A DNA stretch of 64,000 nucleotides. It comes from Bacteroidaceae bacterium. GTDB taxonomy: Bacteria; Bacteroidota; Bacteroidia; Bacteroidales; Bacteroidaceae. Position numbers and translations under genes: made by a program. Positions 1 to 64,000 of this stretch are shown here, in pieces. The stretch is from NCBI GenBank assembly GCA_017938245.1, contig JAGBBX010000015.1, positions 60,368-124,367 of the forward strand, written 5' to 3'. Each line of letters starts with the position of its first letter. Within the stretch, counting starts at the first letter, position 1. The notes below the pieces were generated by a model. The model was not told where the DNA came from. It made no database searches and was given only the letters and a program-made list of their open reading frames with translations.

Positions 1-1507
1 AATAGGTCTCGGCATTTACCCCCTCCGAGGCCAGTTGCTCGGCATTGGGTACTATTAGCGCCACAAATTTCTCGCCGCGCTGAACCACGATAGACTCGGC
101 AATATAGGGAAGAGCATTCATCTTAACCTCAATCTCTTCGGGGTAGACATTCTGTCCGTTGCTCGAAAGGAGCATACTCTTGCAACGTCCAACAAGGAAC
201 AGAGTGCCGTCACCATCTATTGTTCCAAGATCACCGGTGCGAAACCAACCATCTTTAGTAAACACCTCGCTCTCGGCCTCGGGGTTCTTGTAATAACCGA
301 GCAGAAGATTATCGCCCTTAACAAGCACCTCGCCTACCATATTATGGGGGTCGGAAGAGTCAATCCTCGCCTCCATACGTTCGATAATCTCGCCACAAGA
401 CTTTAGTTTGTATCGTCCCAAGTGACCAAGAGAAATAAGTGGACCACACTCGGTCATACCATATCCCGTAACAAATGGCATCTGCAATTTTGTAATGAGC
501 AAATCCTCGATATACTCGGGAATTGCAGCTCCGCCGGTTATAATAACCTCACAATTTCCACCCATATAAGAGAGAAGAATTGTGCGCAAAGCCATACAGA
601 ACTCGGGGTTATGCTTGTAGTCATCGAGGCGCGCCTTACCCGTCTTACTGTTTACAAACTCTCCAATGGCAAACTCGGCTAGTTTGGATAGTACAAGGGG
701 AACCATCATCACAACTCGAGGACGAACAAGCTGCATAGCATCCTTTAATATAGAAGGTGCAGGGGGCATACCAAGCACAGTGAGATGCATACCGGCACAC
801 ACACAAGAGAGCATATCGGCTAAAAGGCCGAATATGTGAGTAAAGGGGAGTACACTAATGAAAGACTCACCTCGGCGATAGGGACAATGGAACAGGAAAG
901 ACTCGACATTGCTGCTTATACATTTTACCGAAAGCATTACACCCTTAGGATTACCTGTAGAGCCCGATGTATAGTTGAGACAGCAAAGCTCGTCCATCTC
1001 GGGTAACACATACTCTACCGCATCGGCAGTGAATCCGTTGGGATGCGCCGCTGCAAACAGCTCCTCGCGACGAGCATAAATCCCGGCGAAATTACCACGC
1101 GATGCAAGAAGCTCCATACTTTTCATATCGAATACAGCAATAACCTGAGGCATTGTCTCGAAATCCATTCCTTCGAAGATAGCCTTTTCGGTAAATAGAA
1201 TCTTACTGTCGGAGTGATGAACAAATTTCTGTGTATCGACAGGGGTGAATCCATTAAAAAGCTGACAAGCCACGTAACCACCCGATGTTGCAGCCATAAA
1301 AACAACTGCCCAATTGGCACTGCTACGGGCATTCAGCGAGATTTTATCGCCCTTTACAAGTCCTGCCTCGCGCCATACAAGATGCATTTTTTCAATCTCT
1401 TGCGCCATATCGGCGTATGTCTGTGTAACACCGCGATAATCACTTACTGCGGGAGCCGCCCAACAAGTCTTTACAATCTCTTGAAATCTTGATATAAAGT
1501 TCTTCAT
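1..1507 (-). CDS. AMP-dependent acyl-CoA ligase (long-chain fatty acid type), 3' end beyond window
   Basis: Reading the minus strand from the ATG at 1505-1507 gives an open frame of about 502 codons that leaves the window with no stop. It carries the adenylate-forming signature YTSGSTGNPKGV near residue 180, a second core motif TGYGMTECGP, and YKNPEAE followed by a GW(F)RTGD motif near the edge. These are the ATP/AMP-binding motifs of the ANL superfamily, which activate a carboxylate to acyl-AMP and then acyl-CoA. The substrate is inferred to be a long-chain fatty acid from overall resemblance to bacterial AMP-binding CoA ligases. No signal peptide is seen. The missing part is the C-terminal swivel domain. 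It is transcribed divergently from the M3 peptidase gene. Confidence 0.85.
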   Translation of the reverse strand, partial: MKNFISRFQEIVKTCWAAPAVSDYRGVTQTYADMAQEIEKMHLVWREAGLVKGDKISLNARSSANWAVVFMAATSGGYVACQLFNGFTPVDTQKFVHHSDSKILFTEKAIFEGMDFETMPQVIAVFDMKSMELLASRGNFAGIYARREELFAAAHPNGFTADAVEYVLPEMDELCCLNYTSGSTGNPKGVMLSVKCISSNVESFLFHCPYRRGESFISVLPFTHIFGLLADMLSCVCAGMHLTVLGMPPAPSILKDAMQLVRPRVVMMVPLVLSKLAEFAIGEFVNSKTGKARLDDYKHNPEFCMALRTILLSYMGGNCEVIITGGAAIPEYIEDLLITKLQMPFVTGYGMTECGPLISLGHLGRYKLKSCGEIIERMEARIDSSDPHNMVGEVLVKGDNLLLGYYKNPEAESEVFTKDGWFRTGDLGTIDGDGTLFLVGRCKSMLLSSNGQNVYPEEIEVKMNALPYIAESIVVQRGEKFVALIVPNAEQLASEGVNAETY

Positions 1508-1994
1508 AATATTGATTTTTCTACCTTTAAAATATAGCCTACTGGTTTCTGGCGACAAAAGTAGATATAAAATTTTATCAAATTGCACAATTATTTACTT
1601 TTGTGCAATTATTTCATATTTTTTGTGCTTTCCAAATTTTAATTTATATTTATTGTTCATTTTAATCATATATATCAGACTATATTGTACTTTATATTCA
1701 TCAACAATAAGTATAATGTAAAAAAATATTCAAAGGAATATAAAGGATAAAGAGAGGACTTTTTGTTCGCAAAAAGCAGAGATGTAATTGTTTTATCAGC
1801 CTTCGGAAGAGATACTATTTACGACACTTACTACAAAAAATATCCCGGTCGTTTGATATTTCTCACCCGTTTATTGAGGAATTTGCTGCAAACCGCGCTA
1901 TATTTGCAAGCAATTGCTACGCAAAGGTATTGTTTCGGACCATTTCTAAACAAAAACCACCTATTGCACATTTTAAAAGATAGACTACACTATT
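1508..1994. other. AT-rich divergent intergenic region
   Basis: This 487-base spacer lies between the ligase (leftward) and the M3 peptidase (rightward). On the minus strand TACTTTTG at 1556-1563 fits the Bacteroidota -7 consensus TAnnTTTG, about 50 bases before the ligase start. On the plus strand TATATTTG at 1899-1906 fits the same consensus, with a TTG at 1874-1876 about 22 bases upstream, and would give an 80-base leader for the peptidase gene. An 80-codon frame at 1763-2005 overlaps the peptidase start and does not look like a protein. Nothing else was recognised. Confidence 0.4.
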
Positions 1995-4064
1995 ATGATG
2001 AATAAAGAGATTAAAACCAATGCAGATATCAAGGATAACCCTTTCTGCTCAGAATACAATACTCCATTCAATGCTATTCCATACGACCGAATAACATTGG
2101 AACATTTTATTCCTGCCGTAAAAGAGGGAATAAGACGAGAGCAAGAGAACATTGACAATATTTGCAATAATCCACAAGAAGCTACATTCGAGAATACAAT
2201 AGAGGAATTTGAACGTGCAGGAGCGATGTTGGGCGATGTAATGTGCGCATTCGAGGCGCTCATTAACTCACGCAGCTACGACAAGATTGCGGCTGTGTCG
2301 GAGGAGATTCATAAACTTTACACTATTCACAGCAATAACATCACTCTTAACAAGGCACTTTTTGCAAGAATAAAAGCAGTAAAGGAGCAAGAAAACAGTT
2401 ATCTTAGAAAAGACCAAAAGCGACTGCTCGACGAGATATATAGAATGTTTGAACGCTCGGGAGCCAACCTCAACGATAGTGAGCGCAAAGAGTACCGTGA
2501 ACTGAGCGAGAAACTGAGTATGCTCTCGCTTAAATTCCAGGAAAACCTGATAAAAGAGACTGACGAATATACACTGCACATCACTAATGCATCTGATGTA
2601 GAGGGTATGCCTGCCGACCTTTTAGAGACAGCAGCAGCCACAGCAAAAGAACAGAATAATGAGGGATGGATATTTACTTTGCATCGTCCCAGCTATCTGC
2701 CTTTCATAACATTCTGCCGCAACCGCGAACTGCGCCGACAGATGTATATGGAATATAGCACACTTTGTGCCAAAGGGAACGAATACGACAATCGCGAAAT
2801 AGTAAAGGAGATTGTAAACGCCCGCTTGCACCTTGCCAATCTGCTGGGTTACGACACATACAGTGACTACATACTCGCCGAAAGGATGGCAAAGAACAGC
2901 GATGCAGTGTTTGCTCTGCTTGGCAAACTAACTTGGGCCTATCTGCCTGCGGCACGAAAAGAGATGGACGAGATAAAAGCAGTCGCATACGCAAGTGAGG
3001 GCGAAGGATTCGAGTTTATGCCTTGGGATTTTGCCTACTACAGCGAGAGACTGAAAGAGCAGAAATTCGACCTCAGCGACGAGATGATACGTCCATATTT
3101 CAACCTCGAACAAGCCATATACGGGGCATTCTATCTTGCCACACGACTATACGGAATAACGTTCAAGCTGTGCCACAATGTACCCACATTCCACCCCGAT
3201 GTAAAGGTGTGGGAGGTACTCGACTACGACGGCTCGCACCTTGCACTGCTCTACTGCGATTTCTACACTCGCAAAGGAAAGCACGGCGGTGCGTGGATGG
3301 ACTCACTAAAGCCACAATGGCGCGATGCCAATGGAAACGACCACCGTCCCCACGTGACACTATCTACCAACTACCGCAAGCCGCAACCGGGAAAGCCCAC
3401 ACTGCTTACATTCGACGAGCTGAACACACTTATGCACGAGTTCGGACACTGCCTGCACGGGATAGTATCGAACGTGACATACGCAAGCCAATGCAGTCCC
3501 AATGTGCTATGGGACTTTGTAGAGATGCCATCGCAAATAATGGAGAATTTCATCACCGAGGAGGAATTTCTAAAGGCATTTGCTTTCCACCACGAGAGCG
3601 GCGAGATTATCCCAAAAGAGCTATTGGAGAAACTACTCGCTACACGCACATTCAAGGCAGCCTATCAATGCGTACGCCAGGTTGGCCTTGGACTCATAGA
3701 CCAAGCTTGGCATAATATAACAAAGCCATTCAATGGCGACGTACTCGACTACGAGCATAAAGCCACCGCAGCACTGCGACTGATGCCTGTAATACCCGAG
3801 ACTGCCATCACACCACAATTCTCACATATAATGTCGGGAGGATATTCGGCAGGATATTACAGCTACAAATGGGCCGAAATGTTGGATGCCGATGCATTCT
3901 CACGTTTCAAAGAAGAGGGAGTAATGAATATGAAGGTGGCACAATCGCTACGCGAAGAGATTCTCTCACGTGGCGACACCGAACATCCACAAGAGTTATA
4001 CATACGTTTCAGAGGTCGCAAACCACAGATTGACGCGATGCTCGAACGCGACGGAATTAAATAA
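1995..4064 (+). CDS. dcp: M3 family metallopeptidase, peptidyl-dipeptidase Dcp / oligopeptidase A type
   Basis: A 689-residue protein of the thimet-oligopeptidase fold. The zinc site HEFGH is at residues 481-485 within LMHEFGHCLHG, and the third ligand is probably the Glu in the downstream FVEMPSQ motif. The opening segment NPFCSEYNTPFNAIPYDRI is typical of Dcp-like enzymes. The family removes dipeptides or cleaves short oligopeptides, usually in cytoplasm or periplasm. No signal peptide is visible, so a cytoplasmic place is inferred. Length matches the family (about 680-700). Two tandem ATG codons (1995, 1998) could each be the start. A lipoprotein gene follows 2 bases after the stop, so the two are probably co-transcribed. 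Confidence 0.92.
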   Translation: MMNKEIKTNADIKDNPFCSEYNTPFNAIPYDRITLEHFIPAVKEGIRREQENIDNICNNPQEATFENTIEEFERAGAMLGDVMCAFEALINSRSYDKIAAVSEEIHKLYTIHSNNITLNKALFARIKAVKEQENSYLRKDQKRLLDEIYRMFERSGANLNDSERKEYRELSEKLSMLSLKFQENLIKETDEYTLHITNASDVEGMPADLLETAAATAKEQNNEGWIFTLHRPSYLPFITFCRNRELRRQMYMEYSTLCAKGNEYDNREIVKEIVNARLHLANLLGYDTYSDYILAERMAKNSDAVFALLGKLTWAYLPAARKEMDEIKAVAYASEGEGFEFMPWDFAYYSERLKEQKFDLSDEMIRPYFNLEQAIYGAFYLATRLYGITFKLCHNVPTFHPDVKVWEVLDYDGSHLALLYCDFYTRKGKHGGAWMDSLKPQWRDANGNDHRPHVTLSTNYRKPQPGKPTLLTFDELNTLMHEFGHCLHGIVSNVTYASQCSPNVLWDFVEMPSQIMENFITEEEFLKAFAFHHESGEIIPKELLEKLLATRTFKAAYQCVRQVGLGLIDQAWHNITKPFNGDVLDYEHKATAALRLMPVIPETAITPQFSHIMSGGYSAGYYSYKWAEMLDADAFSRFKEEGVMNMKVAQSLREEILSRGDTEHPQELYIRFRGRKPQIDAMLERDGIK

Positions 4065-4066
4065 AA

Positions 4067-4474
4067 ATGAAAAAGATATTTTATGCACTTATAGCAACGC
4101 TGTTTCTTGTCGGATGCGACAACAGCGACGACCTTAGCGAGATTTTCCAGAACAAGACTTGGAAACTAACGTTTTTCCAAGAGGGAAGAGAGCGCAATAT
4201 AGCCAAAGATGGTTATAACATAAGATTCTACGAAAGCAGCTTCACAGCAAACACCCCTTCGGGTGCAGCAATAGTGGGAAATTGGCAAGCCGACAACAAA
4301 AGCCGTACATTACAATGTACCAACGTGCGCGTTGGAGACGGCAGTATTGCAAATGACACAACAGCCACAAAAATGAAATTGTTTTTAGAAAAAGCATCGA
4401 GTTATAATGGCGATGCCAACTGGTTGCAGATAAGACAACTGGATAATGTATATATGCAATTCCATAACCGATAA
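4067..4474 (+). CDS. Small exported lipoprotein, DUF4847-like
   Basis: A 135-residue protein with a lipoprotein signal: Lys-Lys, a hydrophobic run and a lipobox ending LVGC, so Cys17 would be acylated. The mature part starts DNSDDLSEIFQNKTWKL and shows a small lipocalin-like pattern of alternating polar and apolar residues (TWKLTFFQEG, NWQA). It resembles the uncharacterised DUF4847 family of Bacteroidales lipoproteins; that family call comes from memory. It sits 2 bases after the M3 peptidase and 12 bases before dCMP deaminase, and it belongs to their operon. Function is unknown. Confidence 0.7.
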   Translation: MKKIFYALIATLFLVGCDNSDDLSEIFQNKTWKLTFFQEGRERNIAKDGYNIRFYESSFTANTPSGAAIVGNWQADNKSRTLQCTNVRVGDGSIANDTTATKMKLFLEKASSYNGDANWLQIRQLDNVYMQFHNR

Positions 4475-4486
4475 AGTATTAAAGAT

Positions 4487-4915
4487 ATGGACAAAAAGAG
4501 ACACGACTTAGACAATCGCTATATGAGTATGGCCAAAATATGGGCCGAGAACTCATACTGTCAACGCCGAAAAGTGGGTGCACTGATTGTAAAAAACAAT
4601 ATGATAATTTCGGACGGATATAACGGCACACCATCGGGATTCGAGAATGTTTGTGAAGACGAAGATGGACTCACAAAGCCATACGTACTGCACGCCGAGG
4701 CAAATGCCATAACTAAAATAGCCCGTTCGAACAACAACAGCGACGGTGCCACACTCTATGTTACCGCATCGCCCTGCATCGAGTGTGCAAAGCTCATAAT
4801 TCAAGCAGGAATAAAGCGCGTCGTATATGCCGAGAAGTATCGTCTTACCGATGGCATTGACCTGCTCGAAAGAGCCGGTGTAGAGGTAATATATCTGCAA
4901 CCCAACGAAGAATAG
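4487..4915 (+). CDS. Deoxycytidylate (dCMP) deaminase
   Basis: A 142-residue zinc deaminase. The zinc and proton-shuttle motif HAEANAI is near residue 69 and the paired cysteines occur as SPCIECAKLI near residue 97, the HAE/PCxxC arrangement of the cytidine and dCMP deaminase superfamily. The conserved GTPSGFENVCED segment just before fits the ComEB/dCMP branch, which converts dCMP to dUMP for thymidylate synthesis. Length matches the family (about 140-160). It follows the lipoprotein gene by 12 bases and precedes the S41 protease by 33 bases, so it is probably part of a four-gene operon. Confidence 0.88.
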   Translation: MDKKRHDLDNRYMSMAKIWAENSYCQRRKVGALIVKNNMIISDGYNGTPSGFENVCEDEDGLTKPYVLHAEANAITKIARSNNNSDGATLYVTASPCIECAKLIIQAGIKRVVYAEKYRLTDGIDLLERAGVEVIYLQPNEE

Positions 4916-4948
4916 AAAACACAAAGAGGCTCATAACAGAGTCTTAAA

Positions 4949-6580
4949 ATGGTTAAGAAGAATAACAAAATGAAAAAATACACCCCTACTCTGCTGGTTC
5001 TGTCGGCACTCATAGGTACCTTTATAGGATTCTACATAGCCGACATACAACAAAAGACTATTATAATCCCAAGCGGGATGAACAAAGTAGACGAGCTGAT
5101 GGAGCTTGTACACCGTTGCTACGTCGACTCTCTCGAAATGAACGAGATTATTGAAAAGACAATGCCTAAGATTCTCACCGAGCTCGACCCGCACAGCACC
5201 TATATCCCTGCAAAAGACCTTGAGGCAACCAATGCCGACCTAAGAAGCAGTTTCAGCGGAATAGGCATACGTTTCTTGATAGAGGAGGATACGATTCACA
5301 TAAGCGACATTATACGTGGCGGCCCGTCGGAGCAGGTAGGACTTATGCCAGGCGACCGCATCATCACCATCAACGACACACTGTTTGTAGGAAAAGTATG
5401 CACCAACGATGCTGCAATGAGTAAGCTCAAAGGTCCCGGAGGAACAAAGGTCAAGATTGGAGTAAAGCGCTGGGGCGAGAAAGAGCTTCTGCACTTTAAT
5501 ATCACAAGAGGAGAGATTCCTGTTCAAAGCATCGAGGCATCGTATATGATTAACAACAAGTGGGGCTATATACAGGTCGAGAAATTTGCCGAGAACACCT
5601 TCAGCGAATTTATAATAAGCCTTGCACGATTGGCACTGCAAAAATCACAAGGTCTTATAATCGACCTTCGAGGTAATGGCGGCGGATATATGGGTGTGGC
5701 AATACAGATGGCAAACGAATTTCTTGATAAAGGAGATATGATTGTCTACACCGAGGGTATGCATCAACCACGAAGCACCGACTACGCCAACGGAAGAGGC
5801 AAGTTCAAGAATACGCCGCTTGTCATATTAACCGACGAAGGTTCGGCATCGGCAAGCGAGATTCTTGCAGGTACCATACAGGATAACGACCGAGGAATAA
5901 TAATTGGCCGACGCACCTTCGGCAAGGGACTCGTCCAGCAGCCGTTTGAGTTTATGGATGGTTCGGCCGTGCGTCTTACCATTGCCCGCTACTATACACC
6001 GTCGGGACGTTGCATACAGAAGCCTTACACAAAGGGGAATGCCGAGGATTATGCAATGGATATTGTGCATCGTTACGAAAGAGGCGAATTCTTCTCGCAG
6101 GATAGTATACACCAGAACGACAGCATAGTTTATAAAACCCGTTTGGGACGTCCCGTATATGGTGGCGGTGGTATTATGCCCGACATATTCGTATCGAGTG
6201 ATACCAGCGACGTTTCATCCTACTTCAGTCAAGCTGTTTCCAAAGGTCTGGTACGTCAGTACACATTTAAATACAGCGATGTAAACCGTCCTAAACTATC
6301 GCAATATAAGAAATACGAAGAGATGATTGAGTATCTGAAGCAGCAAGGTCTTGTCGATGACTTTGTAAAATTTGCATCGGCAAAGGGACATAAGCCACGT
6401 TATTGGCAGATAGAGAGGTCGCGCAAGCGTCTCGAACAAACCATCTTCGCTAACATAATATACAATTCACTTGGAATGTTAGAGCACGTCAAATACATAA
6501 ACACTTTTGACACGACAGTGCTTAAAGCAATAGAGGTGCTCGAAAAAGGAGAGTCGTTCCCAAAGATTGTCAATAAATAG
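4949..6580 (+). CDS. S41 family C-terminal processing peptidase (CtpA/Prc type)
   Basis: A 543-residue envelope protease. An N-terminal hydrophobic segment (residues about 10-30) acts as a membrane anchor or signal. A PDZ domain follows (residues about 90-170, with PGDRIITIND). The catalytic S41 domain carries the Ser in GSASASEI (Ser301) and the general-base Lys in TFGKGLVQ (Lys326). The 25-residue spacing equals that of E. coli Prc Ser430/Lys455. Family members trim periplasmic and envelope proteins from the C-terminus. A later ATG at 4970 is preceded by an A-rich tract and is a possible alternative start. It ends the operon, and a strong terminator begins 5 bases after the stop. Confidence 0.9.
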   Translation: MVKKNNKMKKYTPTLLVLSALIGTFIGFYIADIQQKTIIIPSGMNKVDELMELVHRCYVDSLEMNEIIEKTMPKILTELDPHSTYIPAKDLEATNADLRSSFSGIGIRFLIEEDTIHISDIIRGGPSEQVGLMPGDRIITINDTLFVGKVCTNDAAMSKLKGPGGTKVKIGVKRWGEKELLHFNITRGEIPVQSIEASYMINNKWGYIQVEKFAENTFSEFIISLARLALQKSQGLIIDLRGNGGGYMGVAIQMANEFLDKGDMIVYTEGMHQPRSTDYANGRGKFKNTPLVILTDEGSASASEILAGTIQDNDRGIIIGRRTFGKGLVQQPFEFMDGSAVRLTIARYYTPSGRCIQKPYTKGNAEDYAMDIVHRYERGEFFSQDSIHQNDSIVYKTRLGRPVYGGGGIMPDIFVSSDTSDVSSYFSQAVSKGLVRQYTFKYSDVNRPKLSQYKKYEEMIEYLKQQGLVDDFVKFASAKGHKPRYWQIERSRKRLEQTIFANIIYNSLGMLEHVKYINTFDTTVLKAIEVLEKGESFPKIVNK

Positions 6581-6584
6581 TATT

Positions 6585-6634
6585 CCCAAAAACAAGATGC
6601 CACTGCCGCGCGGCAGTGGCATCTTGTTTTTGGG
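6585..6634 (+). terminator. Intrinsic terminator after the S41 protease operon
   Basis: A perfect 23-base inverted repeat around a GCGC centre. The left arm begins CCCAAAAACAAG and the right arm ends CTTGTTTTTGGG. It starts 5 bases after the stop codon and its right arm carries the T-rich tract. Confidence 0.85.
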
Positions 6635-6730
6635 TTAATATATTATTATTGGTATCCTGTAAAACTTTTTCAGTCTCTCATTTAGGCCTGTTTACTAAAT
6701 TCAGCCTTTCATTGTTATTTTTCTCCTACT

Positions 6731-6780
6731 TTTTGTGCAACATTTCGGGCGATTAAAAATCGCCCCTACAAGCACAAAAA
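6731..6780. repeat. Dispersed palindromic repeat, copy 1
   Basis: A nested palindrome. The core at 6747-6769 reads GGGCGATT-AAA-AATCGCCC followed by CTAC, and outer arms TTTTTGTGC / GCACAAAAA at 6731-6739 and 6772-6780 enclose it. The same core occurs at 29184-29206 and, inverted, at 29257-29279. It has the look of a REP-like miniature element. No protein is encoded. Confidence 0.75.
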
Positions 6781-6788
6781 ATCTTAAC

Positions 6789-6878
6789 GTAAAATGCTCA
6801 CGATGTTTTTTGGGTGCAGCGGAACTCGCTTCGCTCAAACATCCTCGCACTTAATCCAAAAAACATCTACGATTTTAC
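6789..6878. repeat. Long imperfect hairpin with internal stem
   Basis: GTAAAAT at 6789-6795 pairs with ATTTTAC at 6872-6878. GATGTTTTTTGG at 6802-6813 pairs exactly with CCAAAAAACATC at 6856-6867. Within the loop GTGC and GCAC pair, and a CTCGCTTCGCTC segment can fold. It could be a structured RNA, a terminator cluster or a miniature mobile element. It lies directly upstream of an AT-rich accessory module. Confidence 0.5.
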
Positions 6879-7044
6879 TAATTTTTCTATGGCGTACCAA
6901 TGAACAACCAATGAACATCCTTATGATTTTATGAAAAAGCGGGCGGAATTGGGATAAATGCACTATGCTTCAATCTTATTATAATATTTTTAAGAAAAAT
7001 CGAACTAAATCAATACAAAATTCTTTATCCTCATAGATTCTTAT

Positions 7045-7052
7045 TACTTTTG
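7045..7052 (+). promoter_or_regulatory. Candidate -7 element for the DUF3791/DUF3990 operon
   Basis: TACTTTTG fits the Bacteroidota -7 consensus TAnnTTTG and would start transcription about 55 bases before the first gene. No clear -33 box was found, so the call is tentative. The rest of 6879-7115 is AT-rich with nothing recognised. Confidence 0.35.
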
Positions 7053-7115
7053 CTTATAGTTATGTTATAAAAGTAGGACTAATATTAGTACAATATTATA
7101 ATTAGGTAAGATATT

Positions 7116-7328
7116 ATGGATAAAAAGACACTTGAATTTGTGACGTTTTGCATAAGCAAACTTTCCATATTGTTGAAACTGCCACAAAAAGAAATATATA
7201 CCCGTTTAAAATCATCAGGTATTTTATATGAATACATTGTTCCCTCATACGATGTACTTCATACGTTCAGTTCTAGATACTTGATGGAAGATCTTACTGA
7301 ATACATGAGGGAGAAAGGAGTTTTATAA
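7116..7328 (+). CDS. DUF3791 family small protein
   Basis: A 70-residue, largely helical protein with the signature YIVPSYDVLHTFSSRYLMEDL that I associate with the uncharacterised DUF3791 family. It is the first gene of a tight three-gene module: 2 bases separate it from the DUF3990 gene. Members often sit beside DUF3990 genes, an arrangement reminiscent of toxin-antitoxin pairs, but no function is established to my knowledge. The module is visibly more AT-rich than the S41 and dcp genes to its left, which suggests horizontal acquisition. Confidence 0.75.
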   Translation: MDKKTLEFVTFCISKLSILLKLPQKEIYTRLKSSGILYEYIVPSYDVLHTFSSRYLMEDLTEYMREKGVL

Positions 7329-7330
7329 GT

Positions 7331-7804
7331 ATGAAACTATACCATTCATCCAATGTAATTGTTGAATCTCCAGATACTCTGCATTCTCGCAATTATCTGG
7401 ATTTTGGTCGTGGTTTTTATCTAACTTCATTATATGAACAGGCTGTACGATATGCACAGCGTTTCAAAAGAAGAGGACAACAAGCATGGCTCAATACATA
7501 CGAATTTTCTATCGATGATGATTCTCAATGGAACATCATAAATTTTGATTCTTATGATGAACATTGGCTTGATTTTGTAGCTCAATGCCGAGATGGGAAA
7601 GATGTTGGAGATTACGATATGGTTATTGGAGGAATCGCCAATGATAGAGTAATCCTCACTCTTGACAGATATTTTGCTCACGAAATATCACAAGAAGAAG
7701 CTCTTGGACTATTGCGTTTTGAAAAGCCCAATATACAATATTGTATACGCACAGAAAGAATGTTGCGTGAATGTCTAACCTATATAAATTGTGAACAGAT
7801 ATGA
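7331..7804 (+). CDS. DUF3990 family protein, possible ADP-ribosyltransferase-fold toxin
   Basis: A 157-residue protein opening with LYHSSNVIVESP and then YLDFGRGFYLTS..QAVRYAQRF. This is the DUF3990 pattern and resembles the His and Tyr motifs of ADP-ribosyltransferase-like folds. A possible third motif is the Glu-rich EISQEEALG near residue 120. Catalysis is inferred, not shown. It lies between two small helical proteins, 2 bases after the first and overlapping the third by 4 bases, which implies coupled translation. That architecture would suit a toxin held by small partners. Confidence 0.7.
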   Translation: MKLYHSSNVIVESPDTLHSRNYLDFGRGFYLTSLYEQAVRYAQRFKRRGQQAWLNTYEFSIDDDSQWNIINFDSYDEHWLDFVAQCRDGKDVGDYDMVIGGIANDRVILTLDRYFAHEISQEEALGLLRFEKPNIQYCIRTERMLRECLTYINCEQI

Positions 7805-8019
7805 GCGAAGATGGCAAACAAGTTATGAGAAGTGCTCAGTGTGCTAGAATTATTCTTTGTATTTGTGAAATGTATGGTGTATCGATTGATGAAGCGACAG
7901 ATATATATTATAATTCAGAAACAGCTGATATGATTGAAGAGGGAATAGCAGATTTACATTGTCGAAGCGACAAGTATCTGGCTGAAGAAATTTGGAAGGA
8001 GCATCAAGAAACGAAATAG
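7801..8019 (+). CDS. Small DUF3791-like protein, third gene of the module
   Basis: A 72-residue, acidic, helical protein (motifs ICEMYGVSIDEATDIYY and MIEEGIADLHCRSDKYLAEEI). Its ATG overlaps the DUF3990 stop codon as ATGA, so the two are translationally coupled. It has the size and composition of a partner or antitoxin. Resemblance to DUF3791-type proteins that follow DUF3990 genes is from memory and weaker than for the first gene. Confidence 0.6.
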   Translation: MSEDGKQVMRSAQCARIILCICEMYGVSIDEATDIYYNSETADMIEEGIADLHCRSDKYLAEEIWKEHQETK

Positions 8020-8115
8020 GGTTACCGTTTCAAAATGGTATACTAATACTATACAACCAAACTTAGAAACATTGGTAGCGATGTAAGAATTACTTTTGGT
8101 CAGCAGAATAAAAAG

Positions 8116-8151
8116 AACCACCTTGCCGCAGTCTCTTTGGGTTTGGTGGTT
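8116..8151 (+). terminator. Weak terminator after the DUF3990 module
   Basis: AACCACC at 8116-8122 pairs with GGTGGTT at 8145-8151 around a 22-base loop, followed by a short T run. The long loop makes this a weak candidate. Confidence 0.4.
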
Positions 8152-8224
8152 TAATGGTTAGGTATCGCCATCTAAGGTGCTTGACTCATAGATTACTTAC
8201 ACCTCACAATTATTCCTAAAAACA

Positions 8225-8277
8225 TAGTCGGTTAAACAAATTTTATCGGACACCAATAATATTTGCTTAACCGACTA
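8225..8277 (-). terminator. Terminator for the TlpA-like lipoprotein gene
   Basis: TAGTCGGTTAA at 8225-8235 pairs with TTAACCGACTA at 8267-8277, and the pairing extends inward with one break. Read on the minus strand, the stem is followed by TGTTTTTAGG, a T tract. It begins 25 bases beyond the stop at 8302. Confidence 0.7.
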
Positions 8278-8301
8278 TATATCGGATACAAACAATCTCT
8301 C

Positions 8302-9444
8302 TTACTTTGTCATCAGCGAATCTATGAAAGTATAAAACTCGGGCGACTCACCAATAACAGTTTTTAGGATACGTCCTTCCTTATCTAGAATTATCTTTGT
8401 AGGATATCCCTTTACAGCGTAGAGTTCGGGGACATTATTCTCGCCATTGCCATTAAGCAGATTGGTCCAAGGAAGTTCGTTATTGGCAACACACTTTTTC
8501 CAGACATCTTCGGTATCGCCACAAGCAATGCCCACAACCTCGAGATTTTTCTTGTATTTTCCATACATCTTCTTCATCTCGGGTATTCCCTTTATGCACC
8601 AGCCGCACCAACTTCCCCAAAAGTCGAGAACGATATATTTTCCGCGAAGCGACGATAATGCAATATCTTTTCCGTCAATGCTCTTCAGAATAAAATCGGG
8701 AGCAGGCATACCATCAGCAACACGCTTTTCGGCCTCTTTTTGCTTCTGTTTCTTTTCGTATTGTTTTATTAATTTATTATAGAACGAAGCGAAGACACCT
8801 TTACGCACTTGCTCGTCTATCTTTTGAAGATATTCATAATCTTTAACAACATCGGCATAAAAATAGAAAGCATAAAGAGCTGCATCGGAATCGGGATTTT
8901 CCTGAACAAACTTATTCACTATCGTAGATATGCGACTGTTACAATCGTCGACAATAGCACCAAGAGAATCGCGCTGCTGCTCTGTACACTGTTTATCATA
9001 CGAAGCAATAGTTGCAGCAAAAGCCTCTTTACGCAGAGGTTTTATCTGCGACTCCAGTGCTGATAATTTTTTGTAGAAAGGAGTGTTTCCTGTTATTGTA
9101 TAATCTTTAAAATCACCTTCAACCTTTATTGCCGCACCGGGAAGCACCGGCAAATATATTCCGTGCATACTCATTGCCTCCATAGAGCCATCGGGGAAAC
9201 GACGAGGCAGCTTATAAATATTATATATCATAGGTCTGTCGCTATTATTTGGAATACAGAGCACTCCTTTTGGAATTGCATAGTTTTCCGATACAGACAT
9301 TTCCGTATCATCGGACAGACTATTGCATATGACTTTTACCGAGTCGTCCAACTCGAGTCCACTAAGGGCAAAGGTCACTCCCGGCTGTTCGGAACAGCTC
9401 GCAAACATTGCGGCAACTGCCGCACAGAAAAACAAATGTTTCAT
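8302..9444 (-). CDS. Exported TlpA-like thioredoxin lipoprotein with DUF4369-type N-terminus
   Basis: A 380-residue lipoprotein: the signal ends FASC, so Cys17 is the likely lipid anchor. Residues about 20-230 form a DUF4369-like beta-rich and then helical region. Residues about 245-380 form a thioredoxin/TlpA domain with the redox motif WCGWC in DFWGSWCGWCIKGIPEM, and a cis-Pro region GYPTKIILD. Such Bacteroidota proteins are thought to act as periplasmic thiol reductases or isomerases. It stands alone on the minus strand with its own terminator, and is divergent from a small glutaredoxin-like gene. Confidence 0.88.
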   Translation of the reverse strand: MKHLFFCAAVAAMFASCSEQPGVTFALSGLELDDSVKVICNSLSDDTEMSVSENYAIPKGVLCIPNNSDRPMIYNIYKLPRRFPDGSMEAMSMHGIYLPVLPGAAIKVEGDFKDYTITGNTPFYKKLSALESQIKPLRKEAFAATIASYDKQCTEQQRDSLGAIVDDCNSRISTIVNKFVQENPDSDAALYAFYFYADVVKDYEYLQKIDEQVRKGVFASFYNKLIKQYEKKQKQKEAEKRVADGMPAPDFILKSIDGKDIALSSLRGKYIVLDFWGSWCGWCIKGIPEMKKMYGKYKKNLEVVGIACGDTEDVWKKCVANNELPWTNLLNGNGENNVPELYAVKGYPTKIILDKEGRILKTVIGESPEFYTFIDSLMTK

Positions 9445-9693
9445 AATTTAATAAATTGTTATTAATAGTTTTATGGATATTCTTGCGCAATCAGTTTTCG
9501 CAAATATAAACAAACTTTTGTCCGCAATATAATTGCGCAATATGGTTCTTTATTTGAGTAAAAAAGATTTTTCTTTTTAACAAATAATTAACGCATAATT
9601 CAAGTGTATATTACTATAATTGCAAAAAGAAAGCATCATAATCACCAAGAGTAACTACGATTGATAATTTAATTTTACAAATCAACTACAATT

Positions 9694-9954
9694 ATGAAAA
9701 AACTAATGATTTTTTATCAAGAGCGATGTCCTTTTTGCAAGAGAGCATTTACATACATCGAAGAGCTGAAAAAAGAGAATCCCGAGTACAACAAAATAGC
9801 GATTGAACTTATTGAGGAGACCGAACAGTCTGATTTTGCCGACACATTCGACTACTACTATGTACCGACTTTTTACATAAACAACGAGAAGATACACGAG
9901 GGAGGAATTAAAAAAGAAGAGGTGAAAGAGATTCTCAATAAAGCGTTAAAATAA
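9694..9954 (+). CDS. Glutaredoxin/thioredoxin-like small redox protein
   Basis: An 86-residue cytoplasmic protein with the active site CPFC at residues 12-15 in YQERCPFCKRAF and a cis-Pro motif YVPTFYIN near residue 60, which together define the thioredoxin fold. CPFC is unusual against the common CPYC of glutaredoxins. The partner is unknown. It is a monocistronic gene ended by a strong hairpin at 10040-10082. The 249-base spacer upstream is AT-rich and contains TATAATTG at 9615-9622 as a weak -7 candidate. Confidence 0.8.
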   Translation: MKKLMIFYQERCPFCKRAFTYIEELKKENPEYNKIAIELIEETEQSDFADTFDYYYVPTFYINNEKIHEGGIKKEEVKEILNKALK

Positions 9955-10039
9955 TTTACAAGAAGCTATATAACAACAGATTTTTCACCATTCAAGTCTG
10001 TTGCTAAGACAGTAAAGATGGGGCATTTATTTAACAAAA

Positions 10040-10082
10040 AAAGGCAAACAGATGGCAAAAAACCGCCGTTTGTTTGCCTTTT
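10040..10082 (+). terminator. Terminator after the glutaredoxin-like gene
   Basis: AAAAGGCAAACA at 10039-10050 pairs with TGTTTGCCTTTT at 10071-10082, a perfect 12-base stem ending in Ts. Its right arm contains the TTTG used as the -33 box of the next promoter. Confidence 0.85.
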
Positions 10083-10104
10083 CACGTGGATTGTGTTATC
10101 TTCG
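10073..10104 (+). promoter_or_regulatory. Promoter of the purM-prfA-pyrF operon
   Basis: TTTG at 10073-10076, 20 bases, then TATCTTCG at 10097-10104. This is an excellent match to the Bacteroidota sigma-factor consensus. The start point would be near 10111, giving a 45-50-base leader. The -33 box lies in the right arm of the preceding terminator. Confidence 0.75.
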
Positions 10105-10157
10105 CGCAATAATATATAAAATCACTAAGGTATAAACTCATAAAACAGACAAAAGAA

Positions 10158-11324
10158 ATGAGCGACCAGCGTTATATGATGCGAGGAGTTTCGGCATCAA
10201 AAGAAGATGTACACAATGCTATAAAGAACATAGACAAAGGCTTGTACCCTAAGGCTTTCTGTAAGATAATACCCGACATCCTGGGTGGTGATTCCGAATA
10301 TTGCAACATTATGCACGCCGACGGCGCAGGCACAAAATCGTCCCTAGCCTATCTCTATTGGAAAGAGACCGGCGACCTCTCGGTATGGAAAGGCATTGCA
10401 CAGGATGCACTCATTATGAACATCGATGATCTTCTGTGCGTGGGTGCAACAGACAATATTCTTGTTTCATCGACCATCGGTCGTAACAAACTGCTTGTTC
10501 CCGGCGAGGTAATTTCGGCAATAATAAACGGCACCGATGAACTGCTTGCCGAACTGCGTGAAATGGGCGTAGGAGTATATGCAACAGGAGGCGAGACTGC
10601 CGACGTTGGTGACCTTGTACGCACCATAATCGTAGATAGCACAGTAACCTGCCGTATGAAGCGCAGCGACGTTATTGACAATGCCAATATTGCAGCAGGT
10701 GACGTCATCGTGGGTCTTGCATCTTACGGACAGGCCACTTACGAAAAAGAGTACAACGGAGGTATGGGCAGCAACGGACTAACCTCGGCACGTCACGATG
10801 TATTCAGCAAATATCTTGCCAAGAAATACCCCGAGAGTTTCGACGGTGCTGTCCCCGAGGAGTTAATCTACTCGGGTGGTCTTGCACTTACCGATAAGGT
10901 CGAGGGTTCACCCCTTGATGCAGGAAAGTTGGTACTCTCGCCCACCCGCACCTATGCCCCAATAGTAAAAAAACTGCTCGACGCCCTTCGTCCCAATATT
11001 CACGGAATGGTACACTGCTCGGGAGGCGCACAAACAAAAGTGATGCACTTTGTCGAGAACAAACGAGTGATAAAAGATAACCTCTTCCCCATCCCACCAC
11101 TCTTCAAGACCATCAAAGAGCAGAGTGGAACCGATTGGGCCGAGATGTACAAAGTATTCAATATGGGGCACCGTTTAGAGGTGTATCTGAGTCCCGAATA
11201 TGCGCAGGAAGTAATTGAGATAAGCAAGAGTTTCGGCGTCGAGGCGCAGATTGTAGGACACGTCGAGGAGTGCGACCACAACGAGCTTATAATACGCAGC
11301 GAATTTGGAGAGTTTGTATATTAA
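10158..11324 (+). CDS. purM: Phosphoribosylformylglycinamidine cyclo-ligase (AIR synthase)
   Basis: A 388-residue PurM-superfamily ATPase making aminoimidazole ribonucleotide in purine synthesis. Seen in the sequence: HADGAGTKSSLAYLYW near residue 55 (phosphate/ATP loop), the metal-binding cluster DALIMNIDDLLCVGA near residue 90, ATGGETADVGD near residue 141, and a C-terminal AIRS domain with HCSGGAQTKV and FNMGHRLEVY. It is longer than the E. coli enzyme (about 345), which is usual for Bacteroidota. It is the first gene of an operon with a small membrane protein, prfA and pyrF. Confidence 0.88.
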   Translation: MSDQRYMMRGVSASKEDVHNAIKNIDKGLYPKAFCKIIPDILGGDSEYCNIMHADGAGTKSSLAYLYWKETGDLSVWKGIAQDALIMNIDDLLCVGATDNILVSSTIGRNKLLVPGEVISAIINGTDELLAELREMGVGVYATGGETADVGDLVRTIIVDSTVTCRMKRSDVIDNANIAAGDVIVGLASYGQATYEKEYNGGMGSNGLTSARHDVFSKYLAKKYPESFDGAVPEELIYSGGLALTDKVEGSPLDAGKLVLSPTRTYAPIVKKLLDALRPNIHGMVHCSGGAQTKVMHFVENKRVIKDNLFPIPPLFKTIKEQSGTDWAEMYKVFNMGHRLEVYLSPEYAQEVIEISKSFGVEAQIVGHVEECDHNELIIRSEFGEFVY

Positions 11325-11343
11325 TTTTATCACACGATAACAG

Positions 11344-11547
11344 ATGAAAAAATTACTGTTTTTCCTTTGCTGCTGCCTTTGCATCTGCGCATTTGTATAT
11401 ATGTGCTATAAATCGTGGTTAGGAATAGAGTCGAAACAATATACATTAGACCTATTTGTACAGATTCTTTCGACACTCGGATGGGGATATATAACCTACG
11501 GAGTTGTTACACGCGACTTTACCTGGGCCGAAAAATTGTGTAAATAA
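11344..11547 (+). CDS. Small membrane protein of unknown function
   Basis: A 67-residue protein with a hydrophobic, cysteine-rich first segment (residues about 4-25, LLFFLCCCLCICAFVYMCY) and a second weakly hydrophobic stretch (VQILSTLGWGYITYGVV). It lies between purM (19 bases) and prfA (5 bases) and is probably translated from the same message. I do not recognise a family. A membrane location is the only supported inference. Confidence 0.6.
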   Translation: MKKLLFFLCCCLCICAFVYMCYKSWLGIESKQYTLDLFVQILSTLGWGYITYGVVTRDFTWAEKLCK

Positions 11548-11552
11548 GAACT

Positions 11553-12665
11553 ATGGCCGACAATAATAACATACTAAGCAAGCTCAACGACCTTGAGGCA
11601 CGTTTCCAAGAGGTAGCATTATTGATTACCGACCCCGCTGTAGTGGCCGATATGAAACGCTATGTCAAACTGAACAAAGAGTATCGTGAGCTTGAGCAGA
11701 TAATGGATGCACGCAAGCGATATATCGTCCTACTGCAATCACAGAGCGAGGCTAAAGACCTGCTTGCAAACGAGAGTGACAGCGAACTACGCGAAATAGC
11801 ACGAGAAGAGCTTGACAACTGCGCTGAGGCAATTCCTGCCATCGAAGAAGAGATAAAATTATTGCTAATCCCAAGCGACCCGCAGGACGACCGCAACGCA
11901 ATACTCGAGATTCGTGGTGGCACAGGTGGCGACGAGGCTGCAATCTTTGCCGGCGACCTTTACCGTATGTACACAAAATACTGCGAGAGCAAAGGTTGGC
12001 GTATGGAGGTATCGAGTTTCACCGAGGGCACATCGGGCGGATACAAGGAGATTATCTGCACCGTATCGGGTGACAAGGTATACGGAACACTAAAATATGA
12101 GTCGGGAGTTCATCGTGTACAGCGCGTTCCGGCCACCGAAACGCAAGGTCGTGTACACACCTCGGCTGCATCGGTGGCAGTGCTTCCCGAGGCCGAACCA
12201 TTTGATGTCGAGATAACCGAGAGCGCCATAAAATGGGATACATTCCGTTCAAGCGGTGCCGGTGGTCAGAATGTAAACAAAGTAGAATCGGGAGTGCGTC
12301 TGCGCTACCCTTGGCTTAATCCGGAAACAGGACAGACCGAGGAGATACTCATTGAGTGTACCGAGACTCGTGACCAACCAAAGAACAAAGAGCGCGCTCT
12401 TGCACGTCTGCGCACAATGATATACGACCGTGAGCATCAGCGTTACGCCAATGACATTGCCAGCAAACGTAAGACAATGGTATCGACCGGTGACCGTTCG
12501 GCAAAGATACGCACCTACAACTACCCGCAAGGACGTATTACCGACCATCGCATAAACTATACGATATATAATTTGCAAGCATTTGTAAACGGAGAGATTC
12601 AAGATTGCATAGACCATCTTATTGTCGCCGAAAATGCCGAGCGAATGAAAGAGAATGAATTATAA
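11553..12665 (+). CDS. prfA: Peptide chain release factor 1
   Basis: A 370-residue class I release factor. The peptidyl-tRNA hydrolysis motif GGQ is at residues 237-239 in SSGAGGQNVNKVES. The codon-recognition tripeptide is PAT at 193-195, the RF1 form (UAA/UAG) as opposed to the SPF of RF2. The N-terminal helical domain (about 1-100) and conserved EIRGGTGGDEAA near residue 115 fit. Length matches the family. It lies 5 bases after a small membrane protein gene and 28 bases before pyrF. Confidence 0.95.
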   Translation: MADNNNILSKLNDLEARFQEVALLITDPAVVADMKRYVKLNKEYRELEQIMDARKRYIVLLQSQSEAKDLLANESDSELREIAREELDNCAEAIPAIEEEIKLLLIPSDPQDDRNAILEIRGGTGGDEAAIFAGDLYRMYTKYCESKGWRMEVSSFTEGTSGGYKEIICTVSGDKVYGTLKYESGVHRVQRVPATETQGRVHTSAASVAVLPEAEPFDVEITESAIKWDTFRSSGAGGQNVNKVESGVRLRYPWLNPETGQTEEILIECTETRDQPKNKERALARLRTMIYDREHQRYANDIASKRKTMVSTGDRSAKIRTYNYPQGRITDHRINYTIYNLQAFVNGEIQDCIDHLIVAENAERMKENEL

Positions 12666-12693
12666 AAAAGTATAACCGAAAAACATTATAACA

Positions 12694-13524
12694 ATGAACA
12701 AGCAAGAACTGATTAAACAGATTAAAGAGAAGCGCTCATTCCTGTGTGTAGGACTCGACAGCGATATAAAGAAATTGCCCGCCTGCGTACTCGGCAGCGA
12801 AGATCCGGTATTCGAGTTCAATAAGGCAATAATAGATGCTACAGCGCCCTATACAGTAGCCTATAAGCCCAATCTAGCCTTCTACGAGGCAACAGGCGTA
12901 AAAGGTTGGATTAGTCTTGAAAAGACCGTGCAATACCTAAAGGACAACTATCCTGAGATTTTCATAATTGCCGACGCAAAGCGCGGTGATATCGGTAACA
13001 CCTCGGCACTTTATGCACGCTCTTTCTTCGAAGAGATGAAAGTAGACGCCCTCACAGTAGCCCCCTATATGGGCGAGGACAGCGTATCGCCTTTCCTCTC
13101 GTACGATGGAGCCTGGGTGATTGTTCTTGCACTGACATCGAATCCCGGTTCACACGATTTCCAACTCACCAAGGACGAGAATGGCGAGATGCTTTTCGAG
13201 AAAGTTCTTCGCATCTCACAGAAATGGGGAAGCGACCAGAATATGATGTATGTTGTTGGTGCCACACAGGGAAAATCGTTCGAGAATGTACGTAACATAG
13301 TACCCAACCATTTCCTTTTGGTTCCCGGTGTAGGAGCACAAGGAGGTTCTTTGGAAGAGGTTTGCAAATATGGTATGAACGACGAGTGCGGACTTCTGGT
13401 AAATGCTAGCCGTGCGGTTATCTTTGCCGACAGCAGCGAGAACTTTGCAAAGGTTGCAGGCGAAAAGGCACAAGCCTACCAACTTCAGATGGAGGCAGAG
13501 CTAAAGAACAAAGGTGTAATTTAA
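12694..13524 (+). CDS. pyrF: Orotidine 5'-phosphate decarboxylase
   Basis: A 276-residue TIM-barrel enzyme converting OMP to UMP. The catalytic motif [10 protein letters not shown] lies near residue 94, with substrate-loop features YKPNLAFYE near residue 55 and [10 protein letters not shown] near residue 212. The length (about 275) places it in the longer OMPDC group common in Bacteroidota, as opposed to the about 240-residue E. coli type. It ends the purM operon. No clear hairpin follows before lpxD. Confidence 0.93.
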
Positions 13525-13668
13525 TATCAACACCTCAAGCCGACAAAAAGACCAAATGTTATAGTTTAAAGGTGTTAAAAAATAAAATCGCCCTAATAAA
13601 CAATGCTATTTGGCAAATAATTACTACATTCGCAAAGATATTGGAAACAATAACATAGAGTAAAGTAT

Positions 13669-14703
13669 ATGAAATTCACAGCAAAACAGATAGCCTCATT
13701 TATTGATGGAGAAATTGTAGGCAATGAGAATGCCGAAGTATATACATTTGCAAAGATAGAAGAAGGCACCCCGGGCGCGCTATCATTTCTTGCCAACCCC
13801 AAATATGCCGAATACATATACACGACACAATCGTCAATAGTATTGGTAAACCGAGATTTTGTACCCGAAAAAGAGATAAGTGCAACACTCATAAAGGTTG
13901 ACAACGCATACGGCAGCCTTGCCAAGCTGATGACACTATACGAATCGATGAAACCCAAGAAACAGGGAGTAAGTTCTTTGGCCTCTATTGCAGCTACTGC
14001 CAAGATTGGCGAGAATTGTTATATAGCCCCATTTGTAGTCATTGGCGAGAACTGCGAAATAGGCGATGGTTGTATGTTGTACGACGGAGTATCTATTGGT
14101 GACGGTGCCAAAATTGGCAGTAACACAACACTCTATGCACACGTAACAGTATACCACGATTGCCGCATTGGCAGCAATTGTATTCTACACAGCGGTAGCG
14201 TAGTCGGTGCCGATGGTTTCGGATTTGCTCCCACTGCAAACGGTTATGAAAAAATACCTCAAATGGGTATTGTAATAATAGAAGACAATGTAGAAATTGG
14301 TGCAAACACCTGTATCGACCGTGCCACAATGGGTGCCACAGTGATACATAGCGGTGTAAAACTCGACAATCTTGTACAGATAGCACATAACGACGAGATT
14401 GGCAGCCACACTGCGATGGCAGCACACGTAGGTGTTGCAGGAAGTACAAAAATTGGAGAGTGGTGTATTTTTGGCGGACAGGCAGGAATCTCGGGACACT
14501 GCACTATAGGCGACCACACAACAGTCGGCCCTCAGTGCGGAACCATCGGCAGTCTTAAGGGCGGCGAAACAGTGCTTGGCTCGCCTGCGATAGACGCCAA
14601 AGAGTACATACGTCTATCGGCATATATGAGACGACTCCCTGCGTTGGATAAAAAAGTCAAGGAGCTTACACGACAGATTGAGGAGCTAAAAAACAACAAA
14701 TAA
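13669..14703 (+). CDS. lpxD: UDP-3-O-(3-hydroxyacyl)glucosamine N-acyltransferase
   Basis: A 344-residue protein. An N-terminal uridine-binding domain (about 1-105) is followed by a left-handed parallel beta helix of hexapeptide repeats (about 110-310; [34 protein letters not shown]). The catalytic-region sequence [17 protein letters not shown] near residue 243 contains the active-site His. A C-terminal helix ([12 protein letters not shown]) would form the trimer tail. It adds the N-linked acyl chain in lipid A synthesis. First gene of the lipid A operon. TACATTCG at 13625-13632 is a possible -7 element without a clear -33. Confidence 0.95.
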
Positions 14704-14805
14704 GTTCCGTAATCGACCAAAATAAAAAAAATAAGATGAAGAGCCTGAGTGAGAGCAATTAATCTCCCCGCAGTCTCTTAGTTATAACAACAAAAAGAGG
14801 TTCTT

Positions 14806-16194
14806 ATGAACAACAAACAAAAAACACTAAACGGTAGTTTCTCGCTATTCGGCAAAGGCCTTCACACAGGTCTCAGCCTGACGGTAACATTCAACCCTGC
14901 CCCCGAAAACTACGGATATAAGATTCAGCGCATCGACCTTCCCGGCGAACCCATAATCGATGCTATTGCCGAGAATGTCACAGAGACCACACGCGGAACC
15001 GTACTCACAAAGGGCGAAGCAAGAGTCAGCACCGTAGAACACGCTATGGCGGCACTTTTTGCATCGGGAATAGACAACTGTCTTATGCAGGTAAACGGCC
15101 CCGAATTCCCCATCCTCGATGGTAGCGCAATACAATATGTACACAATATCGAGCGCATTGGACTGAAAGAGCAGAATGCCGAAAAAGACACCTTTATAAT
15201 AAAGTCGAAGATTGAGATTAAGGACGAAAACACCGGCAACTCAATCATCATCCTTCCCGATGACAAATTCAGCCTAAACGTGCTCGTTCACTACGATTCG
15301 GGTGTATTATACAACCAATATGCCACACTCGAGGATATGGAGGATTTCAAAGACGAGATAGCATCGAGCCGCACATTTGTATTTGTACGTGAACTGGAAC
15401 CGCTGCTTGCAGCCGGACTAATAAAAGGTGGCGACCTTGACAATGCAATCGTAATCTACGAGCGCGAGATGCCGCAGGAGCGTTACAACCGCTTGGCCGA
15501 CGTAATGGGCGTACCTCATATGGATGCCACCAAACTCGGTTACCTTAACCACAAACCTCTTGTGTGGAACAACGAGCCGGCACGACACAAACTGCTCGAC
15601 ATTATTGGCGACCTTGCCTTAATTGGCAAACCCCTTCAAGGACGTATCATAGCAACCTGCCCCGGACACACTATCAATAATAAGTTCGCGCGCGCGATGC
15701 GTAAGATAATACGCCAGAATCAGATTCAGGCTCCCACATATAACCCCAACGACGAACCTGTAATTGACAACACACGTCTGTGTAAGCTACTCCCCCACCG
15801 TTACCCCTTCTTGCTTGTCGACAAAGTTATCGAAATGGGTTCGAACTACATCGTGGGAGTAAAGAGCGTTACGGCCAATGAGCCTTTCTTCCAGGGTCAT
15901 TTCCCCGAGGAGCCTGTTATGCCCGGCGTACTTCAGGTTGAAGCAATGTCACAGGTGGGTGCTCTTATGATACTGAATATGTTAGAGGATCCCAAAATCT
16001 ACTCGACATACTTCCTGAAGATAGAGAAGGTAATGTTCCACAAAAAGGTTGTACCCGGCGATACTCTTGTATTCCGTGTAGAGCTTGTATCGCCTCTGCG
16101 TCACGGCATAGCAATGATGAAGGGCTATGGTTTTGTTGGCGAGAAACTTGCAGTAGAGGCAGCATTCACCGGCCAGATAATAAAGAACAAATAA
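14806..16194 (+). CDS. lpxC/fabZ: Bifunctional UDP-3-O-acyl-GlcNAc deacetylase / 3-hydroxyacyl-ACP dehydratase fusion
   Basis: A 462-residue fusion typical of Bacteroidota. Residues about 1-305 are LpxC, the committed zinc deacetylase of lipid A synthesis, with GKGLHTG, the zinc motif EHAMAAL near residue 78 and a later zinc-ligand region KLLDIIGDLAL. Residues about 320-462 are FabZ, a hot-dog dehydratase, with HRYPFLLVDKV near residue 328 and the catalytic His and Glu in GHFPEEPVMPGVLQVEAMSQ. Lipid A and fatty-acid synthesis are thereby produced in fixed ratio. It lies 102 bases after lpxD and 27 bases before lpxA. Confidence 0.96.
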   Translation: MNNKQKTLNGSFSLFGKGLHTGLSLTVTFNPAPENYGYKIQRIDLPGEPIIDAIAENVTETTRGTVLTKGEARVSTVEHAMAALFASGIDNCLMQVNGPEFPILDGSAIQYVHNIERIGLKEQNAEKDTFIIKSKIEIKDENTGNSIIILPDDKFSLNVLVHYDSGVLYNQYATLEDMEDFKDEIASSRTFVFVRELEPLLAAGLIKGGDLDNAIVIYEREMPQERYNRLADVMGVPHMDATKLGYLNHKPLVWNNEPARHKLLDIIGDLALIGKPLQGRIIATCPGHTINNKFARAMRKIIRQNQIQAPTYNPNDEPVIDNTRLCKLLPHRYPFLLVDKVIEMGSNYIVGVKSVTANEPFFQGHFPEEPVMPGVLQVEAMSQVGALMILNMLEDPKIYSTYFLKIEKVMFHKKVVPGDTLVFRVELVSPLRHGIAMMKGYGFVGEKLAVEAAFTGQIIKNK

Positions 16195-16221
16195 GCAGTA
16201 AAACCACAAAAATCAACAACT

Positions 16222-16992
16222 ATGATAAGTCCATTAGCATATATCGACCCCGAAGCAAAAATTGGTAAGGATTGCGAGATTGGTGCGTTTGCATATATAG
16301 ATAAGAATGTTGTAATTGGAGACAACTGTGAGATTATGCCCCACGCATCGGTACTTTATGGTACAAGAATGGGAAACAATAATAAAGTTTTTCACGGTGC
16401 AGTAATAGGTGGAGTTCCTCAGGATTTAAAATTTAAAGGCGAAGATACTACCTGCGAAATTGGCGACAACAATACAATACGCGAGAACGTTACAATAAAC
16501 AGAGGTACTGCTTCACGCGGAAAGACCGTAGTAGGCAGCAACAACCTTTTTATGGAGAACTCACATATAGGTCACGATTGTATTATAGGCAACGGCTGTA
16601 TCATTGGTAACTCGAGCAAAATAGCCGGTGAGGTTGTTATAGACGACAACGCAATCCTTAGCGCTTGCGTACTTGTGCACCAATTCTGTCACATAGGCGG
16701 TTATATTATGGTACAGGGAGGCTGTCGTTCAAGTATGGATATTCCTCCATATATTATAGTAGGACGCGAGCCTGCCCGCTATTGCGGTCTTAACATTGTC
16801 GGTCTGCGTCGTCGCGGTTTCAGCAACGAGACAATTACAAACATCCGCAATGCTTATCGTCTAATCTACGAGAGTGATAATAATGTAAGCACCGGTCTTG
16901 CAAAGATAAAAGAGACAATTCCTATGACTCCCGAGATTGAGTACATAGTAAACTTTATCGAAAAGCAGTCGGAGCGTGGTATAATAGGATAA
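16222..16992 (+). CDS. lpxA: UDP-N-acetylglucosamine O-acyltransferase
   Basis: A 256-residue hexapeptide-repeat enzyme catalysing the first step of lipid A synthesis. Seen: ISPLAYIDPEAKIGKDCEIG start, HGAVIGGVPQDLKFKGE near residue 60, and the catalytic-His motif NSHIGHDCIIGN near residue 115. The C-terminal helical domain begins near residue 195 (GLRRRGFSNETI). Length matches the family (about 255-262). It lies directly after lpxC/fabZ and 10 bases before a PRiA4-ORF3-like gene. Confidence 0.96.
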   Translation: MISPLAYIDPEAKIGKDCEIGAFAYIDKNVVIGDNCEIMPHASVLYGTRMGNNNKVFHGAVIGGVPQDLKFKGEDTTCEIGDNNTIRENVTINRGTASRGKTVVGSNNLFMENSHIGHDCIIGNGCIIGNSSKIAGEVVIDDNAILSACVLVHQFCHIGGYIMVQGGCRSSMDIPPYIIVGREPARYCGLNIVGLRRRGFSNETITNIRNAYRLIYESDNNVSTGLAKIKETIPMTPEIEYIVNFIEKQSERGIIG

Positions 16993-17002
16993 AAAGATTC
17001 TT

Positions 17003-17569
17003 ATGGTATATAAATTCAGACTTTTATCGGACGAATCGGAGAATTTCCGCCGAGACATAGAGATTGACTCCGAAGCTTCGTTCTACGATTTACACAAGGC
17101 AATTCTTGACTCGGTAGAGTATAAAGATGACCAAATGACCTCTTTTTTCATCTGTAGCAAAAGCTGGATAAAAGAGGTAGAGATTACACTCGAGGATATG
17201 GGCAGTCGCTCGGACGAGGACAACTACGTTATGTCCGAGACTATTATCGGTGACCTTATAGAGGACGAAAAACAACGTCTTGTATATGTTTTCGACCCTG
17301 TTGGCGATAGAGTTTTCTATATGGAACTTAGCAAGATTGAGTTCGGGAAAGACATTGATGCACCACGCTGTATAAAATCGGTGGGTGAGCCTCCTGTGCA
17401 GACACTCGATTTTGACGAGCTTATGAACAAGAACCCCATAGTATCGGCATCGAGCGAAGAAGACTTGGACGATGAGTTTTATGGCAGCGACGGCTACAAC
17501 GACGAAGACCTCGACGGTCTCGACCTTGACAATATAGCCGACGTCAGCTCTATCGACGACCTTTATTGA
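17003..17569 (+). CDS. PRiA4-ORF3-like domain protein with acidic tail
   Basis: A 188-residue protein. The N-terminal two thirds (YKFRLLSDESENFRRDIEI, FYDLHKAILDSVEYKDDQMTSF, RLVYVFDPVGDR) resemble the plasmid pRiA4b ORF-3-like fold, which has no settled function. Residues about 145-188 form a strongly acidic tail rich in Asp, Glu, Tyr and Gly. It lies between lpxA (10 bases) and miaA (17 bases), so it is co-transcribed with lipid A genes. That linkage is familiar in Bacteroidota but unexplained. Confidence 0.75.
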   Translation: MVYKFRLLSDESENFRRDIEIDSEASFYDLHKAILDSVEYKDDQMTSFFICSKSWIKEVEITLEDMGSRSDEDNYVMSETIIGDLIEDEKQRLVYVFDPVGDRVFYMELSKIEFGKDIDAPRCIKSVGEPPVQTLDFDELMNKNPIVSASSEEDLDDEFYGSDGYNDEDLDGLDLDNIADVSSIDDLY

Positions 17570-17586
17570 TACTGAGAAGAATATAA

Positions 17587-18489
17587 ATGAATAATCTTGT
17601 CGTACTGATTGGCCCCACAGCTGTTGGAAAAACAGCAACGAGTTTGGCTATTGCCAAACACTTCGATTGTCCCATCATCTCGGCCGATTCGCGTCAGATG
17701 TATCGCGGATTAGAGATTGGTACGGCAGCACCAACACCCGAGGAGTTGTCCCGACAGAAGCATTACTTTGTCGGGCAACTATCTCCCGGGGATTATTATA
17801 GTGCAGCACGCTACGAACAACAGGTACTGCAATTATTGGAACAAGAATTTCCCCACCACCCCACAATGCTTCTCTCGGGTGGTTCAATGATGTATATCGA
17901 TGCCGTCTGCAAAGGAATAGACGATATCCCAACCGTCGACGAGGAGACTCGTCAAATGGTAAAAGATAGGTTCGAGCGCGAAGGACTCAACACACTTTGC
18001 AGCGAACTGCGCCTACTCGACCCCACCTACTATGCCGAGGCCGACATAAAAAATCCCAAGCGAGTAATGCACGCATTGGAAATATGCTATATGACAGGAA
18101 AACCGTATAGCAGTTTCCGCAGTGGCGAGAAGCGCAAACGCCCGTTCAACATCATAAAAATAGGTTTGCAACGTGAACGTGAGGAGTTGTACGAGCGTAT
18201 AGCCCGACGCGTCGACACAATGATTGCCGACGGACTTATCGACGAGGCAAGAAAATTCCACCATCTTAAGGAGCATAACTCGCTAAACACTGTAGGATAC
18301 AAAGAACTTTTCAAAGTGCTTGACGGCGAGTGGGAACTACCATTTGCCATAGAAAAAATTAAGCAGAACACTAGAATATATTCGCGTAAGCAGATGACTT
18401 GGTACCGACGCGACGAAGAAGTCTGTTGGTTTCACCCCGATAACATTCAAGAGATTATCTCATACATCGAAAGCAGAATAAATGCGTAA
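17587..18489 (+). CDS. miaA: tRNA dimethylallyltransferase
   Basis: A 300-residue P-loop transferase that prenylates A37 of tRNAs reading UNN codons. The P-loop [11 protein letters not shown] is at residues 8-18, with [14 protein letters not shown] near residue 37 and the conserved [13 protein letters not shown] near residue 98. [10 protein letters not shown] near residue 265 is the tRNA-binding C-terminal motif. Length fits (about 300-315). It is the last gene of the lpxD operon and faces a convergent radical SAM gene 41 bases away. Confidence 0.95.
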
Positions 18490-18530
18490 TAATCCCTCCG
18501 GTCTGTTTCTTGTATGTAACGCAGAAACAC

Positions 18531-19457
18531 CTACTCATATAGTTTACCTTGCCAGGTATTGCGCTCACGCATACGGCGCTTGACCATCTCGACAAGTTCG
18601 TGGTTCTTTATTCCCCAATCGGGTGCAATAAGAAGTTCTTTTGGCGACGACGAAGCAAAGCGCTCGAGCACAATATCGGGGCGCAGACGCTCTATAAAAT
18701 CGACAACCGTCCCTATATATTCATCAATCGAAAATAGCGAAAAATCCTGCGGGGTTTCTTCAAATTCCTTTGCCATACGTGTACCTCTTATCAGCTGCAA
18801 CTGATGCAACTTGAGCGTTGTCAGCGGCAAGCGAGAGATAATCGTCGCCTGCTCAACCAGCATTGTACGCGACTCACCAGGCAATCCCAAGATAAAATGT
18901 GCACCAACCCTGATGCCACGTGCTGCCGTACGCTCTACGGCATCAATGGCAGTAGCATAATCGTGCCCCCGGTTTATTCGCAGCAGTGTTGTATCATTGG
19001 TACTCTCGATGCCATACTCCACTATCACAAAAGTACGTTCAGCTAATTCGGAAAGATAATCGAGAAGCTCGTCGGAGACACAATCGGGACGCGTTCCGAT
19101 AACAATTCCCACCGTACCCTCTACCGCCAATGCCTCCTCGTATAGAGCCGCTAATTTATCGATAGAAGCATACGTATTTGTATATGCCTGAAAATAGGCA
19201 ATATATTTCATCTGCGGATACTTGTGAGCAAAAAATTTTATTCCCTCGCGCATCTGCTCGACAATAGGACGATTGCGATGACAAAAAGCAGGACTGAATG
19301 TCTGATTATTGCAGTAAGTACATCCTCCCCTGCCAAGCGTCCCGTCGCGATTGGGACAAGTGAAACCACCATCAAGGGTTATCTTTTGCACTTTACAACC
19401 TAAACAGTCACGCAGGAAAGAGCTAAAATCGTTATAATAGAAACGAGTATCGGACAT
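18531..19457 (-). CDS. TIGR01212 family radical SAM protein (YhcC-like)
   Basis: A 308-residue radical SAM enzyme. Its cysteine motif is in TCPNRDGTLGRGGCTYCNNQ, the spacing typical of the TIGR01212/YhcC group and not the plain CX3CX2C. The SAM-domain features EYGIESTNDTTLLRINRGH and HFILGLPGESR follow. The substrate is unknown. The N-terminal YNDFSSFLRDCLGCKVQKI fits the family. It is monocistronic and convergent with miaA. Confidence 0.88.
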   Translation of the reverse strand: MSDTRFYYNDFSSFLRDCLGCKVQKITLDGGFTCPNRDGTLGRGGCTYCNNQTFSPAFCHRNRPIVEQMREGIKFFAHKYPQMKYIAYFQAYTNTYASIDKLAALYEEALAVEGTVGIVIGTRPDCVSDELLDYLSELAERTFVIVEYGIESTNDTTLLRINRGHDYATAIDAVERTAARGIRVGAHFILGLPGESRTMLVEQATIISRLPLTTLKLHQLQLIRGTRMAKEFEETPQDFSLFSIDEYIGTVVDFIERLRPDIVLERFASSSPKELLIAPDWGIKNHELVEMVKRRMRERNTWQGKLYE

Positions 19458-19596
19458 TGCTGAATTTTAGGAGTTTCTTATCTGCCACGAAGATACGAAA
19501 AATAGCAATCACAAACCCAAGAAGCTGCTCATATATTTTGTAAAGACAACAATAAGTTGTAAATTCGCAGTTATAAAAACCATTAAAACAAAAAAA

Positions 19597-20097
19597 ATGA
19601 GTACAACGATATATTTGGTGAGACACGGCGAGACCGAGGAGAATGCTCGCGGTGTTTTTCAGGGACAGACACCCGGAACACTCTCGAAACTTGGCATTGA
19701 GCAAGCTATTGCAGCACGCCCCGCCGTTGCTGCATTGCAATTTGACGCTGTTCTGTGCAGCGACCTTAAACGCTGCCTTGACACAGCAAACATTATTCTC
19801 GAGGGCATCGATTGCGAGATAATAAAAGAGCCGCTGCTACGCGAGAGAGACCTGGGCAATCTTGCGGGAACACCCATAAAAGGAGCAACACTTAACGAGA
19901 CAGTTGAGACCGAAGATTCGATGAAGATACGTGCACGTAAATTCATAGAGAAGGTACAAAAAGAGTATCCCGACAAGAAGATACTTGCATTCAGTCACGG
20001 ATTCCTCACCCGAATAATGGAGGCCGAGATAAAGGGAGTAACTCATCGCGACGTTACTCTTATGGATAACTGCGAGATAAGGGAATTTATCGTATAA
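19597..20097 (+). CDS. Histidine phosphatase superfamily protein (phosphoglycerate mutase-like)
   Basis: A 166-residue protein with the phosphohistidine motif RHGETEEN at residues 9-16, second-site Arg in CSDLKRCLDTA, Glu in LLRERDLGNLAG and the C-terminal His in AFSHGFLTR near residue 131. These are the four conserved positions of the superfamily. The short length suggests a phosphatase (CobC, SixA or PhoE-like) and not a glycolytic mutase. Substrate unknown. Its stop codon shares one base with the nth start (TAATG), so the two are coupled. Confidence 0.85.
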   Translation: MSTTIYLVRHGETEENARGVFQGQTPGTLSKLGIEQAIAARPAVAALQFDAVLCSDLKRCLDTANIILEGIDCEIIKEPLLRERDLGNLAGTPIKGATLNETVETEDSMKIRARKFIEKVQKEYPDKKILAFSHGFLTRIMEAEIKGVTHRDVTLMDNCEIREFIV

Positions 20098-20756
20098 TGA
20101 AAAAAAGCGAGCTATATAAAAAAGCAATAGAGTATTTCGAGGTAGCAATGCCCGTTGCCGAAACAGAACTTAACTACACCACCCCTTTCGAACTTCTTGT
20201 GGCAGTTATACTATCGGCACAATGCACCGACAAACGAGTGAATATGGTTACCCCCGACCTATTCTGTCGCTACCCCGATGCCGGCGAGCTATCACAGGCA
20301 CACCCCGATGAGGTATTCAACTACATAAAGAGCGTATCGTATCCCAACAACAAAGCAAAGCATCTTGTTGGAATGGCACAGAAACTGTGCAGCGATTTTG
20401 GCGGCGAAGTACCCGATACACTCGAAGAGCTTGTAACACTGCCCGGTGTAGGACGCAAGACCGCCAATGTGATACAATCGGTAGTATGGGGTAAAAGTGC
20501 AATGGCAGTCGACACACACGTCTTTCGTGTGAGTCACCGCATAGGTCTTGTTCCCAAGCGATGCACTACACCCTACAGTGTAGAGATGGAACTTATGAAA
20601 TATATCCCCGAAGGGATTGTGCCCAAAGCGCATCATTGGTTGATACTACACGGGCGCTACGTTTGCAAGGCTCGTACTCCCGAATGCGACAAATGCGGTT
20701 TGACCGAGGTTTGCAAAGAGTATCAGAGACGACAAAAAGCAGTAAAGAAGGAATAA
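20097..20756 (+). CDS. nth: Endonuclease III (DNA glycosylase/AP lyase)
   Basis: A 219-residue base-excision repair enzyme for oxidised pyrimidines. The helix-hairpin-helix LPGVGRKTANVI is near residue 117, with its Lys as catalytic nucleophile, and the catalytic Asp is in AVDTHVFRVSHR near residue 138. Four cysteines at the C-terminus (CKARTPECDKCGLTEVC) give the CX6CX2CX5C iron-sulphur cluster loop. Length fits the family. It overlaps the upstream phosphatase gene by one base. Confidence 0.95.
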   Translation: MKKSELYKKAIEYFEVAMPVAETELNYTTPFELLVAVILSAQCTDKRVNMVTPDLFCRYPDAGELSQAHPDEVFNYIKSVSYPNNKAKHLVGMAQKLCSDFGGEVPDTLEELVTLPGVGRKTANVIQSVVWGKSAMAVDTHVFRVSHRIGLVPKRCTTPYSVEMELMKYIPEGIVPKAHHWLILHGRYVCKARTPECDKCGLTEVCKEYQRRQKAVKKE

Positions 20757-20900
20757 GCTAAAAGTAAGATAGTTAAATCCAAAATAAAAGTTTCTATATA
20801 GAAACGATATAAATTTATGCTGAATTAGAAAACCGTACACAAAAAACATCTTTTTTTTAAAAATAAACAGTTAATTCTGCAATTATTAATTTTTAAATAG

Positions 20901-20908
20901 TATTTTTG
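20901..20908 (+). promoter_or_regulatory. -7 element of the pgk promoter
   Basis: TATTTTTG matches TAnnTTTG exactly, 82 bases before pgk. The -33 region (about 20873-20880, TAATTCTG) is poor. The leader holds a small hairpin, GGCTGC/GCGGCC at about 20919-20936. Confidence 0.5.
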
Positions 20909-20989
20909 TAGCTGTGTAGGCTGCAAGTATGCGGCCTTGTAATTGTGCATAGACAATAACTTATTACTAACTAAAATAATTTAACAATT

Positions 20990-22240
20990 ATGACAATTGA
21001 CAATTTTCAGTTTGCAGGCAAAAAAGCCATCGTTCGCGTAGACTTCAACGTACCTTTGAACGAGGAGGGTAAAATTACCGACGACACACGTATTCGCGGT
21101 GCTCTTCCCACACTGAAGAAAGTACTTGCCGATGGTGGTGCGCTTATCATTATGTCTCATATGGGCAAACCCAAGGGCAAGGTAAACGCTAAGTACTCAT
21201 TGAGCCAGATTGTTGATGCTGTTGCCGAGAAGCTTGGCGTTCCCGTACAGTTTGCTCCCGACTGCGCAAAGGCTGCCGAGGCTGCTGCTGCATTGAAAGC
21301 CGGTGAGGTTCTTATGCTCGAGAACCTTCGTTTCTATCCCGAAGAGGAGGGCAAGCCCGTTGGTATCGACAAGGAGGATCCCGCATACAACGACGCCAAC
21401 AAGGCAATGAAGGAGTCACAGAAGGAGTTTGCAAAGACTCTTGCTTCATACGCCGACTGCTACATCAACGATGCATTTGGTACAGCACACCGTCGTCACG
21501 CATCAACAGCTGTTGTTGCCGATTATTTCGACAACGACCACAAGATGCTCGGTTACCTTATGGAGAAAGAGGTTAAGGCTGTTGATAACATCCTCAAAGA
21601 TATCAAGCGTCCTTTCACCGCTATTATGGGTGGTTCAAAGGTTTCTACAAAGATTGGTATCATCGAGAACCTTATGGACAAGGTTGACAACCTTATCCTT
21701 TGCGGTGGTATGACATATACATTTGCTAAGGCACAGGGTGGTAACATCGGTAACTCAATCGTTGAGGACGATAAGTTGCAGCTTGCCCTCGACATCATCG
21801 AGCAGGCAAAGGCAAAGGGTGTAAACCTCGTTCTTGCCAAGGATTGCGTTGCTGCCGATGCTTTCTCTAACGACGCTAACACTCAGGTTTGCCCTGCCGG
21901 TGCTATTCCCGAGGGTTGGGAGGGTCTTGATGCAGGTCCCGATGCACAGAAGGCATTTGCTGCTGCTATCGAGAGCGCTAAGACAATTCTTTGGAATGGT
22001 CCCGCAGGTGTATTCGAGTTCGATAATTTCACAGCCGGTTCACGTGCCATTGCCGAGGCTATTGCTAAGGCTACAGCAAACGGTGCATTCTCACTCATTG
22101 GTGGTGGCGACTCTGTTGCTTGCATCAACAAGTTTGGTATGGCCGAGCAGGTTTCTTACATCTCAACAGGTGGTGGTGCTCTTCTCGAGGCTATCGAGGG
22201 TAAGGTACTTCCCGGTGTTGCAGCTGTTAAGGGCGAATAA
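20990..22240 (+). CDS. pgk: Phosphoglycerate kinase
   Basis: A 416-residue glycolytic kinase. The substrate-binding motif [15 protein letters not shown] is near residue 16, the basic patch SHMGKPKGK near residue 55, [12 protein letters not shown] near residue 160, and the ATP-binding Gly motif GGGDSVA near residue 372. Codon choice is narrow (GAG, CGT, GGT, AAG-rich), as expected for a highly expressed gene, and differs from the neighbours. Start at ATG 20990 follows an A-rich leader. A strong terminator follows. Confidence 0.97.
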
Positions 22241-22266
22241 TTTTCCGGAAGAAAAAATATCTTTAT

Positions 22267-22295
22267 CGCGGGGACGACTTTTGGCCGTCCCCGCG
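22267..22295 (+). terminator. Terminator after pgk
   Basis: CGCGGGGACG pairs with CGTCCCCGCG around a 9-base loop and is followed by TGTTT. It begins 27 bases after the pgk stop. Confidence 0.85.
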
Positions 22296-22322
22296 TGTTT
22301 AAAATAGAGTAAGGCATTTAAA

Positions 22323-24536
22323 ATGCGCAAAGAATTATTTGTTATGAGTGATAACCAACTACACGCACAAGTAGAGAATCTCTTATACGAGGGACGCCTT
22401 AAACAAGCAATAAACAAGCTCTCGGGTGTTGTCGGCAGCGACACCGATTGGGAACTATACACACGTTTAATCGAAGCCGAGACTGCCTATCGATATATGC
22501 TCGAATATATGCAACAGGGTATGCCCGACCCCAACCGCGAGGTTCTGTACTGTGAACTGATAGGCCGCTGTCTGATTATAAATGACGAGTACCGATTATT
22601 ACAGCAGGCAATAACAGACAAACATACCCTCTTTGCACAAAAACGCCGTCTCTATCGTGGCGAGATTGCAACCGAAAAGATGCGTATACTCTTGTCCGAG
22701 AACAAAGCAAATTTGAACACCGTGCAGATGAGCCCCTACCCCGAGCGTCGCAGCGCCGAAAGGGAGCTTACGCAACAACACGAACAATTGCTGCAAGAGG
22801 CCTTCTATCGTATACTGACAAAGACCGGCTGGCAGGCTCACAACCGCAAAGAGGTAATAACGTTGCTCAGCGAGAAAGAGATTTCTGTGGCCGACCGCGC
22901 CACACTATTGGGTGCAATAACCCTCGGTCTGTTACAAAACTTCGAACCACAAAAGGCTCTCATTCTTTGCAGCCTATCGACCTGCGATGAGACAATTATT
23001 TCGATACGCGCACTCATTGGACTTATAATAGCACTCACAGCACACACAAAGCGACTTAAATACTACCCCGAACTTATACAAGCAGTAGAGACACTACACG
23101 ACACACCCGAGATAATGCGTCGTATAGGCACAATACAAATACAGCTACTTCGCTGTCGCGAGACACAAAAGATAGACCGCAAGATGCGCGAGGAGATTAT
23201 CCCTGCGATGATGAAGAACCCACATCTGCGCAGCGGCGAGAAATTGGGAATGGACATAATAAAAGAGCTTGAAGAGGAGGGACAGAACCCCGAATGGAAG
23301 GCTTGGGTCGAGAAAGACGACATCAAGGACAAACTCGACGAAATGGCAAAATGGCAAATTGAGGGTGCCGACGTATATATGAGTACCTTCTCACAGCTTA
23401 AACGGTTCCCATTCTTCGAGAATATGAGCAATTGGCTACGCCCCTTTGACAAAAGTGTACCACAGATTGCCGAGCTAATGCCCGATGGTTCGGTAAATCG
23501 CCGAACACTGCTCGATGCAATATGCTCGTCTCGTTTCTTCTGCAACAGCGATAAATACTCATTCTGCTTCACATTCGGACAAGTACCACCGGAGCAGCGC
23601 GAAATGTTGATGCAACAGATACCCGAAGCAGCCGAAGATGGTCCCGATACCATTTCAAAGGCACCCAAAGAGCAGGAGAGCGAGACGCTGGGCAACCAAT
23701 ATATACAAGACCTATACCGTTTCTTCAAACTATCGCGTCACAGAAATGAGTTTTCCGACCCATTTACAAAATCGCAGAACCTACTGAGCGAGGAGACGCT
23801 TCGACCACTTATGCAAAACGAAGAAACCATCCTGCACACATTCCACTATCTTGTCGAGAAAGAGTATTTCGGTGAAGCTATAGAAGCAGGACGAATATTG
23901 GAGAGCAAAGAAAACAAGAGCGGATGCGACGCACAGTTCTACCAAAAAATGGGTTACTGCCAACAAAAGGAGTGCAGCTACCGTACAGCCATAGAGAGCT
24001 ACACAAAGGCCGATATTCTACAGCCCGATAGTCTTTGGACAATGCGTCACATTGCACAGTGCTACCGTCTGATAGGCGATTTTGAGAATGCACTGCACTA
24101 CTACATTGCAGCCGAAGAGATTGCTCCCGAAAATCTGACACTGCTGCTGCAGACCGGCGAATGTCTGGCAGTACTGAAGAGATACGACGAAGCCTTTGCC
24201 CGATTCTTTAAAGTAGAGTATCTCGATACCAATTCACAGCGAGCAACAAGAGCCATAGCCTGGTGTTCATTCCTTACAGGCAAAGATGAACAGGCACAAC
24301 GCTACTATGACCGACTTTTACAGCAAGACAAGGTAAGACACGAAGATTACACTAATGCAGCGCACGTAAAATGGATTGTCGGCAATCGCTCTCAAGCAAT
24401 AGAGCTATACAAAAAAGCAGCCTCGATGTGCAGCAAAGAGCAGTTCGAACAACTGATGAAACAAGACGAAAAAGTTCTTATCGAGCGTGGTGCATCGAAA
24501 TTCGAACTTATGTTGCTTAGAGACCTTATAGAGTAA
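22323..24536 (+). CDS. Large TPR-repeat protein
   Basis: A 737-residue, almost wholly helical protein without signal peptide. The C-terminal part (about 530-700) contains tetratricopeptide-like repeats such as GYCQQKECSYRTAIESYTKA, IAQCYRLIGDFENALHYY and TGECLAVLKRYDEAFARF. TPRs bind proteins, so a scaffolding role is inferred. The N-terminal 500 residues are not recognised. A second in-frame ATG at 22344 is equally plausible as start. It stands alone between the pgk terminator and a perfect hairpin at 24542-24582. Confidence 0.8.
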   Translation: MRKELFVMSDNQLHAQVENLLYEGRLKQAINKLSGVVGSDTDWELYTRLIEAETAYRYMLEYMQQGMPDPNREVLYCELIGRCLIINDEYRLLQQAITDKHTLFAQKRRLYRGEIATEKMRILLSENKANLNTVQMSPYPERRSAERELTQQHEQLLQEAFYRILTKTGWQAHNRKEVITLLSEKEISVADRATLLGAITLGLLQNFEPQKALILCSLSTCDETIISIRALIGLIIALTAHTKRLKYYPELIQAVETLHDTPEIMRRIGTIQIQLLRCRETQKIDRKMREEIIPAMMKNPHLRSGEKLGMDIIKELEEEGQNPEWKAWVEKDDIKDKLDEMAKWQIEGADVYMSTFSQLKRFPFFENMSNWLRPFDKSVPQIAELMPDGSVNRRTLLDAICSSRFFCNSDKYSFCFTFGQVPPEQREMLMQQIPEAAEDGPDTISKAPKEQESETLGNQYIQDLYRFFKLSRHRNEFSDPFTKSQNLLSEETLRPLMQNEETILHTFHYLVEKEYFGEAIEAGRILESKENKSGCDAQFYQKMGYCQQKECSYRTAIESYTKADILQPDSLWTMRHIAQCYRLIGDFENALHYYIAAEEIAPENLTLLLQTGECLAVLKRYDEAFARFFKVEYLDTNSQRATRAIAWCSFLTGKDEQAQRYYDRLLQQDKVRHEDYTNAAHVKWIVGNRSQAIELYKKAASMCSKEQFEQLMKQDEKVLIERGASKFELMLLRDLIE

Positions 24537-24541
24537 TTACC

Positions 24542-24582
24542 AATAATAAAACCGTTGAAAAACTTTCAACGGTTTTATTATT
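24542..24582 (+). terminator. Terminator after the TPR gene
   Basis: A perfect 19-base inverted repeat (arms 24542-24560 and 24564-24582) with a 3-base loop and T-rich right arm. It can serve both directions, since the PrsW gene converges on it. Confidence 0.85.
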
Positions 24583-24620
24583 ATCACACAATGGTTTCGA
24601 CTAAAAAGTAGAATTAACAT

Positions 24621-25499
24621 TTACCCCTTACTGTTATCATCGAAATATTTTTTCATTATAAAATCCTCGGCAAGTTCGTCACTATTTTCAGGTTGTTCAC
24701 CATCGGAAATGGGCGAATCAATGAGCATCTCACCACTTGCATCAGAAGAGTAGGCATCTTGTCCTGCCATTGCCTCATCTGAAGAATTCAATACTTCAAA
24801 CTCATTATCATCCTCTTGCAGCTGCTCCTTAATACTATTCAGTGCTCTTTTACGAAGCGATATAAAGAACGCTATAAATAAAATAAACAGAAGAAAACAG
24901 GGCAAATAACTCAGCTGCATCGACATAAGAAACGTATTAAACAGAGTGTGTGCTAAGATAGGAGCCACAAGCACCATACACATATTAAAAACAGATGGAT
25001 TCTTAAACTTTACAAGCGAATAATAATATCCCATCAGCACCCCAAAAAAGAAGTGTCCCGGAACCGATAAAACAGCGCGTACGACACCGGTAGCAACCCA
25101 GGAATCGGCTCCGAAAAGATACATAACATTCTCCAACGCAGCAAATCCAAGCGCCACACAAGAGGCATACACAATACCGTCTACCCTTTCATCAAAATAA
25201 CGGTTTTTACGCACGACAAGCCAAAAGATGAAAAACTTTGCAAACTCCTCGGGCAATGCAGCAGCAAATAGCGATTTTCGGAATGCGCCTAATATTGAGT
25301 CGTAGGTATTGTAATAAAAGTGTAACTCTCCCAACAACAGAGCCAGAATAACAGCTAATACAGCTGAAACCACACCACCGCCAAAAGCTTTCAGCAATTC
25401 ACCGACAGGCTCGGGGCGTTTCTCGTCCCTTTTCCTAATATAAAAGAAAAGTATAACAGCCGGAGCCAATGCCGAAGCAAGAACCAATAGAAATTCCAT
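24621..25499 (-). CDS. PrsW family intramembrane metalloprotease
   Basis: A 292-residue membrane protein with about seven hydrophobic segments in residues 1-215. The glutamate motif EEFAKFF (residues about 84-90), ALENVMYL and PGHFFFGVLMGYY carry the conserved Glu and His positions of PrsW/CPBP-type intramembrane proteases. B. subtilis PrsW cleaves an anti-sigma factor; here the substrate is unknown. The last 75 residues are hydrophilic and acidic with an SSD-rich run. It lies convergent with the TPR gene. Confidence 0.85.
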   Translation of the reverse strand: MEFLLVLASALAPAVILFFYIRKRDEKRPEPVGELLKAFGGGVVSAVLAVILALLLGELHFYYNTYDSILGAFRKSLFAAALPEEFAKFFIFWLVVRKNRYFDERVDGIVYASCVALGFAALENVMYLFGADSWVATGVVRAVLSVPGHFFFGVLMGYYYSLVKFKNPSVFNMCMVLVAPILAHTLFNTFLMSMQLSYLPCFLLFILFIAFFISLRKRALNSIKEQLQEDDNEFEVLNSSDEAMAGQDAYSSDASGEMLIDSPISDGEQPENSDELAEDFIMKKYFDDNSKG

Positions 25500-25652
25500 A
25501 GTAATTTTTTAATGTTTTATGCAAACTTACATAAATTCTTCAATTTTAAAACCTAACTTTAAAAATTATACAGAAATTATATGAAAGTTACTTCATATTT
25601 TCTTCTCAATAGCCACAAGCAGCACTACACAGATAAATATGAATTGCCGAAA

Positions 25653-25684
25653 TTTCTATTTCTCGACAAAAAAGAGTATATTCG
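25653..25684 (+). promoter_or_regulatory. Promoter of the DPP IV gene
   Basis: TTTC at 25653-25656, 20 bases, then TATATTCG at 25677-25684. One base departs from the consensus in each box. The start point would be about 35 bases before the ATG at 25726. Confidence 0.5.
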
Positions 25685-25725
25685 CAAGATATTAGCGACT
25701 AATAAACAATAAACACAAATAAGCT

Positions 25726-27924
25726 ATGAAACGTATTTTTTCACTAATGCTTGCGGCACTTGTGGCTCTTCCGCTGCTTGCCGAAGGCAAATTCACCCTC
25801 TCGGGTGCTATGAGTGCTTTTTGGGCACAACGTTATTCGGCAATAGAACCAATGGCCGATGGTGAACATTTTGCCCGCTTAGGCGGTGGTGGCAAACTGA
25901 TTCTCAAATGCTCTTTCAAGAGCGGCGAGGTTGTAGACACCATCTTTAATGCCGCTACAGCACGCGGATTTGACAACAAGAGCGTACAAGGTTATCAGTT
26001 CTCGCCCGACGAGAGCCTTATCCTCATTCAGACAAACACAAAGAGCATCTACCGTCGCTCTTACACTGCCGACCACTATATTTACTCTCGCAAGAACAAC
26101 AAGGTGGCAGCTCTGTCCGAGAATGGTTCGCAGCAGGTACCCAAATTCTCGCCCGACGGCACAATGATTGCGTTCGTACGCAACAATAATATTTTCATTG
26201 TTAAACTGCTGTTCAACAACAGTGAGTCGCAGATTACCACCGATGGCGAGTTCGGCAAAATTATAAACGGAATACCCGACTGGGTTTACGAAGAGGAGTT
26301 CTCGACAAATTGCTCTTACGATTGGAGTGCCGACAGTAAAGTGCTTGCCTACATACGCTACGACGAGAGCGAGGTAATGAACTATGATATGCCAATGTAT
26401 ATTCCCTCGTCAAACAAAGTAGAATACGACCCATATGTAGCTCCCTACAGCTATAAATATCCCGTTGCAGGTGCGCCTAATTCAAAAGTATCGGTACACA
26501 CATTCGATGTAAAAAGCCGTGTTACACGTCAGCTTAAATTGGAACTTGACGAAGAGAGCTACATTCCCCGTATACGTTTCACCAAGGACCCCGAGACACT
26601 TGCTGTGATTACTCTTAACCGTCATCAGAACACGATGGATATTTTTGCAGCTAACCCCCTCTCGGGAGTATGCAAACGCATCCTTCGCGAGCAGAGCGAC
26701 ACCTATCTTAACGAGGCGACATACGCAAACATTGAGTTTTTTGAGAAGTACCTTGTTCTTCACAGCGAGCGCAGCGGATACAACCATCTATACCTTTATA
26801 CAATAGGTGGCGACTATGTACGTCCCATTACCCAAGGCGACTACGAGGTGACGGGATTCATTGGTTGGGACCAAAAGAAAAACGAGTTTTACTACAAGAG
26901 CAACGAAGGCAGTCCACTGCGCAACAACGCATATAAGATTGACAAGAAGGGTCGCAAGACACGTCTGACAAAGGGCGATGGAACAAACAACCCTATCTTC
27001 AGCACCGGAATGAAATATTTCATTAATACATTCGACAACCTTAACACTCCCCCCATCGTTACCACAAACGACAATAAGGGCAACGTAATAAAGACCCTTA
27101 TCGACAACAACGAACTTAAGACAAAGATGCAGAGTATGCAACTCCCCTCAAAGGAGTTCTTCTCGTTTAACACAAGCGACGGCGTACAGATTAACGGTTG
27201 GATGGTAAAGCCTCACGATTTCGATTCAAACAAGAGATATCCCGTTATTATGTTCCAATATAGCGGTCCCTACTCTCAGGAGGTTAAGGATACCTGGTAC
27301 ACAGGAATGTATCCCGGAGCCGGATTCGAGACATATATGAGCGAGCAGGGCTTTATTATGGTGTGTGTCGATGGACGCGGCACAGGCGGTCGCGGTACCG
27401 AGTTTGGAAAATGCACCTATATGAAGCTTGGTTACTACGAGCCTCGCGACCAGGTTGAGGCAGCAAAATACTTGGGCACACTACCATATATCGATAAGAA
27501 CAACATCGGCATCTGGGGTTGGAGCTTCGGCGGATACAACACTATTATGTCTATGAGCCAGGACGAGGCTGTATTTAAAGCCGGCGTAGCCATTGCAGCA
27601 CCCACAGATTGGCGCTTCTACGACACCGTATACACCGAGCGTTTTATGCGTACACCCAAAGAGAATAAAGAGGGTTACGACCTGGGCTCGGCAGTGGTTC
27701 ACGCCAACGATCTTAACGGCAAGTTGCTTATCATACACGGTACAGCCGACGACAACGTACATTTCCGCAATATGTTGCGTTATGTACACGAGCTTAATCA
27801 GGCCGGTAAGCACGTCGAAATGGCATTATACCCCGATAGCAATCACGGCATCTATTTTGGCAGCAACACACGTATGCACGTATTCGAGCGCCTGAGCCGC
27901 TATTTCATAGAGAACTTGAAATAA
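25726..27924 (+). CDS. Dipeptidyl-peptidase IV (S9B serine peptidase)
   Basis: A 732-residue exported peptidase removing Xaa-Pro dipeptides. A signal peptide covers residues 1-20 (LMLAALVALPLLAEG). A beta-propeller domain spans about 50-480, including the EEEFSTNCSYDWSADSK segment that supplies the double-Glu substrate anchor. The alpha/beta hydrolase domain holds Ser600 in GWSFGGYNT, Asp675 in GTADDNVHF and His707 in SNHGIY, the same order as human DPP IV Ser630/Asp708/His740. It is a single-gene unit ended by a hairpin. Confidence 0.95.
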   Translation: MKRIFSLMLAALVALPLLAEGKFTLSGAMSAFWAQRYSAIEPMADGEHFARLGGGGKLILKCSFKSGEVVDTIFNAATARGFDNKSVQGYQFSPDESLILIQTNTKSIYRRSYTADHYIYSRKNNKVAALSENGSQQVPKFSPDGTMIAFVRNNNIFIVKLLFNNSESQITTDGEFGKIINGIPDWVYEEEFSTNCSYDWSADSKVLAYIRYDESEVMNYDMPMYIPSSNKVEYDPYVAPYSYKYPVAGAPNSKVSVHTFDVKSRVTRQLKLELDEESYIPRIRFTKDPETLAVITLNRHQNTMDIFAANPLSGVCKRILREQSDTYLNEATYANIEFFEKYLVLHSERSGYNHLYLYTIGGDYVRPITQGDYEVTGFIGWDQKKNEFYYKSNEGSPLRNNAYKIDKKGRKTRLTKGDGTNNPIFSTGMKYFINTFDNLNTPPIVTTNDNKGNVIKTLIDNNELKTKMQSMQLPSKEFFSFNTSDGVQINGWMVKPHDFDSNKRYPVIMFQYSGPYSQEVKDTWYTGMYPGAGFETYMSEQGFIMVCVDGRGTGGRGTEFGKCTYMKLGYYEPRDQVEAAKYLGTLPYIDKNNIGIWGWSFGGYNTIMSMSQDEAVFKAGVAIAAPTDWRFYDTVYTERFMRTPKENKEGYDLGSAVVHANDLNGKLLIIHGTADDNVHFRNMLRYVHELNQAGKHVEMALYPDSNHGIYFGSNTRMHVFERLSRYFIENLK

Positions 27925-27949
27925 CCGTATTTCTTAAAATAACTTAAAC

Positions 27950-27994
27950 ACGAGGCTATATCAATACCAACATTGAAATAGCCTCGTATTTTTG
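27950..27994 (+). terminator. Terminator after the DPP IV gene
   Basis: ACGAGGCTAT at 27950-27959 pairs with ATAGCCTCGT at 27978-27987, followed by ATTTTTG. The tail also spells TATTTTTG (27987-27994), a -7-like box that could serve the next gene, though no -33 is at the right distance. Confidence 0.75.
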
Positions 27995-28022
27995 TAAGAA
28001 TATATAAGTTAATAGAAACAAT

Positions 28023-29123
28023 ATGGGTATACTACTGATTTTCATCCTTGTATGCTTTCTCATTGGAAACGCATATATCTTCATCCGAGCACTAGAGACG
28101 ATAAAACGCGTACATTGGATTGTTAAGGTTGTATTCGGAATCATCTTTTGGGTTCTTGCCTTGCAACTATTTATAGTAATGGCACTGCGCAACACCAACC
28201 TTCCCGAGTTTCTGCCTAAAATGATGTTTGGTATTGGTACAACGTGGATGGTATTTGTACTTTATATGACGCTTACCATACTGTGCGTCGACATTGTAAA
28301 GCGTCTCTTTTTACGAAACCTGCGACACAGTTTTTTGATTGCATTAGGCATCACTGCTGCCATACTGACAGGCGGATATATCAACAATCTTACTCCAAGA
28401 GTAGAGACAATAGAGATAAAACTCGACAAGCCACTGAAAGGCACTACAACCATTGTTGCAGTAAGCGACCTTCATCTGGGTTACGGTACCGGCAAAGAAA
28501 AACTAAAAAAGTTTGTCAGGATGATTAACGAACAGAATCCCGACCTTATTATAATAGGTGGAGACCTTATAGACAACAGCCTTATTCCACTGTATAACGA
28601 GAAGATGGACGAGGAGTTACGGGAGCTGAGGGCGCCAATGGGTATTTATATGGCACTCGGCAACCACGAATATATAAGCGGCATTGAGGAGAGCTACCGT
28701 TTCCTGGAAAGCACACCCATAAAGATGCTTGCCGACAGCGTAGTAACGCTACCCAATGGTTTACAGCTTATACTGCGCGACGACAAACATAAGTATAGAG
28801 ATAGTAAAAGCAACTCATCGCTTGAATATCTTATGTCGAAAGTAGACAAAGAGCGTGCATCATTCCTTGTAGAGCACCAACCCATACAGCTATCGCAGAT
28901 AGACAAGGAGAAGATTGACATTGTCTTTTGTGGGCACACGCATCACGGACAGATATGGCCGGGAAACATTGCAACCGATATTATTTTCGAGCAAAGCCAC
29001 GGTTACCGCAAATGGAACCACTCGCATATAGTTGTTTCGAGCGGACTCTCGCTATGGGGCCCACCCATTCGCATCGGCACCAAAAGCGATATGATTGTTT
29101 TTAAGGTCAGCGGCAAGGAGTAA
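28023..29123 (+). CDS. Membrane-anchored metallophosphoesterase
   Basis: A 366-residue protein. Four hydrophobic segments occupy residues about 1-125. A calcineurin-like phosphoesterase domain follows with the canonical blocks SDLHLGYG (DxH, near 158), GGDLIDN (near 180), GNHEY (near 219) and CGHTHHGQIWPG (near 303). All metal ligands are present. Relatives (YkuE-like) include UDP-diacylglucosamine and other phosphodiester hydrolases; the substrate here is unknown. It follows the DPP IV terminator and is probably separately transcribed. Confidence 0.88.
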   Translation: MGILLIFILVCFLIGNAYIFIRALETIKRVHWIVKVVFGIIFWVLALQLFIVMALRNTNLPEFLPKMMFGIGTTWMVFVLYMTLTILCVDIVKRLFLRNLRHSFLIALGITAAILTGGYINNLTPRVETIEIKLDKPLKGTTTIVAVSDLHLGYGTGKEKLKKFVRMINEQNPDLIIIGGDLIDNSLIPLYNEKMDEELRELRAPMGIYMALGNHEYISGIEESYRFLESTPIKMLADSVVTLPNGLQLILRDDKHKYRDSKSNSSLEYLMSKVDKERASFLVEHQPIQLSQIDKEKIDIVFCGHTHHGQIWPGNIATDIIFEQSHGYRKWNHSHIVVSSGLSLWGPPIRIGTKSDMIVFKVSGKE

Positions 29124-29165
29124 CCACATATTTTTATTGGGGTACGATATAATCAATAATAGTGT

Positions 29166-29217
29166 GCTCATTACCTCGGTTGAGGGCGATTGCAAATCGC
29201 CCCTACACGCAATGAGC
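29166..29217. repeat. Dispersed palindromic repeat, copy 2
   Basis: The core at 29184-29206 reads GGGCGATT-GCA-AATCGCCC then CTAC, enclosed by outer arms GCTCATT (29166-29172) and AATGAGC (29211-29217). It is the same element as at 6731-6780, with different outer arms. Confidence 0.75.
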
Positions 29218-29256
29218 TTTATTAATGAATATAAAGTGTTTATATACTCGCGGACA

Positions 29257-29279
29257 GTAGGGGCGATTTTTAATCGCCC
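29257..29279. repeat. Dispersed palindromic repeat, copy 3 (inverted)
   Basis: GTAG followed by GGGCGATT-TTT-AATCGCCC is the reverse complement of the copy at 6747-6769. Copies 2 and 3 face each other 50 bases apart, with related CGGTT / AACCG outer flanks, so the pair can form one large stem. Confidence 0.75.
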
Positions 29280-29343
29280 GAATCATTGCTTTAACCGAAA
29301 CAGCTGCAAAAGTAACTTCCAAACAAACAGCTATGTAAAAAAA

Positions 29344-29372
29344 GAGGATGGCTCCAAAAGGGAACCATCCTC
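29344..29372 (-). terminator. Terminator of gapA
   Basis: GAGGATGGCTCC at 29344-29355 pairs with GGGAACCATCCTC at 29360-29372, with one G-T pair. Read on the minus strand, it is followed by CTTTTTTTAC. It lies 26 bases beyond the gapA stop. Confidence 0.85.
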
Positions 29373-29397
29373 ATAAATCAAATAGCTAATTAACGAA

Positions 29398-30414
<1,017 letters not shown>

Positions 30415-30450
30415 TTATTAATTTAAAAAAGGTTAATAAATATTCTTAAT

Positions 30451-30540
30451 TTATCCACAGTTGCAGGTTTGCGCACTTGAGCACGCAACCAACAATATTG
30501 CGGAAAGCATTACGAAGACTACAAACTTAGTTATTCTCAT
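30451..30540 (-). CDS. Micro-lipoprotein (29 residues) upstream of gapA
   Basis: The minus strand from ATG 30540 encodes MRITKFVVFVMLSAILLVAC and then SSAQTCNCG, then TAA. Residues 1-19 form a full lipoprotein signal (basic start, hydrophobic core, lipobox LVAC). The mature product would be a ten-residue acylated peptide with the Cys at position 1 and a CNC motif. AGGAAAG precedes the ATG by 7 bases and a consensus promoter lies just upstream. The reading is direct; expression and conservation are unproven. It resembles the tiny lipopeptides of lysis or entericidin type in size only. No function is proposed. Confidence 0.6.
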   Translation of the reverse strand: MRITKFVVFVMLSAILLVACSSAQTCNCG

Positions 30541-30563
30541 ACTCAACTTTCCTAAATACTCTG

Positions 30564-30594
30564 CAAATTTAAAACATTCTTTTCACACTTGCAA
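30564..30594 (-). promoter_or_regulatory. Promoter of the micro-lipoprotein and gapA
   Basis: On the minus strand TTG (30592-30594), 20 bases, then TAAATTTG (30571-30564). This is an excellent match to the Bacteroidota consensus. The start point would be near 30557, about 17 bases before the micro-lipoprotein ATG. This supports that short gene as translated. Confidence 0.75.
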
Positions 30595-30696
30595 CACAAT
30601 AAAGAGGAAAATAGATGCTTAAAATAGAAAAAAACAATCACAGCGCAAAGAGTAATAAAAATGTTAACACAGTGAACAGAAAAAAACTTTTTTCGT

Positions 30697-30727
30697 TTTG
30701 TGTTTCGCTCACTTTATCTTATCTTTG
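30697..30727 (+). promoter_or_regulatory. Promoter of mscL
   Basis: TTTG at 30697-30700, 19 bases, then TATCTTTG at 30720-30727. Both boxes match the consensus. It implies a leader of about 160 bases. Confidence 0.7.
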
Positions 30728-30895
30728 CAAAGATTTTTACAAAAAACACCTATAAAAACAGCGGTTTCTTGCAATGTTCGTCATTTAGCAGACAAAAAAC
30801 CGAGAGCCAACCCACTGTAAAGTGAGTTTAACGATAATAAGGAAAGGTATAGTAAAATATTTAAGGATTATAAATTTAAATAAGAGATAAAAAAA

Positions 30896-31348
30896 ATGGC
30901 AAAAAGCACATTCCTTCAGGATTTCAAGGCCTTTGCAATGAAAGGCAACGTAGTTGATATGGCAGTCGGTGTTATCATCGGTGGTGCATTCGGTAAAATT
31001 GTGACATCGGTAGTAAACGACATCATTATGCCCCCCATCGGTCTTTTGGTAGGTGGTGTAAACTTCAAAGACCTTAAATGGGTTATGAAAGAGGCTACAA
31101 CAGCAGCCGACGGCACCGAGGTAGCAGCAGTAACACTTAACTACGGTAACTTCTTGCAGCAGACATTCGATTTCCTTATCATCGCATTCTCTATCTTCGT
31201 AATGATTAAGCTCATTGCCAAGCTCACCGAGAAGAAAAAGAAAGAGGAAGAGGCAGCACCTGCTCCTGCACCTGCTCCCGCACCCGAGCCCAGCGCCGAG
31301 GAGAAACTTCTTACCGAAATTCGCGACCTCTTGAAAGAGAAGAAATAA
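30896..31348 (+). CDS. mscL: Large-conductance mechanosensitive channel
   Basis: A 150-residue inner-membrane channel that opens on hypo-osmotic shock. The N-terminal amphipathic helix [20 protein letters not shown], the first transmembrane segment with the pore constriction [22 protein letters not shown], and the second ([21 protein letters not shown], near 85-105) are all clear. A Lys/Glu-rich cytoplasmic stretch and an Ala-Pro repeat precede the C-terminal helical bundle ([12 protein letters not shown]). Length fits. It is monocistronic with its own terminator. Confidence 0.96.
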
Positions 31349-31362
31349 CACGCGCCCATAAG

Positions 31363-31390
31363 AATAAGAGTGAATCCTTTCGCTCTTATT
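31363..31390 (+). terminator. Terminator after mscL
   Basis: AATAAGAGTGA at 31363-31373 pairs with TCGCTCTTATT at 31380-31390 with one G-T pair, followed by TTTATT. Confidence 0.8.
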
Positions 31391-31436
31391 TTTATTATAA
31401 GTAGAACAGAAAATACACAACTAAACAAATAGAGTT

Positions 31437-32744
31437 ATGAAACAGGATATGATTGTCATTCTCGACCTCGGCAGCCACGAGAACACAGTGCTTGCCAGAG
31501 CCATCCGTGCATTGGGAGTATATAGCGAAATTTACCCCCACGACATCACAGCAGACGAGTTGAAAGCCCTTCCCGGAGTTAAGGGTATCATCATCAACGG
31601 AGGTCCCAACAACGTCATCGACGGCGTTGCCATAGACGTTAACCCCGAGATATACAATGCCGGCTTCCCCGTTATGGCAGCAGGCCACGACAAAGCACTT
31701 TGCGATGTAAAACTCGCACAGTTCACAAACGACGAAGAGGCAATAAAAGCAGCAGTAAAATCATTCGTATTCGACACCTGCAAGGCCGAGGCCAACTGGA
31801 ATATGACAAACTTTGTCAACGACCAGGTAGAGCTTATCCGTCGTCAGGTTGGTAACCGTAAGGTACTCCTCGCCCTATCGGGAGGTGTCGACAGCTCGGT
31901 GGTAGCAGCCCTTCTGCTTAGGGCTATCGGTAACAACCTTGTTTGCGTACACGTAAATCACGGACTGATGCGTAAAGGCGAGTCAGAGGCTGTTGTCGAG
32001 GTATTCCGCAACCAACTTTGCGCAAACCTTGTATATGTCGATGCTACCGACCGTTTCCTTGACAAGCTCGAAGGCGTCGAGGACCCCGAGCAGAAGCGTA
32101 AGATTATCGGTGGCGAGTTCATCCGCGTATTCGAAGAGGAGGCACGTAAGCTTGACGGAATAGAGTTCCTGGGCCAGGGAACCATCTACCCCGACATTGT
32201 AGAGAGCGGCACCAAGACAGCCAAGATGGTTAAATCGCACCACAACGTAGGCGGTCTGCCCGAAGATATGCAGTTCGAGCTTGTAGAGCCCATCCGTCAG
32301 CTGTTCAAAGACGAGGTACGCGCCTGCGGCCTTGAGCTCGGCCTACCCTACGAGATGGTATATCGTCAACCCTTCCCCGGTCCCGGCCTTGGCGTACGTT
32401 GCCTTGGTGCAATCACCCGCGACCGTCTTGAGGCAGTGCGTGAGTCGGACGCCATCCTTCGTGAGGAGTTTGCAAAGGCTGGCCTTGACAAGAAAGTATG
32501 GCAATACTTCACCATAGTACCCGATTTCAAGTCGGTAGGTGTACGCGACAACGCACGTTCATACGACTGGCCCGTAATTATCCGCGCCGTCAATACAGTA
32601 GATGCAATGACAGCCACCATTGAGCAGATAGATTGGGCAATCCTTATGAAGATTACCGACCGCATCCTCGCCGAGGTAAAGACCGTCAACCGCGTTTGCT
32701 ACGATATGTCGCCCAAGCCCAGCGCTACTATTGAGTGGGAGTAA
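31437..32744 (+). CDS. guaA: GMP synthase-like protein with degenerate, shortened glutaminase domain
   Basis: A 435-residue protein against about 510 for normal GuaA. Residues about 1-125 keep the start of the class I amidotransferase fold (VILDLGSHENTVLARAIRALGVYSEI, INGGPNNV). The nucleophile elbow, normally GxCxG, reads PVMAAGHDKA at residues 78-87 with no Cys, and the segment holding the catalytic His and Glu is absent. Residues about 130-320 are the ATP pyrophosphatase with SGGVDSS at 148-154, and about 320-435 the dimerisation domain (RQPFPGPGLGVR, KPSATIEWE). It would have to use free ammonia or a partner glutaminase. The frame is intact, so a stable variant is inferred. Its 3' end is duplicated downstream. 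Confidence 0.88.
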   Translation: MKQDMIVILDLGSHENTVLARAIRALGVYSEIYPHDITADELKALPGVKGIIINGGPNNVIDGVAIDVNPEIYNAGFPVMAAGHDKALCDVKLAQFTNDEEAIKAAVKSFVFDTCKAEANWNMTNFVNDQVELIRRQVGNRKVLLALSGGVDSSVVAALLLRAIGNNLVCVHVNHGLMRKGESEAVVEVFRNQLCANLVYVDATDRFLDKLEGVEDPEQKRKIIGGEFIRVFEEEARKLDGIEFLGQGTIYPDIVESGTKTAKMVKSHHNVGGLPEDMQFELVEPIRQLFKDEVRACGLELGLPYEMVYRQPFPGPGLGVRCLGAITRDRLEAVRESDAILREEFAKAGLDKKVWQYFTIVPDFKSVGVRDNARSYDWPVIIRAVNTVDAMTATIEQIDWAILMKITDRILAEVKTVNRVCYDMSPKPSATIEWE

Positions 32745-32752
32745 TAAAAAAT
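32733..32752 (+). repeat. Direct repeat at guaA 3' end, left copy (att-like)
   Basis: GAGTGGGAGTAATAAAAAAT covers the last codons, the stop and the first terminator bases of guaA. Nineteen of 20 bases recur at 34304-34323. Both copies lead into a hairpin whose right side reads ATTTTTTATTAC and then a CCGAG motif. Confidence 0.75.
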
Positions 32753-32788
32753 AAGTTCGGAATTAATTCCGAACTTATTTTTTATTAC
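32741..32788 (+). terminator. Terminator of guaA
   Basis: A perfect 24-base-arm palindrome (32741-32764 and 32765-32788) centred on AATT that includes the guaA stop codon, with a T-rich right arm. Confidence 0.85.
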
Positions 32789-32795
32789 GACTACC

Positions 32796-32884
32796 GAGGG
32801 TTTCAATGAGTAATAGTCGCACGTAGCACAGCTGAAAGTTGTGCCGTGCGGGATACGGTTGCCACGGGCAACATTGAAACCCTC
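32796..32884. other. Structured intergenic element, possible small RNA
   Basis: GAGGGTTTCAATG at 32796-32808 and CATTGAAACCCTC at 32872-32884 are perfect complements. Between them lie two further stems: GCACAGC/GTTGTGC around TGAAA, and GTTGCC/GGCAAC around ACG, the latter ending at 32871. A G-rich/C-rich stretch follows (GATGCCCCCAAAGGGG). It could be an RNA gene or the end of a mobile element. No family was recognised. Confidence 0.4.
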
Positions 32885-33030
32885 AATGGGATGCCCCCAA
32901 AGGGGACAAATACCCTACTATAAAAACAGCCTTTATAGAAATCGTAAATAGGTCATGCGAAGTATAGCTTGCACTGCATAGTCGATTAGCTCATCCTTTG
33001 TTGCGGGCGGTTGCTCTTTACAATACCCTC

Positions 33031-33173
33031 AACACAACTAAACGCAAGAAAGAGGAATACAAAGAGAGGTTATCTCACAGCTCAAGCGTGGTTACTCTGT
33101 ACGAAACACAGCAAAACTATCAAGCGTAAGCGTTAGCACTGTTCAAAGAATGAAAAGAGAATTTTGTATTTAA
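33031..33173 (+). pseudogene. Serine recombinase C-terminal remnant, frameshifted
   Basis: From 33031 one frame reads NTTKRKKEEYKE. After a duplicated AG in AAAGAGAGG (33061-33069) the reading continues two bases out of phase as VISQLKRGYSVRNTAKLSSV and then SVSTVQRMKREFCI, with a stop at 33171-33173. The joined sequence is the helix-turn-helix tail usual in resolvase/invertase-type serine recombinases of Bacteroidota. The catalytic domain is missing upstream, where nothing in 32890-33030 was recognised. Two lesions (loss of the N-terminus and a 2-base insertion) mark it as decayed. Confidence 0.65.
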
Positions 33174-33185
33174 TTTGAATTTAGT

Positions 33186-33230
33186 TTGTAAGTTATTGCT
33201 CCCGGCTTCGCCTGGAGCAATAACTTACAA
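33186..33230 (+). terminator. Strong hairpin after the recombinase remnant
   Basis: TTGTAAGTTATTGCTCC at 33186-33202 pairs perfectly with GGAGCAATAACTTACAA at 33214-33230. The 11-base loop itself folds (GGC-TTC-GCC). Confidence 0.75.
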
Positions 33231-33327
33231 GAAGCATATTACAATTAGTTATTTATTTTTCGTATTTTTGTCAATGTATTCAGTTGTTTGTTGCAAAATA
33301 TAAAGCAACAACCATTATCATTATTAT

Positions 33328-34188
33328 ATGTTTGAGCATTTATCTATAGAAGCTGTTAATTCGATATTGCCACAAGGTATGAGAATTATAAATGAGAAAG
33401 GTATATACAATATGTACCAGACAGAGAATGGCGGTCTAATAGCAGGCACAGAGTCCAAAAATGTTTCAAGAACAAGAAAACATCCATTTGAAGTATATTA
33501 TTCACTATACTTAGATGAATATGTCCTAAAAAACATCTCATTTGTATTCTTGACTGTATATAAAGAGGGAATACTTCTCATACCGATTAGCGATTTAGTA
33601 TCTATAAAAGAAAACTTGCGTACGAAAGAATATTCGGTAGGGAAAGGCATAGATAAACAAATATTTTTACGTTATGACATTAAAGCCTATATCGAAAAAG
33701 GTAAAATAATGTTATGTAAGGCTAAAAATCATTTTGAAATAGACTTATCAAAATATTTTATATCATATACAAATGAGGAATTTATTTATGAAGAATTAAA
33801 CAATTACGATATAAATGAAATATACAAAGAAGCAAAACAATTCAAAGATTATGATACGCAATATGTTTTAGGGGATAATACAAGAAGACGAATTGAAAGT
33901 AAAAAGCAAAAAGAACGTATAGCTATATTGGAAAATCACACTTGCCAAATTTGCGGATTTCAGCAAGCATATATTAACCCAAATGGAAATAAAAGATATA
34001 TTATAGAGATTGACCACATTATAGAGAAATCAAAAGGAGGTGGAGAATGTATTGACAATCTACTTGTTTTATGCCCTAACTGTCATGCCAAAAAAACTTA
34101 TGGGATAATTACAATAGACAGTGATTTTAGGGTTTATGAAAATGGTAAAGAAATTCAAATTCGTGATAATCATCTAAGAAAGAAATAA
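33328..34188 (+). CDS. HNH endonuclease family protein
   Basis: A 286-residue protein, strikingly AT-rich and Lys/Ile/Asn/Tyr-rich against the surrounding core genes, so probably acquired. The C-terminal 90 residues form an HNH nuclease: zinc pair CQIC near residue 211, then EIDHIIEKSKGGGECIDNLL with the catalytic His, and the second zinc pair CPNCHAKKT. The N-terminal 190 residues are unrecognised and could bind DNA or another target. Such stand-alone proteins can be restriction enzymes. It lies between the recombinase remnant and the second copy of the guaA 3' end. TATTTTTG at 33263-33270 is a candidate -7 box. Confidence 0.8.
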   Translation: MFEHLSIEAVNSILPQGMRIINEKGIYNMYQTENGGLIAGTESKNVSRTRKHPFEVYYSLYLDEYVLKNISFVFLTVYKEGILLIPISDLVSIKENLRTKEYSVGKGIDKQIFLRYDIKAYIEKGKIMLCKAKNHFEIDLSKYFISYTNEEFIYEELNNYDINEIYKEAKQFKDYDTQYVLGDNTRRRIESKKQKERIAILENHTCQICGFQQAYINPNGNKRYIIEIDHIIEKSKGGGECIDNLLVLCPNCHAKKTYGIITIDSDFRVYENGKEIQIRDNHLRKK

Positions 34189-34303
34189 ATAACCACTTCG
34201 ACAGCAGTTCTTGACACCAGTTTGATTATTTTAGAGCAAAAAAAAGCGTTAAAGTATTGATAATAAAATTAAAAGATTTATTCAAAATTTAACCTATATA
34301 GTC

Positions 34304-34323
34304 GAGTGGTAGTAATAAAAAAT
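34304..34323 (+). repeat. Direct repeat at guaA 3' end, right copy (att-like)
   Basis: GAGTGGTAGTAATAAAAAAT differs from 32733-32752 at one base. Read in frame it still spells Val-Glu-Trp-stop, echoing the Ile-Glu-Trp-Glu-stop of guaA. Confidence 0.7.
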
Positions 34324-34352
34324 GGAACCTCACGGTTCCATTTTTTATTACT
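34311..34352 (+). terminator. Second guaA-type terminator
   Basis: AGTAATAAAAAATGGAACC (34311-34329) pairs with GGTTCCATTTTTTATTACT (34334-34352) around TCAC. The outer arms equal those of the guaA terminator, but the inner stem differs. Confidence 0.85.
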
Positions 34353-34668
34353 ACTTCCGAGCTAATCACGTGCACTTGCCAACACTAAATCTATCCACCA
34401 ACGAAAAGAACAATACTCCATCTTCAGCGAATGAGAAGACAAATCCATAGTTTTTGTATTTTAGTTGTTTCGGGTAAGAGACTGCGTGATGCGGTTTCTT
34501 GCCCTTTCAAGCTTTTTTGTCCCGTTTTTTGCGTAACAAACGGGACATTTTACTATATTTGCAGTAAACTGCGAACATATACTGCACTCGCTGTGAAATA
34601 TCAAAGTAAACTTTGACTATCTCGCTCGTTTGTCCCTATATTTGCAAATATACCGAAAAACAGCTATT
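34353..34668 (+). promoter_or_regulatory. Leader region with hairpin and two tandem promoters for the DUF2148-agmatine operon
   Basis: This stretch holds no credible gene. A hairpin at 34518-34547 (TGTCCCGTTT/AAACGGGACA) precedes two consensus promoters. The first is TTTG at 34528-34531, 22 bases, TATATTTG at 34554-34561. The second is TTTG at 34612-34615, 21 bases, TATATTTG at 34637-34644. The second places the start point near 34651, which rules out the in-frame ATG at 34630 and supports the ATG at 34669. The -33 box of the first lies inside the hairpin loop, so fold and promoter may interact. Confidence 0.65.
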
Positions 34669-35190
34669 ATGATATACAATGAACGTGATACGCGCCATCA
34701 GCAGGTGATTGATGCCGCCAAACAGATGATGACCGCAGCTCGCACTGCTCCAAAAGCACGTGGATGCGACATTATAGAGATTTTTCTTGTTGTAGAGGAT
34801 GACATATATGCTCTTTCCAATGCACTGCGTCAGATTGGCGAGGAGCGCCAACGTGCCGGAATGATACGCGATGCAGAGAATATCCTCTCGGCCGATGCTA
34901 TACTACTCATCGGTTCGCGCAGTCAGGCAATGGGACTGAACTGCGCTTATTGCGGCTCCGAGACTTGTGAGTCGCGTGGCGAGGGTGTTCCCTGCACAAT
35001 GAATACCATTGATGTTGGCATCGCCATCGGTTCGGCCTGTGCCACTGCTGCCGACCTGCGTGTCGACACCCGCGTAATGTACTCGGCAGGCTATGCTGCA
35101 CATAAACTCGGATGGTTGCCTGACTGTAACTATGTAATTGCAATTCCGGTGAGCGCCAGTTCAAAAAATCCATTCTTCGACCGTAAATAA
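34669..35190 (+). CDS. DUF2148 (ferredoxin-domain) protein
   Basis: A 173-residue protein with the cysteine cluster NCAYCGSETCESRGEGVPC near residues 86-104, which suggests an iron-sulphur site and matches the DUF2148 family. IGSACATAADLRVDTRVMYS follows. The start at 34669 is chosen because an upstream in-frame ATG (34630) lies within the promoter. It precedes the agmatine deiminase gene by 8 bases, so it is probably in the putrescine operon, though a link to polyamines is only positional. Confidence 0.8.
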   Translation: MIYNERDTRHQQVIDAAKQMMTAARTAPKARGCDIIEIFLVVEDDIYALSNALRQIGEERQRAGMIRDAENILSADAILLIGSRSQAMGLNCAYCGSETCESRGEGVPCTMNTIDVGIAIGSACATAADLRVDTRVMYSAGYAAHKLGWLPDCNYVIAIPVSASSKNPFFDRK

Positions 35191-35198
35191 GAGCAACA

Positions 35199-36260
35199 AT
35201 GGAACAGAGAAGAGAACTTTTTTTACCTGCCGAGTGGCACAGACAACAGATGGTGCAACTCACTTGGCCACACGAGAATACCGATTGGGCATATATGTTG
35301 GACGAAGCAATAAAATGTTTCGTTGATATTGCTGTGGCGATAAGCCGCCGCGAGAAGTTGCTTATCGTAGCGCCCGACACCGACGCAGTGCGCAAACAGC
35401 TACAGATGACGGCAGCCAACATACAGAACATACGTTTCTTCCAGTGCGAGAGTAACGACACTTGGGCGCGCGACCACGCTTTTATAACAATATTAGGCGA
35501 CAGTGTACCCCACTACCTCGACTTTGAATTTAACGGTTGGGGGCGCAAATTTGCTGCCGACAAGGATAATGCAATAAACAGCAAGATGTACGATGCCGGG
35601 GTAGTAAAGGGGGAATATGAAGATTGCCTGAGTCTTGTTCTTGAGGGTGGCTCCATTGAGAGCGATGGTAAGGGGACACTGCTCACCACGACACACTGTC
35701 TTATGGCACCCCACCGCAATCAGCCTCTGACACGCGAACAGATAGAGAAGCGTCTCATTCAGATGCTGCACGTGAAGCGTGTGCTATGGCTCGACCACGG
35801 CAACCTTATTGGCGACGATACCGACGGACACATCGACACCATCGCCCGCTTTGCACCCAACGACACCATTGTTCACGTACGTTGCGACAACCCCGAGGAC
35901 GAGCAGTTTGCCGATCTTCAGGCAATGGAGGCGCAGCTGGCAACATTCCGCACCGAGGAGGGCAAGCCCTACCGCCTGCTTGCACTACCATCGCCCGATG
36001 CAATTTTCGACGAGAATGGAGAGCGTCTGCCGGCGACATACGCCAATTTCCTGATAATGAACAACGCAGTACTCTACCCCACATACGCACAACCCGAGAA
36101 TGACAAACAAGCAGCCGAGGTTATTGCAAAAGCATTCCCATCGTACGATATAATAGGTATAGATTGCCGCGCACTCATCAAGCAGCACGGCTCGTTACAT
36201 TGCGTAACGATGCAATACCCCACCATAGAGAGATATCAAGAATCGGTTAAGAAATTATAA
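35199..36260 (+). CDS. aguA: Agmatine deiminase
   Basis: A 353-residue porphyromonas-type peptidyl-arginine deiminase fold that turns agmatine into N-carbamoylputrescine and ammonia. Conserved blocks: WPHENTDW near residue 26, NDTWARDHAF near residue 86, GGSIESDGKGTLLTT near residue 150, the catalytic His in LDHGNLIGDDTDGHIDT near residue 204, and the nucleophile Cys in HGSLHCVTMQ near residue 333. All expected residues are present. It lies 8 bases after the DUF2148 gene and 8 bases before N-carbamoylputrescine amidase, a functional pair. Confidence 0.93.
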   Translation: MEQRRELFLPAEWHRQQMVQLTWPHENTDWAYMLDEAIKCFVDIAVAISRREKLLIVAPDTDAVRKQLQMTAANIQNIRFFQCESNDTWARDHAFITILGDSVPHYLDFEFNGWGRKFAADKDNAINSKMYDAGVVKGEYEDCLSLVLEGGSIESDGKGTLLTTTHCLMAPHRNQPLTREQIEKRLIQMLHVKRVLWLDHGNLIGDDTDGHIDTIARFAPNDTIVHVRCDNPEDEQFADLQAMEAQLATFRTEEGKPYRLLALPSPDAIFDENGERLPATYANFLIMNNAVLYPTYAQPENDKQAAEVIAKAFPSYDIIGIDCRALIKQHGSLHCVTMQYPTIERYQESVKKL

Positions 36261-36268
36261 GAGATAAT

Positions 36269-37147
36269 ATGAAAATAGGTATAATACAGCAGAGCAACTG
36301 CGACAATGTAGAACAGAATAAACAGAAACTCGCCGATAACATACGCAAGGTAGCAGCCGATGGTGCCGAGCTTATAGTGCTTCAAGAGTTGCATAACTCA
36401 CTCTATTTCTGCCAGGTAGAGAGCACACAGAATTTCTCTTTGGCCGAGCCTATTCCCGGCCCGTCGACTGAGTTTTATAGTGCCATAGCAGCCGAGTGTA
36501 AAGTGGTGCTTGTGACCTCACTCTTCGAGGCGCGAGCAAAAGGGCTTTATCATAATACAGCCGTTGTATTCGACAAAGACGGCAGTATGGCAGGTAAGTA
36601 TCGTAAAATGCACATTCCCGACGACCCCGCATATTACGAGAAATTTTATTTCACACCCGGTGATATCGGTTTCCGCCCCATAAGAACATCCATAGGCACA
36701 TTGGGCGTACAGGTGTGTTGGGACCAATGGTACCCCGAGGGTGCACGCCTTATGGCACTTCGCGGAGCTGACCTGCTCATATACCCCACCGCTATTGGCT
36801 GGGAGAGCAGCGACACCAAAGAGGAGCAGGAACGTCAGCTTGGTGCTTGGCAGACGGTGCAGCGCGGACACGCCGTAGCCAACGGAATACCTGTCATTGC
36901 AGTAAACCGCTGCGGTCACGAGCCCGACCCTTCGGGAATGACAAACGGCATACAGTTCTGGGGACATAGTTTCGTTGCCGGCCCACAAGGAGAATTCATT
37001 GCACACTTCGGCGAGGAGGAGCAGACGGCAGTAGTTGAGGTTAGCATTGAGCGCAGCGAATCGGTACGTCAGTGGTGGCCCTTCCTGCGCGACCGTCGCA
37101 TCGAAGAGTATGCACCTATAACAAAAAGGTTCCTCGACGAAGAGTAA
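36269..37147 (+). CDS. aguB: N-carbamoylputrescine amidase
   Basis: A 292-residue nitrilase-superfamily enzyme, next step after agmatine deiminase, giving putrescine, CO2 and ammonia. The Glu-Lys-Cys triad is visible: Glu in LQELHNS near residue 41, Lys in YRKMHIPDDP near residue 112 and Cys in VQVCWDQWYPEGARL near residue 150. Length fits the plant and bacterial CPA family. It ends the operon, and a perfect palindrome follows at 37191-37226. Confidence 0.94.
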   Translation: MKIGIIQQSNCDNVEQNKQKLADNIRKVAADGAELIVLQELHNSLYFCQVESTQNFSLAEPIPGPSTEFYSAIAAECKVVLVTSLFEARAKGLYHNTAVVFDKDGSMAGKYRKMHIPDDPAYYEKFYFTPGDIGFRPIRTSIGTLGVQVCWDQWYPEGARLMALRGADLLIYPTAIGWESSDTKEEQERQLGAWQTVQRGHAVANGIPVIAVNRCGHEPDPSGMTNGIQFWGHSFVAGPQGEFIAHFGEEEQTAVVEVSIERSESVRQWWPFLRDRRIEEYAPITKRFLDEE

Positions 37148-37190
37148 AGAAACAGAGTTTTTCCGATTATACAAAAACAATCTGCATAGC

Positions 37191-37226
37191 ATTGACGAGG
37201 AGGATGAGCTCATCCTCCTCGTCAAT
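37191..37226 (+). terminator. Terminator after the putrescine operon
   Basis: A perfect 18-base-arm palindrome centred at 37208/37209 (ATTGACGAGGAGGATGAG and its complement). It lacks a long T tract, so efficiency is uncertain. The region up to 37394 holds nothing else recognised. Confidence 0.65.
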
Positions 37227-37394
37227 TATAATAAGAATCTGCTATTTCGTTGTCTTTTATGTTCAAAAAAGCCTGTTTTTCTCTTTTTCTCGGTTACGTA
37301 GCCCGCTACACGCCCTCAAAAAAATAATAAAACACTCTATTTTTGACCTATAAAAACTTAACGATATAAATTTAAACAACTTCTAATTAGTTAT

Positions 37395-37910
37395 TCAACA
37401 GCTGCACTGCATAGACTGAACAACCCACTCTACATCGCGCAAGAAATCCTGAAGGTCTTGTTCGTGCTCCTCTTCCTCGGCCATAATGCGCTTGGCTATA
37501 TCACAGGTTGTATAATCGATATTATTGGTATAACTTGCAATCTCCTCGTAGCGCACCACAGCACAACGCTCGGCAGCGATATTCTGCTTAAGCATACTTA
37601 TAACATCGGTATTCATCGGCACCGCATATTTGCATCGCGCAAGATTAAACCACTGCGCGGGATTAAGCACAGGGACACCCTCGAGTTGTATAATGCGATT
37701 GGCAAGTATCTTCGCGTGAAGGTATTCCTCCTCGGCGTGTGCCTCGAACTCGCGCTGAACATCGGCACGCATAGCACCCTCGACAACCAAACTGCCCACC
37801 CAATACTGATAATAGGCAAGCCACTCCTCACTGAGCGCAGCATTAAGCTGCTCCAACAACTTAGGCAGGTCGATACGCTGCCTTAGAATCAACACACTCT
37901 CTTTTGCCAT
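37395..37910 (-). CDS. DPS-like ferritin (DPSL/bacterioferritin-type iron-storage protein)
   Basis: A 171-residue four-helix protein. Di-iron ligand motifs are LSEEWLAYYQYW (first helix), FEAHAEEEYLHAK (second), AERCAVVRYEEIASY (third) and RIMAEEEEHEQDL (fourth). Two cysteines (ERC in helix 3 and TTC about 20 residues on) recall the paired Cys of DPS-like (DPSL) proteins known from Bacteroides and archaea. These oxidise iron with peroxide to protect cells. The start is the ATG at 37910; the upstream TTG in-frame extension (to 37928) is unlikely. A C-terminal CSC is notable. Confidence 0.85.
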   Translation of the reverse strand: MAKESVLILRQRIDLPKLLEQLNAALSEEWLAYYQYWVGSLVVEGAMRADVQREFEAHAEEEYLHAKILANRIIQLEGVPVLNPAQWFNLARCKYAVPMNTDVISMLKQNIAAERCAVVRYEEIASYTNNIDYTTCDIAKRIMAEEEEHEQDLQDFLRDVEWVVQSMQCSC

Positions 37911-38019
37911 AATACAAGTATTAATCAATGGTTAATAGAATTATATTGTATAAACAGCAAGACCGTATTTTTGTTTATAAGTATAGGGATTTAAATTAGT
38001 ATAAAAATAATCCTATAAT

Positions 38020-38052
38020 TTTGTTTTAATATAATAAAATATATTAAATTTG
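38020..38052 (+). promoter_or_regulatory. Promoter of the ThiE-like gene and prs
   Basis: TTTG at 38020-38023, 21 bases, then TAAATTTG at 38045-38052, both matching the consensus. The start point would be near 38059. Confidence 0.75.
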
Positions 38053-38128
38053 CAAACTATAAGGGGCATATAGCAGCCTCGCGGCAATACTATTGCCTTT
38101 TATGTTGAATATACAAAAGCCAATAACA

Positions 38129-38713
38129 ATGAAACTCGCCGTTGTAACAAAACCGACATTTTTCATTGAGGAGGACAAAATTATTACCCGATTATTCGAA
38201 GAAGAGCTTGATTATCTTTTCCTTGATAAGTCGTATCCTCATCCACAATACATAGAACGCCTGTTAAATCTTATTCCCAAAAAGTTTCACAAGCGAATCT
38301 TTACCTGCAACAACCGACTTATGCAGGACTATAAGTTAGCCGGTCAGTTGTTCCCTCCCGGTTCGCCCCACCCTACAGAGAAACAGAGTGGCAAACTTGT
38401 GGGATATGCAGCCAACCTTAAGGAGTTGCACGAGTTCAAGGGATTCTATGAGATTATGTGCTTTGGTCCTATGGGACGCACATTCCATCAGAGTGCCGAA
38501 CTGAACGAATATGGAAAGAAAGTAATCAACAAAAGAGTATGGGCTTTCGGTGACATTGACGAAGGCAATCTTAAACGCCTTGCCTCGTACGGGTTCGGTG
38601 GTGTCATACTGGATGCACAGGTGTGGGATCGTTTCGATTCGTGCCGCTCGACCGACTACAGCGAGCTTATGGATAGTTTCAAGAAAATTCAGAAGCTTGC
38701 AAAGAAACTTTAA
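38129..38713 (+). CDS. Thiamine phosphate synthase/TenI-like TIM-barrel protein
   Basis: A 194-residue protein starting MKLAVVTKPTFFIEED. The C-terminal half (RVWAFGDIDEGNLKRLASYG, FGGVILDAQVWDRF) follows the ThiE/TenI pattern of phosphate-binding loops, while NNRLMQDYKLAGQL and YAANLKELHEF stand where the substrate motifs of ThiE would be, in altered form. Catalysis as thiamine phosphate synthase is doubtful. The ATG at 38129 is preferred over an upstream one at 38093 because the family N-terminus begins here; the longer form cannot be excluded. It is followed by prs after 55 bases. Confidence 0.6.
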   Translation: MKLAVVTKPTFFIEEDKIITRLFEEELDYLFLDKSYPHPQYIERLLNLIPKKFHKRIFTCNNRLMQDYKLAGQLFPPGSPHPTEKQSGKLVGYAANLKELHEFKGFYEIMCFGPMGRTFHQSAELNEYGKKVINKRVWAFGDIDEGNLKRLASYGFGGVILDAQVWDRFDSCRSTDYSELMDSFKKIQKLAKKL

Positions 38714-38768
38714 GAACACAAATTAGAATAAGACAAATAAAAAATAACAAACTAAACACTTTACCTTT

Positions 38769-39704
38769 ATGAACAATACCCCTTATATGGTATTCTCGGG
38801 AACAAAATCTCGTTACCTTGCCGAAGAAATTTGTAAAGAGTTGGGCTGTCCTCTTGGTCAGATGAACACAACCTATTTTGCCGACGGTGAGTTTGCTGTC
38901 TCTTACGAAGAGTCTATTCGCGGTAAGAATGTATTCCTTGTACAGTCTACATTCCCCAACTCGGACAATCTTATGGAGCTACTGCTTATGGTTGATGCTG
39001 CAAAGCGTGCATCGGCAAAGAGCATCGTAGCAGTAATGCCCTACTTTGGTTGGGCACGCCAGGATCGCAAAGACAAGCCCCGTGTTTCTATTGGTGCCAA
39101 GCTCGTTGCCGACCTTCTGAGCGTAGCCGGTGTAAGCCGTATTATCACAATGGACCTTCACGCCGACCAGATTCAGGGATTCTTTGACATTCCCGTAGAC
39201 CATTTGTATGCGTCAATGGTATTCATTCCATATATCAACTCACTGAAACTCGATAACCTTGTTATTGCAACTCCCGACGTTGGTGGTTCAAAGCGTGCAA
39301 GCACATACTCTAAATTCTTGGGTGTACCTCTGGTACTCTGCCACAAGACACGCGCCAAAGCTAATGTAGTTGATACAATGCAGATTATCGGTGACGTAAA
39401 GGGTAAGAACGTAATCCTTGTCGACGATATTGTAGACACAGCCGGTACAATCTCTAAGGCTGCCAACCTTATGATGGAGAACGGCGCCCTCTCGGTACGT
39501 GCCATTGCATCGCACTGTATTATGTCGGGTAACGCATCGGAGCGTGTACGCGAGTCATCAATGACCGAGATTGTATTTACCAACAGTATCCCTTACGACA
39601 AGGGTTGTCCCAAGGTAAAACAGCTCTCTATTGCAAAGGGCTTTGCCGAGGCAATACAGTGTGTACTTAACAACAAGTCTATAAGCAAGCAATACGTTTG
39701 CTAA
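38769..39704 (+). CDS. prs: Ribose-phosphate pyrophosphokinase
   Basis: A 311-residue enzyme making PRPP for nucleotide, His and Trp synthesis. Motifs: FSGTKSRYLAEEI start, YFADGEF near residue 37, MPYFGWARQDRKDKPR near residue 94, the metal-site MDLHADQIQGFF near residue 128 and the PRPP-binding VDDIVDTAGTI near residue 219. Length fits (about 310-315). Codon use suggests good expression. It follows the ThiE-like gene and precedes a lipoprotein gene by 35 bases. Confidence 0.96.
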   Translation: MNNTPYMVFSGTKSRYLAEEICKELGCPLGQMNTTYFADGEFAVSYEESIRGKNVFLVQSTFPNSDNLMELLLMVDAAKRASAKSIVAVMPYFGWARQDRKDKPRVSIGAKLVADLLSVAGVSRIITMDLHADQIQGFFDIPVDHLYASMVFIPYINSLKLDNLVIATPDVGGSKRASTYSKFLGVPLVLCHKTRAKANVVDTMQIIGDVKGKNVILVDDIVDTAGTISKAANLMMENGALSVRAIASHCIMSGNASERVRESSMTEIVFTNSIPYDKGCPKVKQLSIAKGFAEAIQCVLNNKSISKQYVC

Positions 39705-39739
39705 ACGAACCTTTTCCTTTTGTGTATTGTTAAGATACA

Positions 39740-40498
39740 ATGATGAAAAAGATTCTTTCGATACTTTCACTCTTTGTAGCACTTGTTTCGTGCTCGGGAG
39801 GAAGCGAATACACCATCAATGGCACCATCAACGGTGCCATTGATGGTGATACTGTACTATTGGGTTACTCGCCCGATGGTGTCGACTTTACCACAGTGCA
39901 AGCGACCACCATCGAAGGCGGCAAGTTTCATTTCAGCGGCAAGGTAGATGGCAGCAAGATATATTATATAGGATATAACTACACCGAGCCACCCATCTAC
40001 TCGTTACTATTCCTTGAGGGCGGTGACATCACCACAGAGATTTCGCCCGAAGGCAGCATTACAATGGGTACTCCTGCCAACGACCTTAATGCAAAAATAG
40101 AGAAAGACCTTATAGGATATGTAAACACAATCTACGATTGTCAGCTACAAATTTACGAAGATTCGACACTGTCGGACACCACTAAGGCACGACTCAGTCT
40201 GTTGGCGATGGAAGCACAACGAGATGCATCGTTATACATAAAAGAGGTAATAAATGAAAATATAACCTCGATAGTAGGAATGTTCCTCCTTGTTCAGTAT
40301 GCCGACCTTTTCGACAACGATGAGTTCACTCACCTTGTTTCAAATATCCCCGAAGAGAATATCGACCGTAACAACAACTGTATTTACGACATTCTTTGCG
40401 AGATTAAGAGTGAGCGCGAAAATCCACACCCATCGGATGATGATACAGCCGAAGATGCAATAGACAAAGCATTGGAGGAAGCCTTAAACAAAAAGTAA
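39740..40498 (+). CDS. DUF4369-type lipoprotein without thioredoxin domain
   Basis: A 252-residue lipoprotein; the signal ends LVSC and the mature part begins with SGGSEYTINGTINGAIDGD, the beta-rich DUF4369 start. Unlike the gene at 8302-9444, no TlpA/thioredoxin domain follows; the protein ends in an acidic Asp/Glu-rich helix. The region 39811-39848, just after the lipobox, is a perfect 16-base inverted repeat with a 6-base loop inside the coding sequence. Function is unknown. Two ATGs (39740, 39743) are possible starts. Confidence 0.75.
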   Translation: MMKKILSILSLFVALVSCSGGSEYTINGTINGAIDGDTVLLGYSPDGVDFTTVQATTIEGGKFHFSGKVDGSKIYYIGYNYTEPPIYSLLFLEGGDITTEISPEGSITMGTPANDLNAKIEKDLIGYVNTIYDCQLQIYEDSTLSDTTKARLSLLAMEAQRDASLYIKEVINENITSIVGMFLLVQYADLFDNDEFTHLVSNIPEENIDRNNNCIYDILCEIKSERENPHPSDDDTAEDAIDKALEEALNKK

Positions 40499-40502
40499 CT
40501 TC

Positions 40503-40554
40503 TCATAAACAAAAAGGATTTTCACTTTAAAGTGAAAATCCTTTTTGTTTATGA
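40503..40554. terminator. Bidirectional terminator between the prs operon and panB
   Basis: A perfect 52-base palindrome (26-base arms centred at 40528/40529), A-rich on the left arm and T-rich on the right, lying between convergent genes. Confidence 0.85.
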
Positions 40555-40565
40555 TTCATCAATTA

Positions 40566-41387
40566 TCAATATTGCTCCTTCTCATTAGGAAAATCCTTTG
40601 CCTTAACATCGCTGATGTAGTTACCTACAGCATTGCTGATTATTGTATTAAGGTCGGCATAACGACGCAGGAAACGGGGAGTAAAATCGGCAGTCATACC
40701 CAACATATCGGTACAAACAAGCACCTGGCCATCGACACCTCCACCGGCACCAATGCCGATTACAGGAATCTCAAGGCTCTCGGCAACCTTAGTTCCAAGA
40801 TGCGCAGGAATTTTCTCAAGAACAAGAGCAAAGCATCCCGCCTCTTGCAACAGCTTGGCATCGTGACAGAGCTTGGCAGCCTCGGCCTCGTCCTTGGCGC
40901 GAACGCCGTATGTTCCGAACTTATTTATACTTTGAGGAGTGAGTCCCAGATGACCCATAATAGGAATTCCCGCATCCAGAATCTTACGAATCGAAGGGAG
41001 AATCTCCTCACCACCTTCGAGTTTAAGAGCATCGGCGTGTGTCTCCTTCATTATGCGAATGGCATTCTTCACAGCCTCATCGGCATTTACCTGATATGTT
41101 CCAAAGGGCATATCGGCAACAACAAGAGCGCGTTTCACACCGCGAACAACCGACTTTGCGTGATAAATCATCTGGTCGAGAGTTATAGGCAGCGTTGTAA
41201 TGTTACCCGCCATAACATTTGAGGCCGAGTCGCCTACAAGAATTATATCTATACCGGCAGCATCGATGATAGATGCCATTGTATAATCGTATGCTGTAAG
41301 CATTGCCAATTTCTCGCCTTTACGCTTCATCTCGATGAGACGATGGGTAGTCACCTTGCGTGTGTCTTCAACAATATACTTCGACAT
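40566..41387 (-). CDS. panB: 3-methyl-2-oxobutanoate hydroxymethyltransferase
   Basis: A 273-residue TIM-barrel enzyme making ketopantoate for pantothenate and CoA. Seen: [20 protein letters not shown] near residue 27, metal site [11 protein letters not shown] near residue 52, [13 protein letters not shown] near residue 90, KLEGGEE near residue 121, [17 protein letters not shown] near residue 142 and [15 protein letters not shown] near residue 203. Length fits. It is a single gene on the minus strand. The 204 bases up to the sigma-factor gene hold nothing clear beyond TATCTTCG at 41550-41557, a -7-like box facing right. Confidence 0.95.
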
Positions 41388-41591
41388 TTGTGTTTATTGA
41401 TTGATTGTTAAACATAGGATATGGCACAATAATGTGCTGTATCTAAAAAACTGCGCAAAATTACTGCAAAAAACGTACCCTGCAAAAGAAAACCGCTCCG
41501 AAAAACTTTTTTTCAATAAAAAATAAAGAGCAGTGTTACAAAATTAAATTATCTTCGTCTTTATAGTGAAAAGAGACACAGCAGAGGATAA

Positions 41592-42074
41592 ATGACACAC
41601 GCCGAGTTCAAAAAATGCTTTTTACCGTTGCATCAGATTTTGTATAGCGAAGCATACCGAATGCTTGGCGACAAATTTGAGGCCGAGGATGCTGTGCAAA
41701 ATCTATATCTGAAGTTGTGGGAGAAGAGAGAACAACTCGGCAACCTTGTATCACCCGAGGGATACTGTCGCACAGCACTGCGAAACATCTGTATCGACCG
41801 CTGGCGGGTTCTTAGGATGCAAGAAGAGAAGAATTCCGATTTTGCCGAAGATATAAACTTGGAAACGCCACCCGATATTGAAGGTAAAGAGGCCGAACAA
41901 TGCCTGGCACATTTCCTAAGTACACTATCCGAGACACAGCAACGCATCTTAAAGATGAATATGAGCGGTTACAGTTTCAAAGAGATTGAGGAGATAACAG
42001 GAGTACCCGAAGCAAATATAAGAGTGACAATCTCGCGTTTGCGAAAGAGATTCAGAAAAAATTATATAATATAA
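41592..42074 (+). CDS. RNA polymerase ECF-type sigma-70 factor
   Basis: A 160-residue sigma factor. Region 2 has YRMLGDKFEAEDAVQNLYLKLWEK near residues 20-45, and region 4 has LSTLSETQQRILKMNMSGYSFKEIEEITGVPEANIRVTISRLRKR (first part near residue 105). No extra domains are seen. It is followed by a membrane-spanning acidic protein after 11 bases, the usual place of its anti-sigma factor, and then by exported proteins that are likely targets or sensors. Confidence 0.92.
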   Translation: MTHAEFKKCFLPLHQILYSEAYRMLGDKFEAEDAVQNLYLKLWEKREQLGNLVSPEGYCRTALRNICIDRWRVLRMQEEKNSDFAEDINLETPPDIEGKEAEQCLAHFLSTLSETQQRILKMNMSGYSFKEIEEITGVPEANIRVTISRLRKRFRKNYII

Positions 42075-42085
42075 GGAGTTTGATT

Positions 42086-42655
42086 ATGGATAATAAGAAA
42101 TTAAGAACGATGATTGAGAGTTTCTTCGAGGCTACACTTACCGCCGACGAAGAGCGCGAACTATGCAGTTATCTTCGCGACAATGATGTCCCAGCCGAAC
42201 TCCGTAAGGATAAAGAGGCAATATTGGCACTTTGCAGCGACGAGAGTGTAGAGGTATCGTCGACAGAGGCTTATGCAAGACTCGAAGCTATGATTGATGC
42301 CCTTGAGACAGAGCAACAGCCGCAGACCATCGAAAGGCAACAAGTTCCCGAAAACAATAAAGGAAAAATAAGAAAAATTCCCCGTTATATATGGCAAGGT
42401 GTTGTCGCTGCCGCTGTTTTTATTCTCTGTTTCTTCATTCTCACGAACATAGAACAGGAGCAGACAAGTGAACTCATTGCAATGGTCGAAGAGGACACAT
42501 TCGACACCCCCGAAGAGGCTTTTGAGTGTACAAAGGAGTCGTTCGAGTTTGTATTTTTGGCAGTAAACAGCGCCAACCGCAGCAGACGCGAAATAAATGA
42601 CGTAATTGAGCAATCGATAAATGCGCTCAACAAAAAAGAGAACTCTAACAAATAA
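42086..42655 (+). CDS. Probable anti-sigma factor (single-pass membrane protein)
   Basis: A 189-residue protein. Residues 1-90 are acidic and helical (ESFFEATLTADEERELCSYL, as in anti-sigma factors that bind the sigma in the cytoplasm). One transmembrane segment lies near residues 106-126 (GVVAAAVFILCFFILTNI), and a periplasmic tail of about 60 residues (DTPEEAFECTKESFEFVFLA) follows. The start is the ATG at 42086 because AAGGAG at 42073-42078 has correct spacing, while the TTG at 42080 lies only one base from it. Anti-sigma function is inferred from position and topology. Confidence 0.7.
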   Translation: MDNKKLRTMIESFFEATLTADEERELCSYLRDNDVPAELRKDKEAILALCSDESVEVSSTEAYARLEAMIDALETEQQPQTIERQQVPENNKGKIRKIPRYIWQGVVAAAVFILCFFILTNIEQEQTSELIAMVEEDTFDTPEEAFECTKESFEFVFLAVNSANRSRREINDVIEQSINALNKKENSNK

Positions 42656-42667
42656 AAAACAATAATT

Positions 42668-43198
42668 ATGAAACGTTATATATTACTCGCAATAACAGTG
42701 CTGCTGACACTGCTCCCTCTGCACACCACAGCGCAGCACAAACAGTCCGACAATGGGAAGAGCGAGGTTGAGAAATTCATACAGCGTGTATCGCGCATAA
42801 AATCGCCCGAGATAGACTATGCCTACATCTCGACAAATATGTTTAAACAGATGTTTGCTATGGTCGAGAAACACATCGAAGGAATAGAGGTTGACAATGT
42901 ATTCGGCTCGATAAAAAGTGTGCGACGATTCGAGACAACAGGCAAAGAGGGATACACAACGCTCACCACTGCCCTGCAACCATTCTTGCAAGAGGACGAG
43001 CAGGTGATGGGAATGGAGCTTATGGCACTGAACCGCGAAGATGGAGAGCTATCGGTCATATACAGCGACAATAAAAGCCTGCTTGTAATAGGCGACTACT
43101 ACGACGAGACACTGAACGTAGTATTTATCGTCGGCCTATCATACGAGGCATTCATTCAAATTTCACCAGACTCACTTAATGGGCTACCATTATTTTAA
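42668..43198 (+). CDS. DUF4252 domain exported protein
   Basis: A 176-residue protein with a cleavable signal (MKRYILLAITVLLTLLPLHT, AQ cleavage near residue 22). The mature domain matches DUF4252: VEKFIQRVSRIKSPEIDYAYIST, then FGSIKSVRRFETTGKEGY and NREDGELSVIYSDNKSLLVIG. Such genes commonly accompany ECF sigma/anti-sigma pairs in Bacteroidales. The function is unknown. It lies 12 bases after the anti-sigma gene. Confidence 0.8.
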   Translation: MKRYILLAITVLLTLLPLHTTAQHKQSDNGKSEVEKFIQRVSRIKSPEIDYAYISTNMFKQMFAMVEKHIEGIEVDNVFGSIKSVRRFETTGKEGYTTLTTALQPFLQEDEQVMGMELMALNREDGELSVIYSDNKSLLVIGDYYDETLNVVFIVGLSYEAFIQISPDSLNGLPLF

Positions 43199-43222
43199 AT
43201 AACACATACACATAAAAGCAAT

Positions 43223-44794
43223 ATGAAAAAATATATAATAGCACTGCTGGCGCTACTCGCAATGAGCGCACCCATAGTAAACGCACAAGAGGCCGACACC
43301 TTAGCTATAAAAGCGTTCCTTAAGAAGTTTAAAAAACTCGAAAGCAATAGTATAAGCTACGAAGTAATAACGGGAGAGAAACTGCAAAATATGCTTGTGG
43401 AGCAGCTTAACGAACAGACCGATAATGCGCTCGGCAACTTCAAAGGCAAAAATCTATTCGGCAAAGGGTTTACGATGATAAACATCAGTTCCGAGGACGA
43501 GGAGGGATACAATAAAGTGCGTACCCTTTTAGAGCAGTACGATGCCTACGAGAGTGAAGAACTTTTCGGTATTCCTCTCACAGCCAATAATCGTGAAGAT
43601 GGCAGCGAGAGTGTTGTTTATATGAGCGAAAATCACTCGATTTTGATAAACGACATATTTGACGAGGAGAGTATTGAAGTTCTCTACTGTAACTACAATC
43701 TAATGAATATATTAAAGACTATTTTAGTAGATTTTACAGAGGGAATTGAGCAACAACTCAACGAGAGTATGTCGGATAATTTACACGGCTACGAAGATAT
43801 TAACTTTTCTCTCTCGCTGTTCAACAACGGTAATATAACCTTTAACGGCAAAAAAGCTGAATCCCCCACCCCGAAGCCCGTCGAAGCGGTTGGTTGCAAC
43901 GCCCCGCAGATTCTTGCAGCAGTTTCGGAGAGCTACGACAATATGATAAAACAGTTAGAGGAGAGAACGCAAGACGAAGAGACCCAAGAGCAGATAGAGG
44001 AGTTGAAAAAGGAGAAAACAGAATCACTCGAAGAACTTGAAAATACTCTCGCCACAACAGATGTTCCGTCGTTCATCGAGAACCCACTCACCGAGGAGGT
44101 ATATATCGCAGTCCCCACCCTCTCGACCGAACTTGCGGCTCTGCAAAGCCCGCAGGCAAAAAACGGCATTTACGATTGGATAGCATCGACAGGTTTTTGT
44201 AAAGGAGCCGAAAACAACTTTGACCAAAAGTCGGATATTATAACCCCCGATGATGTTCTTATGAAATATGCCATCGAGTATCTTCCCAAAGAACAGTGGC
44301 TTTTCGATGGTTACACAACCTGCAAAGAGGAGTTTATAACAAAATATCAGGGTGGCACCCCGGCTGTACTCTACCGAAAATCAAAAACCCCAAAGGGATA
44401 CAATGATATGCTTGCCGACCTTAAGCCCCTGTTCGACCTTGAATTTGAAGAAAAATTCCGTAATCTGGAAGTTACCCAAAAGAGCCAACGAGAGACAAGC
44501 GGCAACCGATTCCTGAGACTATACGGCGAGGGAGATATTTCCATCTACCTACTCGACTGCCCCAAAGAAAAGTTATGCCTGATGGCAATTGTCATCGGAC
44601 AGAGTGATTTTAAAAAGGCAGTGAACGACTACAGAGTAGGTGGGGAGAAGAACATTGCCGACCGCTACAATATAATTATAAGTGAGAATGGAATAAGATT
44701 CACCACCGAAGAGTACTTCTTTTCGCCCAAGAAACATAAAAACGGCCTGCACATTGACTTTGGTTTAGCACAAAAATATATATTAAATGAATAA
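43223..44794 (+). CDS. Large exported protein with DUF4252-like N-terminus and novel C-terminus
   Basis: A 523-residue secreted protein (signal ends SAPIVNAQ). Residues about 25-155 copy the layout of the preceding DUF4252 protein (LKKFKKLESNSISYEVITGE, then AYESEELFGIPLTANNREDG, with VVYMSENHSILIND). Residues about 230-275 form a Glu-rich coiled coil (KQLEERTQDEETQEQIEELK). The remaining 240 residues match nothing I recognise. It looks like a duplicated and extended DUF4252 protein. It is part of the sigma-factor operon, 24 bases after the shorter paralogue. Confidence 0.7.
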   Translation: MKKYIIALLALLAMSAPIVNAQEADTLAIKAFLKKFKKLESNSISYEVITGEKLQNMLVEQLNEQTDNALGNFKGKNLFGKGFTMINISSEDEEGYNKVRTLLEQYDAYESEELFGIPLTANNREDGSESVVYMSENHSILINDIFDEESIEVLYCNYNLMNILKTILVDFTEGIEQQLNESMSDNLHGYEDINFSLSLFNNGNITFNGKKAESPTPKPVEAVGCNAPQILAAVSESYDNMIKQLEERTQDEETQEQIEELKKEKTESLEELENTLATTDVPSFIENPLTEEVYIAVPTLSTELAALQSPQAKNGIYDWIASTGFCKGAENNFDQKSDIITPDDVLMKYAIEYLPKEQWLFDGYTTCKEEFITKYQGGTPAVLYRKSKTPKGYNDMLADLKPLFDLEFEEKFRNLEVTQKSQRETSGNRFLRLYGEGDISIYLLDCPKEKLCLMAIVIGQSDFKKAVNDYRVGGEKNIADRYNIIISENGIRFTTEEYFFSPKKHKNGLHIDFGLAQKYILNE

Positions 44795-44800
44795 CAGACT

Positions 44801-45763
44801 ATGAAACAAAAAATTCTTTTCACACTGCTTATGGTTGCATTTGCCACCTTATCGGCATTTGCGCAAAAAAGTATGCTCGTTGCCTACAATGGAGGCTATT
44901 TTGTAAAGAACGACAAAGAGTGGAGCGAGTATCGCCCTGCCGACCGCGCAGGCAAATGGTCGAGCTACAAACAATACAAAGAGAGCGAAGAGTTCTTCTA
45001 TCTAAAAAACAAAAAGTGCCGAGTAGCCATCCCAAAGATTGCAAAAGATAAAATATTCATCGACCGCGAGAAAGAGGGGAAATGGGAGGTTGTATATACT
45101 CCGCTTAATATTTACACACTCTGCCCCGATAGTGAAGGAGTTTTTTACTGCTACACAGCCCACGATATTGAGGCTATAGGTTACTTTGTGCGCGACAACA
45201 ATATATGGCGCGAGTATCGCCCCCTGATGAAACGCAGCAAATGGGCCGAGTTCAAACAGTGCGACGAAAATAAAGACTACTTTATTGTCGAGAGCCGACA
45301 TAACACTGTGTATATCCCCAAAAGCAATGATAAGAACTTTATCATAAAGAAAAAGGATAACAGCAGTTGGCAAGGGGGATACACCACTACCGCCATATAC
45401 GACCGCTCGGCAAAGTATCGCTACAATTTTTACTTTCAACAGACACTTACAGCCAAAAGGAAGAAATTCGAAGAATCGGGCGAGAATGCACGTGTAAGTT
45501 TCGACAACAAGAATAACTTAGTTATAGCAATTGATGGCAAACACTACTATTTCACATATACCTCGATAGAGATAAGTGAACTTGGAGGCAAAGAGGCAAT
45601 TCTTATTACCATCGACAAGAAGAACCGATTATATCTGACCGATAGCAACACCTGCAATGTTGAATGTAAGGAGATTGGTAAAAACAGACTTTTCATAGGA
45701 GGAAACAGCAAGCTTTACAATCAGCTAAAGGCAGCGCTACTCTCAGGTACATTCTGCCTTTAA
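44801..45763 (+). CDS. Secreted protein with two tandem about 80-residue repeats
   Basis: A 320-residue protein with a signal peptide ending SAFAQ. Two homologous units follow: residues about 25-110 (NGGYFVKNDKEWSEYRPADR, GKWEVVYTPLNIY) and about 120-205 (IGYFVRDNNIWREYRPLMKR, SSWQGGYTTTAIY). Each has the order YFV-N-W-EYRP-KW-YIPK. A different C-terminal domain occupies 210-320. I do not recognise a family. It closes the ECF-sigma operon, 6 bases after the previous gene, and a clear terminator follows. Confidence 0.7.
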   Translation: MKQKILFTLLMVAFATLSAFAQKSMLVAYNGGYFVKNDKEWSEYRPADRAGKWSSYKQYKESEEFFYLKNKKCRVAIPKIAKDKIFIDREKEGKWEVVYTPLNIYTLCPDSEGVFYCYTAHDIEAIGYFVRDNNIWREYRPLMKRSKWAEFKQCDENKDYFIVESRHNTVYIPKSNDKNFIIKKKDNSSWQGGYTTTAIYDRSAKYRYNFYFQQTLTAKRKKFEESGENARVSFDNKNNLVIAIDGKHYYFTYTSIEISELGGKEAILITIDKKNRLYLTDSNTCNVECKEIGKNRLFIGGNSKLYNQLKAALLSGTFCL

Positions 45764-45790
45764 TTGGAATAGAAACAGATATATAAACAG

Positions 45791-45823
45791 CGTGCAGGAG
45801 CGGTCATTAAATGCTCCTGCACG
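45791..45823 (+). terminator. Terminator of the ECF-sigma operon
   Basis: CGTGCAGGAGC pairs with GCTCCTGCACG around an 11-base loop, followed by TGTATTT. Confidence 0.75.
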
Positions 45824-45837
45824 TGTATTTAATAAGC

Positions 45838-46587
45838 CTAAGAGCCCAATATATTATTTGCCACTATAGCCAACACATCGGGATAGGCAGGAAACGATTC
45901 CTTTCGCAACAACACCCCCTCATCGCTGTGCATATCTCCAAGAACTGGGGTGCAGAGAGTAAAACAGGGAATACCATACTCGTCGTAATCCCAGCTCTCG
46001 TCGGGCTCGGCATCGTGTATATAAGCATATTTCCCCGAATATGGTTTCAATAACTCGACAAGGCGATGAGCAGTGAAGATATCAAATCCCAAATCATTCT
46101 CAATGGTAAACGGAGACTGCTGCTCCCACCCTTCGTTAGTGACGTCGAGCACAATGGCAAAGGCGACACTGCACTGCATACGTCCAATGGCACACACCGT
46201 CTCTACGGCTCCTTGCGAGTCCTTCTCCTCGTCGCCCGTGAATGCAATAATTACATTATCGGCAAATTTCCCGTTCAGCATATTCCATATTGTGGCAGCA
46301 TTAGTGTAGCTGTTGTCGAATGTGCCGTACAAAGAATTGTCCTTCTCTTGACAAAAGCACTGCGAATAGACAGTGTCGATGTGCGTTGAGACAAGCACTA
46401 CCCTCTCGCCATCTGTTGGTGGACGCTTACTATAGAGCATAGTGAGATTACCTTTGTATAATAGTTCATACTCGCTCCCTTTCAGCATATTCTCTATTGC
46501 CAAAAGACGCGTAGCATCGGTAAATTTCTCTCCATCGTCGAGGCTGTTTACCGTAACCTTTTTCAGTATTTGTAAAAATTGTTCCAT
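45838..46587 (-). CDS. M20/M28-like zinc peptidase
   Basis: A 249-residue cytoplasmic protein. Metal-site motifs appear in order: STHIDTVY near residue 69, GTFDNSYTNAA near residue 88, FTGDEEKDSQGA near residue 115, VLDVTNEGW near residue 146 and HSDEG near the C-terminus. This is the His-Asp-Glu-Asp-His order of co-catalytic aminopeptidases, but the protein is short and lacks the usual dimerisation domain. The substrate is unknown. It is divergent from the Crp-like gene, with only 45 bases between starts. Confidence 0.7.
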   Translation of the reverse strand: MEQFLQILKKVTVNSLDDGEKFTDATRLLAIENMLKGSEYELLYKGNLTMLYSKRPPTDGERVVLVSTHIDTVYSQCFCQEKDNSLYGTFDNSYTNAATIWNMLNGKFADNVIIAFTGDEEKDSQGAVETVCAIGRMQCSVAFAIVLDVTNEGWEQQSPFTIENDLGFDIFTAHRLVELLKPYSGKYAYIHDAEPDESWDYDEYGIPCFTLCTPVLGDMHSDEGVLLRKESFPAYPDVLAIVANNILGS

Positions 46588-46632
46588 AAGTGTGGCTAAG
46601 ATAGCAATTTATTATATATCTTCGCGATAATT

Positions 46633-47196
46633 ATGGAGAATATTATACGCAAAATAAGAGAATACTATCCTGTATCGGACGAGGCTTTGCAAGCGTTGCT
46701 ATGCGAGTTATGCCTTGTGCAATATCCCAAGAACAAGCGTATAGTTGAATCGGGTGTAACCGACCATAATGTCTATTTCATCGAGCAGGGAGTTACACGC
46801 TCCATTTTTCACAAAGATGATACAGACACAACAACGTGGTTCAGCCAAGAGGGAGATATTACCTTTGGAATGTACTCGCTTTATCACAACAAGCCATCGG
46901 TCGAGAGTATAGAGACACTTACCGACTGCGTTATATACACCATCCCTATTGACAAGCTAAACGAACTTTACGAAAGATACATCGACATTGCAAATTGGGG
47001 GCGCATTGTGCATCAGGATGTAAACTGCCTCTTAAGCCACATTTTTGTGGAGCGTCTGCAACTGTCGCCACGCGAAAGGTACGACTGCTTTTTACAGCGT
47101 TTCCCGGGGCTTCTGAACAGAATAAAACTAAAATACGTTGCCGAATTTTTAGGAATTTCGATATATACCCTAAGCAGGATAAGGTCGGGTAAATAG
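46633..47196 (+). CDS. Crp/Fnr family transcriptional regulator
   Basis: A 187-residue protein. An N-terminal cyclic-nucleotide-binding-like beta roll (VESGVTDHNVYFIEQGVTRSI, EGDITFGMYSLYHNKPS) precedes a C-terminal helix-turn-helix (LKYVAEFLGISIYTLSRIRSG). No cysteines in Fnr positions are seen. TATCTTCG at 46617-46624 lies so near the ATG that the message could be almost leaderless. It may control the adjoining acyltransferase or peptidase gene. Confidence 0.85.
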   Translation: MENIIRKIREYYPVSDEALQALLCELCLVQYPKNKRIVESGVTDHNVYFIEQGVTRSIFHKDDTDTTTWFSQEGDITFGMYSLYHNKPSVESIETLTDCVIYTIPIDKLNELYERYIDIANWGRIVHQDVNCLLSHIFVERLQLSPRERYDCFLQRFPGLLNRIKLKYVAEFLGISIYTLSRIRSGK

Positions 47197-47332
47197 TTTT
47201 TTTTGCTTTTAAGCAAATATTTATAGAAAGGCATTTTGTATCTTCGCGGTCGGAAATTTGTGGAACGACGGACAAACGTCCCACCAAACAAGAGTCTGTT
47301 TTGAGGAGAATAATCAATAAAAAACATACAAA

Positions 47333-48505
47333 ATGTCAGAAACAAAAAATTTCGCAACCTCATCGGCAATGTTTGCCGATAGCAAACCACACTATGCCCT
47401 ACTCGACGGCCTACGTGGCGCGGTTGCACTGATGGTAGTCTGGTACCACGTATTCGAGGGATTCGCCTTTGCCGAGGGATCGGCAATCGATGTATTTAAT
47501 CACGGACATTTGGGAGTGGACTTCTTCTTTATGCTCTCGGGTTTTGTAATCAGCTACGCATACGACAGCCGTTGGCAGGCAGGCAGCAATAACCGCCTCA
47601 CAATAGGAAGTTTCTTCAAACGCCGTCTCATACGTCTGCATCCTATGCTTATTATGGGTGCGATAATTGGTTTTATTACTTTCCTCATTCAGGGTGGCGT
47701 AAAATGGGACGGCACAGAAACTCCCTTTTCGTGGACCATTGTTGCCCTTGTGCTAACAATGCTCTTTATCCCGGCCTACCCCGGTGCAGGCTACGATGTT
47801 CGCGGCAATGGCGAGATGTATTCGCTCAACGGTCCCGGCTGGTCGCTCTTCTTCGAGTACATTGGTAATATCCTCTATGCACTCTTTATCCGTCGCTTAG
47901 GCAACAAAGCGCTGGCAGTTTTTACAGCACTGCTTGGTATTGCCTGGGTGTGGTTTGTTGCTACCGACGTATCGGGTTACGATATGATAGGTATCGGTTG
48001 GACACTCGACTCGGCCAATTTCTTCGGTGGACTCCTTAGAATGATGTTCCCCTTCTCACTTGGTATGCTTATGGCGCGAAACTTCAAGCCCTATAAGATT
48101 CCCGGAATTTTTTGGATTTCTATCGTCGTGCTTTTCGCACTATTCTCGGTACCTGCATTTGCAAAGAGTGGCAGCATAAGCATTAACGGTATCTACGAGC
48201 TTTGCTGCATTATGATAGTATTCCCCATTATTGTGTGGTTGGCCGCATCGGGCAGCACAACAGACAATGTATCGACAAAGGTATGCAAATTCTTAGGCGA
48301 CATCTCTTACCCTCTTTACATTGTGCATTACCCCGTAATGTACCTCTTCTATGCTTGGCTAATTGACAATAAGCTATACACTCTTGGCGCGACGTGGCCG
48401 GTTGTCATTCTGGTATTTGCTATTAATATTACTCTTGCTTACGGCTGCCTTAAACTATATGACGAGCCTGTGCGCCGTTGGCTTACACAGAGATTTATGA
48501 AGTAA
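47333..48505 (+). CDS. Membrane acyltransferase (OafA/YrhL-like, acyltransferase family 3)
   Basis: A 390-residue integral membrane protein with about ten hydrophobic segments. The N-terminal signature LLDGLRGAVALMVVWYHVFE has the conserved Arg and His, followed by GHLGVDFFFMLSGFVISY and FFKRRLIRLHPM, which define acyltransferase 3 proteins that O-acetylate or otherwise acylate surface sugars. The acceptor is unknown. It follows the Crp-like gene by 136 bases; TATCTTCG at 47239-47246 is a -7-like box. Confidence 0.9.
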   Translation: MSETKNFATSSAMFADSKPHYALLDGLRGAVALMVVWYHVFEGFAFAEGSAIDVFNHGHLGVDFFFMLSGFVISYAYDSRWQAGSNNRLTIGSFFKRRLIRLHPMLIMGAIIGFITFLIQGGVKWDGTETPFSWTIVALVLTMLFIPAYPGAGYDVRGNGEMYSLNGPGWSLFFEYIGNILYALFIRRLGNKALAVFTALLGIAWVWFVATDVSGYDMIGIGWTLDSANFFGGLLRMMFPFSLGMLMARNFKPYKIPGIFWISIVVLFALFSVPAFAKSGSISINGIYELCCIMIVFPIIVWLAASGSTTDNVSTKVCKFLGDISYPLYIVHYPVMYLFYAWLIDNKLYTLGATWPVVILVFAINITLAYGCLKLYDEPVRRWLTQRFMK

Positions 48506-48529
48506 TTAGTTTACTCTGAACTATATTTT

Positions 48530-48559
48530 CGACCTCGGCAGACGCATCTGTCGAGATCG
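48530..48559. terminator. Convergent terminator left of the virion-like cluster
   Basis: CGACCTCGGCAGA at 48530-48542 pairs with TCTGTCGAGATCG at 48547-48559 (two G-T pairs), with a CGCA loop. It sits between the acyltransferase and the last gene of the leftward phage-like operon. Confidence 0.7.
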
Positions 48560-48582
48560 AATTATTATATACACAATTACCG

Positions 48583-49005
48583 TTACACTGTACGCTCAGG
48601 CTTAGTCCGCAGCGCGAGAAGATGCTCTATTGCAGTAACAAAATTCTTATTAAGGGCACGATAAAGAGCTGCACTATCGGGTTTTACAACGTCCATCCAA
48701 CGGGCAAAAAGTGCATTCGAAAGAAATGCTTTACACTGTGCCACAAGATTGCTCATACAGGAACATTTCCAATTCTCGGGCATATCGAGAACAAACACCA
48801 CCCTATTGCCCGAATCGTACACCTCGCTATACGGTGCAAGTAGCGCCGACAGTTCGGTAACAGAATCGTTCCACAGAGGAAGAATACGTTCCTCGTCATC
48901 CTCGGTCGATGCAACAAGTTCCGCAGCTTGTAACTTTACTCCTAAATTTGCCGAAAGACGATGTAATGCATCGTAAACCTCTTTTTTCTCAATTTCGATA
49001 TTCAT
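48583..49005 (-). CDS. Small protein, paralogue C of the cluster's head-associated family
   Basis: A 140-residue helical protein. It shares a layout with the products at 57019-57531 and 57544-58020: a short acidic turn (STEDDEE), a helix ending NDSVTELSALLAPY, a strand VVFVLDMPENW, then LVAQCKAFLSNALFARWMDV and a basic end LALRTKPER. No database family is recognised. It is the last gene of the leftward morphogenesis operon. A structural or neck role is inferred only from company. Confidence 0.6.
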   Translation of the reverse strand: MNIEIEKKEVYDALHRLSANLGVKLQAAELVASTEDDEERILPLWNDSVTELSALLAPYSEVYDSGNRVVFVLDMPENWKCSCMSNLVAQCKAFLSNALFARWMDVVKPDSAALYRALNKNFVTAIEHLLALRTKPERTV

Positions 49006-49062
49006 AGTTTATAGATTAATTAGTTAAGGAATTTATTAAAGAGTAATAATTTACAAATACTT

Positions 49063-51897
49063 TTAGGAGAGACGATTATCCCACGCTGTACTCACATTAA
49101 ACTCTAATGCAACAAGACGACTATCACATTTTATTCGTCCTACTATTGCAACGGAAAAATAGCGATACGACTGTGTGGGAGCGTATGGAAAAATTATATC
49201 ACTGAAACTACGGCGTCGTTCACTTCCTGCTACAATTTTGAAATTCTCGCCATCGTTGCTACACAGGAGATAGCAGGCAAGACCGTTGAAAGAGTAACTT
49301 CCATCGGAAGGTGTTGCCGTTGCGTGAAGCATCATCTGCATAATTCTTTTATGTAGTTTTGTACCCCACAACAATGGTCGTGTCATAAGCAGAACAGTAT
49401 TATCGCCCCTCTCACCACCCGGCATAACGACATTTGTACCCGAGTCACCATTCATCAATGTTATCAACTGCGGGTAATTATTGGATATGTGAGCAAAGCT
49501 ATACATATATTTATAGCAGGTGCCATTTGCCAATGAAAAAATATAACTATAAGGATAGTCGGGGTTGGTAACAACAAGTTCGCGATGCTCGTACAGGTAA
49601 CCAACCGATGCACCTCGCGAGTACTCTTTAAAGGTATCATCACCCACCCCGTTCTCAAGCGATACAATGGATGCTATACGAGAAATAGTGCTTTTGTTCG
49701 ACGTTGTCGGTTCGCAATCCAATGCAGCCGATAATGATGTGATGCGTCCACCCTCGATGAGCATAAGCCCCTTTTCAGCAATAAAGGTAACACCGGAGTC
49801 TATTCCTCGCACCGAGTCGGCACCGGTGCACACCTCGCGCGACAGAGGATAGCACGACGAATAGGCAAATTTGCCCGAAGCGTCGGACGACATTGCCCAA
49901 ATGCCATCGGCACAAAAAACATACAGTGGATGCTGACCGAATTGCCCCTGAGAGAGTGCTATCGTGTTGCTGCACACTGCGATAATATCTCTTTGCGAGG
50001 GGGTGTATGTCTGTGCCAACGGAAAGAGGAAAGGATTGTCGGTGGCCGATACTTTTAGCACATTTCCGCGCCGCTCGACGCACTCTTTTTCTTCGGTAGT
50101 GTCATCTTCTATCAACTCCTCCCAAGAGGCATCAATCGGGATATATGCGATGCTCTTTACATCATTAGCAAATATATTCTCCTCGATCTTCACCGTCAAT
50201 GTATCGCCAACAGCAAGTACACCTACAAAATTAAATGTGCCATAGTAACCACCCGCATCTACCTGCGAAGCAAATATAAATGGTCTGCCGTCATACATCC
50301 ACAATCCATTATCGGCATAAGTCAAAATATATACTCCCGCACGGTACGAAAAGAATGTCTTTATATTCTCTTCTGAAAGGATATAATAGGCAACATTATT
50401 GCTGAATAGTCCCGACACAGAAACATTTACTCCATCGTTCGAAGTATTCAGATAGTAAGCAATATTCAACGATTTATGCCGTGTCAAAGGAAAACTCTTG
50501 CGGTAACGTCGTCGAGTTTCACGAATAAAAAATGTCATACGCACGGCACGAGCATCGGGATATTGAATAAGCGCTGCCAAATACTTATCTCCGCTGCTGT
50601 AACCCACCTTCAGCTTATCGTAGTCGCGGCGCACAACAGCCTTTCCCTTAGTTGTTTCAATCTCGACATATACACTACCCGAGAGAGTTAGAGACGACAT
50701 TGTCGGCGGCACAAAGCAATGAGTATCGTAACCCTTGAAAAACGTCTCGCGCAGCCCTGCAATATGCATACGGTTGTTCAGTACATAAGTGTAATCGGCT
50801 GTACGCGATACGAGTGAAATACTCTCCTCGCCAATCTCCTGCGAGAGTGCCAATGACGATGGTGAAACATTAGAAAGCGAATCGACAAGTCCGCCGTTGA
50901 TATTAAACTCGGCAACCTTATAGAATTGTGAACATTTAGATACATCGTCGAAAATCTCGCTACAACTCTTTGGCATATATACATCGGGAGCAGATAACTC
51001 ATTGCCATCTTTTCGAGGCGCAATTTTATATCCCGGAATTGAGCCCGAAGAGAAAACATCAACCGAGACAATAATATTCTCCCACTCTGCAAGATTAAAA
51101 TTCGTGAAATTGAATTTTGGTGCAAACCCTTTTATCTTCACTGTATAATAGGAAGATGTTGCATCCTTATCCTGTGGAACGGCAACAAAGTTACCACCAT
51201 CGCTGTAAACTCCATCGACAACGCTACCGTCTTTTACATAGTATATTGGCGAAAAGAACGAATAACTGCCATCGAAAAGTCGAAAAGCATAGCGGAACAA
51301 TGCGCGGTCGATATAGCATCCTTTGGCATTTAATTTTGCTACGCACTCGTCGAAATAGCCTTTTGAAGCATTCTCCCAATAGAGGTTTTCATCCTCGTCA
51401 CTCGTTGTTTTTCCACTGCGGTATTTATATTCTGTTGTTACACTCTCTACGTGCGAATAGAGCGTGAACCCAAGCTCGGGCATCGGAGGGCGTTCGCCCA
51501 AGCGTCTGTAGCGTCCGGTGTCGTAAAGAGCATACAGTGTCGACGTGCTTGTAAAAAAACATACTAAATTACCTATAAACTCAATTCTCTTTACATCGGA
51601 GTATAGAGGAATTACCTCGAGTTGCGGTACATCACTGCTACGTAAAGGGTTAAAATCATTATCATAGAGATATACTGCACCGTCCTCACAGGCAATGCAC
51701 ATATACACCCCTGCAATCTCGTGACGGTAAACTGCACTGTATTTACGTGGTAACGAAGCAAGTTCCTTCGGTGGCGCAATGGGTTGCGCCACACCATTTG
51801 TAATGCGCAGATTTATAAGTTCGGCACATTCGCCATCTTTGGAATAAAGATTATCGGTACTGCGTACAATACCTTTAAATGTAATATTTTTAAGCAT
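49063..51897 (-). CDS. Large phage-tail-like protein (possible P22 gp10-type tail hub/stabilisation protein)
   Basis: A 944-residue beta-rich protein without signal peptide. The start (ITFKGIVRSTDNLYSKDGEC, AELINLRITNGVAQPIAPPK) resembles podophage tail stabilisation proteins, which begin by listing inputs for a propeller-like fold. Repeating short strands with aromatic and Gly residues continue throughout (PLYVFCADGIWAMSS, GIDSGVTFIAEKGLMLIEGG). This suggests a beta-propeller joined to other beta domains. Assignment rests on layout and neighbours; no catalytic motif was found. It lies 57 bases before the small paralogue and 7 bases after the spanin-like gene. Confidence 0.6.
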   Translation of the reverse strand: MLKNITFKGIVRSTDNLYSKDGECAELINLRITNGVAQPIAPPKELASLPRKYSAVYRHEIAGVYMCIACEDGAVYLYDNDFNPLRSSDVPQLEVIPLYSDVKRIEFIGNLVCFFTSTSTLYALYDTGRYRRLGERPPMPELGFTLYSHVESVTTEYKYRSGKTTSDEDENLYWENASKGYFDECVAKLNAKGCYIDRALFRYAFRLFDGSYSFFSPIYYVKDGSVVDGVYSDGGNFVAVPQDKDATSSYYTVKIKGFAPKFNFTNFNLAEWENIIVSVDVFSSGSIPGYKIAPRKDGNELSAPDVYMPKSCSEIFDDVSKCSQFYKVAEFNINGGLVDSLSNVSPSSLALSQEIGEESISLVSRTADYTYVLNNRMHIAGLRETFFKGYDTHCFVPPTMSSLTLSGSVYVEIETTKGKAVVRRDYDKLKVGYSSGDKYLAALIQYPDARAVRMTFFIRETRRRYRKSFPLTRHKSLNIAYYLNTSNDGVNVSVSGLFSNNVAYYILSEENIKTFFSYRAGVYILTYADNGLWMYDGRPFIFASQVDAGGYYGTFNFVGVLAVGDTLTVKIEENIFANDVKSIAYIPIDASWEELIEDDTTEEKECVERRGNVLKVSATDNPFLFPLAQTYTPSQRDIIAVCSNTIALSQGQFGQHPLYVFCADGIWAMSSDASGKFAYSSCYPLSREVCTGADSVRGIDSGVTFIAEKGLMLIEGGRITSLSAALDCEPTTSNKSTISRIASIVSLENGVGDDTFKEYSRGASVGYLYEHRELVVTNPDYPYSYIFSLANGTCYKYMYSFAHISNNYPQLITLMNGDSGTNVVMPGGERGDNTVLLMTRPLLWGTKLHKRIMQMMLHATATPSDGSYSFNGLACYLLCSNDGENFKIVAGSERRRSFSDIIFPYAPTQSYRYFSVAIVGRIKCDSRLVALEFNVSTAWDNRLS

Positions 51898-51904
51898 AAG
51901 TTTT

Positions 51905-52306
51905 CTATTTCTCTATAAGTTGGCGCAACAGCGAAAAAATTCCACTTCGCCACAGAATAAGGAAAATGAGCAATAGCACAGCTGCAATACTCCACATAGA
52001 GCAGCTGTTTTTTTTCGATTCGATTATCTCTTTTACAACCTTTGTTACAGTGTCGCACATCAATAGTGTATCGGTGCGCAAACGGTCGCGGTATAGTGTG
52101 CGGATGCGAGTAACAAATACCGTATCGGCACTCTCACGCACCCGCACACTGTCGTGCAGAAAGATACTATCGCGTGTATGAAAGGAGAGATATTGTTCAT
52201 TCACACGACCATTGCTCTCGCAGTTCTCTCTTGTTCGGCACGACACAACGAGCGACAAAAGCAGAAGAGGCAGAATTAATCGGCAATAAAAGAAGTTCCT
52301 TTTCAT
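51905..52306 (-). CDS. Putative unimolecular spanin (lipoprotein with C-terminal membrane anchor)
   Basis: A 133-residue protein. An N-terminal lipoprotein signal ends LVVSC, so Cys23 would anchor in the outer membrane. Residues about 25-100 are charged and extended (DSIFLHDSVRVRESADTVFV). A C-terminal transmembrane helix at about 105-126 (IAAVLLLIFLILWRSGIF) would sit in the inner membrane. Joining both membranes in one chain is the hallmark of u-spanins such as phage T1 gp11, of nearly the same length. Function is inferred from topology only. It overlaps no neighbour and lies in the phage-like operon. Confidence 0.6.
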   Translation of the reverse strand: MKRNFFYCRLILPLLLLSLVVSCRTRENCESNGRVNEQYLSFHTRDSIFLHDSVRVRESADTVFVTRIRTLYRDRLRTDTLLMCDTVTKVVKEIIESKKNSCSMWSIAAVLLLIFLILWRSGIFSLLRQLIEK

Positions 52307-52323
52307 AGCCCCACTGCTTACCT

Positions 52324-52605
52324 TTACATCTCGAGATACTTTATAAGAGTAAATTCACTGCGCGAGCAAAGTTTGATAAACTGTCCGGGAATAACCCCCT
52401 CGATAGTTATCTCACTTTTAGACTCTTCGAAACCAAAGTTGTCTTGAAACAGATACTCCTCCTCGCCATCGATGCTCACCATAACATCGACCGGAAAGGG
52501 ACCCTTTTTGTGCACACGCACTCTTATGTCTCCACCTATACATTCAATTGGTTCACTCTCCCAACACTCTCCGTTGAACGAGTAATTAATTTTAGAAACA
52601 GCCAT
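52324..52605 (-). CDS. Small protein of the virion-like operon
   Basis: A 93-residue, beta-rich acidic protein (RVRVHKKGPFPVDVMVSIDG, EEEYLFQDNFGFEESKSEIT). No family recognised. Its ATG lies 3 bases after the stop of the connector gene at 52609-53259, so translation is coupled. In tailed phages this position often holds a head-closure or tail accessory protein, but nothing in the sequence proves it. Confidence 0.6.
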   Translation of the reverse strand: MAVSKINYSFNGECWESEPIECIGGDIRVRVHKKGPFPVDVMVSIDGEEEYLFQDNFGFEESKSEITIEGVIPGQFIKLCSRSEFTLIKYLEM

Positions 52606-52608
52606 AAT

Positions 52609-53259
52609 CTATCGTTTTTCGTTCGATTGAAAATTATTACAATAGGCGGCAGCAATCGCCATAAGAGAATTTGCACAGTCGCGCCGCTCGAAAATATTGA
52701 AAAGCATTGCTGCACACTGATAGGCGACAGCTTTGTGCAGTGCAGTATCGCAACCCGATAGTCCCTCGTCGGGATTGTAACGTGCCTCGTAGAGTAACTC
52801 AGCAATCTGCGGTTCACTCTCTTTTGGCAACGAATAGTAAGATAATACCACACGTCCATCGGCATTATAGGACTCGATACAGACGGGACGGCAGCTCCCC
52901 GCACGAGTATAGGGATTATGTTGTGCAGCAGCCACTGCCGATTCCGATGGAAACATCTGCAAGCAGGGACGTTCCCACCCCTTCATCCTCAACGAGATTA
53001 GTTTCACAAAGTCCTCGGGCAATGTAATCTCCCCCGTACCATCACCATTATCCTTTATCCCGGCATCAGCTGCATCTTTTGGGTTGAGACTGCCCCACCC
53101 CATATTACGCTGAATCCACAGAACGGCATCGGGCAACAGCGCTGCAATGTGCTCGTCGATGGAACGAGTATCATCACTCAACAGAGTAACAGCGCTATCG
53201 TCGTACATCTCATTGATTATCTGGCGCACCTTAAGCCGCAACTCATCGTTAGTAATCAT
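52609..53259 (-). CDS. Head-tail connector-like protein (P22 gp4-like position)
   Basis: A 216-residue, mostly helical protein (LRLKVRQIINEMYDDSAVTL, ALLPDAVLWIQRNMGW, ITLPEDFVKLISLRMKGW). The pattern of helices then a small beta insertion, and the closing HKAVAYQCAAMLFNIFERRD, resembles podophage head-tail adaptors. The start is the ATG at 53257-53259, which overlaps the upstream stop as ATGA; an upstream TTG is less likely. The role is inferred from size, fold pattern and order. Confidence 0.55.
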   Translation of the reverse strand: MITNDELRLKVRQIINEMYDDSAVTLLSDDTRSIDEHIAALLPDAVLWIQRNMGWGSLNPKDAADAGIKDNGDGTGEITLPEDFVKLISLRMKGWERPCLQMFPSESAVAAAQHNPYTRAGSCRPVCIESYNADGRVVLSYYSLPKESEPQIAELLYEARYNPDEGLSGCDTALHKAVAYQCAAMLFNIFERRDCANSLMAIAAAYCNNFQSNEKR

Positions 53260-53693
53260 AACCAATTGGGAAAAGAGATGCCAAGTTCCTCGGCCTTTGC
53301 GCGAACAGCGTGTTTATTCTGCAATTGCGAGAGCGGACATTTATAAGGGTCGCCCATAAGCACCGCGCGTGCCTGCTGCGTATTACTCACATTAGGAAAG
53401 TTTTTTTCGTCGCTATCCTCCTCGTTTTTCTCATCCTCGCACTCGGCAGCAAGGTTACCATTGTCATCAAGTACAACAACCACACCTCGTCGTATTATGC
53501 CGTTACGGTAGTCGGCGCTATTCTCAATGGCACTCTGATAAAGAGGATTATCGGTTATATATTGCGCCGGAGTAATCCCTGCCGAGTTTACAGCTCCACC
53601 CGTAAACTCCACGCGTACCAGTGCCTTGCCCACTCTGAAGAAACAGTTGCGCTCGACCTGTCCGCGAATCTCGTATGTAATTCGTTTTTTCAT
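53256..53693 (-). CDS. Small head-associated protein of the virion-like operon
   Basis: A 145-residue protein. Residues 1-75 are beta-rich (KKRITYEIRGQVERNCFFRV, VRVEFTGGAVNSAGITPAQY); then an acidic linker (CEDEKNEEDSDEKN) leads to a helical tail (LQNKHAVRAKAEELGISFPNWL). The tail is reminiscent of short helix-hairpin endings of phage head-completion proteins such as lambda FI-like or rho-N-like domains, without a firm match. It follows the capsid gene after a hairpin spacer and overlaps the connector gene by 4 bases. Confidence 0.55.
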   Translation of the reverse strand: MKKRITYEIRGQVERNCFFRVGKALVRVEFTGGAVNSAGITPAQYITDNPLYQSAIENSADYRNGIIRRGVVVVLDDNGNLAAECEDEKNEEDSDEKNFPNVSNTQQARAVLMGDPYKCPLSQLQNKHAVRAKAEELGISFPNWL

Positions 53694-53711
53694 AGCAATT
53701 CTTTTTTTATA

Positions 53712-53743
53712 TCCTCCGACTATCTTTCACAATAGTCGGAGGA
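53712..53743 (-). terminator. Hairpin between the capsid gene and downstream genes (attenuator candidate)
   Basis: TCCTCCGACTAT at 53712-53723 pairs with ATAGTCGGAGGA at 53732-53743. On the minus strand it follows the capsid stop by 28 bases and is followed by an A run, not Ts. It may therefore protect the upstream message or partly reduce transcription beyond the capsid gene. Confidence 0.5.
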
Positions 53744-53771
53744 CGGTTATTTAATAGTTGTCAGTAAATTG

Positions 53772-55403
53772 TCAATCGAGCGGTGCCATAATCTCACCTG
53801 TATACTCTACCCAGGTAGTACCGGTATATGTTACCACTGTACCTGCCGAGAACCAAAGAGTATCTACACCACCCACACTGTGATTGACATCGGCGGTCAG
53901 TACCACAACATCGTTTGTGTTGGGCGACTCGGGAAGAGTAGCCGAGCTTGTCACACGTGCAGCACCCGGAATATCACTCTTGGCAGCAGCACCGTTAACC
54001 CAGATGTGGCTGTACCCTTTCAGGCAGAGACAGTCGATAGTCATCACCACCTCGCGCTTAGCTTCCTCGCCCTCGACGCGCTCTACTTCGGAGTTCTCGT
54101 TCTTCATATAGTAACGTACAAGGCCATTCTCGTCGATGAGGCCACCACAATTCGAGTATCCCAAAGCATCCAATGTTGGGTCGTGAACAAGTGCGATATC
54201 TCCGAACACAGTGTGTATTCGTGTGCAGGCAACACCCCATACCTCATCGTCCTTCACTGTGATGTTCTTATGCAGAGTAAGGTCGATTTTCTGAATATCG
54301 TTCAGCAACTGCTTACCCAGGAACCAAACAGCTTTGCGAGAACAATTAAACCCGGTGAATTTTACCATTGAGAGGTTGATGAGGTCGGCAAAAGTGATTG
54401 TCGAAGATAGGTCGTACTGACGTTTGAACTGCCAACGCAAACCCTTTGAGAAGTAGTCCCACTGATAACCCATTGCAGGATCCATCGCCTGCACCTTGAA
54501 CTTACCGGGCTGTCCCACCCACGCAGTGCGGCAACTCTCGAGGCGGAACTGACGCAAGATTGCCTCGGCAATCTGTGCCTCGCTGAACTTCATTTTCTTC
54601 TTCTGTGCCTTGAAATAGTCACTCACAATGCTGTTACACAGCTGTTTTTGCAGATAGACACGCTCGGGGACGGGAACAACAGTCGAAGGAGAGATAAATT
54701 TCTGTGTCTCGTAGGCAGCCGATGAGAGCAAGATTACCTCGGTACCGACAGGGATTGTCGGAACGACGCAATACTCATCGGTAGCATTCACTTTTGGCCC
54801 GTTTACCGCCATTGCTATGGGCGCCTCGGTAGTATCGTTCTTACCCACAAAGAAGAGCATAAGGTCGACACCCGGAAGCTCAATCTGTCCTGTGGGGTCA
54901 TAACCGTTCACCCCTTTACAGATGGCAGTATAATACTCCTGGAAGATTTTTCTCTCGCCCGTAGTAGAGAAAGGAATCTCGGCGCGAGTGGCTTTTATGC
55001 CTGTGTAGGTTGCATTTGTATAAGCCTTTGAGCGTTTCTCGTCAATCATATAATGGTCGACCTCGAACGACGATACAACCACCTTTCGCTTGATGCGGCG
55101 CTTAATGGTGTCAATCACACTCTCGTCACTTGCAATGGCAATGATTTTTTCATCGGTCTCGGCCTCGATAAGGTCGCTAATCTCCGATGCCGACGAAACC
55201 GTTGTCGCAGTACCGTGAGCGTGGTCGGCCAACCCCGCTATTCCGCGAGAGATAGTGGAACCGCCGCCTGCTGTTGCCACCGTTACTGCAGCCATCATCG
55301 TACAACCGGCATCATCGCCACCAAAAAGAAAGAGTGTAATGCTCACCATCGATAGAAGAAGAAAAAGAGGATTCTTCTTCAGAAAAGAAATTGTGTTTTT
55401 CAT
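53772..55403 (-). CDS. Major capsid-like protein (SU10-type/DUF5309-like) with N-terminal hydrophobic segment
   Basis: A 543-residue protein. Residues about 240-480 (RVYLQKQLCNSIVSDYFKAQ, KKMKFSEAQIAEAILRQFR, PGKFKVQAMDPAMGYQWDYF, FGDIALVHDPTLDALGYSNC) follow the pattern of HK97-fold capsid proteins of the SU10/DUF5309 group, as far as memory allows. Oddly, residues 1-35 hold a signal-like hydrophobic run (NPLFLLLSMVSITLFLFGGD). An internal Met pair near residue 36 (TMMAAVTVATAGGG) could be a late start, but no ribosome site is obvious there. A Thr/Val-rich beta domain closes the protein. It lies 63 bases after the scaffold gene, in the usual order. Confidence 0.65.
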   Translation of the reverse strand: MKNTISFLKKNPLFLLLSMVSITLFLFGGDDAGCTMMAAVTVATAGGGSTISRGIAGLADHAHGTATTVSSASEISDLIEAETDEKIIAIASDESVIDTIKRRIKRKVVVSSFEVDHYMIDEKRSKAYTNATYTGIKATRAEIPFSTTGERKIFQEYYTAICKGVNGYDPTGQIELPGVDLMLFFVGKNDTTEAPIAMAVNGPKVNATDEYCVVPTIPVGTEVILLSSAAYETQKFISPSTVVPVPERVYLQKQLCNSIVSDYFKAQKKKMKFSEAQIAEAILRQFRLESCRTAWVGQPGKFKVQAMDPAMGYQWDYFSKGLRWQFKRQYDLSSTITFADLINLSMVKFTGFNCSRKAVWFLGKQLLNDIQKIDLTLHKNITVKDDEVWGVACTRIHTVFGDIALVHDPTLDALGYSNCGGLIDENGLVRYYMKNENSEVERVEGEEAKREVVMTIDCLCLKGYSHIWVNGAAAKSDIPGAARVTSSATLPESPNTNDVVVLTADVNHSVGGVDTLWFSAGTVVTYTGTTWVEYTGEIMAPLD

Positions 55404-55466
55404 AGTAATAAATTTTAAAAAGTTTATGAATAAAATGATTAAGAAAAGTCGGTATATGCAAGATTA

Positions 55467-56306
55467 TTAAGCCTCAAGCGCAGCATCTATCAGCGTGTTT
55501 GTGCGACGAGGTTTGTTTGTCACAGGAGGCGCCACGCTTGTCATCCCCGAAGGCATACCATCGCCAAAATTCTCTTTCATACGCTGTATGCTTGTGTTAC
55601 GTCCCTTAATATCACCTGCGGCAAAAGCATCCTCTACATCCTGTTCGTAGTTGATAGCATTATCCAGGGCGCCACACACCTCGGCAGTATAGGTACCCGA
55701 TAAGATAGGCAGCACAAGACGCTCCCACACAGCCTCGAGAAAATCGGAGGGGTCATATCCGCGCTGTTTACAAAAATCCATAATCACAGGCTGGCTCGCC
55801 TCGAGATTCTCTTCGTACTCTTTTCGGTCTTGCGCCAAACGTATAACCTCCTCGCGACGCTCCTCATCGGCCATAAGCATCTCCTCGTACTCGGGTGAAC
55901 CCTCGTCAAAATCCATAAACTTACGCCCATAATAACGCGCCATAGCCGAGTGTGCATTACGCTTGCCATCGACAACGTCGGCAAGCATCTGTGCCATACG
56001 CGGGTCGCGTCCCAAAGCCTCGGCAAGAAGCTCATTCTGTTCGCGGTTGTCACGCAAATGCTTTATAAGCAATCTCTGCGACTCGGGATTCTCGATACTG
56101 AAGCCTGTGCCAAAAAGCGACTGCAGCACCTCGTTAAGTTCCTGAAACTCTCCTGCACTACTCTGCGGCATTGCAGGCTCGGCCACCCCGTTCTGTGGCA
56201 TTGCCTGTTGCATTGCGGCAGATGAGTTCTGTGTTTGTGCCTGCAATGGCTGTGCACCATAAGCAGCAGGCTCCATCTGTGTGTTGTTTTCCATTTCCTG
56301 ATACAT
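55467..56306 (-). CDS. Scaffolding-like protein
   Basis: A 279-residue, soluble, highly charged helical protein. A Gln/Ala/Met/Pro-rich, disordered N-terminus (about 1-65) leads to long helices (SQRLLIKHLRDNREQNELLA, DEERREEVIRLAQDRKEYEE) and a Lys/Arg-rich end with TNKPRRTNTLID. Such composition directly before a capsid gene is typical of phage scaffolding proteins. The ATG at 56304-56306 is preferred; ORF extension to 56336 would need a TTG. First gene of the leftward operon. Confidence 0.6.
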   Translation of the reverse strand: MYQEMENNTQMEPAAYGAQPLQAQTQNSSAAMQQAMPQNGVAEPAMPQSSAGEFQELNEVLQSLFGTGFSIENPESQRLLIKHLRDNREQNELLAEALGRDPRMAQMLADVVDGKRNAHSAMARYYGRKFMDFDEGSPEYEEMLMADEERREEVIRLAQDRKEYEENLEASQPVIMDFCKQRGYDPSDFLEAVWERLVLPILSGTYTAEVCGALDNAINYEQDVEDAFAAGDIKGRNTSIQRMKENFGDGMPSGMTSVAPPVTNKPRRTNTLIDAALEA

Positions 56307-56589
56307 AATGAATTTGTTTAATTGTTTCGTCGACAAAGGAAATACAAGAAAGGAGCAACAAGGTTGTCATATTATCATATTCCAATAAAAAAAGCAGAAA
56401 TCTGAGAATCCTCGCGCAGGCATAACATTATTCATATAAATCTTTGGTATAAACATTGTTCAGCTTTGCCCATCCATTAAACAATACAGAGATAATAGTT
56501 GTTTTTTTTCATTTTCGCAACCACTTTAGCCATTTTTGACTATATTTTTGTAAGCACATTCAATTACGTAAAATAACTAATCGGAAACT
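56307..56589. promoter_or_regulatory. Divergent control region of the virion-like cluster
   Basis: The 283 bases separate the two operons. TATTTTTG at 56543-56550 is a consensus -7 box facing right, 40 bases before the first rightward gene, but no -33 box is at the right distance. The leftward side has CTTTG and TTG tracts near 56325-56360 without a convincing pair. No repressor-type inverted repeat or regulator gene was seen. Confidence 0.45.
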
Positions 56590-57006
56590 ATGGGAAATTC
56601 AAATTCAAAATCGGTACGCGAGATGCGTAAAGACGCAGTGGTAAAAACATTCTTCGAGACTGTAAAGAAATTAAAATCGAAAGACAAGAATGTTACACAA
56701 GAGGAGATTTTCAAAAATGCATCGAAATGTGCTGCACCGCGCTTCTTTGTCACGTTCGAGATTGCCCGACGACTAATTTCTTCAATGGTCAAGAATCGTC
56801 GTCTGCCAATAAAGAACAAGAACAAAATAGAAATGTATAAGGAGCTGTACCGACGTTATATGAAACAGTGCAAGGGCAAGGTAGGCAACTACACAATTTT
56901 AGAGAGTATCATTGAGGAACCTGCACCTTCGTTCTACCTCGACGCCGGTTCCTTCCGAGGTATCGTATACCGCACCTTGGGAGAACGCTCATTGCAAACA
57001 GTATAA
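56590..57006 (+). CDS. Basic helical protein in the small-terminase position
   Basis: A 138-residue, Lys/Arg-rich protein. It has helices VREMRKDAVVKTFFETVKKL and VTQEEIFKNASKCAAPRFFV, then ARRLISSMVKNRRLPIKNKN. The APRFFVTFE motif is one I associate with proteins beside terminases in Bacteroidota phages. DNA binding is inferred from charge. It heads the rightward operon that ends with the large terminase, the usual place of a small terminase subunit, but no classic small-terminase motif is visible. Confidence 0.55.
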   Translation: MGNSNSKSVREMRKDAVVKTFFETVKKLKSKDKNVTQEEIFKNASKCAAPRFFVTFEIARRLISSMVKNRRLPIKNKNKIEMYKELYRRYMKQCKGKVGNYTILESIIEEPAPSFYLDAGSFRGIVYRTLGERSLQTV

Positions 57007-57018
57007 ACCCACAGCATT

Positions 57019-57531
57019 ATGAAAAGAGTAATAAGCATAAAACTAAACAACAAAAGAGTGAGGCAACGCATCGAGACACACACCTACTACACCGGCGAAG
57101 CACGTAAAAACAGCGCCCTATCGCCAATGACAGCTGCAAGAATACAGGCATCGGGCGACGATGCCACACAACTGAACGACCATCTGACGGTTGCCTGCAG
57201 CGAGATAGCCCGCCTGCTATCGACATACATTGCAATATGCCACATTCAGCAACGCGAGGCCCTCGACGAGAGTGGCGACACAATTACATTCTTCACGCTC
57301 GAGATACCGTCTAATTTCCCTGTGGAGATTACCGACGAATTCGAGACAGCCATAGAGAACTATGCCGTTGCGCGCGTGTTACAACAGTGGATGGCACAAC
57401 ACAAACCCGACGAGATGGTTATTGCCGCCAACGAGGTACAGCAACACACCGCAACACTACGCGAGTTTGCATCGTTGCGCAAGCGACCCATCCTGCACCG
57501 TCATCCAAAAAGAAAAATCATCGACGTATAA
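57019..57531 (+). CDS. Paralogue A of the cluster's head-associated small-protein family
   Basis: A 170-residue protein with the shared layout: THTYYTGEARKNS, an acidic turn (SGDDATQ), helix TVACSEIARLLSTY, strand ITFFTLEIPSNF, helix FETAIENYAVARVLQQWM and a basic end (LREFASLRKRPILHRHPKRK). The product at 57544-58020 and the one at 48583-49005 are its relatives. It lies 12 bases after the small-terminase-position gene. Role unknown; a connector or neck component is inferred from context only. Confidence 0.6.
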   Translation: MKRVISIKLNNKRVRQRIETHTYYTGEARKNSALSPMTAARIQASGDDATQLNDHLTVACSEIARLLSTYIAICHIQQREALDESGDTITFFTLEIPSNFPVEITDEFETAIENYAVARVLQQWMAQHKPDEMVIAANEVQQHTATLREFASLRKRPILHRHPKRKIIDV

Positions 57532-57543
57532 TCAAAACAGACT

Positions 57544-58020
57544 ATGGAAAACACAATACTCATAGAAAAAGAGCCACTCTACCAACAGATACATCTGAGA
57601 AACTACTATATGGGAGAATCGGCTAAGAGAAACAACATAAATGCCGACACCATAGAGAGCAGCGACGACGAGAGAGAACTCTTTGCAATGCTGCTCGATA
57701 GCGCCTGCAACGAATTGGTATCCTCCGTTGCACTGCGCTTCGAGACAGCATCATATAAGATAACACCCGAATACATCGGCATAACATTTAGCACCGAGAA
57801 TAACTCGCGTCAAGGATTACTGCCACAACTGCGTCAAGCCATTGTCGACTATCTTGTAAATGAAATTACACTACAGTGGTTATTGCTGCGCTCACCCCAG
57901 ATGGCAAACAGCTATATATCGATGCGCACCACACTTTACAACAACGTACAACAACAATTTGCCAAATTCAGCAACCTTAAAAAGGTGCGACGGCGTCCCA
58001 CCGACCTTGCAGGAATATGA
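57544..58020 (+). CDS. Paralogue B of the cluster's head-associated small-protein family
   Basis: A 158-residue protein that aligns with the preceding product: HLRNYYMGESAKRNN, SSDDERELF, LLDSACNELVSSVALRF, YIGITFSTENN, LRQAIVDYLVNEITLQWLLL and LKKVRRRP in the same order. Its stop overlaps the terminase ATG as ATGA, so their translation is coupled. That overlap suggests a fixed ratio to the terminase. No outside family was recognised. Confidence 0.6.
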   Translation: MENTILIEKEPLYQQIHLRNYYMGESAKRNNINADTIESSDDERELFAMLLDSACNELVSSVALRFETASYKITPEYIGITFSTENNSRQGLLPQLRQAIVDYLVNEITLQWLLLRSPQMANSYISMRTTLYNNVQQQFAKFSNLKKVRRRPTDLAGI

Positions 58021-59996
58021 AAAAGGAGAGAGAGAGTATAATCGAAGAAAATATACGCCGCACAACAGCCATACGCGCACCTTATAATCCCATAAGCGGT
58101 GAAGGCAGCATAAGCATCGCACGTCAAGAAGTCGAGATTGAGGATTTTCCACTAATGAAAATCTATCTCCCCACCACAATGATGGAGGATAAAGAGATTA
58201 AAAGTCTCATCGCCGACGGAGCAAAAGGCTATCTGCGCAAACTGGGTAGAACAGCCGACGAACGCGACATTCTCACCCTTTGGATAGAATTCTGCCGCAA
58301 GCGCCTTGCACACGACTTTGAATATTGGGCACGCAGCACCGCCATTATCTCGGACAAGGGAAAGGGGCGCGACATTCCCTTCACCCTCAACCGTCCGCAA
58401 AGAGAATACCTTAAAGCAATGGAGAGCCTGCGCACCACAGGCAAACCAATAGACATTATACTATGTAAGGCACGACAATGGGGAGGCAGCACACTCACAC
58501 AGCTATATATGTTGTGGATACAGTTGGTACATCGACGCAACTGGAACAGCGTCATCTGCGGCGACATCGAAAAACAATCCTCCATCGTTGCAGGAATGTT
58601 ATCGAAGGTCATCAACCGCTACCCACGATGGGCAAGCAACGGTAAGGTTGTTACCACAACCCCCTTTCAGGGAGCACGTAACACCCGAGTGATAAGCCTC
58701 GGCAACAGCCGCTACTCTCTTGGCTCGTCACAGAAACCCGACTCACTGCGAAGCGAAGATATAAGTATGGCACACCTCACCGAGGTGGGATTGTGGAAGG
58801 CAACGGCAGGACGCAAGCCCGAAGACCTCGTGCAGTCGATATTCGGCTCAATAGCCAGCGGCCCCTATACAGTAAAAGTATTGGAGTCGACCGCCAAAGG
58901 AGTAGGAAATTTCTTCCACCGCACCTGGATAGACGCAGTAGAGGGACGCAATAACTTCACACCCGTCTTTATCCCCTGGCACAGTATCGACCTCTACAGC
59001 AAGAGCATACCCCGAGACGACTATCCGGCCTTTGTCGATAGTATGAACAGTTACGAGAGAGGGCTCTTCGAGCTTGGTGCAACCCTTGAAGCAATAAACT
59101 GGTATCGCGACAAACGACGCGAGATACCCGACGAGTGGCGCCTCTTCTCCGAGTTTCCATCGAGTGCCAATGAAGCATTCCAAAGTACCGGGCATCGCGT
59201 ATTCCGCATAGAATATGTGCAGAACATACGCAGCAGTTGCGTCGCCCCACCCTTTATCGGCGACATCGACGCAGGGCACTTCGTCGAGGCAGCCTCGGGA
59301 GGCGAAAAGAGCAGCAGCAACCTATGGGTGTGGCTTATGCCCGAGAGCGACCCGGCAATGCGCGACCGCTACATCGTCACCGTCGATGTCGGTGGTGTCA
59401 GCGACAAAGCCGACTACTCCTGCATTATGGTAGCCGACCGCGCTGCGATGCCCGGCGGCGGAGTACCCGAGATTGCAGCCTGCTGGCACGGACACATCGA
59501 ACACGACAAACTCGCCTGGAAAGCAGTCGAGATAGCCCGCGCCTACAACAACGCGCTACTCGTCATCGAGGCAAACACCCTTGAGACAGAAAATACCGAA
59601 GGAGACAACTTCGAGTATATACTAAACGAAATAGCCGGACACTACAGCAACCTCTACAGCCGCACCTCGCAGCAAGAGATACGACAAGGGCGTCCGCGCC
59701 GTTGGGGATTCCACACCAACTCCTCGACCAAGCCAATGGTAATAAATTTCCTTGTCAAAGCACTGCGCGACAACCTTTACATAGAGCGTTGCCTGCCCAC
59801 CACATTCGAGCTCGACCTATACGAGTTCAAAGAGAACGGCAAGGAGATGGGCGCAGTAGAGGGCAACCACGACGACCGTGTTATGGCAACTGCCATACTC
59901 GTATGGGCCTGCTACAACCACCCGCTACCCCATCTCATAGAGAGCGACCGACAACCGCGACGTAAAAACAGAATCATCAGCGAGGCAAGCATCTGA
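58017..59996 (+). CDS. Phage terminase large subunit (complete)
   Basis: A 659-residue DNA-packaging motor with all expected sites. The ATPase has a P-loop-like CKARQWGGST at residues 150-159 and a Walker B region ISMAHLTEV with catalytic Glu256. The C-terminal RNase H-like nuclease has Asp457 in TVDVGGVSDKADYS, Glu518 in LVIEANT and Asp619/620 in EGNHDDRVMATA. No lesions are present, so it looks functional. The last codons overlap the terminator and lie in a direct repeat (59950-60051). It ends the rightward operon. Confidence 0.9.
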   Translation: MKKERESIIEENIRRTTAIRAPYNPISGEGSISIARQEVEIEDFPLMKIYLPTTMMEDKEIKSLIADGAKGYLRKLGRTADERDILTLWIEFCRKRLAHDFEYWARSTAIISDKGKGRDIPFTLNRPQREYLKAMESLRTTGKPIDIILCKARQWGGSTLTQLYMLWIQLVHRRNWNSVICGDIEKQSSIVAGMLSKVINRYPRWASNGKVVTTTPFQGARNTRVISLGNSRYSLGSSQKPDSLRSEDISMAHLTEVGLWKATAGRKPEDLVQSIFGSIASGPYTVKVLESTAKGVGNFFHRTWIDAVEGRNNFTPVFIPWHSIDLYSKSIPRDDYPAFVDSMNSYERGLFELGATLEAINWYRDKRREIPDEWRLFSEFPSSANEAFQSTGHRVFRIEYVQNIRSSCVAPPFIGDIDAGHFVEAASGGEKSSSNLWVWLMPESDPAMRDRYIVTVDVGGVSDKADYSCIMVADRAAMPGGGVPEIAACWHGHIEHDKLAWKAVEIARAYNNALLVIEANTLETENTEGDNFEYILNEIAGHYSNLYSRTSQQEIRQGRPRRWGFHTNSSTKPMVINFLVKALRDNLYIERCLPTTFELDLYEFKENGKEMGAVEGNHDDRVMATAILVWACYNHPLPHLIESDRQPRRKNRIISEASI

Positions 59997-60051
59997 TTGC
60001 CCCGCTGATGATTCTTTATATAAGAAAAATTACTTTATTCTCTTATAACAG
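59950..60051 (+). repeat. Direct repeat, copy 1 (terminase 3' end, terminator and gene-end)
   Basis: These 102 bases recur at 60883-60996 with four substitutions and a 12-base insertion (CGACGTAAAAAC, a tandem copy of adjacent sequence). The repeat holds the last terminase codons, the hairpin at 59971-60013 and the last codons (Arg-Glu-stop) of the convergent HD gene. Confidence 0.85.
59971..60013. terminator. Terminator after the terminase gene
   Basis: GAATCATCAGCG, one mismatch, GGCAA pairs with TTGCC, CGCTGATGATTC. The hairpin includes the terminase stop codon and can act for both converging genes. Confidence 0.8.
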
Positions 60052-60505
60052 AATAGAACTCACTTAAATTTGCTGCAAAGTATTTGCCTCGCTCAGTAGC
60101 CATTTTCTTGGGATTCGGGATTATATCCACTCTCATAAGGTCGAGCCTATCAGCATCGAAACAGGTATCAATAGTTATATCTCCTGTTCTTCGGCATACA
60201 GTGTGCAGTTCACAAGCCTTACGCAATTGTTCAAACACCCCCTCATCAAGACCGGAAAGCAGAGTATCACGTAGTTCCAACAGATGTTCGGCAGCACGTT
60301 TTCCGTGCTCCAAGTCTTCCCTATTATCTATGCGCCATTTATCGTGTAAATATGCAAACAGTCGCACAACAGTTGTATTAACCTCCTCTGTTGCCAATAA
60401 CAGACCATTACGCTCTACACGTTCCCAATGTGGCAGTCCGTGACATTCATCAAGTTCCCAACCTTCAACAGCAAATTGTTTTATCTTCTTAATCAATGAG
60501 TCCAT
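60035..60505 (-). CDS. HD-domain phosphohydrolase
   Basis: A 156-residue protein with ECHGLPHWERVERNGLLLA (metal His) near residue 20, the HD pair in FAYLHDKWR near residue 48, HGKRAAEHLL and a later ELHTVCRRTGDITID. This fits small HD hydrolases acting on nucleotides or phosphoesters. The start at 60505 is an internal ATG in a longer open frame: upstream codons belong to the broken DUF6922-like gene and read through in frame. It lies inside the segment bounded by the 102/114-base direct repeats, so it was probably inserted as a unit. Confidence 0.8.
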   Translation of the reverse strand: MDSLIKKIKQFAVEGWELDECHGLPHWERVERNGLLLATEEVNTTVVRLFAYLHDKWRIDNREDLEHGKRAAEHLLELRDTLLSGLDEGVFEQLRKACELHTVCRRTGDITIDTCFDADRLDLMRVDIIPNPKKMATERGKYFAANLSEFYSVIRE

Positions 60506-60805
60506 ATTCAACAGTCTGTGTCTGCAACATCTTAATTCCTCCCTTTTAAGTTTAAAAGCCAAACAAACAAAATTAATATCTATTGGGCTCAAATACGGAA
60601 TGCATTTAACAGTTTCTCGAAATCCTTCTATGCCACCATAGATATCAAATGCAGCATAATAATCTTCAGGGCAACCAAGTTCAATCACGCGTTGCACCAC
60701 AAGAGTACGAGAACCTTGCCAATCGAAATTCTACAAGTCGTACTCCCAAAGTAGTGCAGGATTAAGCTTGTGTCCGTTTTTTGTATAATTATCTAATATT
60801 ACCAT
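60506..60805 (-). pseudogene. DUF6922-like gene with in-frame stop
   Basis: From ATG 60805 the minus strand reads MVILDNYTKNGHKLNPALLW, EYDL, a TAG (60733-60731), then NFDWQGSRTLVVQRVIELGC and PEDYYAAFDIYGGIEGFRET, ending LRCCRHR. The joined product matches my recollection of the DUF6922 domain, often an antitoxin-like partner of AbiEii nucleotidyltransferases, which are absent here. The stop probably replaced a Glu or Lys codon. Its 3' end runs without a stop into the HD gene. A late start beyond the TAG would make only a fragment. Confidence 0.6.
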
Positions 60806-60882
60806 ACAGCCTCACCCGATTTATGCAAAGGTAGCATATTTTAGAAATAAAACAAAACAATTTCTGAATTTGAAGCCTCATT

Positions 60883-60996
60883 GACAACCGTGACGTAAAA
60901 ACCGACGTAAAAACATAATCATCAGCGAGGCAAGCATCTGATTGCCCCGCTGATGATTCTTTATATAAGAAAAATTACTTTATTCTCTTGTAGCAG
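60883..60996 (+). repeat. Direct repeat, copy 2
   Basis: A second copy of 59950-60051. It keeps the remnant reading of the terminase tail (IISEASI-stop) and the hairpin (60917-60958) and ends in the last codons of the Cse60-like gene, which also ends Arg-Glu-stop. Confidence 0.85.
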
Positions 60997-61195
60997 CCTT
61001 ACTTTCCACCGTTTCATATATAACCATCACCGTCCAGTTCTGCCACGCAGAGTTATGCGGATTAGGATAGTCGGCTGTGTACTTTATATCCTTGACAATA
61101 ATAGTATCCTTATTCTCACTAAGGAAGGTATTAACCTGCTTCTCGAACTTCTCCATATCGGGAGTGCGGTCTCGGAATAATTTAATCTGTACCAT
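60980..61195 (-). CDS. Cse60-like small protein
   Basis: A 71-residue protein: VQIKLFRDRTPDMEKFEKQV, NTFLSENKD, IIVKDIKYTADYP, WTVMVIYE. The order of a short beta strand, helix, strand IxDIKY and a final strand resembles the Cse60 family named for a Bacillus sporulation gene but widespread in gut bacteria; this is from memory. Function unknown. It was probably the original convergent neighbour of the terminase before the HD segment arrived. Confidence 0.6.
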   Translation of the reverse strand: MVQIKLFRDRTPDMEKFEKQVNTFLSENKDTIIVKDIKYTADYPNPHNSAWQNWTVMVIYETVESKAATRE

Positions 61196-61321
61196 AATTA
61201 TAATCTGCTATTGTTTGTTACATATATAATATAGACACAAAGAGGAAAAAATTCAAAAAGAAGGACAACTTTTTAAAAAGTTTATAATCAGAGGTCAATA
61301 TCTTAAAATATATGCTCCGCA

Positions 61322-62083
61322 CTATTTATAAAAAGTTATCCAATTTGTACAATAATCGTGACTCTTTGTGTGCAACTCTATAATACTATCATTATCACGA
61401 TACCAAGCGTAGTTCCAACCTCTCCCCATATCTAAATATATAGCATTTGTAACATTGGCTTTCTTTAGAGATACTTTGAATTCTCCAAACGTAGTTGTCG
61501 TGTCTGATTCTATTATGCAAAGAGTGTCTGATAGTTCACATAATGCGCGAAATATATTACGACTTTCATTTTCCCTAACCGTTTGTAAAATCTCAGAATT
61601 ATAAATTATTAACTCTTGAGCAAAGGCCATACCATCATAATTCTGAGCAGAATCAAGTTCACTAGAATAATTCCTATATAGAAATTTCCATTTTTCTTTA
61701 TAGAAGACAAAAGCTCCAGTATTGCTCTCACACCTATAACCCCTATATCTTCTACCAGAGGAAACGTGATCTCCTGCAATATTTGAATGATTAAATTCTG
61801 ATAAACACCTACCGGTATATGCAGCTGCTGCAACAAATATTACAGAACTATCATTTTTTAAAGGCATTTTACCACATACTAAATCAATTTTGGTAAAATG
61901 CGGATAAATCATCCGTAAGCCATTAGAACGACGAATTTCTATACTATTAATTTTTGTTTGTTTTTTTGAATCAATAGAATCAACATTATTTGCAATTTCA
62001 ACTTGTTTCTGCGATTCAATAGAACAAGAAGAACAAGATATTAAACACAAAACAAATGATAATACGTAGTAACAAGATTTCAT
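61322..62083 (-). CDS. Lipoprotein, possible phosphodiester glycosidase (NAGPA)-like
   Basis: A 253-residue protein. The lipoprotein signal MKSCYYVLSFVLCLISC gives the start at 62083; the open frame runs further upstream but overlaps the previous gene. Conserved-looking blocks are VIFVAAAAYTG, SGRRYRGYRCESNTGAFVFY, GMAFAQELIIYNSEIL and NAIYLDMGRGWNYAWYRDND, which resemble the NAGPA/DUF2233 phosphodiester glycosidase layout. Enzymatic function is inferred only loosely. The gene is AT-rich. It follows the trypsin-like gene by 31 bases on the same strand. Confidence 0.55.
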   Translation of the reverse strand: MKSCYYVLSFVLCLISCSSCSIESQKQVEIANNVDSIDSKKQTKINSIEIRRSNGLRMIYPHFTKIDLVCGKMPLKNDSSVIFVAAAAYTGRCLSEFNHSNIAGDHVSSGRRYRGYRCESNTGAFVFYKEKWKFLYRNYSSELDSAQNYDGMAFAQELIIYNSEILQTVRENESRNIFRALCELSDTLCIIESDTTTTFGEFKVSLKKANVTNAIYLDMGRGWNYAWYRDNDSIIELHTKSHDYCTNWITFYK

Positions 62084-62114
62084 ATTTAGTCTGTTGCATT
62101 TATACATATAGTAG

Positions 62115-62891
62115 CTAAGGTATATATGGTTTAATAAGTTGTATATTCCAGGCATAGTTGAGATTGGCACCAGAATCGTCTATTCCTCCAGATGTTATAC
62201 CGACTGCCTCTCCTTTTGAATTTAGCAAAACACCTCCACTACTTCCGTGATCAATTGGAGCACTAATCTGTAGAATCGTTCCGTTCTCCCTTATCTGTGA
62301 TATTTCGCCAGATGAAAAAGTGTTATCCAATCCTCTTGGACTTCCGATAGTATATATTTTTTCTCCTACTTTTGGTGTATTATTTGCAATCTTAATGTAG
62401 TTTACTTTTCTGCTAACTCCGACCCTGAATATTATAAAGTCGTTGTCTTGACTCTTATGGTAAACTTCCGTTACCTTATATGAACTTCCATCGGAAAGTA
62501 TTATGTCTTCATAGCCAACAGCGGTACCTTGAAAAACATGGTAATTACTTACTGCAATACCGTTACTAGATATGAAGAAGCCAGAACCTTGGAACCCTTG
62601 ATACCCAGTAGATGTATGAATCTTAAATACCGCAGATGATAGTTTTTCAAAGATCTCACTTGGAGACAAAACTCTACCATTTGTAGTATTACCGACATCT
62701 GAAGTTTTATTTGTCTGAGAAGTTCCTTTTTGTTGATGTGGTAGTGGTGGGCGACCATTATTAGAGAATGAACCTGGTCGAGAAGATGGACTAGAAACAG
62801 GATAGTTATTATTACCCTTAGGAGCTGCTGGTTTTTGAGCACAACCTACAGATATCAGTAGTATGAGCAGTATATATAGTATTTGTTTCAT
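62115..62891 (-). CDS. Trypsin-like serine protease lipoprotein (DegP/HtrA-type domain, no PDZ)
   Basis: A 258-residue protein. The signal ends ISVGC (Cys16). A Pro/Ser/Asn-rich linker (about 20-70) precedes a single S1C protease domain with His117 in VSNYHVFQ, Asp150 in QDNDFIIF and Ser217 in DHGSSGGVL. No PDZ domain is present. It lies 3 bases after the MotB/ZorB-like gene, so it probably acts with that system in the envelope. The AT-rich composition differs from the core genes. Confidence 0.82.
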   Translation of the reverse strand: MKQILYILLILLISVGCAQKPAAPKGNNNYPVSSPSSRPGSFSNNGRPPLPHQQKGTSQTNKTSDVGNTTNGRVLSPSEIFEKLSSAVFKIHTSTGYQGFQGSGFFISSNGIAVSNYHVFQGTAVGYEDIILSDGSSYKVTEVYHKSQDNDFIIFRVGVSRKVNYIKIANNTPKVGEKIYTIGSPRGLDNTFSSGEISQIRENGTILQISAPIDHGSSGGVLLNSKGEAVGITSGGIDDSGANLNYAWNIQLIKPYIP

Positions 62892-62894
62892 ATA

Positions 62895-63647
62895 TTATTG
62901 GATTTGTCCTGGTTTGGGTAAAATATGAATCAAAAATCTTTGATTTGCTTTTTCTTCGAGTTCCCTCATTAGTCCTGTGCCGCTGAGCCTTCCATCTCCA
63001 CTACCACTGATTAGTACTTCACAATTATCTCTATCAAAATGGATATTGTTATTATCCCAAAACTTTTTAAGATTTCTTGCTCGGCGATAACTTAAATCAT
63101 AGTTATAATCCATTTTATCTATTCCATCCTTTGATGCCTGACCTTCAATCACGAGAAGATACTGAACCTCCGGCGTGTTTTCAGCGGCACTATGAATGAA
63201 TCTTACTAACTCTTGACCAACAGACAATAATTTTTCCCGCTCAACTTTAGAAATGTTATATATTTGATCATCATCAATTCTAAAACGTACAACAAAATTC
63301 AGTTTGTGTTTTTTATTAATTGAGTCGTATACAAAATAGTTTTGGTCGAGATTTTTGGTAGCATCGTTAATTTCATTTATCTTATCAATATGGGCTTGTG
63401 TTGCATTGGCAAGATATCGCATACTATCCAACTCTTCACTATATTGTTTTTGACGAAGTACCATACGAGAGTTGAGGTTCAATAAACTGTCTCTTTCTGC
63501 TTTTAATTCTTTCACTTCAAGAGGTGTCGCATCAATTTGTTTTAACTCAACGATTGATATGATGAACAATACAACCATCAAGAAAAATAAACTAGTCATT
63601 AGATCTGCATAACTTGCCCAAAAGTGCGTTCGTTTATCTTTTCCCAT
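62895..63647 (-). CDS. MotB/ZorB-like stator protein with OmpA-type domain (copy 1)
   Basis: A 250-residue protein. The start HFWASYADLMTSLFFLMVVL is the MotB/ZorB transmembrane signature with the proton-binding Asp15. A coiled coil follows (about 35-95; ELKAERDSLLNLNSRMVLRQ). The C-terminal half is an OmpA/MotB peptidoglycan-binding domain (IEGQASKDG, NYDLSYRRARNLKKF, NQRFLIHILPKPG). ZorB of Zorya anti-phage systems has the same order. It starts 3 bases after a second copy at 63651. A ZorA/MotA partner would lie to the right of the window. Confidence 0.8.
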   Translation of the reverse strand: MGKDKRTHFWASYADLMTSLFFLMVVLFIISIVELKQIDATPLEVKELKAERDSLLNLNSRMVLRQKQYSEELDSMRYLANATQAHIDKINEINDATKNLDQNYFVYDSINKKHKLNFVVRFRIDDDQIYNISKVEREKLLSVGQELVRFIHSAAENTPEVQYLLVIEGQASKDGIDKMDYNYDLSYRRARNLKKFWDNNNIHFDRDNCEVLISGSGDGRLSGTGLMRELEEKANQRFLIHILPKPGQIQ

Positions 63648-63650
63648 TTA

Positions 63651-64000
63651 TTAATCACCAATTTTTCCGGGTTTAGGAAGAATATGTATAAGGAATCGCT
63701 GGTTAAGTACTTCCTTTGATTCTCTCATAAGTCCTGTGCCACTTAAACGTCCATCACCACTACCACAAATTAGTACTTCACAATTTTTATCATTAAAATT
63801 CAACCCGTTATCTTCCCAAAATTTTTTAAGAGATAATGCTCTTTGATAGCTTAACTCGTAATTATAAGCATATCCATCTTTCGATGCTTGTCCTTCAATA
63901 ATAAGGAGATACTGGATATGAGGGTTACTTTGTGTCGTTTTAATAATAAAATCTTGTAGGATCTTACCTGTCGTTCTTAAATCTTCTTTTGTACTTGATG
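63651..64000 (-). CDS. MotB/ZorB-like protein with OmpA-type domain (copy 2, N-terminus beyond window)
   Basis: The visible 115 C-terminal residues read IIEGQASKDGYAYNYELSYQ, RALSLKKFWEDNGLNFND, CEVLICGSGDGRLSGTGLMR, NQRFLIHILPKPGKIGD, then a stop at 63651-63653. They are closely similar to the C-terminus of the next gene, so the two are tandem duplicates. The N-terminal half, including any membrane anchor, lies beyond the right edge. Confidence 0.78.
   Translation of the reverse strand, partial: SSTKEDLRTTGKILQDFIIKTTQSNPHIQYLLIIEGQASKDGYAYNYELSYQRALSLKKFWEDNGLNFNDKNCEVLICGSGDGRLSGTGLMRESKEVLNQRFLIHILPKPGKIGD

Follow-up and report, generated by a model that had tools for sequence, protein, structure and literature searches.

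Why should the chromosome of a Bacteroidaceae bacterium carry a compact set of genes for a phage head and DNA packaging? The first-pass annotation of the window, by which we mean the whole 64-kb stretch of DNA analysed, had described two divergent operons of intact virion genes and offered three readings: a domesticated particle resembling a gene-transfer agent (GTA), a capsid-forming satellite using helper functions, or a phage lineage with unrecognised core proteins. Our analyses indicate that the block is probably one of three loci, the one for capsid and terminase, of a GTA-like particle system that derives from a short-tailed phage, has been domesticated and is inherited vertically. By its genes, the system looks like a host-owned device that packages DNA and passes it between cells.

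As described at first pass, the cluster consists of twelve genes in two divergent operons (48583-59996), and all of their frames are open. Its features are as follows, with locus counts referring to window-type loci of the genus.

48583-49005, minus strand: 140-aa protein, one of three cluster paralogues (phrog_19255, 4.2e-6)
49063-51897, minus strand: 944-aa tail protein, suspected to be of the short-tail nozzle type (phrog_32516, 2e-59)
51905-52306, minus strand: 133-aa spanin-like lipoprotein with a C-terminal membrane segment (sequence features)
52324-52605, minus strand: 93-aa conserved protein (21/29 loci)
52609-53265, minus strand: head-tail adaptor (SU10_adaptor, 0.0013, under the curated Pfam cut-off; phrog_2941, virion structural protein, 0.0055; 29/29 loci)
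53256-53693, minus strand: 145-aa protein of the capsid operon with conserved counterparts in phage relatives (29/29 loci)
53772-55403, minus strand: major capsid protein, SU10 type (PF17236 in relatives; PDB 9in6; 43/44 genus genomes)
55467-56336, minus strand: scaffold-like protein (phrog_22323, 1.8e-12)
56334-56367, minus strand: capsid-operon promoter element RCAACM-N23-YTTTG (one of two matches in the window)
56517-56550, plus strand: terminase-operon promoter element (the second of the two window matches)
56527-56549, plus strand: putative S24-repressor operator TAGCC-N6-GRCTA, overlapping the terminase promoter (one of two matches in the genome)
56590-57006, plus strand: 138-aa protein whose position makes it a candidate small terminase (phrog_27246, 1.9e-14; 29/29 loci)
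57019-57531, plus strand: 170-aa paralogue of the 140-aa protein (phrog_19255, 4.8e-10; 29/29 loci)
57544-58020, plus strand: 158-aa paralogue of the 140-aa protein (phrog_19255, 0.0014; 29/29 loci)
58017-59996, plus strand: large terminase with conserved ATPase and nuclease motifs (phrog_2, 2.9e-22; alignment)

Eight of the cluster genes are present in all 29 loci of sufficient reach. The tail protein and spanin-like genes each occur in 26 of the 29, with homologues in the Bacteroides phages BF1-TP2, BS-TP4 and BKO1-TP3 (tail protein) and in a prophage of the genus member G027 (spanin-like), and the 140-aa gene occurs in 21 of the 29 loci extending more than 4.3 kb past the capsid gene, some of which stop short of it. 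A holin-like membrane protein gene, found in the loci of 25 of 29 relatives, is absent from the window cluster and from that of its nearest relative, L002. The scaffold-like gene, whose true start is probably the ATG near 56306 or 56294, adjoins the capsid gene in most examined phages and relatives, in viral contigs the 145-aa gene separates those for adaptor and capsid, and homologues of the 138-aa protein, which could be aligned with its phage relatives, lie between scaffold and TerL in many of them. The available text of PMC11841831 describes a trend in GTAs towards small terminases without a DNA-binding domain. In line with the core-like base composition noted at first pass, the GC content of the cluster is 0.478, against 0.452 for 30 long ORFs elsewhere in the window, with which its codon usage correlates at r = 0.92. 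No tRNA genes were found within the 64 kb.

The particle proteins are derived from a tailed phage. PF17236 is matched by 23 of 30 aligned capsid relatives (best 1.6e-50), and the capsid profile matches a solved phage major capsid (PDB 9in6, 8.9e-20); the match of SU10_MCP to the window protein itself is weak (0.014, under the curated Pfam cut-off). The SU10-type capsid proposed at first pass therefore stands, as does the intact large terminase, in which the ATPase and nuclease motifs are intact in the alignment. The labels "tail protein" and "spanin" are suspected from homology, position and sequence features; no convincing solved structure was matched by the profile of either the 944-aa protein or the candidate small terminase, and searches identified no receptor-binding or endolysin gene.

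None of the twelve proteins matched portal, integrase or replication families (PHROGs for all twelve, Pfam for ten). The first-pass claim that these functions are missing thus holds for the cluster, whereas a P22-type portal lies elsewhere in the same genome, on another contig (C40:49325-51253), which leads us to reject a portal hidden among the cluster genes. It belongs to an operon (C40:49325-56756) that also encodes 181-aa and 149-aa proteins and a 1,474-aa protein related to, but shorter than, the large protein that adjoins the portal in phages and measures 3,649 aa in the G027 prophage. A third locus encodes an HTH-S24 repressor of the CI/LexA type (C63:37503-38144), and the three loci of this genome (2.7 Mb, 86% complete, 6.9% contaminated) sit on contigs C63 and C40. 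Because the second operon holds a recognisable portal of the P22 type, neither the helper-using satellite nor the phage lineage with unrecognised core proteins is supported. A functional temperate prophage would combine integrase, replication genes and portal in one contiguous genome, and no such arrangement was found. In the available text of PMC9662315, GTAs are defined as derived from tailed phages, encoded at several loci, vertically inherited, packaging mostly random host DNA for delivery to cells, and unable to package their own genome in full. The genes described here are likewise endogenised across several loci, and, given that these are unlinked, the system would probably be unable to package its own genome fully.

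We then examined the distribution of these loci in 44 genomes of the genus, where they are mostly single copy. Capsid matches were found in 43 genomes, the portal in 41 and the S24 repressor in 41, each in 11 of 11 high-quality genomes; for scale, the rpoB domain was recovered in 29 of 44 and 9 of 11. At genus-type identity (≥74%) the capsid count is 42, because G040 holds distant copies only, and G014, in which the start of the portal operon lies at a contig edge, is a 42nd genome with that operon. Four capsid matches carried a stop flag, but their frames are open (535-539 aa). The genomes lacking a match (G015 for the capsid; G006, G014 and G016 for the portal; G001, G014 and G035 for the repressor) have listed completeness of 63-85%. 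The particle genes are thus kept by nearly every known species of this animal-gut genus.

Capsid-forming phage satellites are mobile elements that carry an integrase and are patchily distributed. A satellite, or a fragment of an active phage, that relies on a helper would account for the small size and lack of replication genes, and a related, full-length, integrase-bearing prophage does exist in G027, where it represents a separate lineage (terminase 62% identical). We nevertheless regard this explanation as very improbable, the least likely of those considered, the satellite being rejected on distribution, with the capsid in 43 of 44 genomes: the genes occur in nearly all species without an integrase context, are split across unlinked loci and, where flanks were examined, adjoin housekeeping genes (e.g., ligA, dapA, malic enzyme, ATP synthase). 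The first-pass annotation had named occurrence of the block within an integrase-bearing prophage as evidence against domestication; none of the 42 window-type loci, all MAGs where record titles were available, was seen in such a setting. An integrase profile built on few phage sequences matched one of these 42 loci, many of which are short, and a tyrosine recombinase lies next to one window-type locus (L030) and one portal locus (G012).

The unlinked loci also have regulatory sequences in common. The capsid and portal operons share a GCAACC-N23-YTTTGC promoter architecture which, counted by hand against known locus positions in genomes G001-G029, lies immediately upstream of the capsid operon in 20 of 28 locus-holding genomes; for the portal operon the corresponding figure is 19 of 27. 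Among the 149 matches listed for these genomes, 110 fall outside the two promoters, with about 10 located on the cluster's terminase side, and some non-phage genes are preceded by the promoter too. A blind 17-mer comparison found the same word in the capsid and portal promoters of 5 of 13 genomes, two of which (G042 and G023) are close relatives, and words agreeing at 16 of 17 letters in a sixth; the remaining seven were at or near shuffle level. The putative operator has exactly two matches in the 2.7-Mb genome, upstream of the repressor gene and at the divergent promoter of the cluster. Across the genus, 43 of the 45 matches, which come from 28 genomes and were sorted by hand in the same way, fall at one of these two promoters (27 at that of the repressor, 16 at that of the cluster), against 3 control matches; 16 of the 44 genomes have no operator match. 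Both patterns were derived by reading the promoters of 16 genomes and are therefore partly circular there, and not in the remaining genomes.

The capsid, terminase and tail-like protein are under strong purifying selection, with dN/dS values of 0.012-0.13 between two species. In one species pair, dN/dS was 0.012 for the capsid, 0.020 for the portal, 0.061 for the terminase and 0.067 for the adaptor, and between the window and L002 it was 0.036 (capsid), 0.082 (terminase), 0.108 (tail) and 0.30 (spanin), in agreement with the earlier suggestion that selection maintains the cluster. The system is vertically inherited and has diversified with its hosts, with partial congruence: Mantel r was 0.76 for capsid and portal (n = 25), 0.80 for capsid and rpoB (n = 21) and 0.55 for portal and rpoB (n = 24), and 11 of 16 splits were common to the capsid and portal trees, but only 6 of 16 to the portal and rpoB trees. 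In the terminase tree, the window-type sequences (17 rows) group in a single clade with an SH-aLRT of 100, next to prophages of the Bacteroides group. A defective prophage that spread by chance and is now decaying would fit the failure to identify an integrase, replication genes or a complete lysis set, and the shortening of the portal-adjoining protein from 3,649 aa to 1,474 aa; it is very improbable in view of the low dN/dS and core presence, which mainly refute it, and is also at odds with the open frames, the cis-elements conserved at unlinked loci and the congruence with the host. The domesticated, GTA-like reading offered at first pass is supported, because the system is genus-wide, mostly single copy, under purifying selection, co-diversifying with the host and, where examined, flanked by housekeeping genes.

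Judging from the protein families involved, such a system might work as follows. The S24 repressor would occupy its own promoter and the terminase promoter of the cluster until RecA triggered its self-cleavage. The capsid and portal operons would be turned on together through their GCAACC-N23-YTTTGC promoters, by an activator or sigma factor of the host. Capsids would form around scaffold and portal, the terminase would load them with host DNA, headful by headful, and lysis would free particles able to inject this DNA into kin. A domesticated particle could instead serve another end, either phage interference, as a decoy or by hijacking, or injection as a killing particle. Core presence, selection and S24 control are compatible with any exapted use, a related prophage occurs within the same genus (G027), and no receptor-binding or endolysin gene was identified. 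We consider this unlikely, if the most serious of the alternatives, since the full DNA-packaging chain has been kept (terminase motifs, portal, scaffold, capsid and adaptor), which exceeds the needs of a decoy, and headless killing tails need no terminase.

The GTA-like reading may also extend beyond the genus. Dispersed systems of a second clade were identified in six further families of the Bacteroidales. In four of these the capsid locus mostly adjoins fumarase (fumarate hydratase); the tail protein often accompanies the portal, the terminase stands alone or near an ejection-type gene, and the loci are usually tens to hundreds of kilobases apart. In genus g138, the sole genus checked, core presence was 9 of 9. 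Carriers of the second-clade system include the single-contig genomes G664 and G697, which probably come from isolates. We lean, by a small degree, towards GTA-like exchange as an old and repeated trait of the Bacteroidales, with one phage lineage domesticated at least twice: once when the window's genus arose and, much earlier, in the ancestor of several other families. A literature search returned no report of a GTA in Bacteroidota at the level of its listings, and the system is, to our knowledge, the first GTA-like one in this phylum. If true, a core, regulated and dispersed system, together with the second clade, would bring a major phylum into GTA biology and supply a new route by which gut Bacteroidales could exchange genes as heavily as they do. 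The system also suggests looking for GTAs through promoters and operators common to unlinked phage genes; this would help with a known problem, since GTA loci lie dispersed and resemble remnants. For Bacteroides, lateral transduction has been reported (available text of PMC12946183).

Finally, we compared the system with known phages and GTAs. In the terminase tree, its nearest phage relatives are prophages of Bacteroides timonensis (L037), an uncultured Bacteroides (L040) and G027 (L038), whose terminases are 58-62% identical to that of the window; in contrast to the window, their portal lies in the same block, and the G027 prophage has an integrase and the 3,649-aa large polyvalent protein. 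The phages BF1-TP2 (PQ571263), BS-TP4 (PQ571277) and BKO1-TP3 (PQ571269) show the same divergent capsid/terminase arrangement, with terminases 39.3-40.5% identical over 97-98% of the query, but have 64-68 kb genomes with the portal at the terminase or at most 1 kb away; in BF1-TP2, the only one of the three examined over its full length, genes for an integrase, a repressor and replication are present as well. According to the available text of PMC9662315, RcGTA, BaGTA and BhGTA likewise have tailed-phage particle genes at several loci, vertically inherited and without replication or integration genes, and BhGTA has a putative terL outside its structural cluster. The window system differs from these in its phylum, its ancestor phage (P22-type portal, SU10-type capsid) and its S24 repressor with a putative operator. 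For FpGTA of Faecalibacterium, particles and their DNA of about 9 kb were demonstrated by experiment, according to the available text of PMC12946183. FpGTA belongs to the Bacillota and has its portal within the main operon; it nonetheless resembles the window system in coming from a gut bacterium, in pairing a 10.5-kb capsid-terminase operon with a second, unlinked operon, and in probably being short-tailed.

The capsid-terminase locus (window 48583-59996) consists of two divergent operons with 12 open genes, in agreement with the first-pass annotation, which had described a divergent cluster of intact frames. Its genes, together with two further genes of the same genome, are as follows.

Components of the system in the genome that holds the window
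Window 48583-59996, leftward operon, in order: scaffold-like protein, capsid, 145-aa protein, adaptor, 93-aa protein, spanin-like lipoprotein, 944-aa tail protein, 140-aa protein
Window 48583-59996, rightward operon: 138-aa candidate small terminase, 170-aa and 158-aa paralogues of the 140-aa protein, large terminase
C40:49325-51253: P22-type portal, 642 aa (Pfam 1.7e-38; PHROG portal 2.6e-58)
C63:37503-38144: S24 protein, open 213-aa frame (Pfam Peptidase_S24 3e-10)

Nine of the 12 cluster proteins matched PHROG families, mostly ones without a named function. The capsid assignment is based on SU10_MCP matches in 23 of 30 aligned relatives and on a profile search leading to a solved phage capsid. 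The large terminase retains its ATPase and nuclease motifs in an alignment of 11 relatives. Elsewhere in the window, the stretches 6001-10000, 33001-35000 and 60001-64000 are AT-rich (GC 0.35-0.37 versus about 0.45 in the remainder) and are possibly inserted islands.

The cluster is a core feature of its genus. A capsid match was found in 43 of the 44 genomes searched, including all 11 of high quality; G015 yielded none and G040 only distant copies, and four matches flagged with an internal stop have frames open over 535-539 aa. Since rpoB was found in only 29 of the 44, gaps in metagenome-assembled genomes (MAGs) can explain absences. A scan of genome contigs identified 47 loci, 42 of them close relatives of the cluster (terminase 68-88% identical) and, by record title, from MAGs, mostly of ruminant gut. 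Among the 29 of these 42 that extend more than 4.3 kb past the capsid gene, eight cluster genes are present in every locus. Genes for the tail protein and spanin occur in 26 of the 29, the holin-like gene seen in relatives occurs in 25, and the 93-aa and 140-aa genes in 21, with some loci ending before the last gene. In 10 of the 42, the terminase has a metallo-beta-lactamase-fold gene on its right, which is thus part of surroundings common to several loci, but none of the other scanned loci had the genes that flank the cluster in the window. Across the family, 51 of 399 genomes had a terminase match; 34 of these belong to the same genus and 17 to other genera, the latter with 28-47% identity.

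The absence of a portal noted earlier holds for the window block, but not for the genome, whose contig C40 encodes one. Using as query the portal of an integrase-bearing prophage of a different lineage in the same genus (G027), we found matches in 41 of 44 genomes, with 56-60% identity where complete; they were split or partial in G025, G032, G034 and G035, and a second copy was present in G027 and G040. The portal is the last gene of an operon starting with 181-aa, 149-aa and 1,474-aa proteins, the third related to a large polyvalent protein of the G027 prophage. This large protein, found near portal or terminase, measures 3,649 aa in the prophage (L136:9049-19998) versus 1,118-1,887 aa for the complete frames of the genus (L120:11909-16333), and 755-864 aa in second-clade matches from other families (L264:16959). 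In 11 genomes the capsid and portal loci lie on one contig, about 12 to 103 kb apart; in others, the window's genome included, they are on separate contigs. In G042, G023 and G028, F-type ATP synthase genes lie between the two loci, with ligA, dapA and malic enzyme beyond the portal. The portal has been relocated rather than lost.

A further component is an HTH-S24 gene, which was found in 41 of 44 genomes and adjoins the tail gene in several species. In the window's genome it lies about 71 kb from the cluster amid housekeeping genes. Its product, 25-28% identical to phage repressors, has an Ala-Gly site, a GTSMEP serine and a MIKR lysine, interpreted by analogy with CI/LexA proteins.

Reading of promoters also yielded two patterns linking these loci. 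The putative operator, TAGYC-N6-GRCTR-YANWTWT, was matched 45 times, in 28 of 44 genomes (reversed control, 3). Sorting by hand placed 27 of these matches immediately before the S24 gene, 16 in the capsid-terminase divergent promoter and two elsewhere (G011, G014); the window's genome has exactly two, before the repressor gene and at window 56527-56549. For the promoter pattern, GCAACC-N23-YTTTGC, 43 of 44 genomes together gave 210 matches, versus 20 for the control. Among G001-G029, 20 of the 28 genomes with a capsid locus carry it directly ahead of the capsid operon, and 19 of the 27 with a portal locus carry it directly ahead of the portal operon; these make up 39 of the 149 matches listed for these genomes. 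Relaxed to RCAACM-N23-YTTTG, it has exactly two matches in the window, both in the cluster's divergent promoter. Species differ in the left part of the motif, yet it is the same at capsid and portal loci in 5 of 13 genomes compared. The GCAACC promoter was found before some non-phage genes too, so a host factor probably activates it. It stands before genes for 168-aa and 196-aa proteins without particle-gene profile matches (L401 5078 and 6491; L403 999), so this class of promoter extends beyond the particle genes.

For one species pair (G042 versus G023), dN/dS was 0.012 for the capsid, 0.020 for the portal, 0.036 for the scaffold, 0.050 for S24, 0.061 for the terminase, 0.067 for the adaptor, 0.128 for the tail, 0.166 for the large protein and 0.232 for the spanin. 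Distances for the loci correlated with one another and with those for rpoB (Mantel r 0.53-0.80), and across 19 genomes the trees had 11 (capsid/portal), 8 (capsid/rpoB) and 6 (portal/rpoB) of 16 splits in common. In a terminase tree built by a quick method without bootstrap, 17 rows of the window's type grouped together as a single clade (SH-aLRT 100), with three Bacteroides-group prophages as neighbours.

Over 97-98% of its length, the cluster terminase shares 39.3-40.5% identity with those of three 64-68 kb Bacteroides phages, in which a portal is annotated at the terminase or within 1 kb; an integrase is also present in BF1-TP2. The common order on viral contigs (best 80 of the loci listed) is adaptor, 145-aa protein, capsid, scaffold / small terminase, large terminase, portal, large protein; compared with this order, the window block is without the portal and the genes beyond it. 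In phage records PQ571263.1, PQ571277.1 and PQ571269.1 the large terminase is labelled 'tail spike protein'. The genome with the related integrase-bearing prophage (G027:C6, L135-L137) also has the domesticated system. In a Muribaculaceae MAG (L047), non-phage-like genes lie between terminase and capsid genes, with 140/158/170-aa family members nearby; it may be another domesticated lineage.

Capsid, portal and terminase loci that are likewise dispersed make up a second clade, found in six other Bacteroidales families. Searching the whole order for the capsid gave matches in 33 of 393 genomes, the window's included. In that genome and 21 of the 32 others, we found a portal in 22/22 and a terminase in 21/22 (G718 had no terminase match), with second copies of both only in G542. 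Of the 21, four (G719, G641, G718, G781) have the portal within 10 kb of the capsid gene; in the other 17 it is farther away or on a different contig. The terminase is within 10 kb of the capsid gene in 1 of 20 second-clade genomes. On single contigs, capsid, terminase and portal lie at 1.395, 1.427 and 1.149 Mb in G697, and at 2.726, 2.759 and 2.773 Mb in G664. A class I fumarate hydratase gene (5 by Pfam, 4 by at least 93% identity to those, 2 by tblastn) directly adjoins the capsid locus in 11 of the 14 loci examined in families f60, f68, f88 and f109, a count that leaves out G760. In L417 the distance is about 4 kb; L239 and L416, both short contigs, showed no such gene, and L416 breaks off at the capsid gene. 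Fifteen terminases from the six families form one clade (support 100), five families being monophyletic and f60 unresolved, and genus g138 has the capsid in 9/9 genomes. Among the second-clade loci (L228-L247, L264-L283, L415-L418), an Xaa-Pro aminopeptidase gene adjoins the capsid locus in all three of family f22. Family f26 (L243, L244, L247) has a third arrangement, in which the capsid gene is smaller (414-426 aa), a portal-like gene of 475-532 aa lies near it, and the terminase is 8 kb off, far away or not found.

Titles and abstract starts in the literature searched, which covers preprints and subscription journals thinly, contained no report of a gene transfer agent (GTA) in Bacteroidota. 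The earlier suggestion of a domesticated, GTA-like particle is supported against definitions taken from PMC9662315, PMC11841831 and PMC12946183: the proteins are phage-derived, they are endogenised at several loci, and they have co-diversified vertically. A proven GTA would, in addition, answer to the points of random-DNA packaging, head capacity and delivery. On these three genomic criteria we call the system, known here from its genes, gene-transfer-agent-like rather than a proven GTA.
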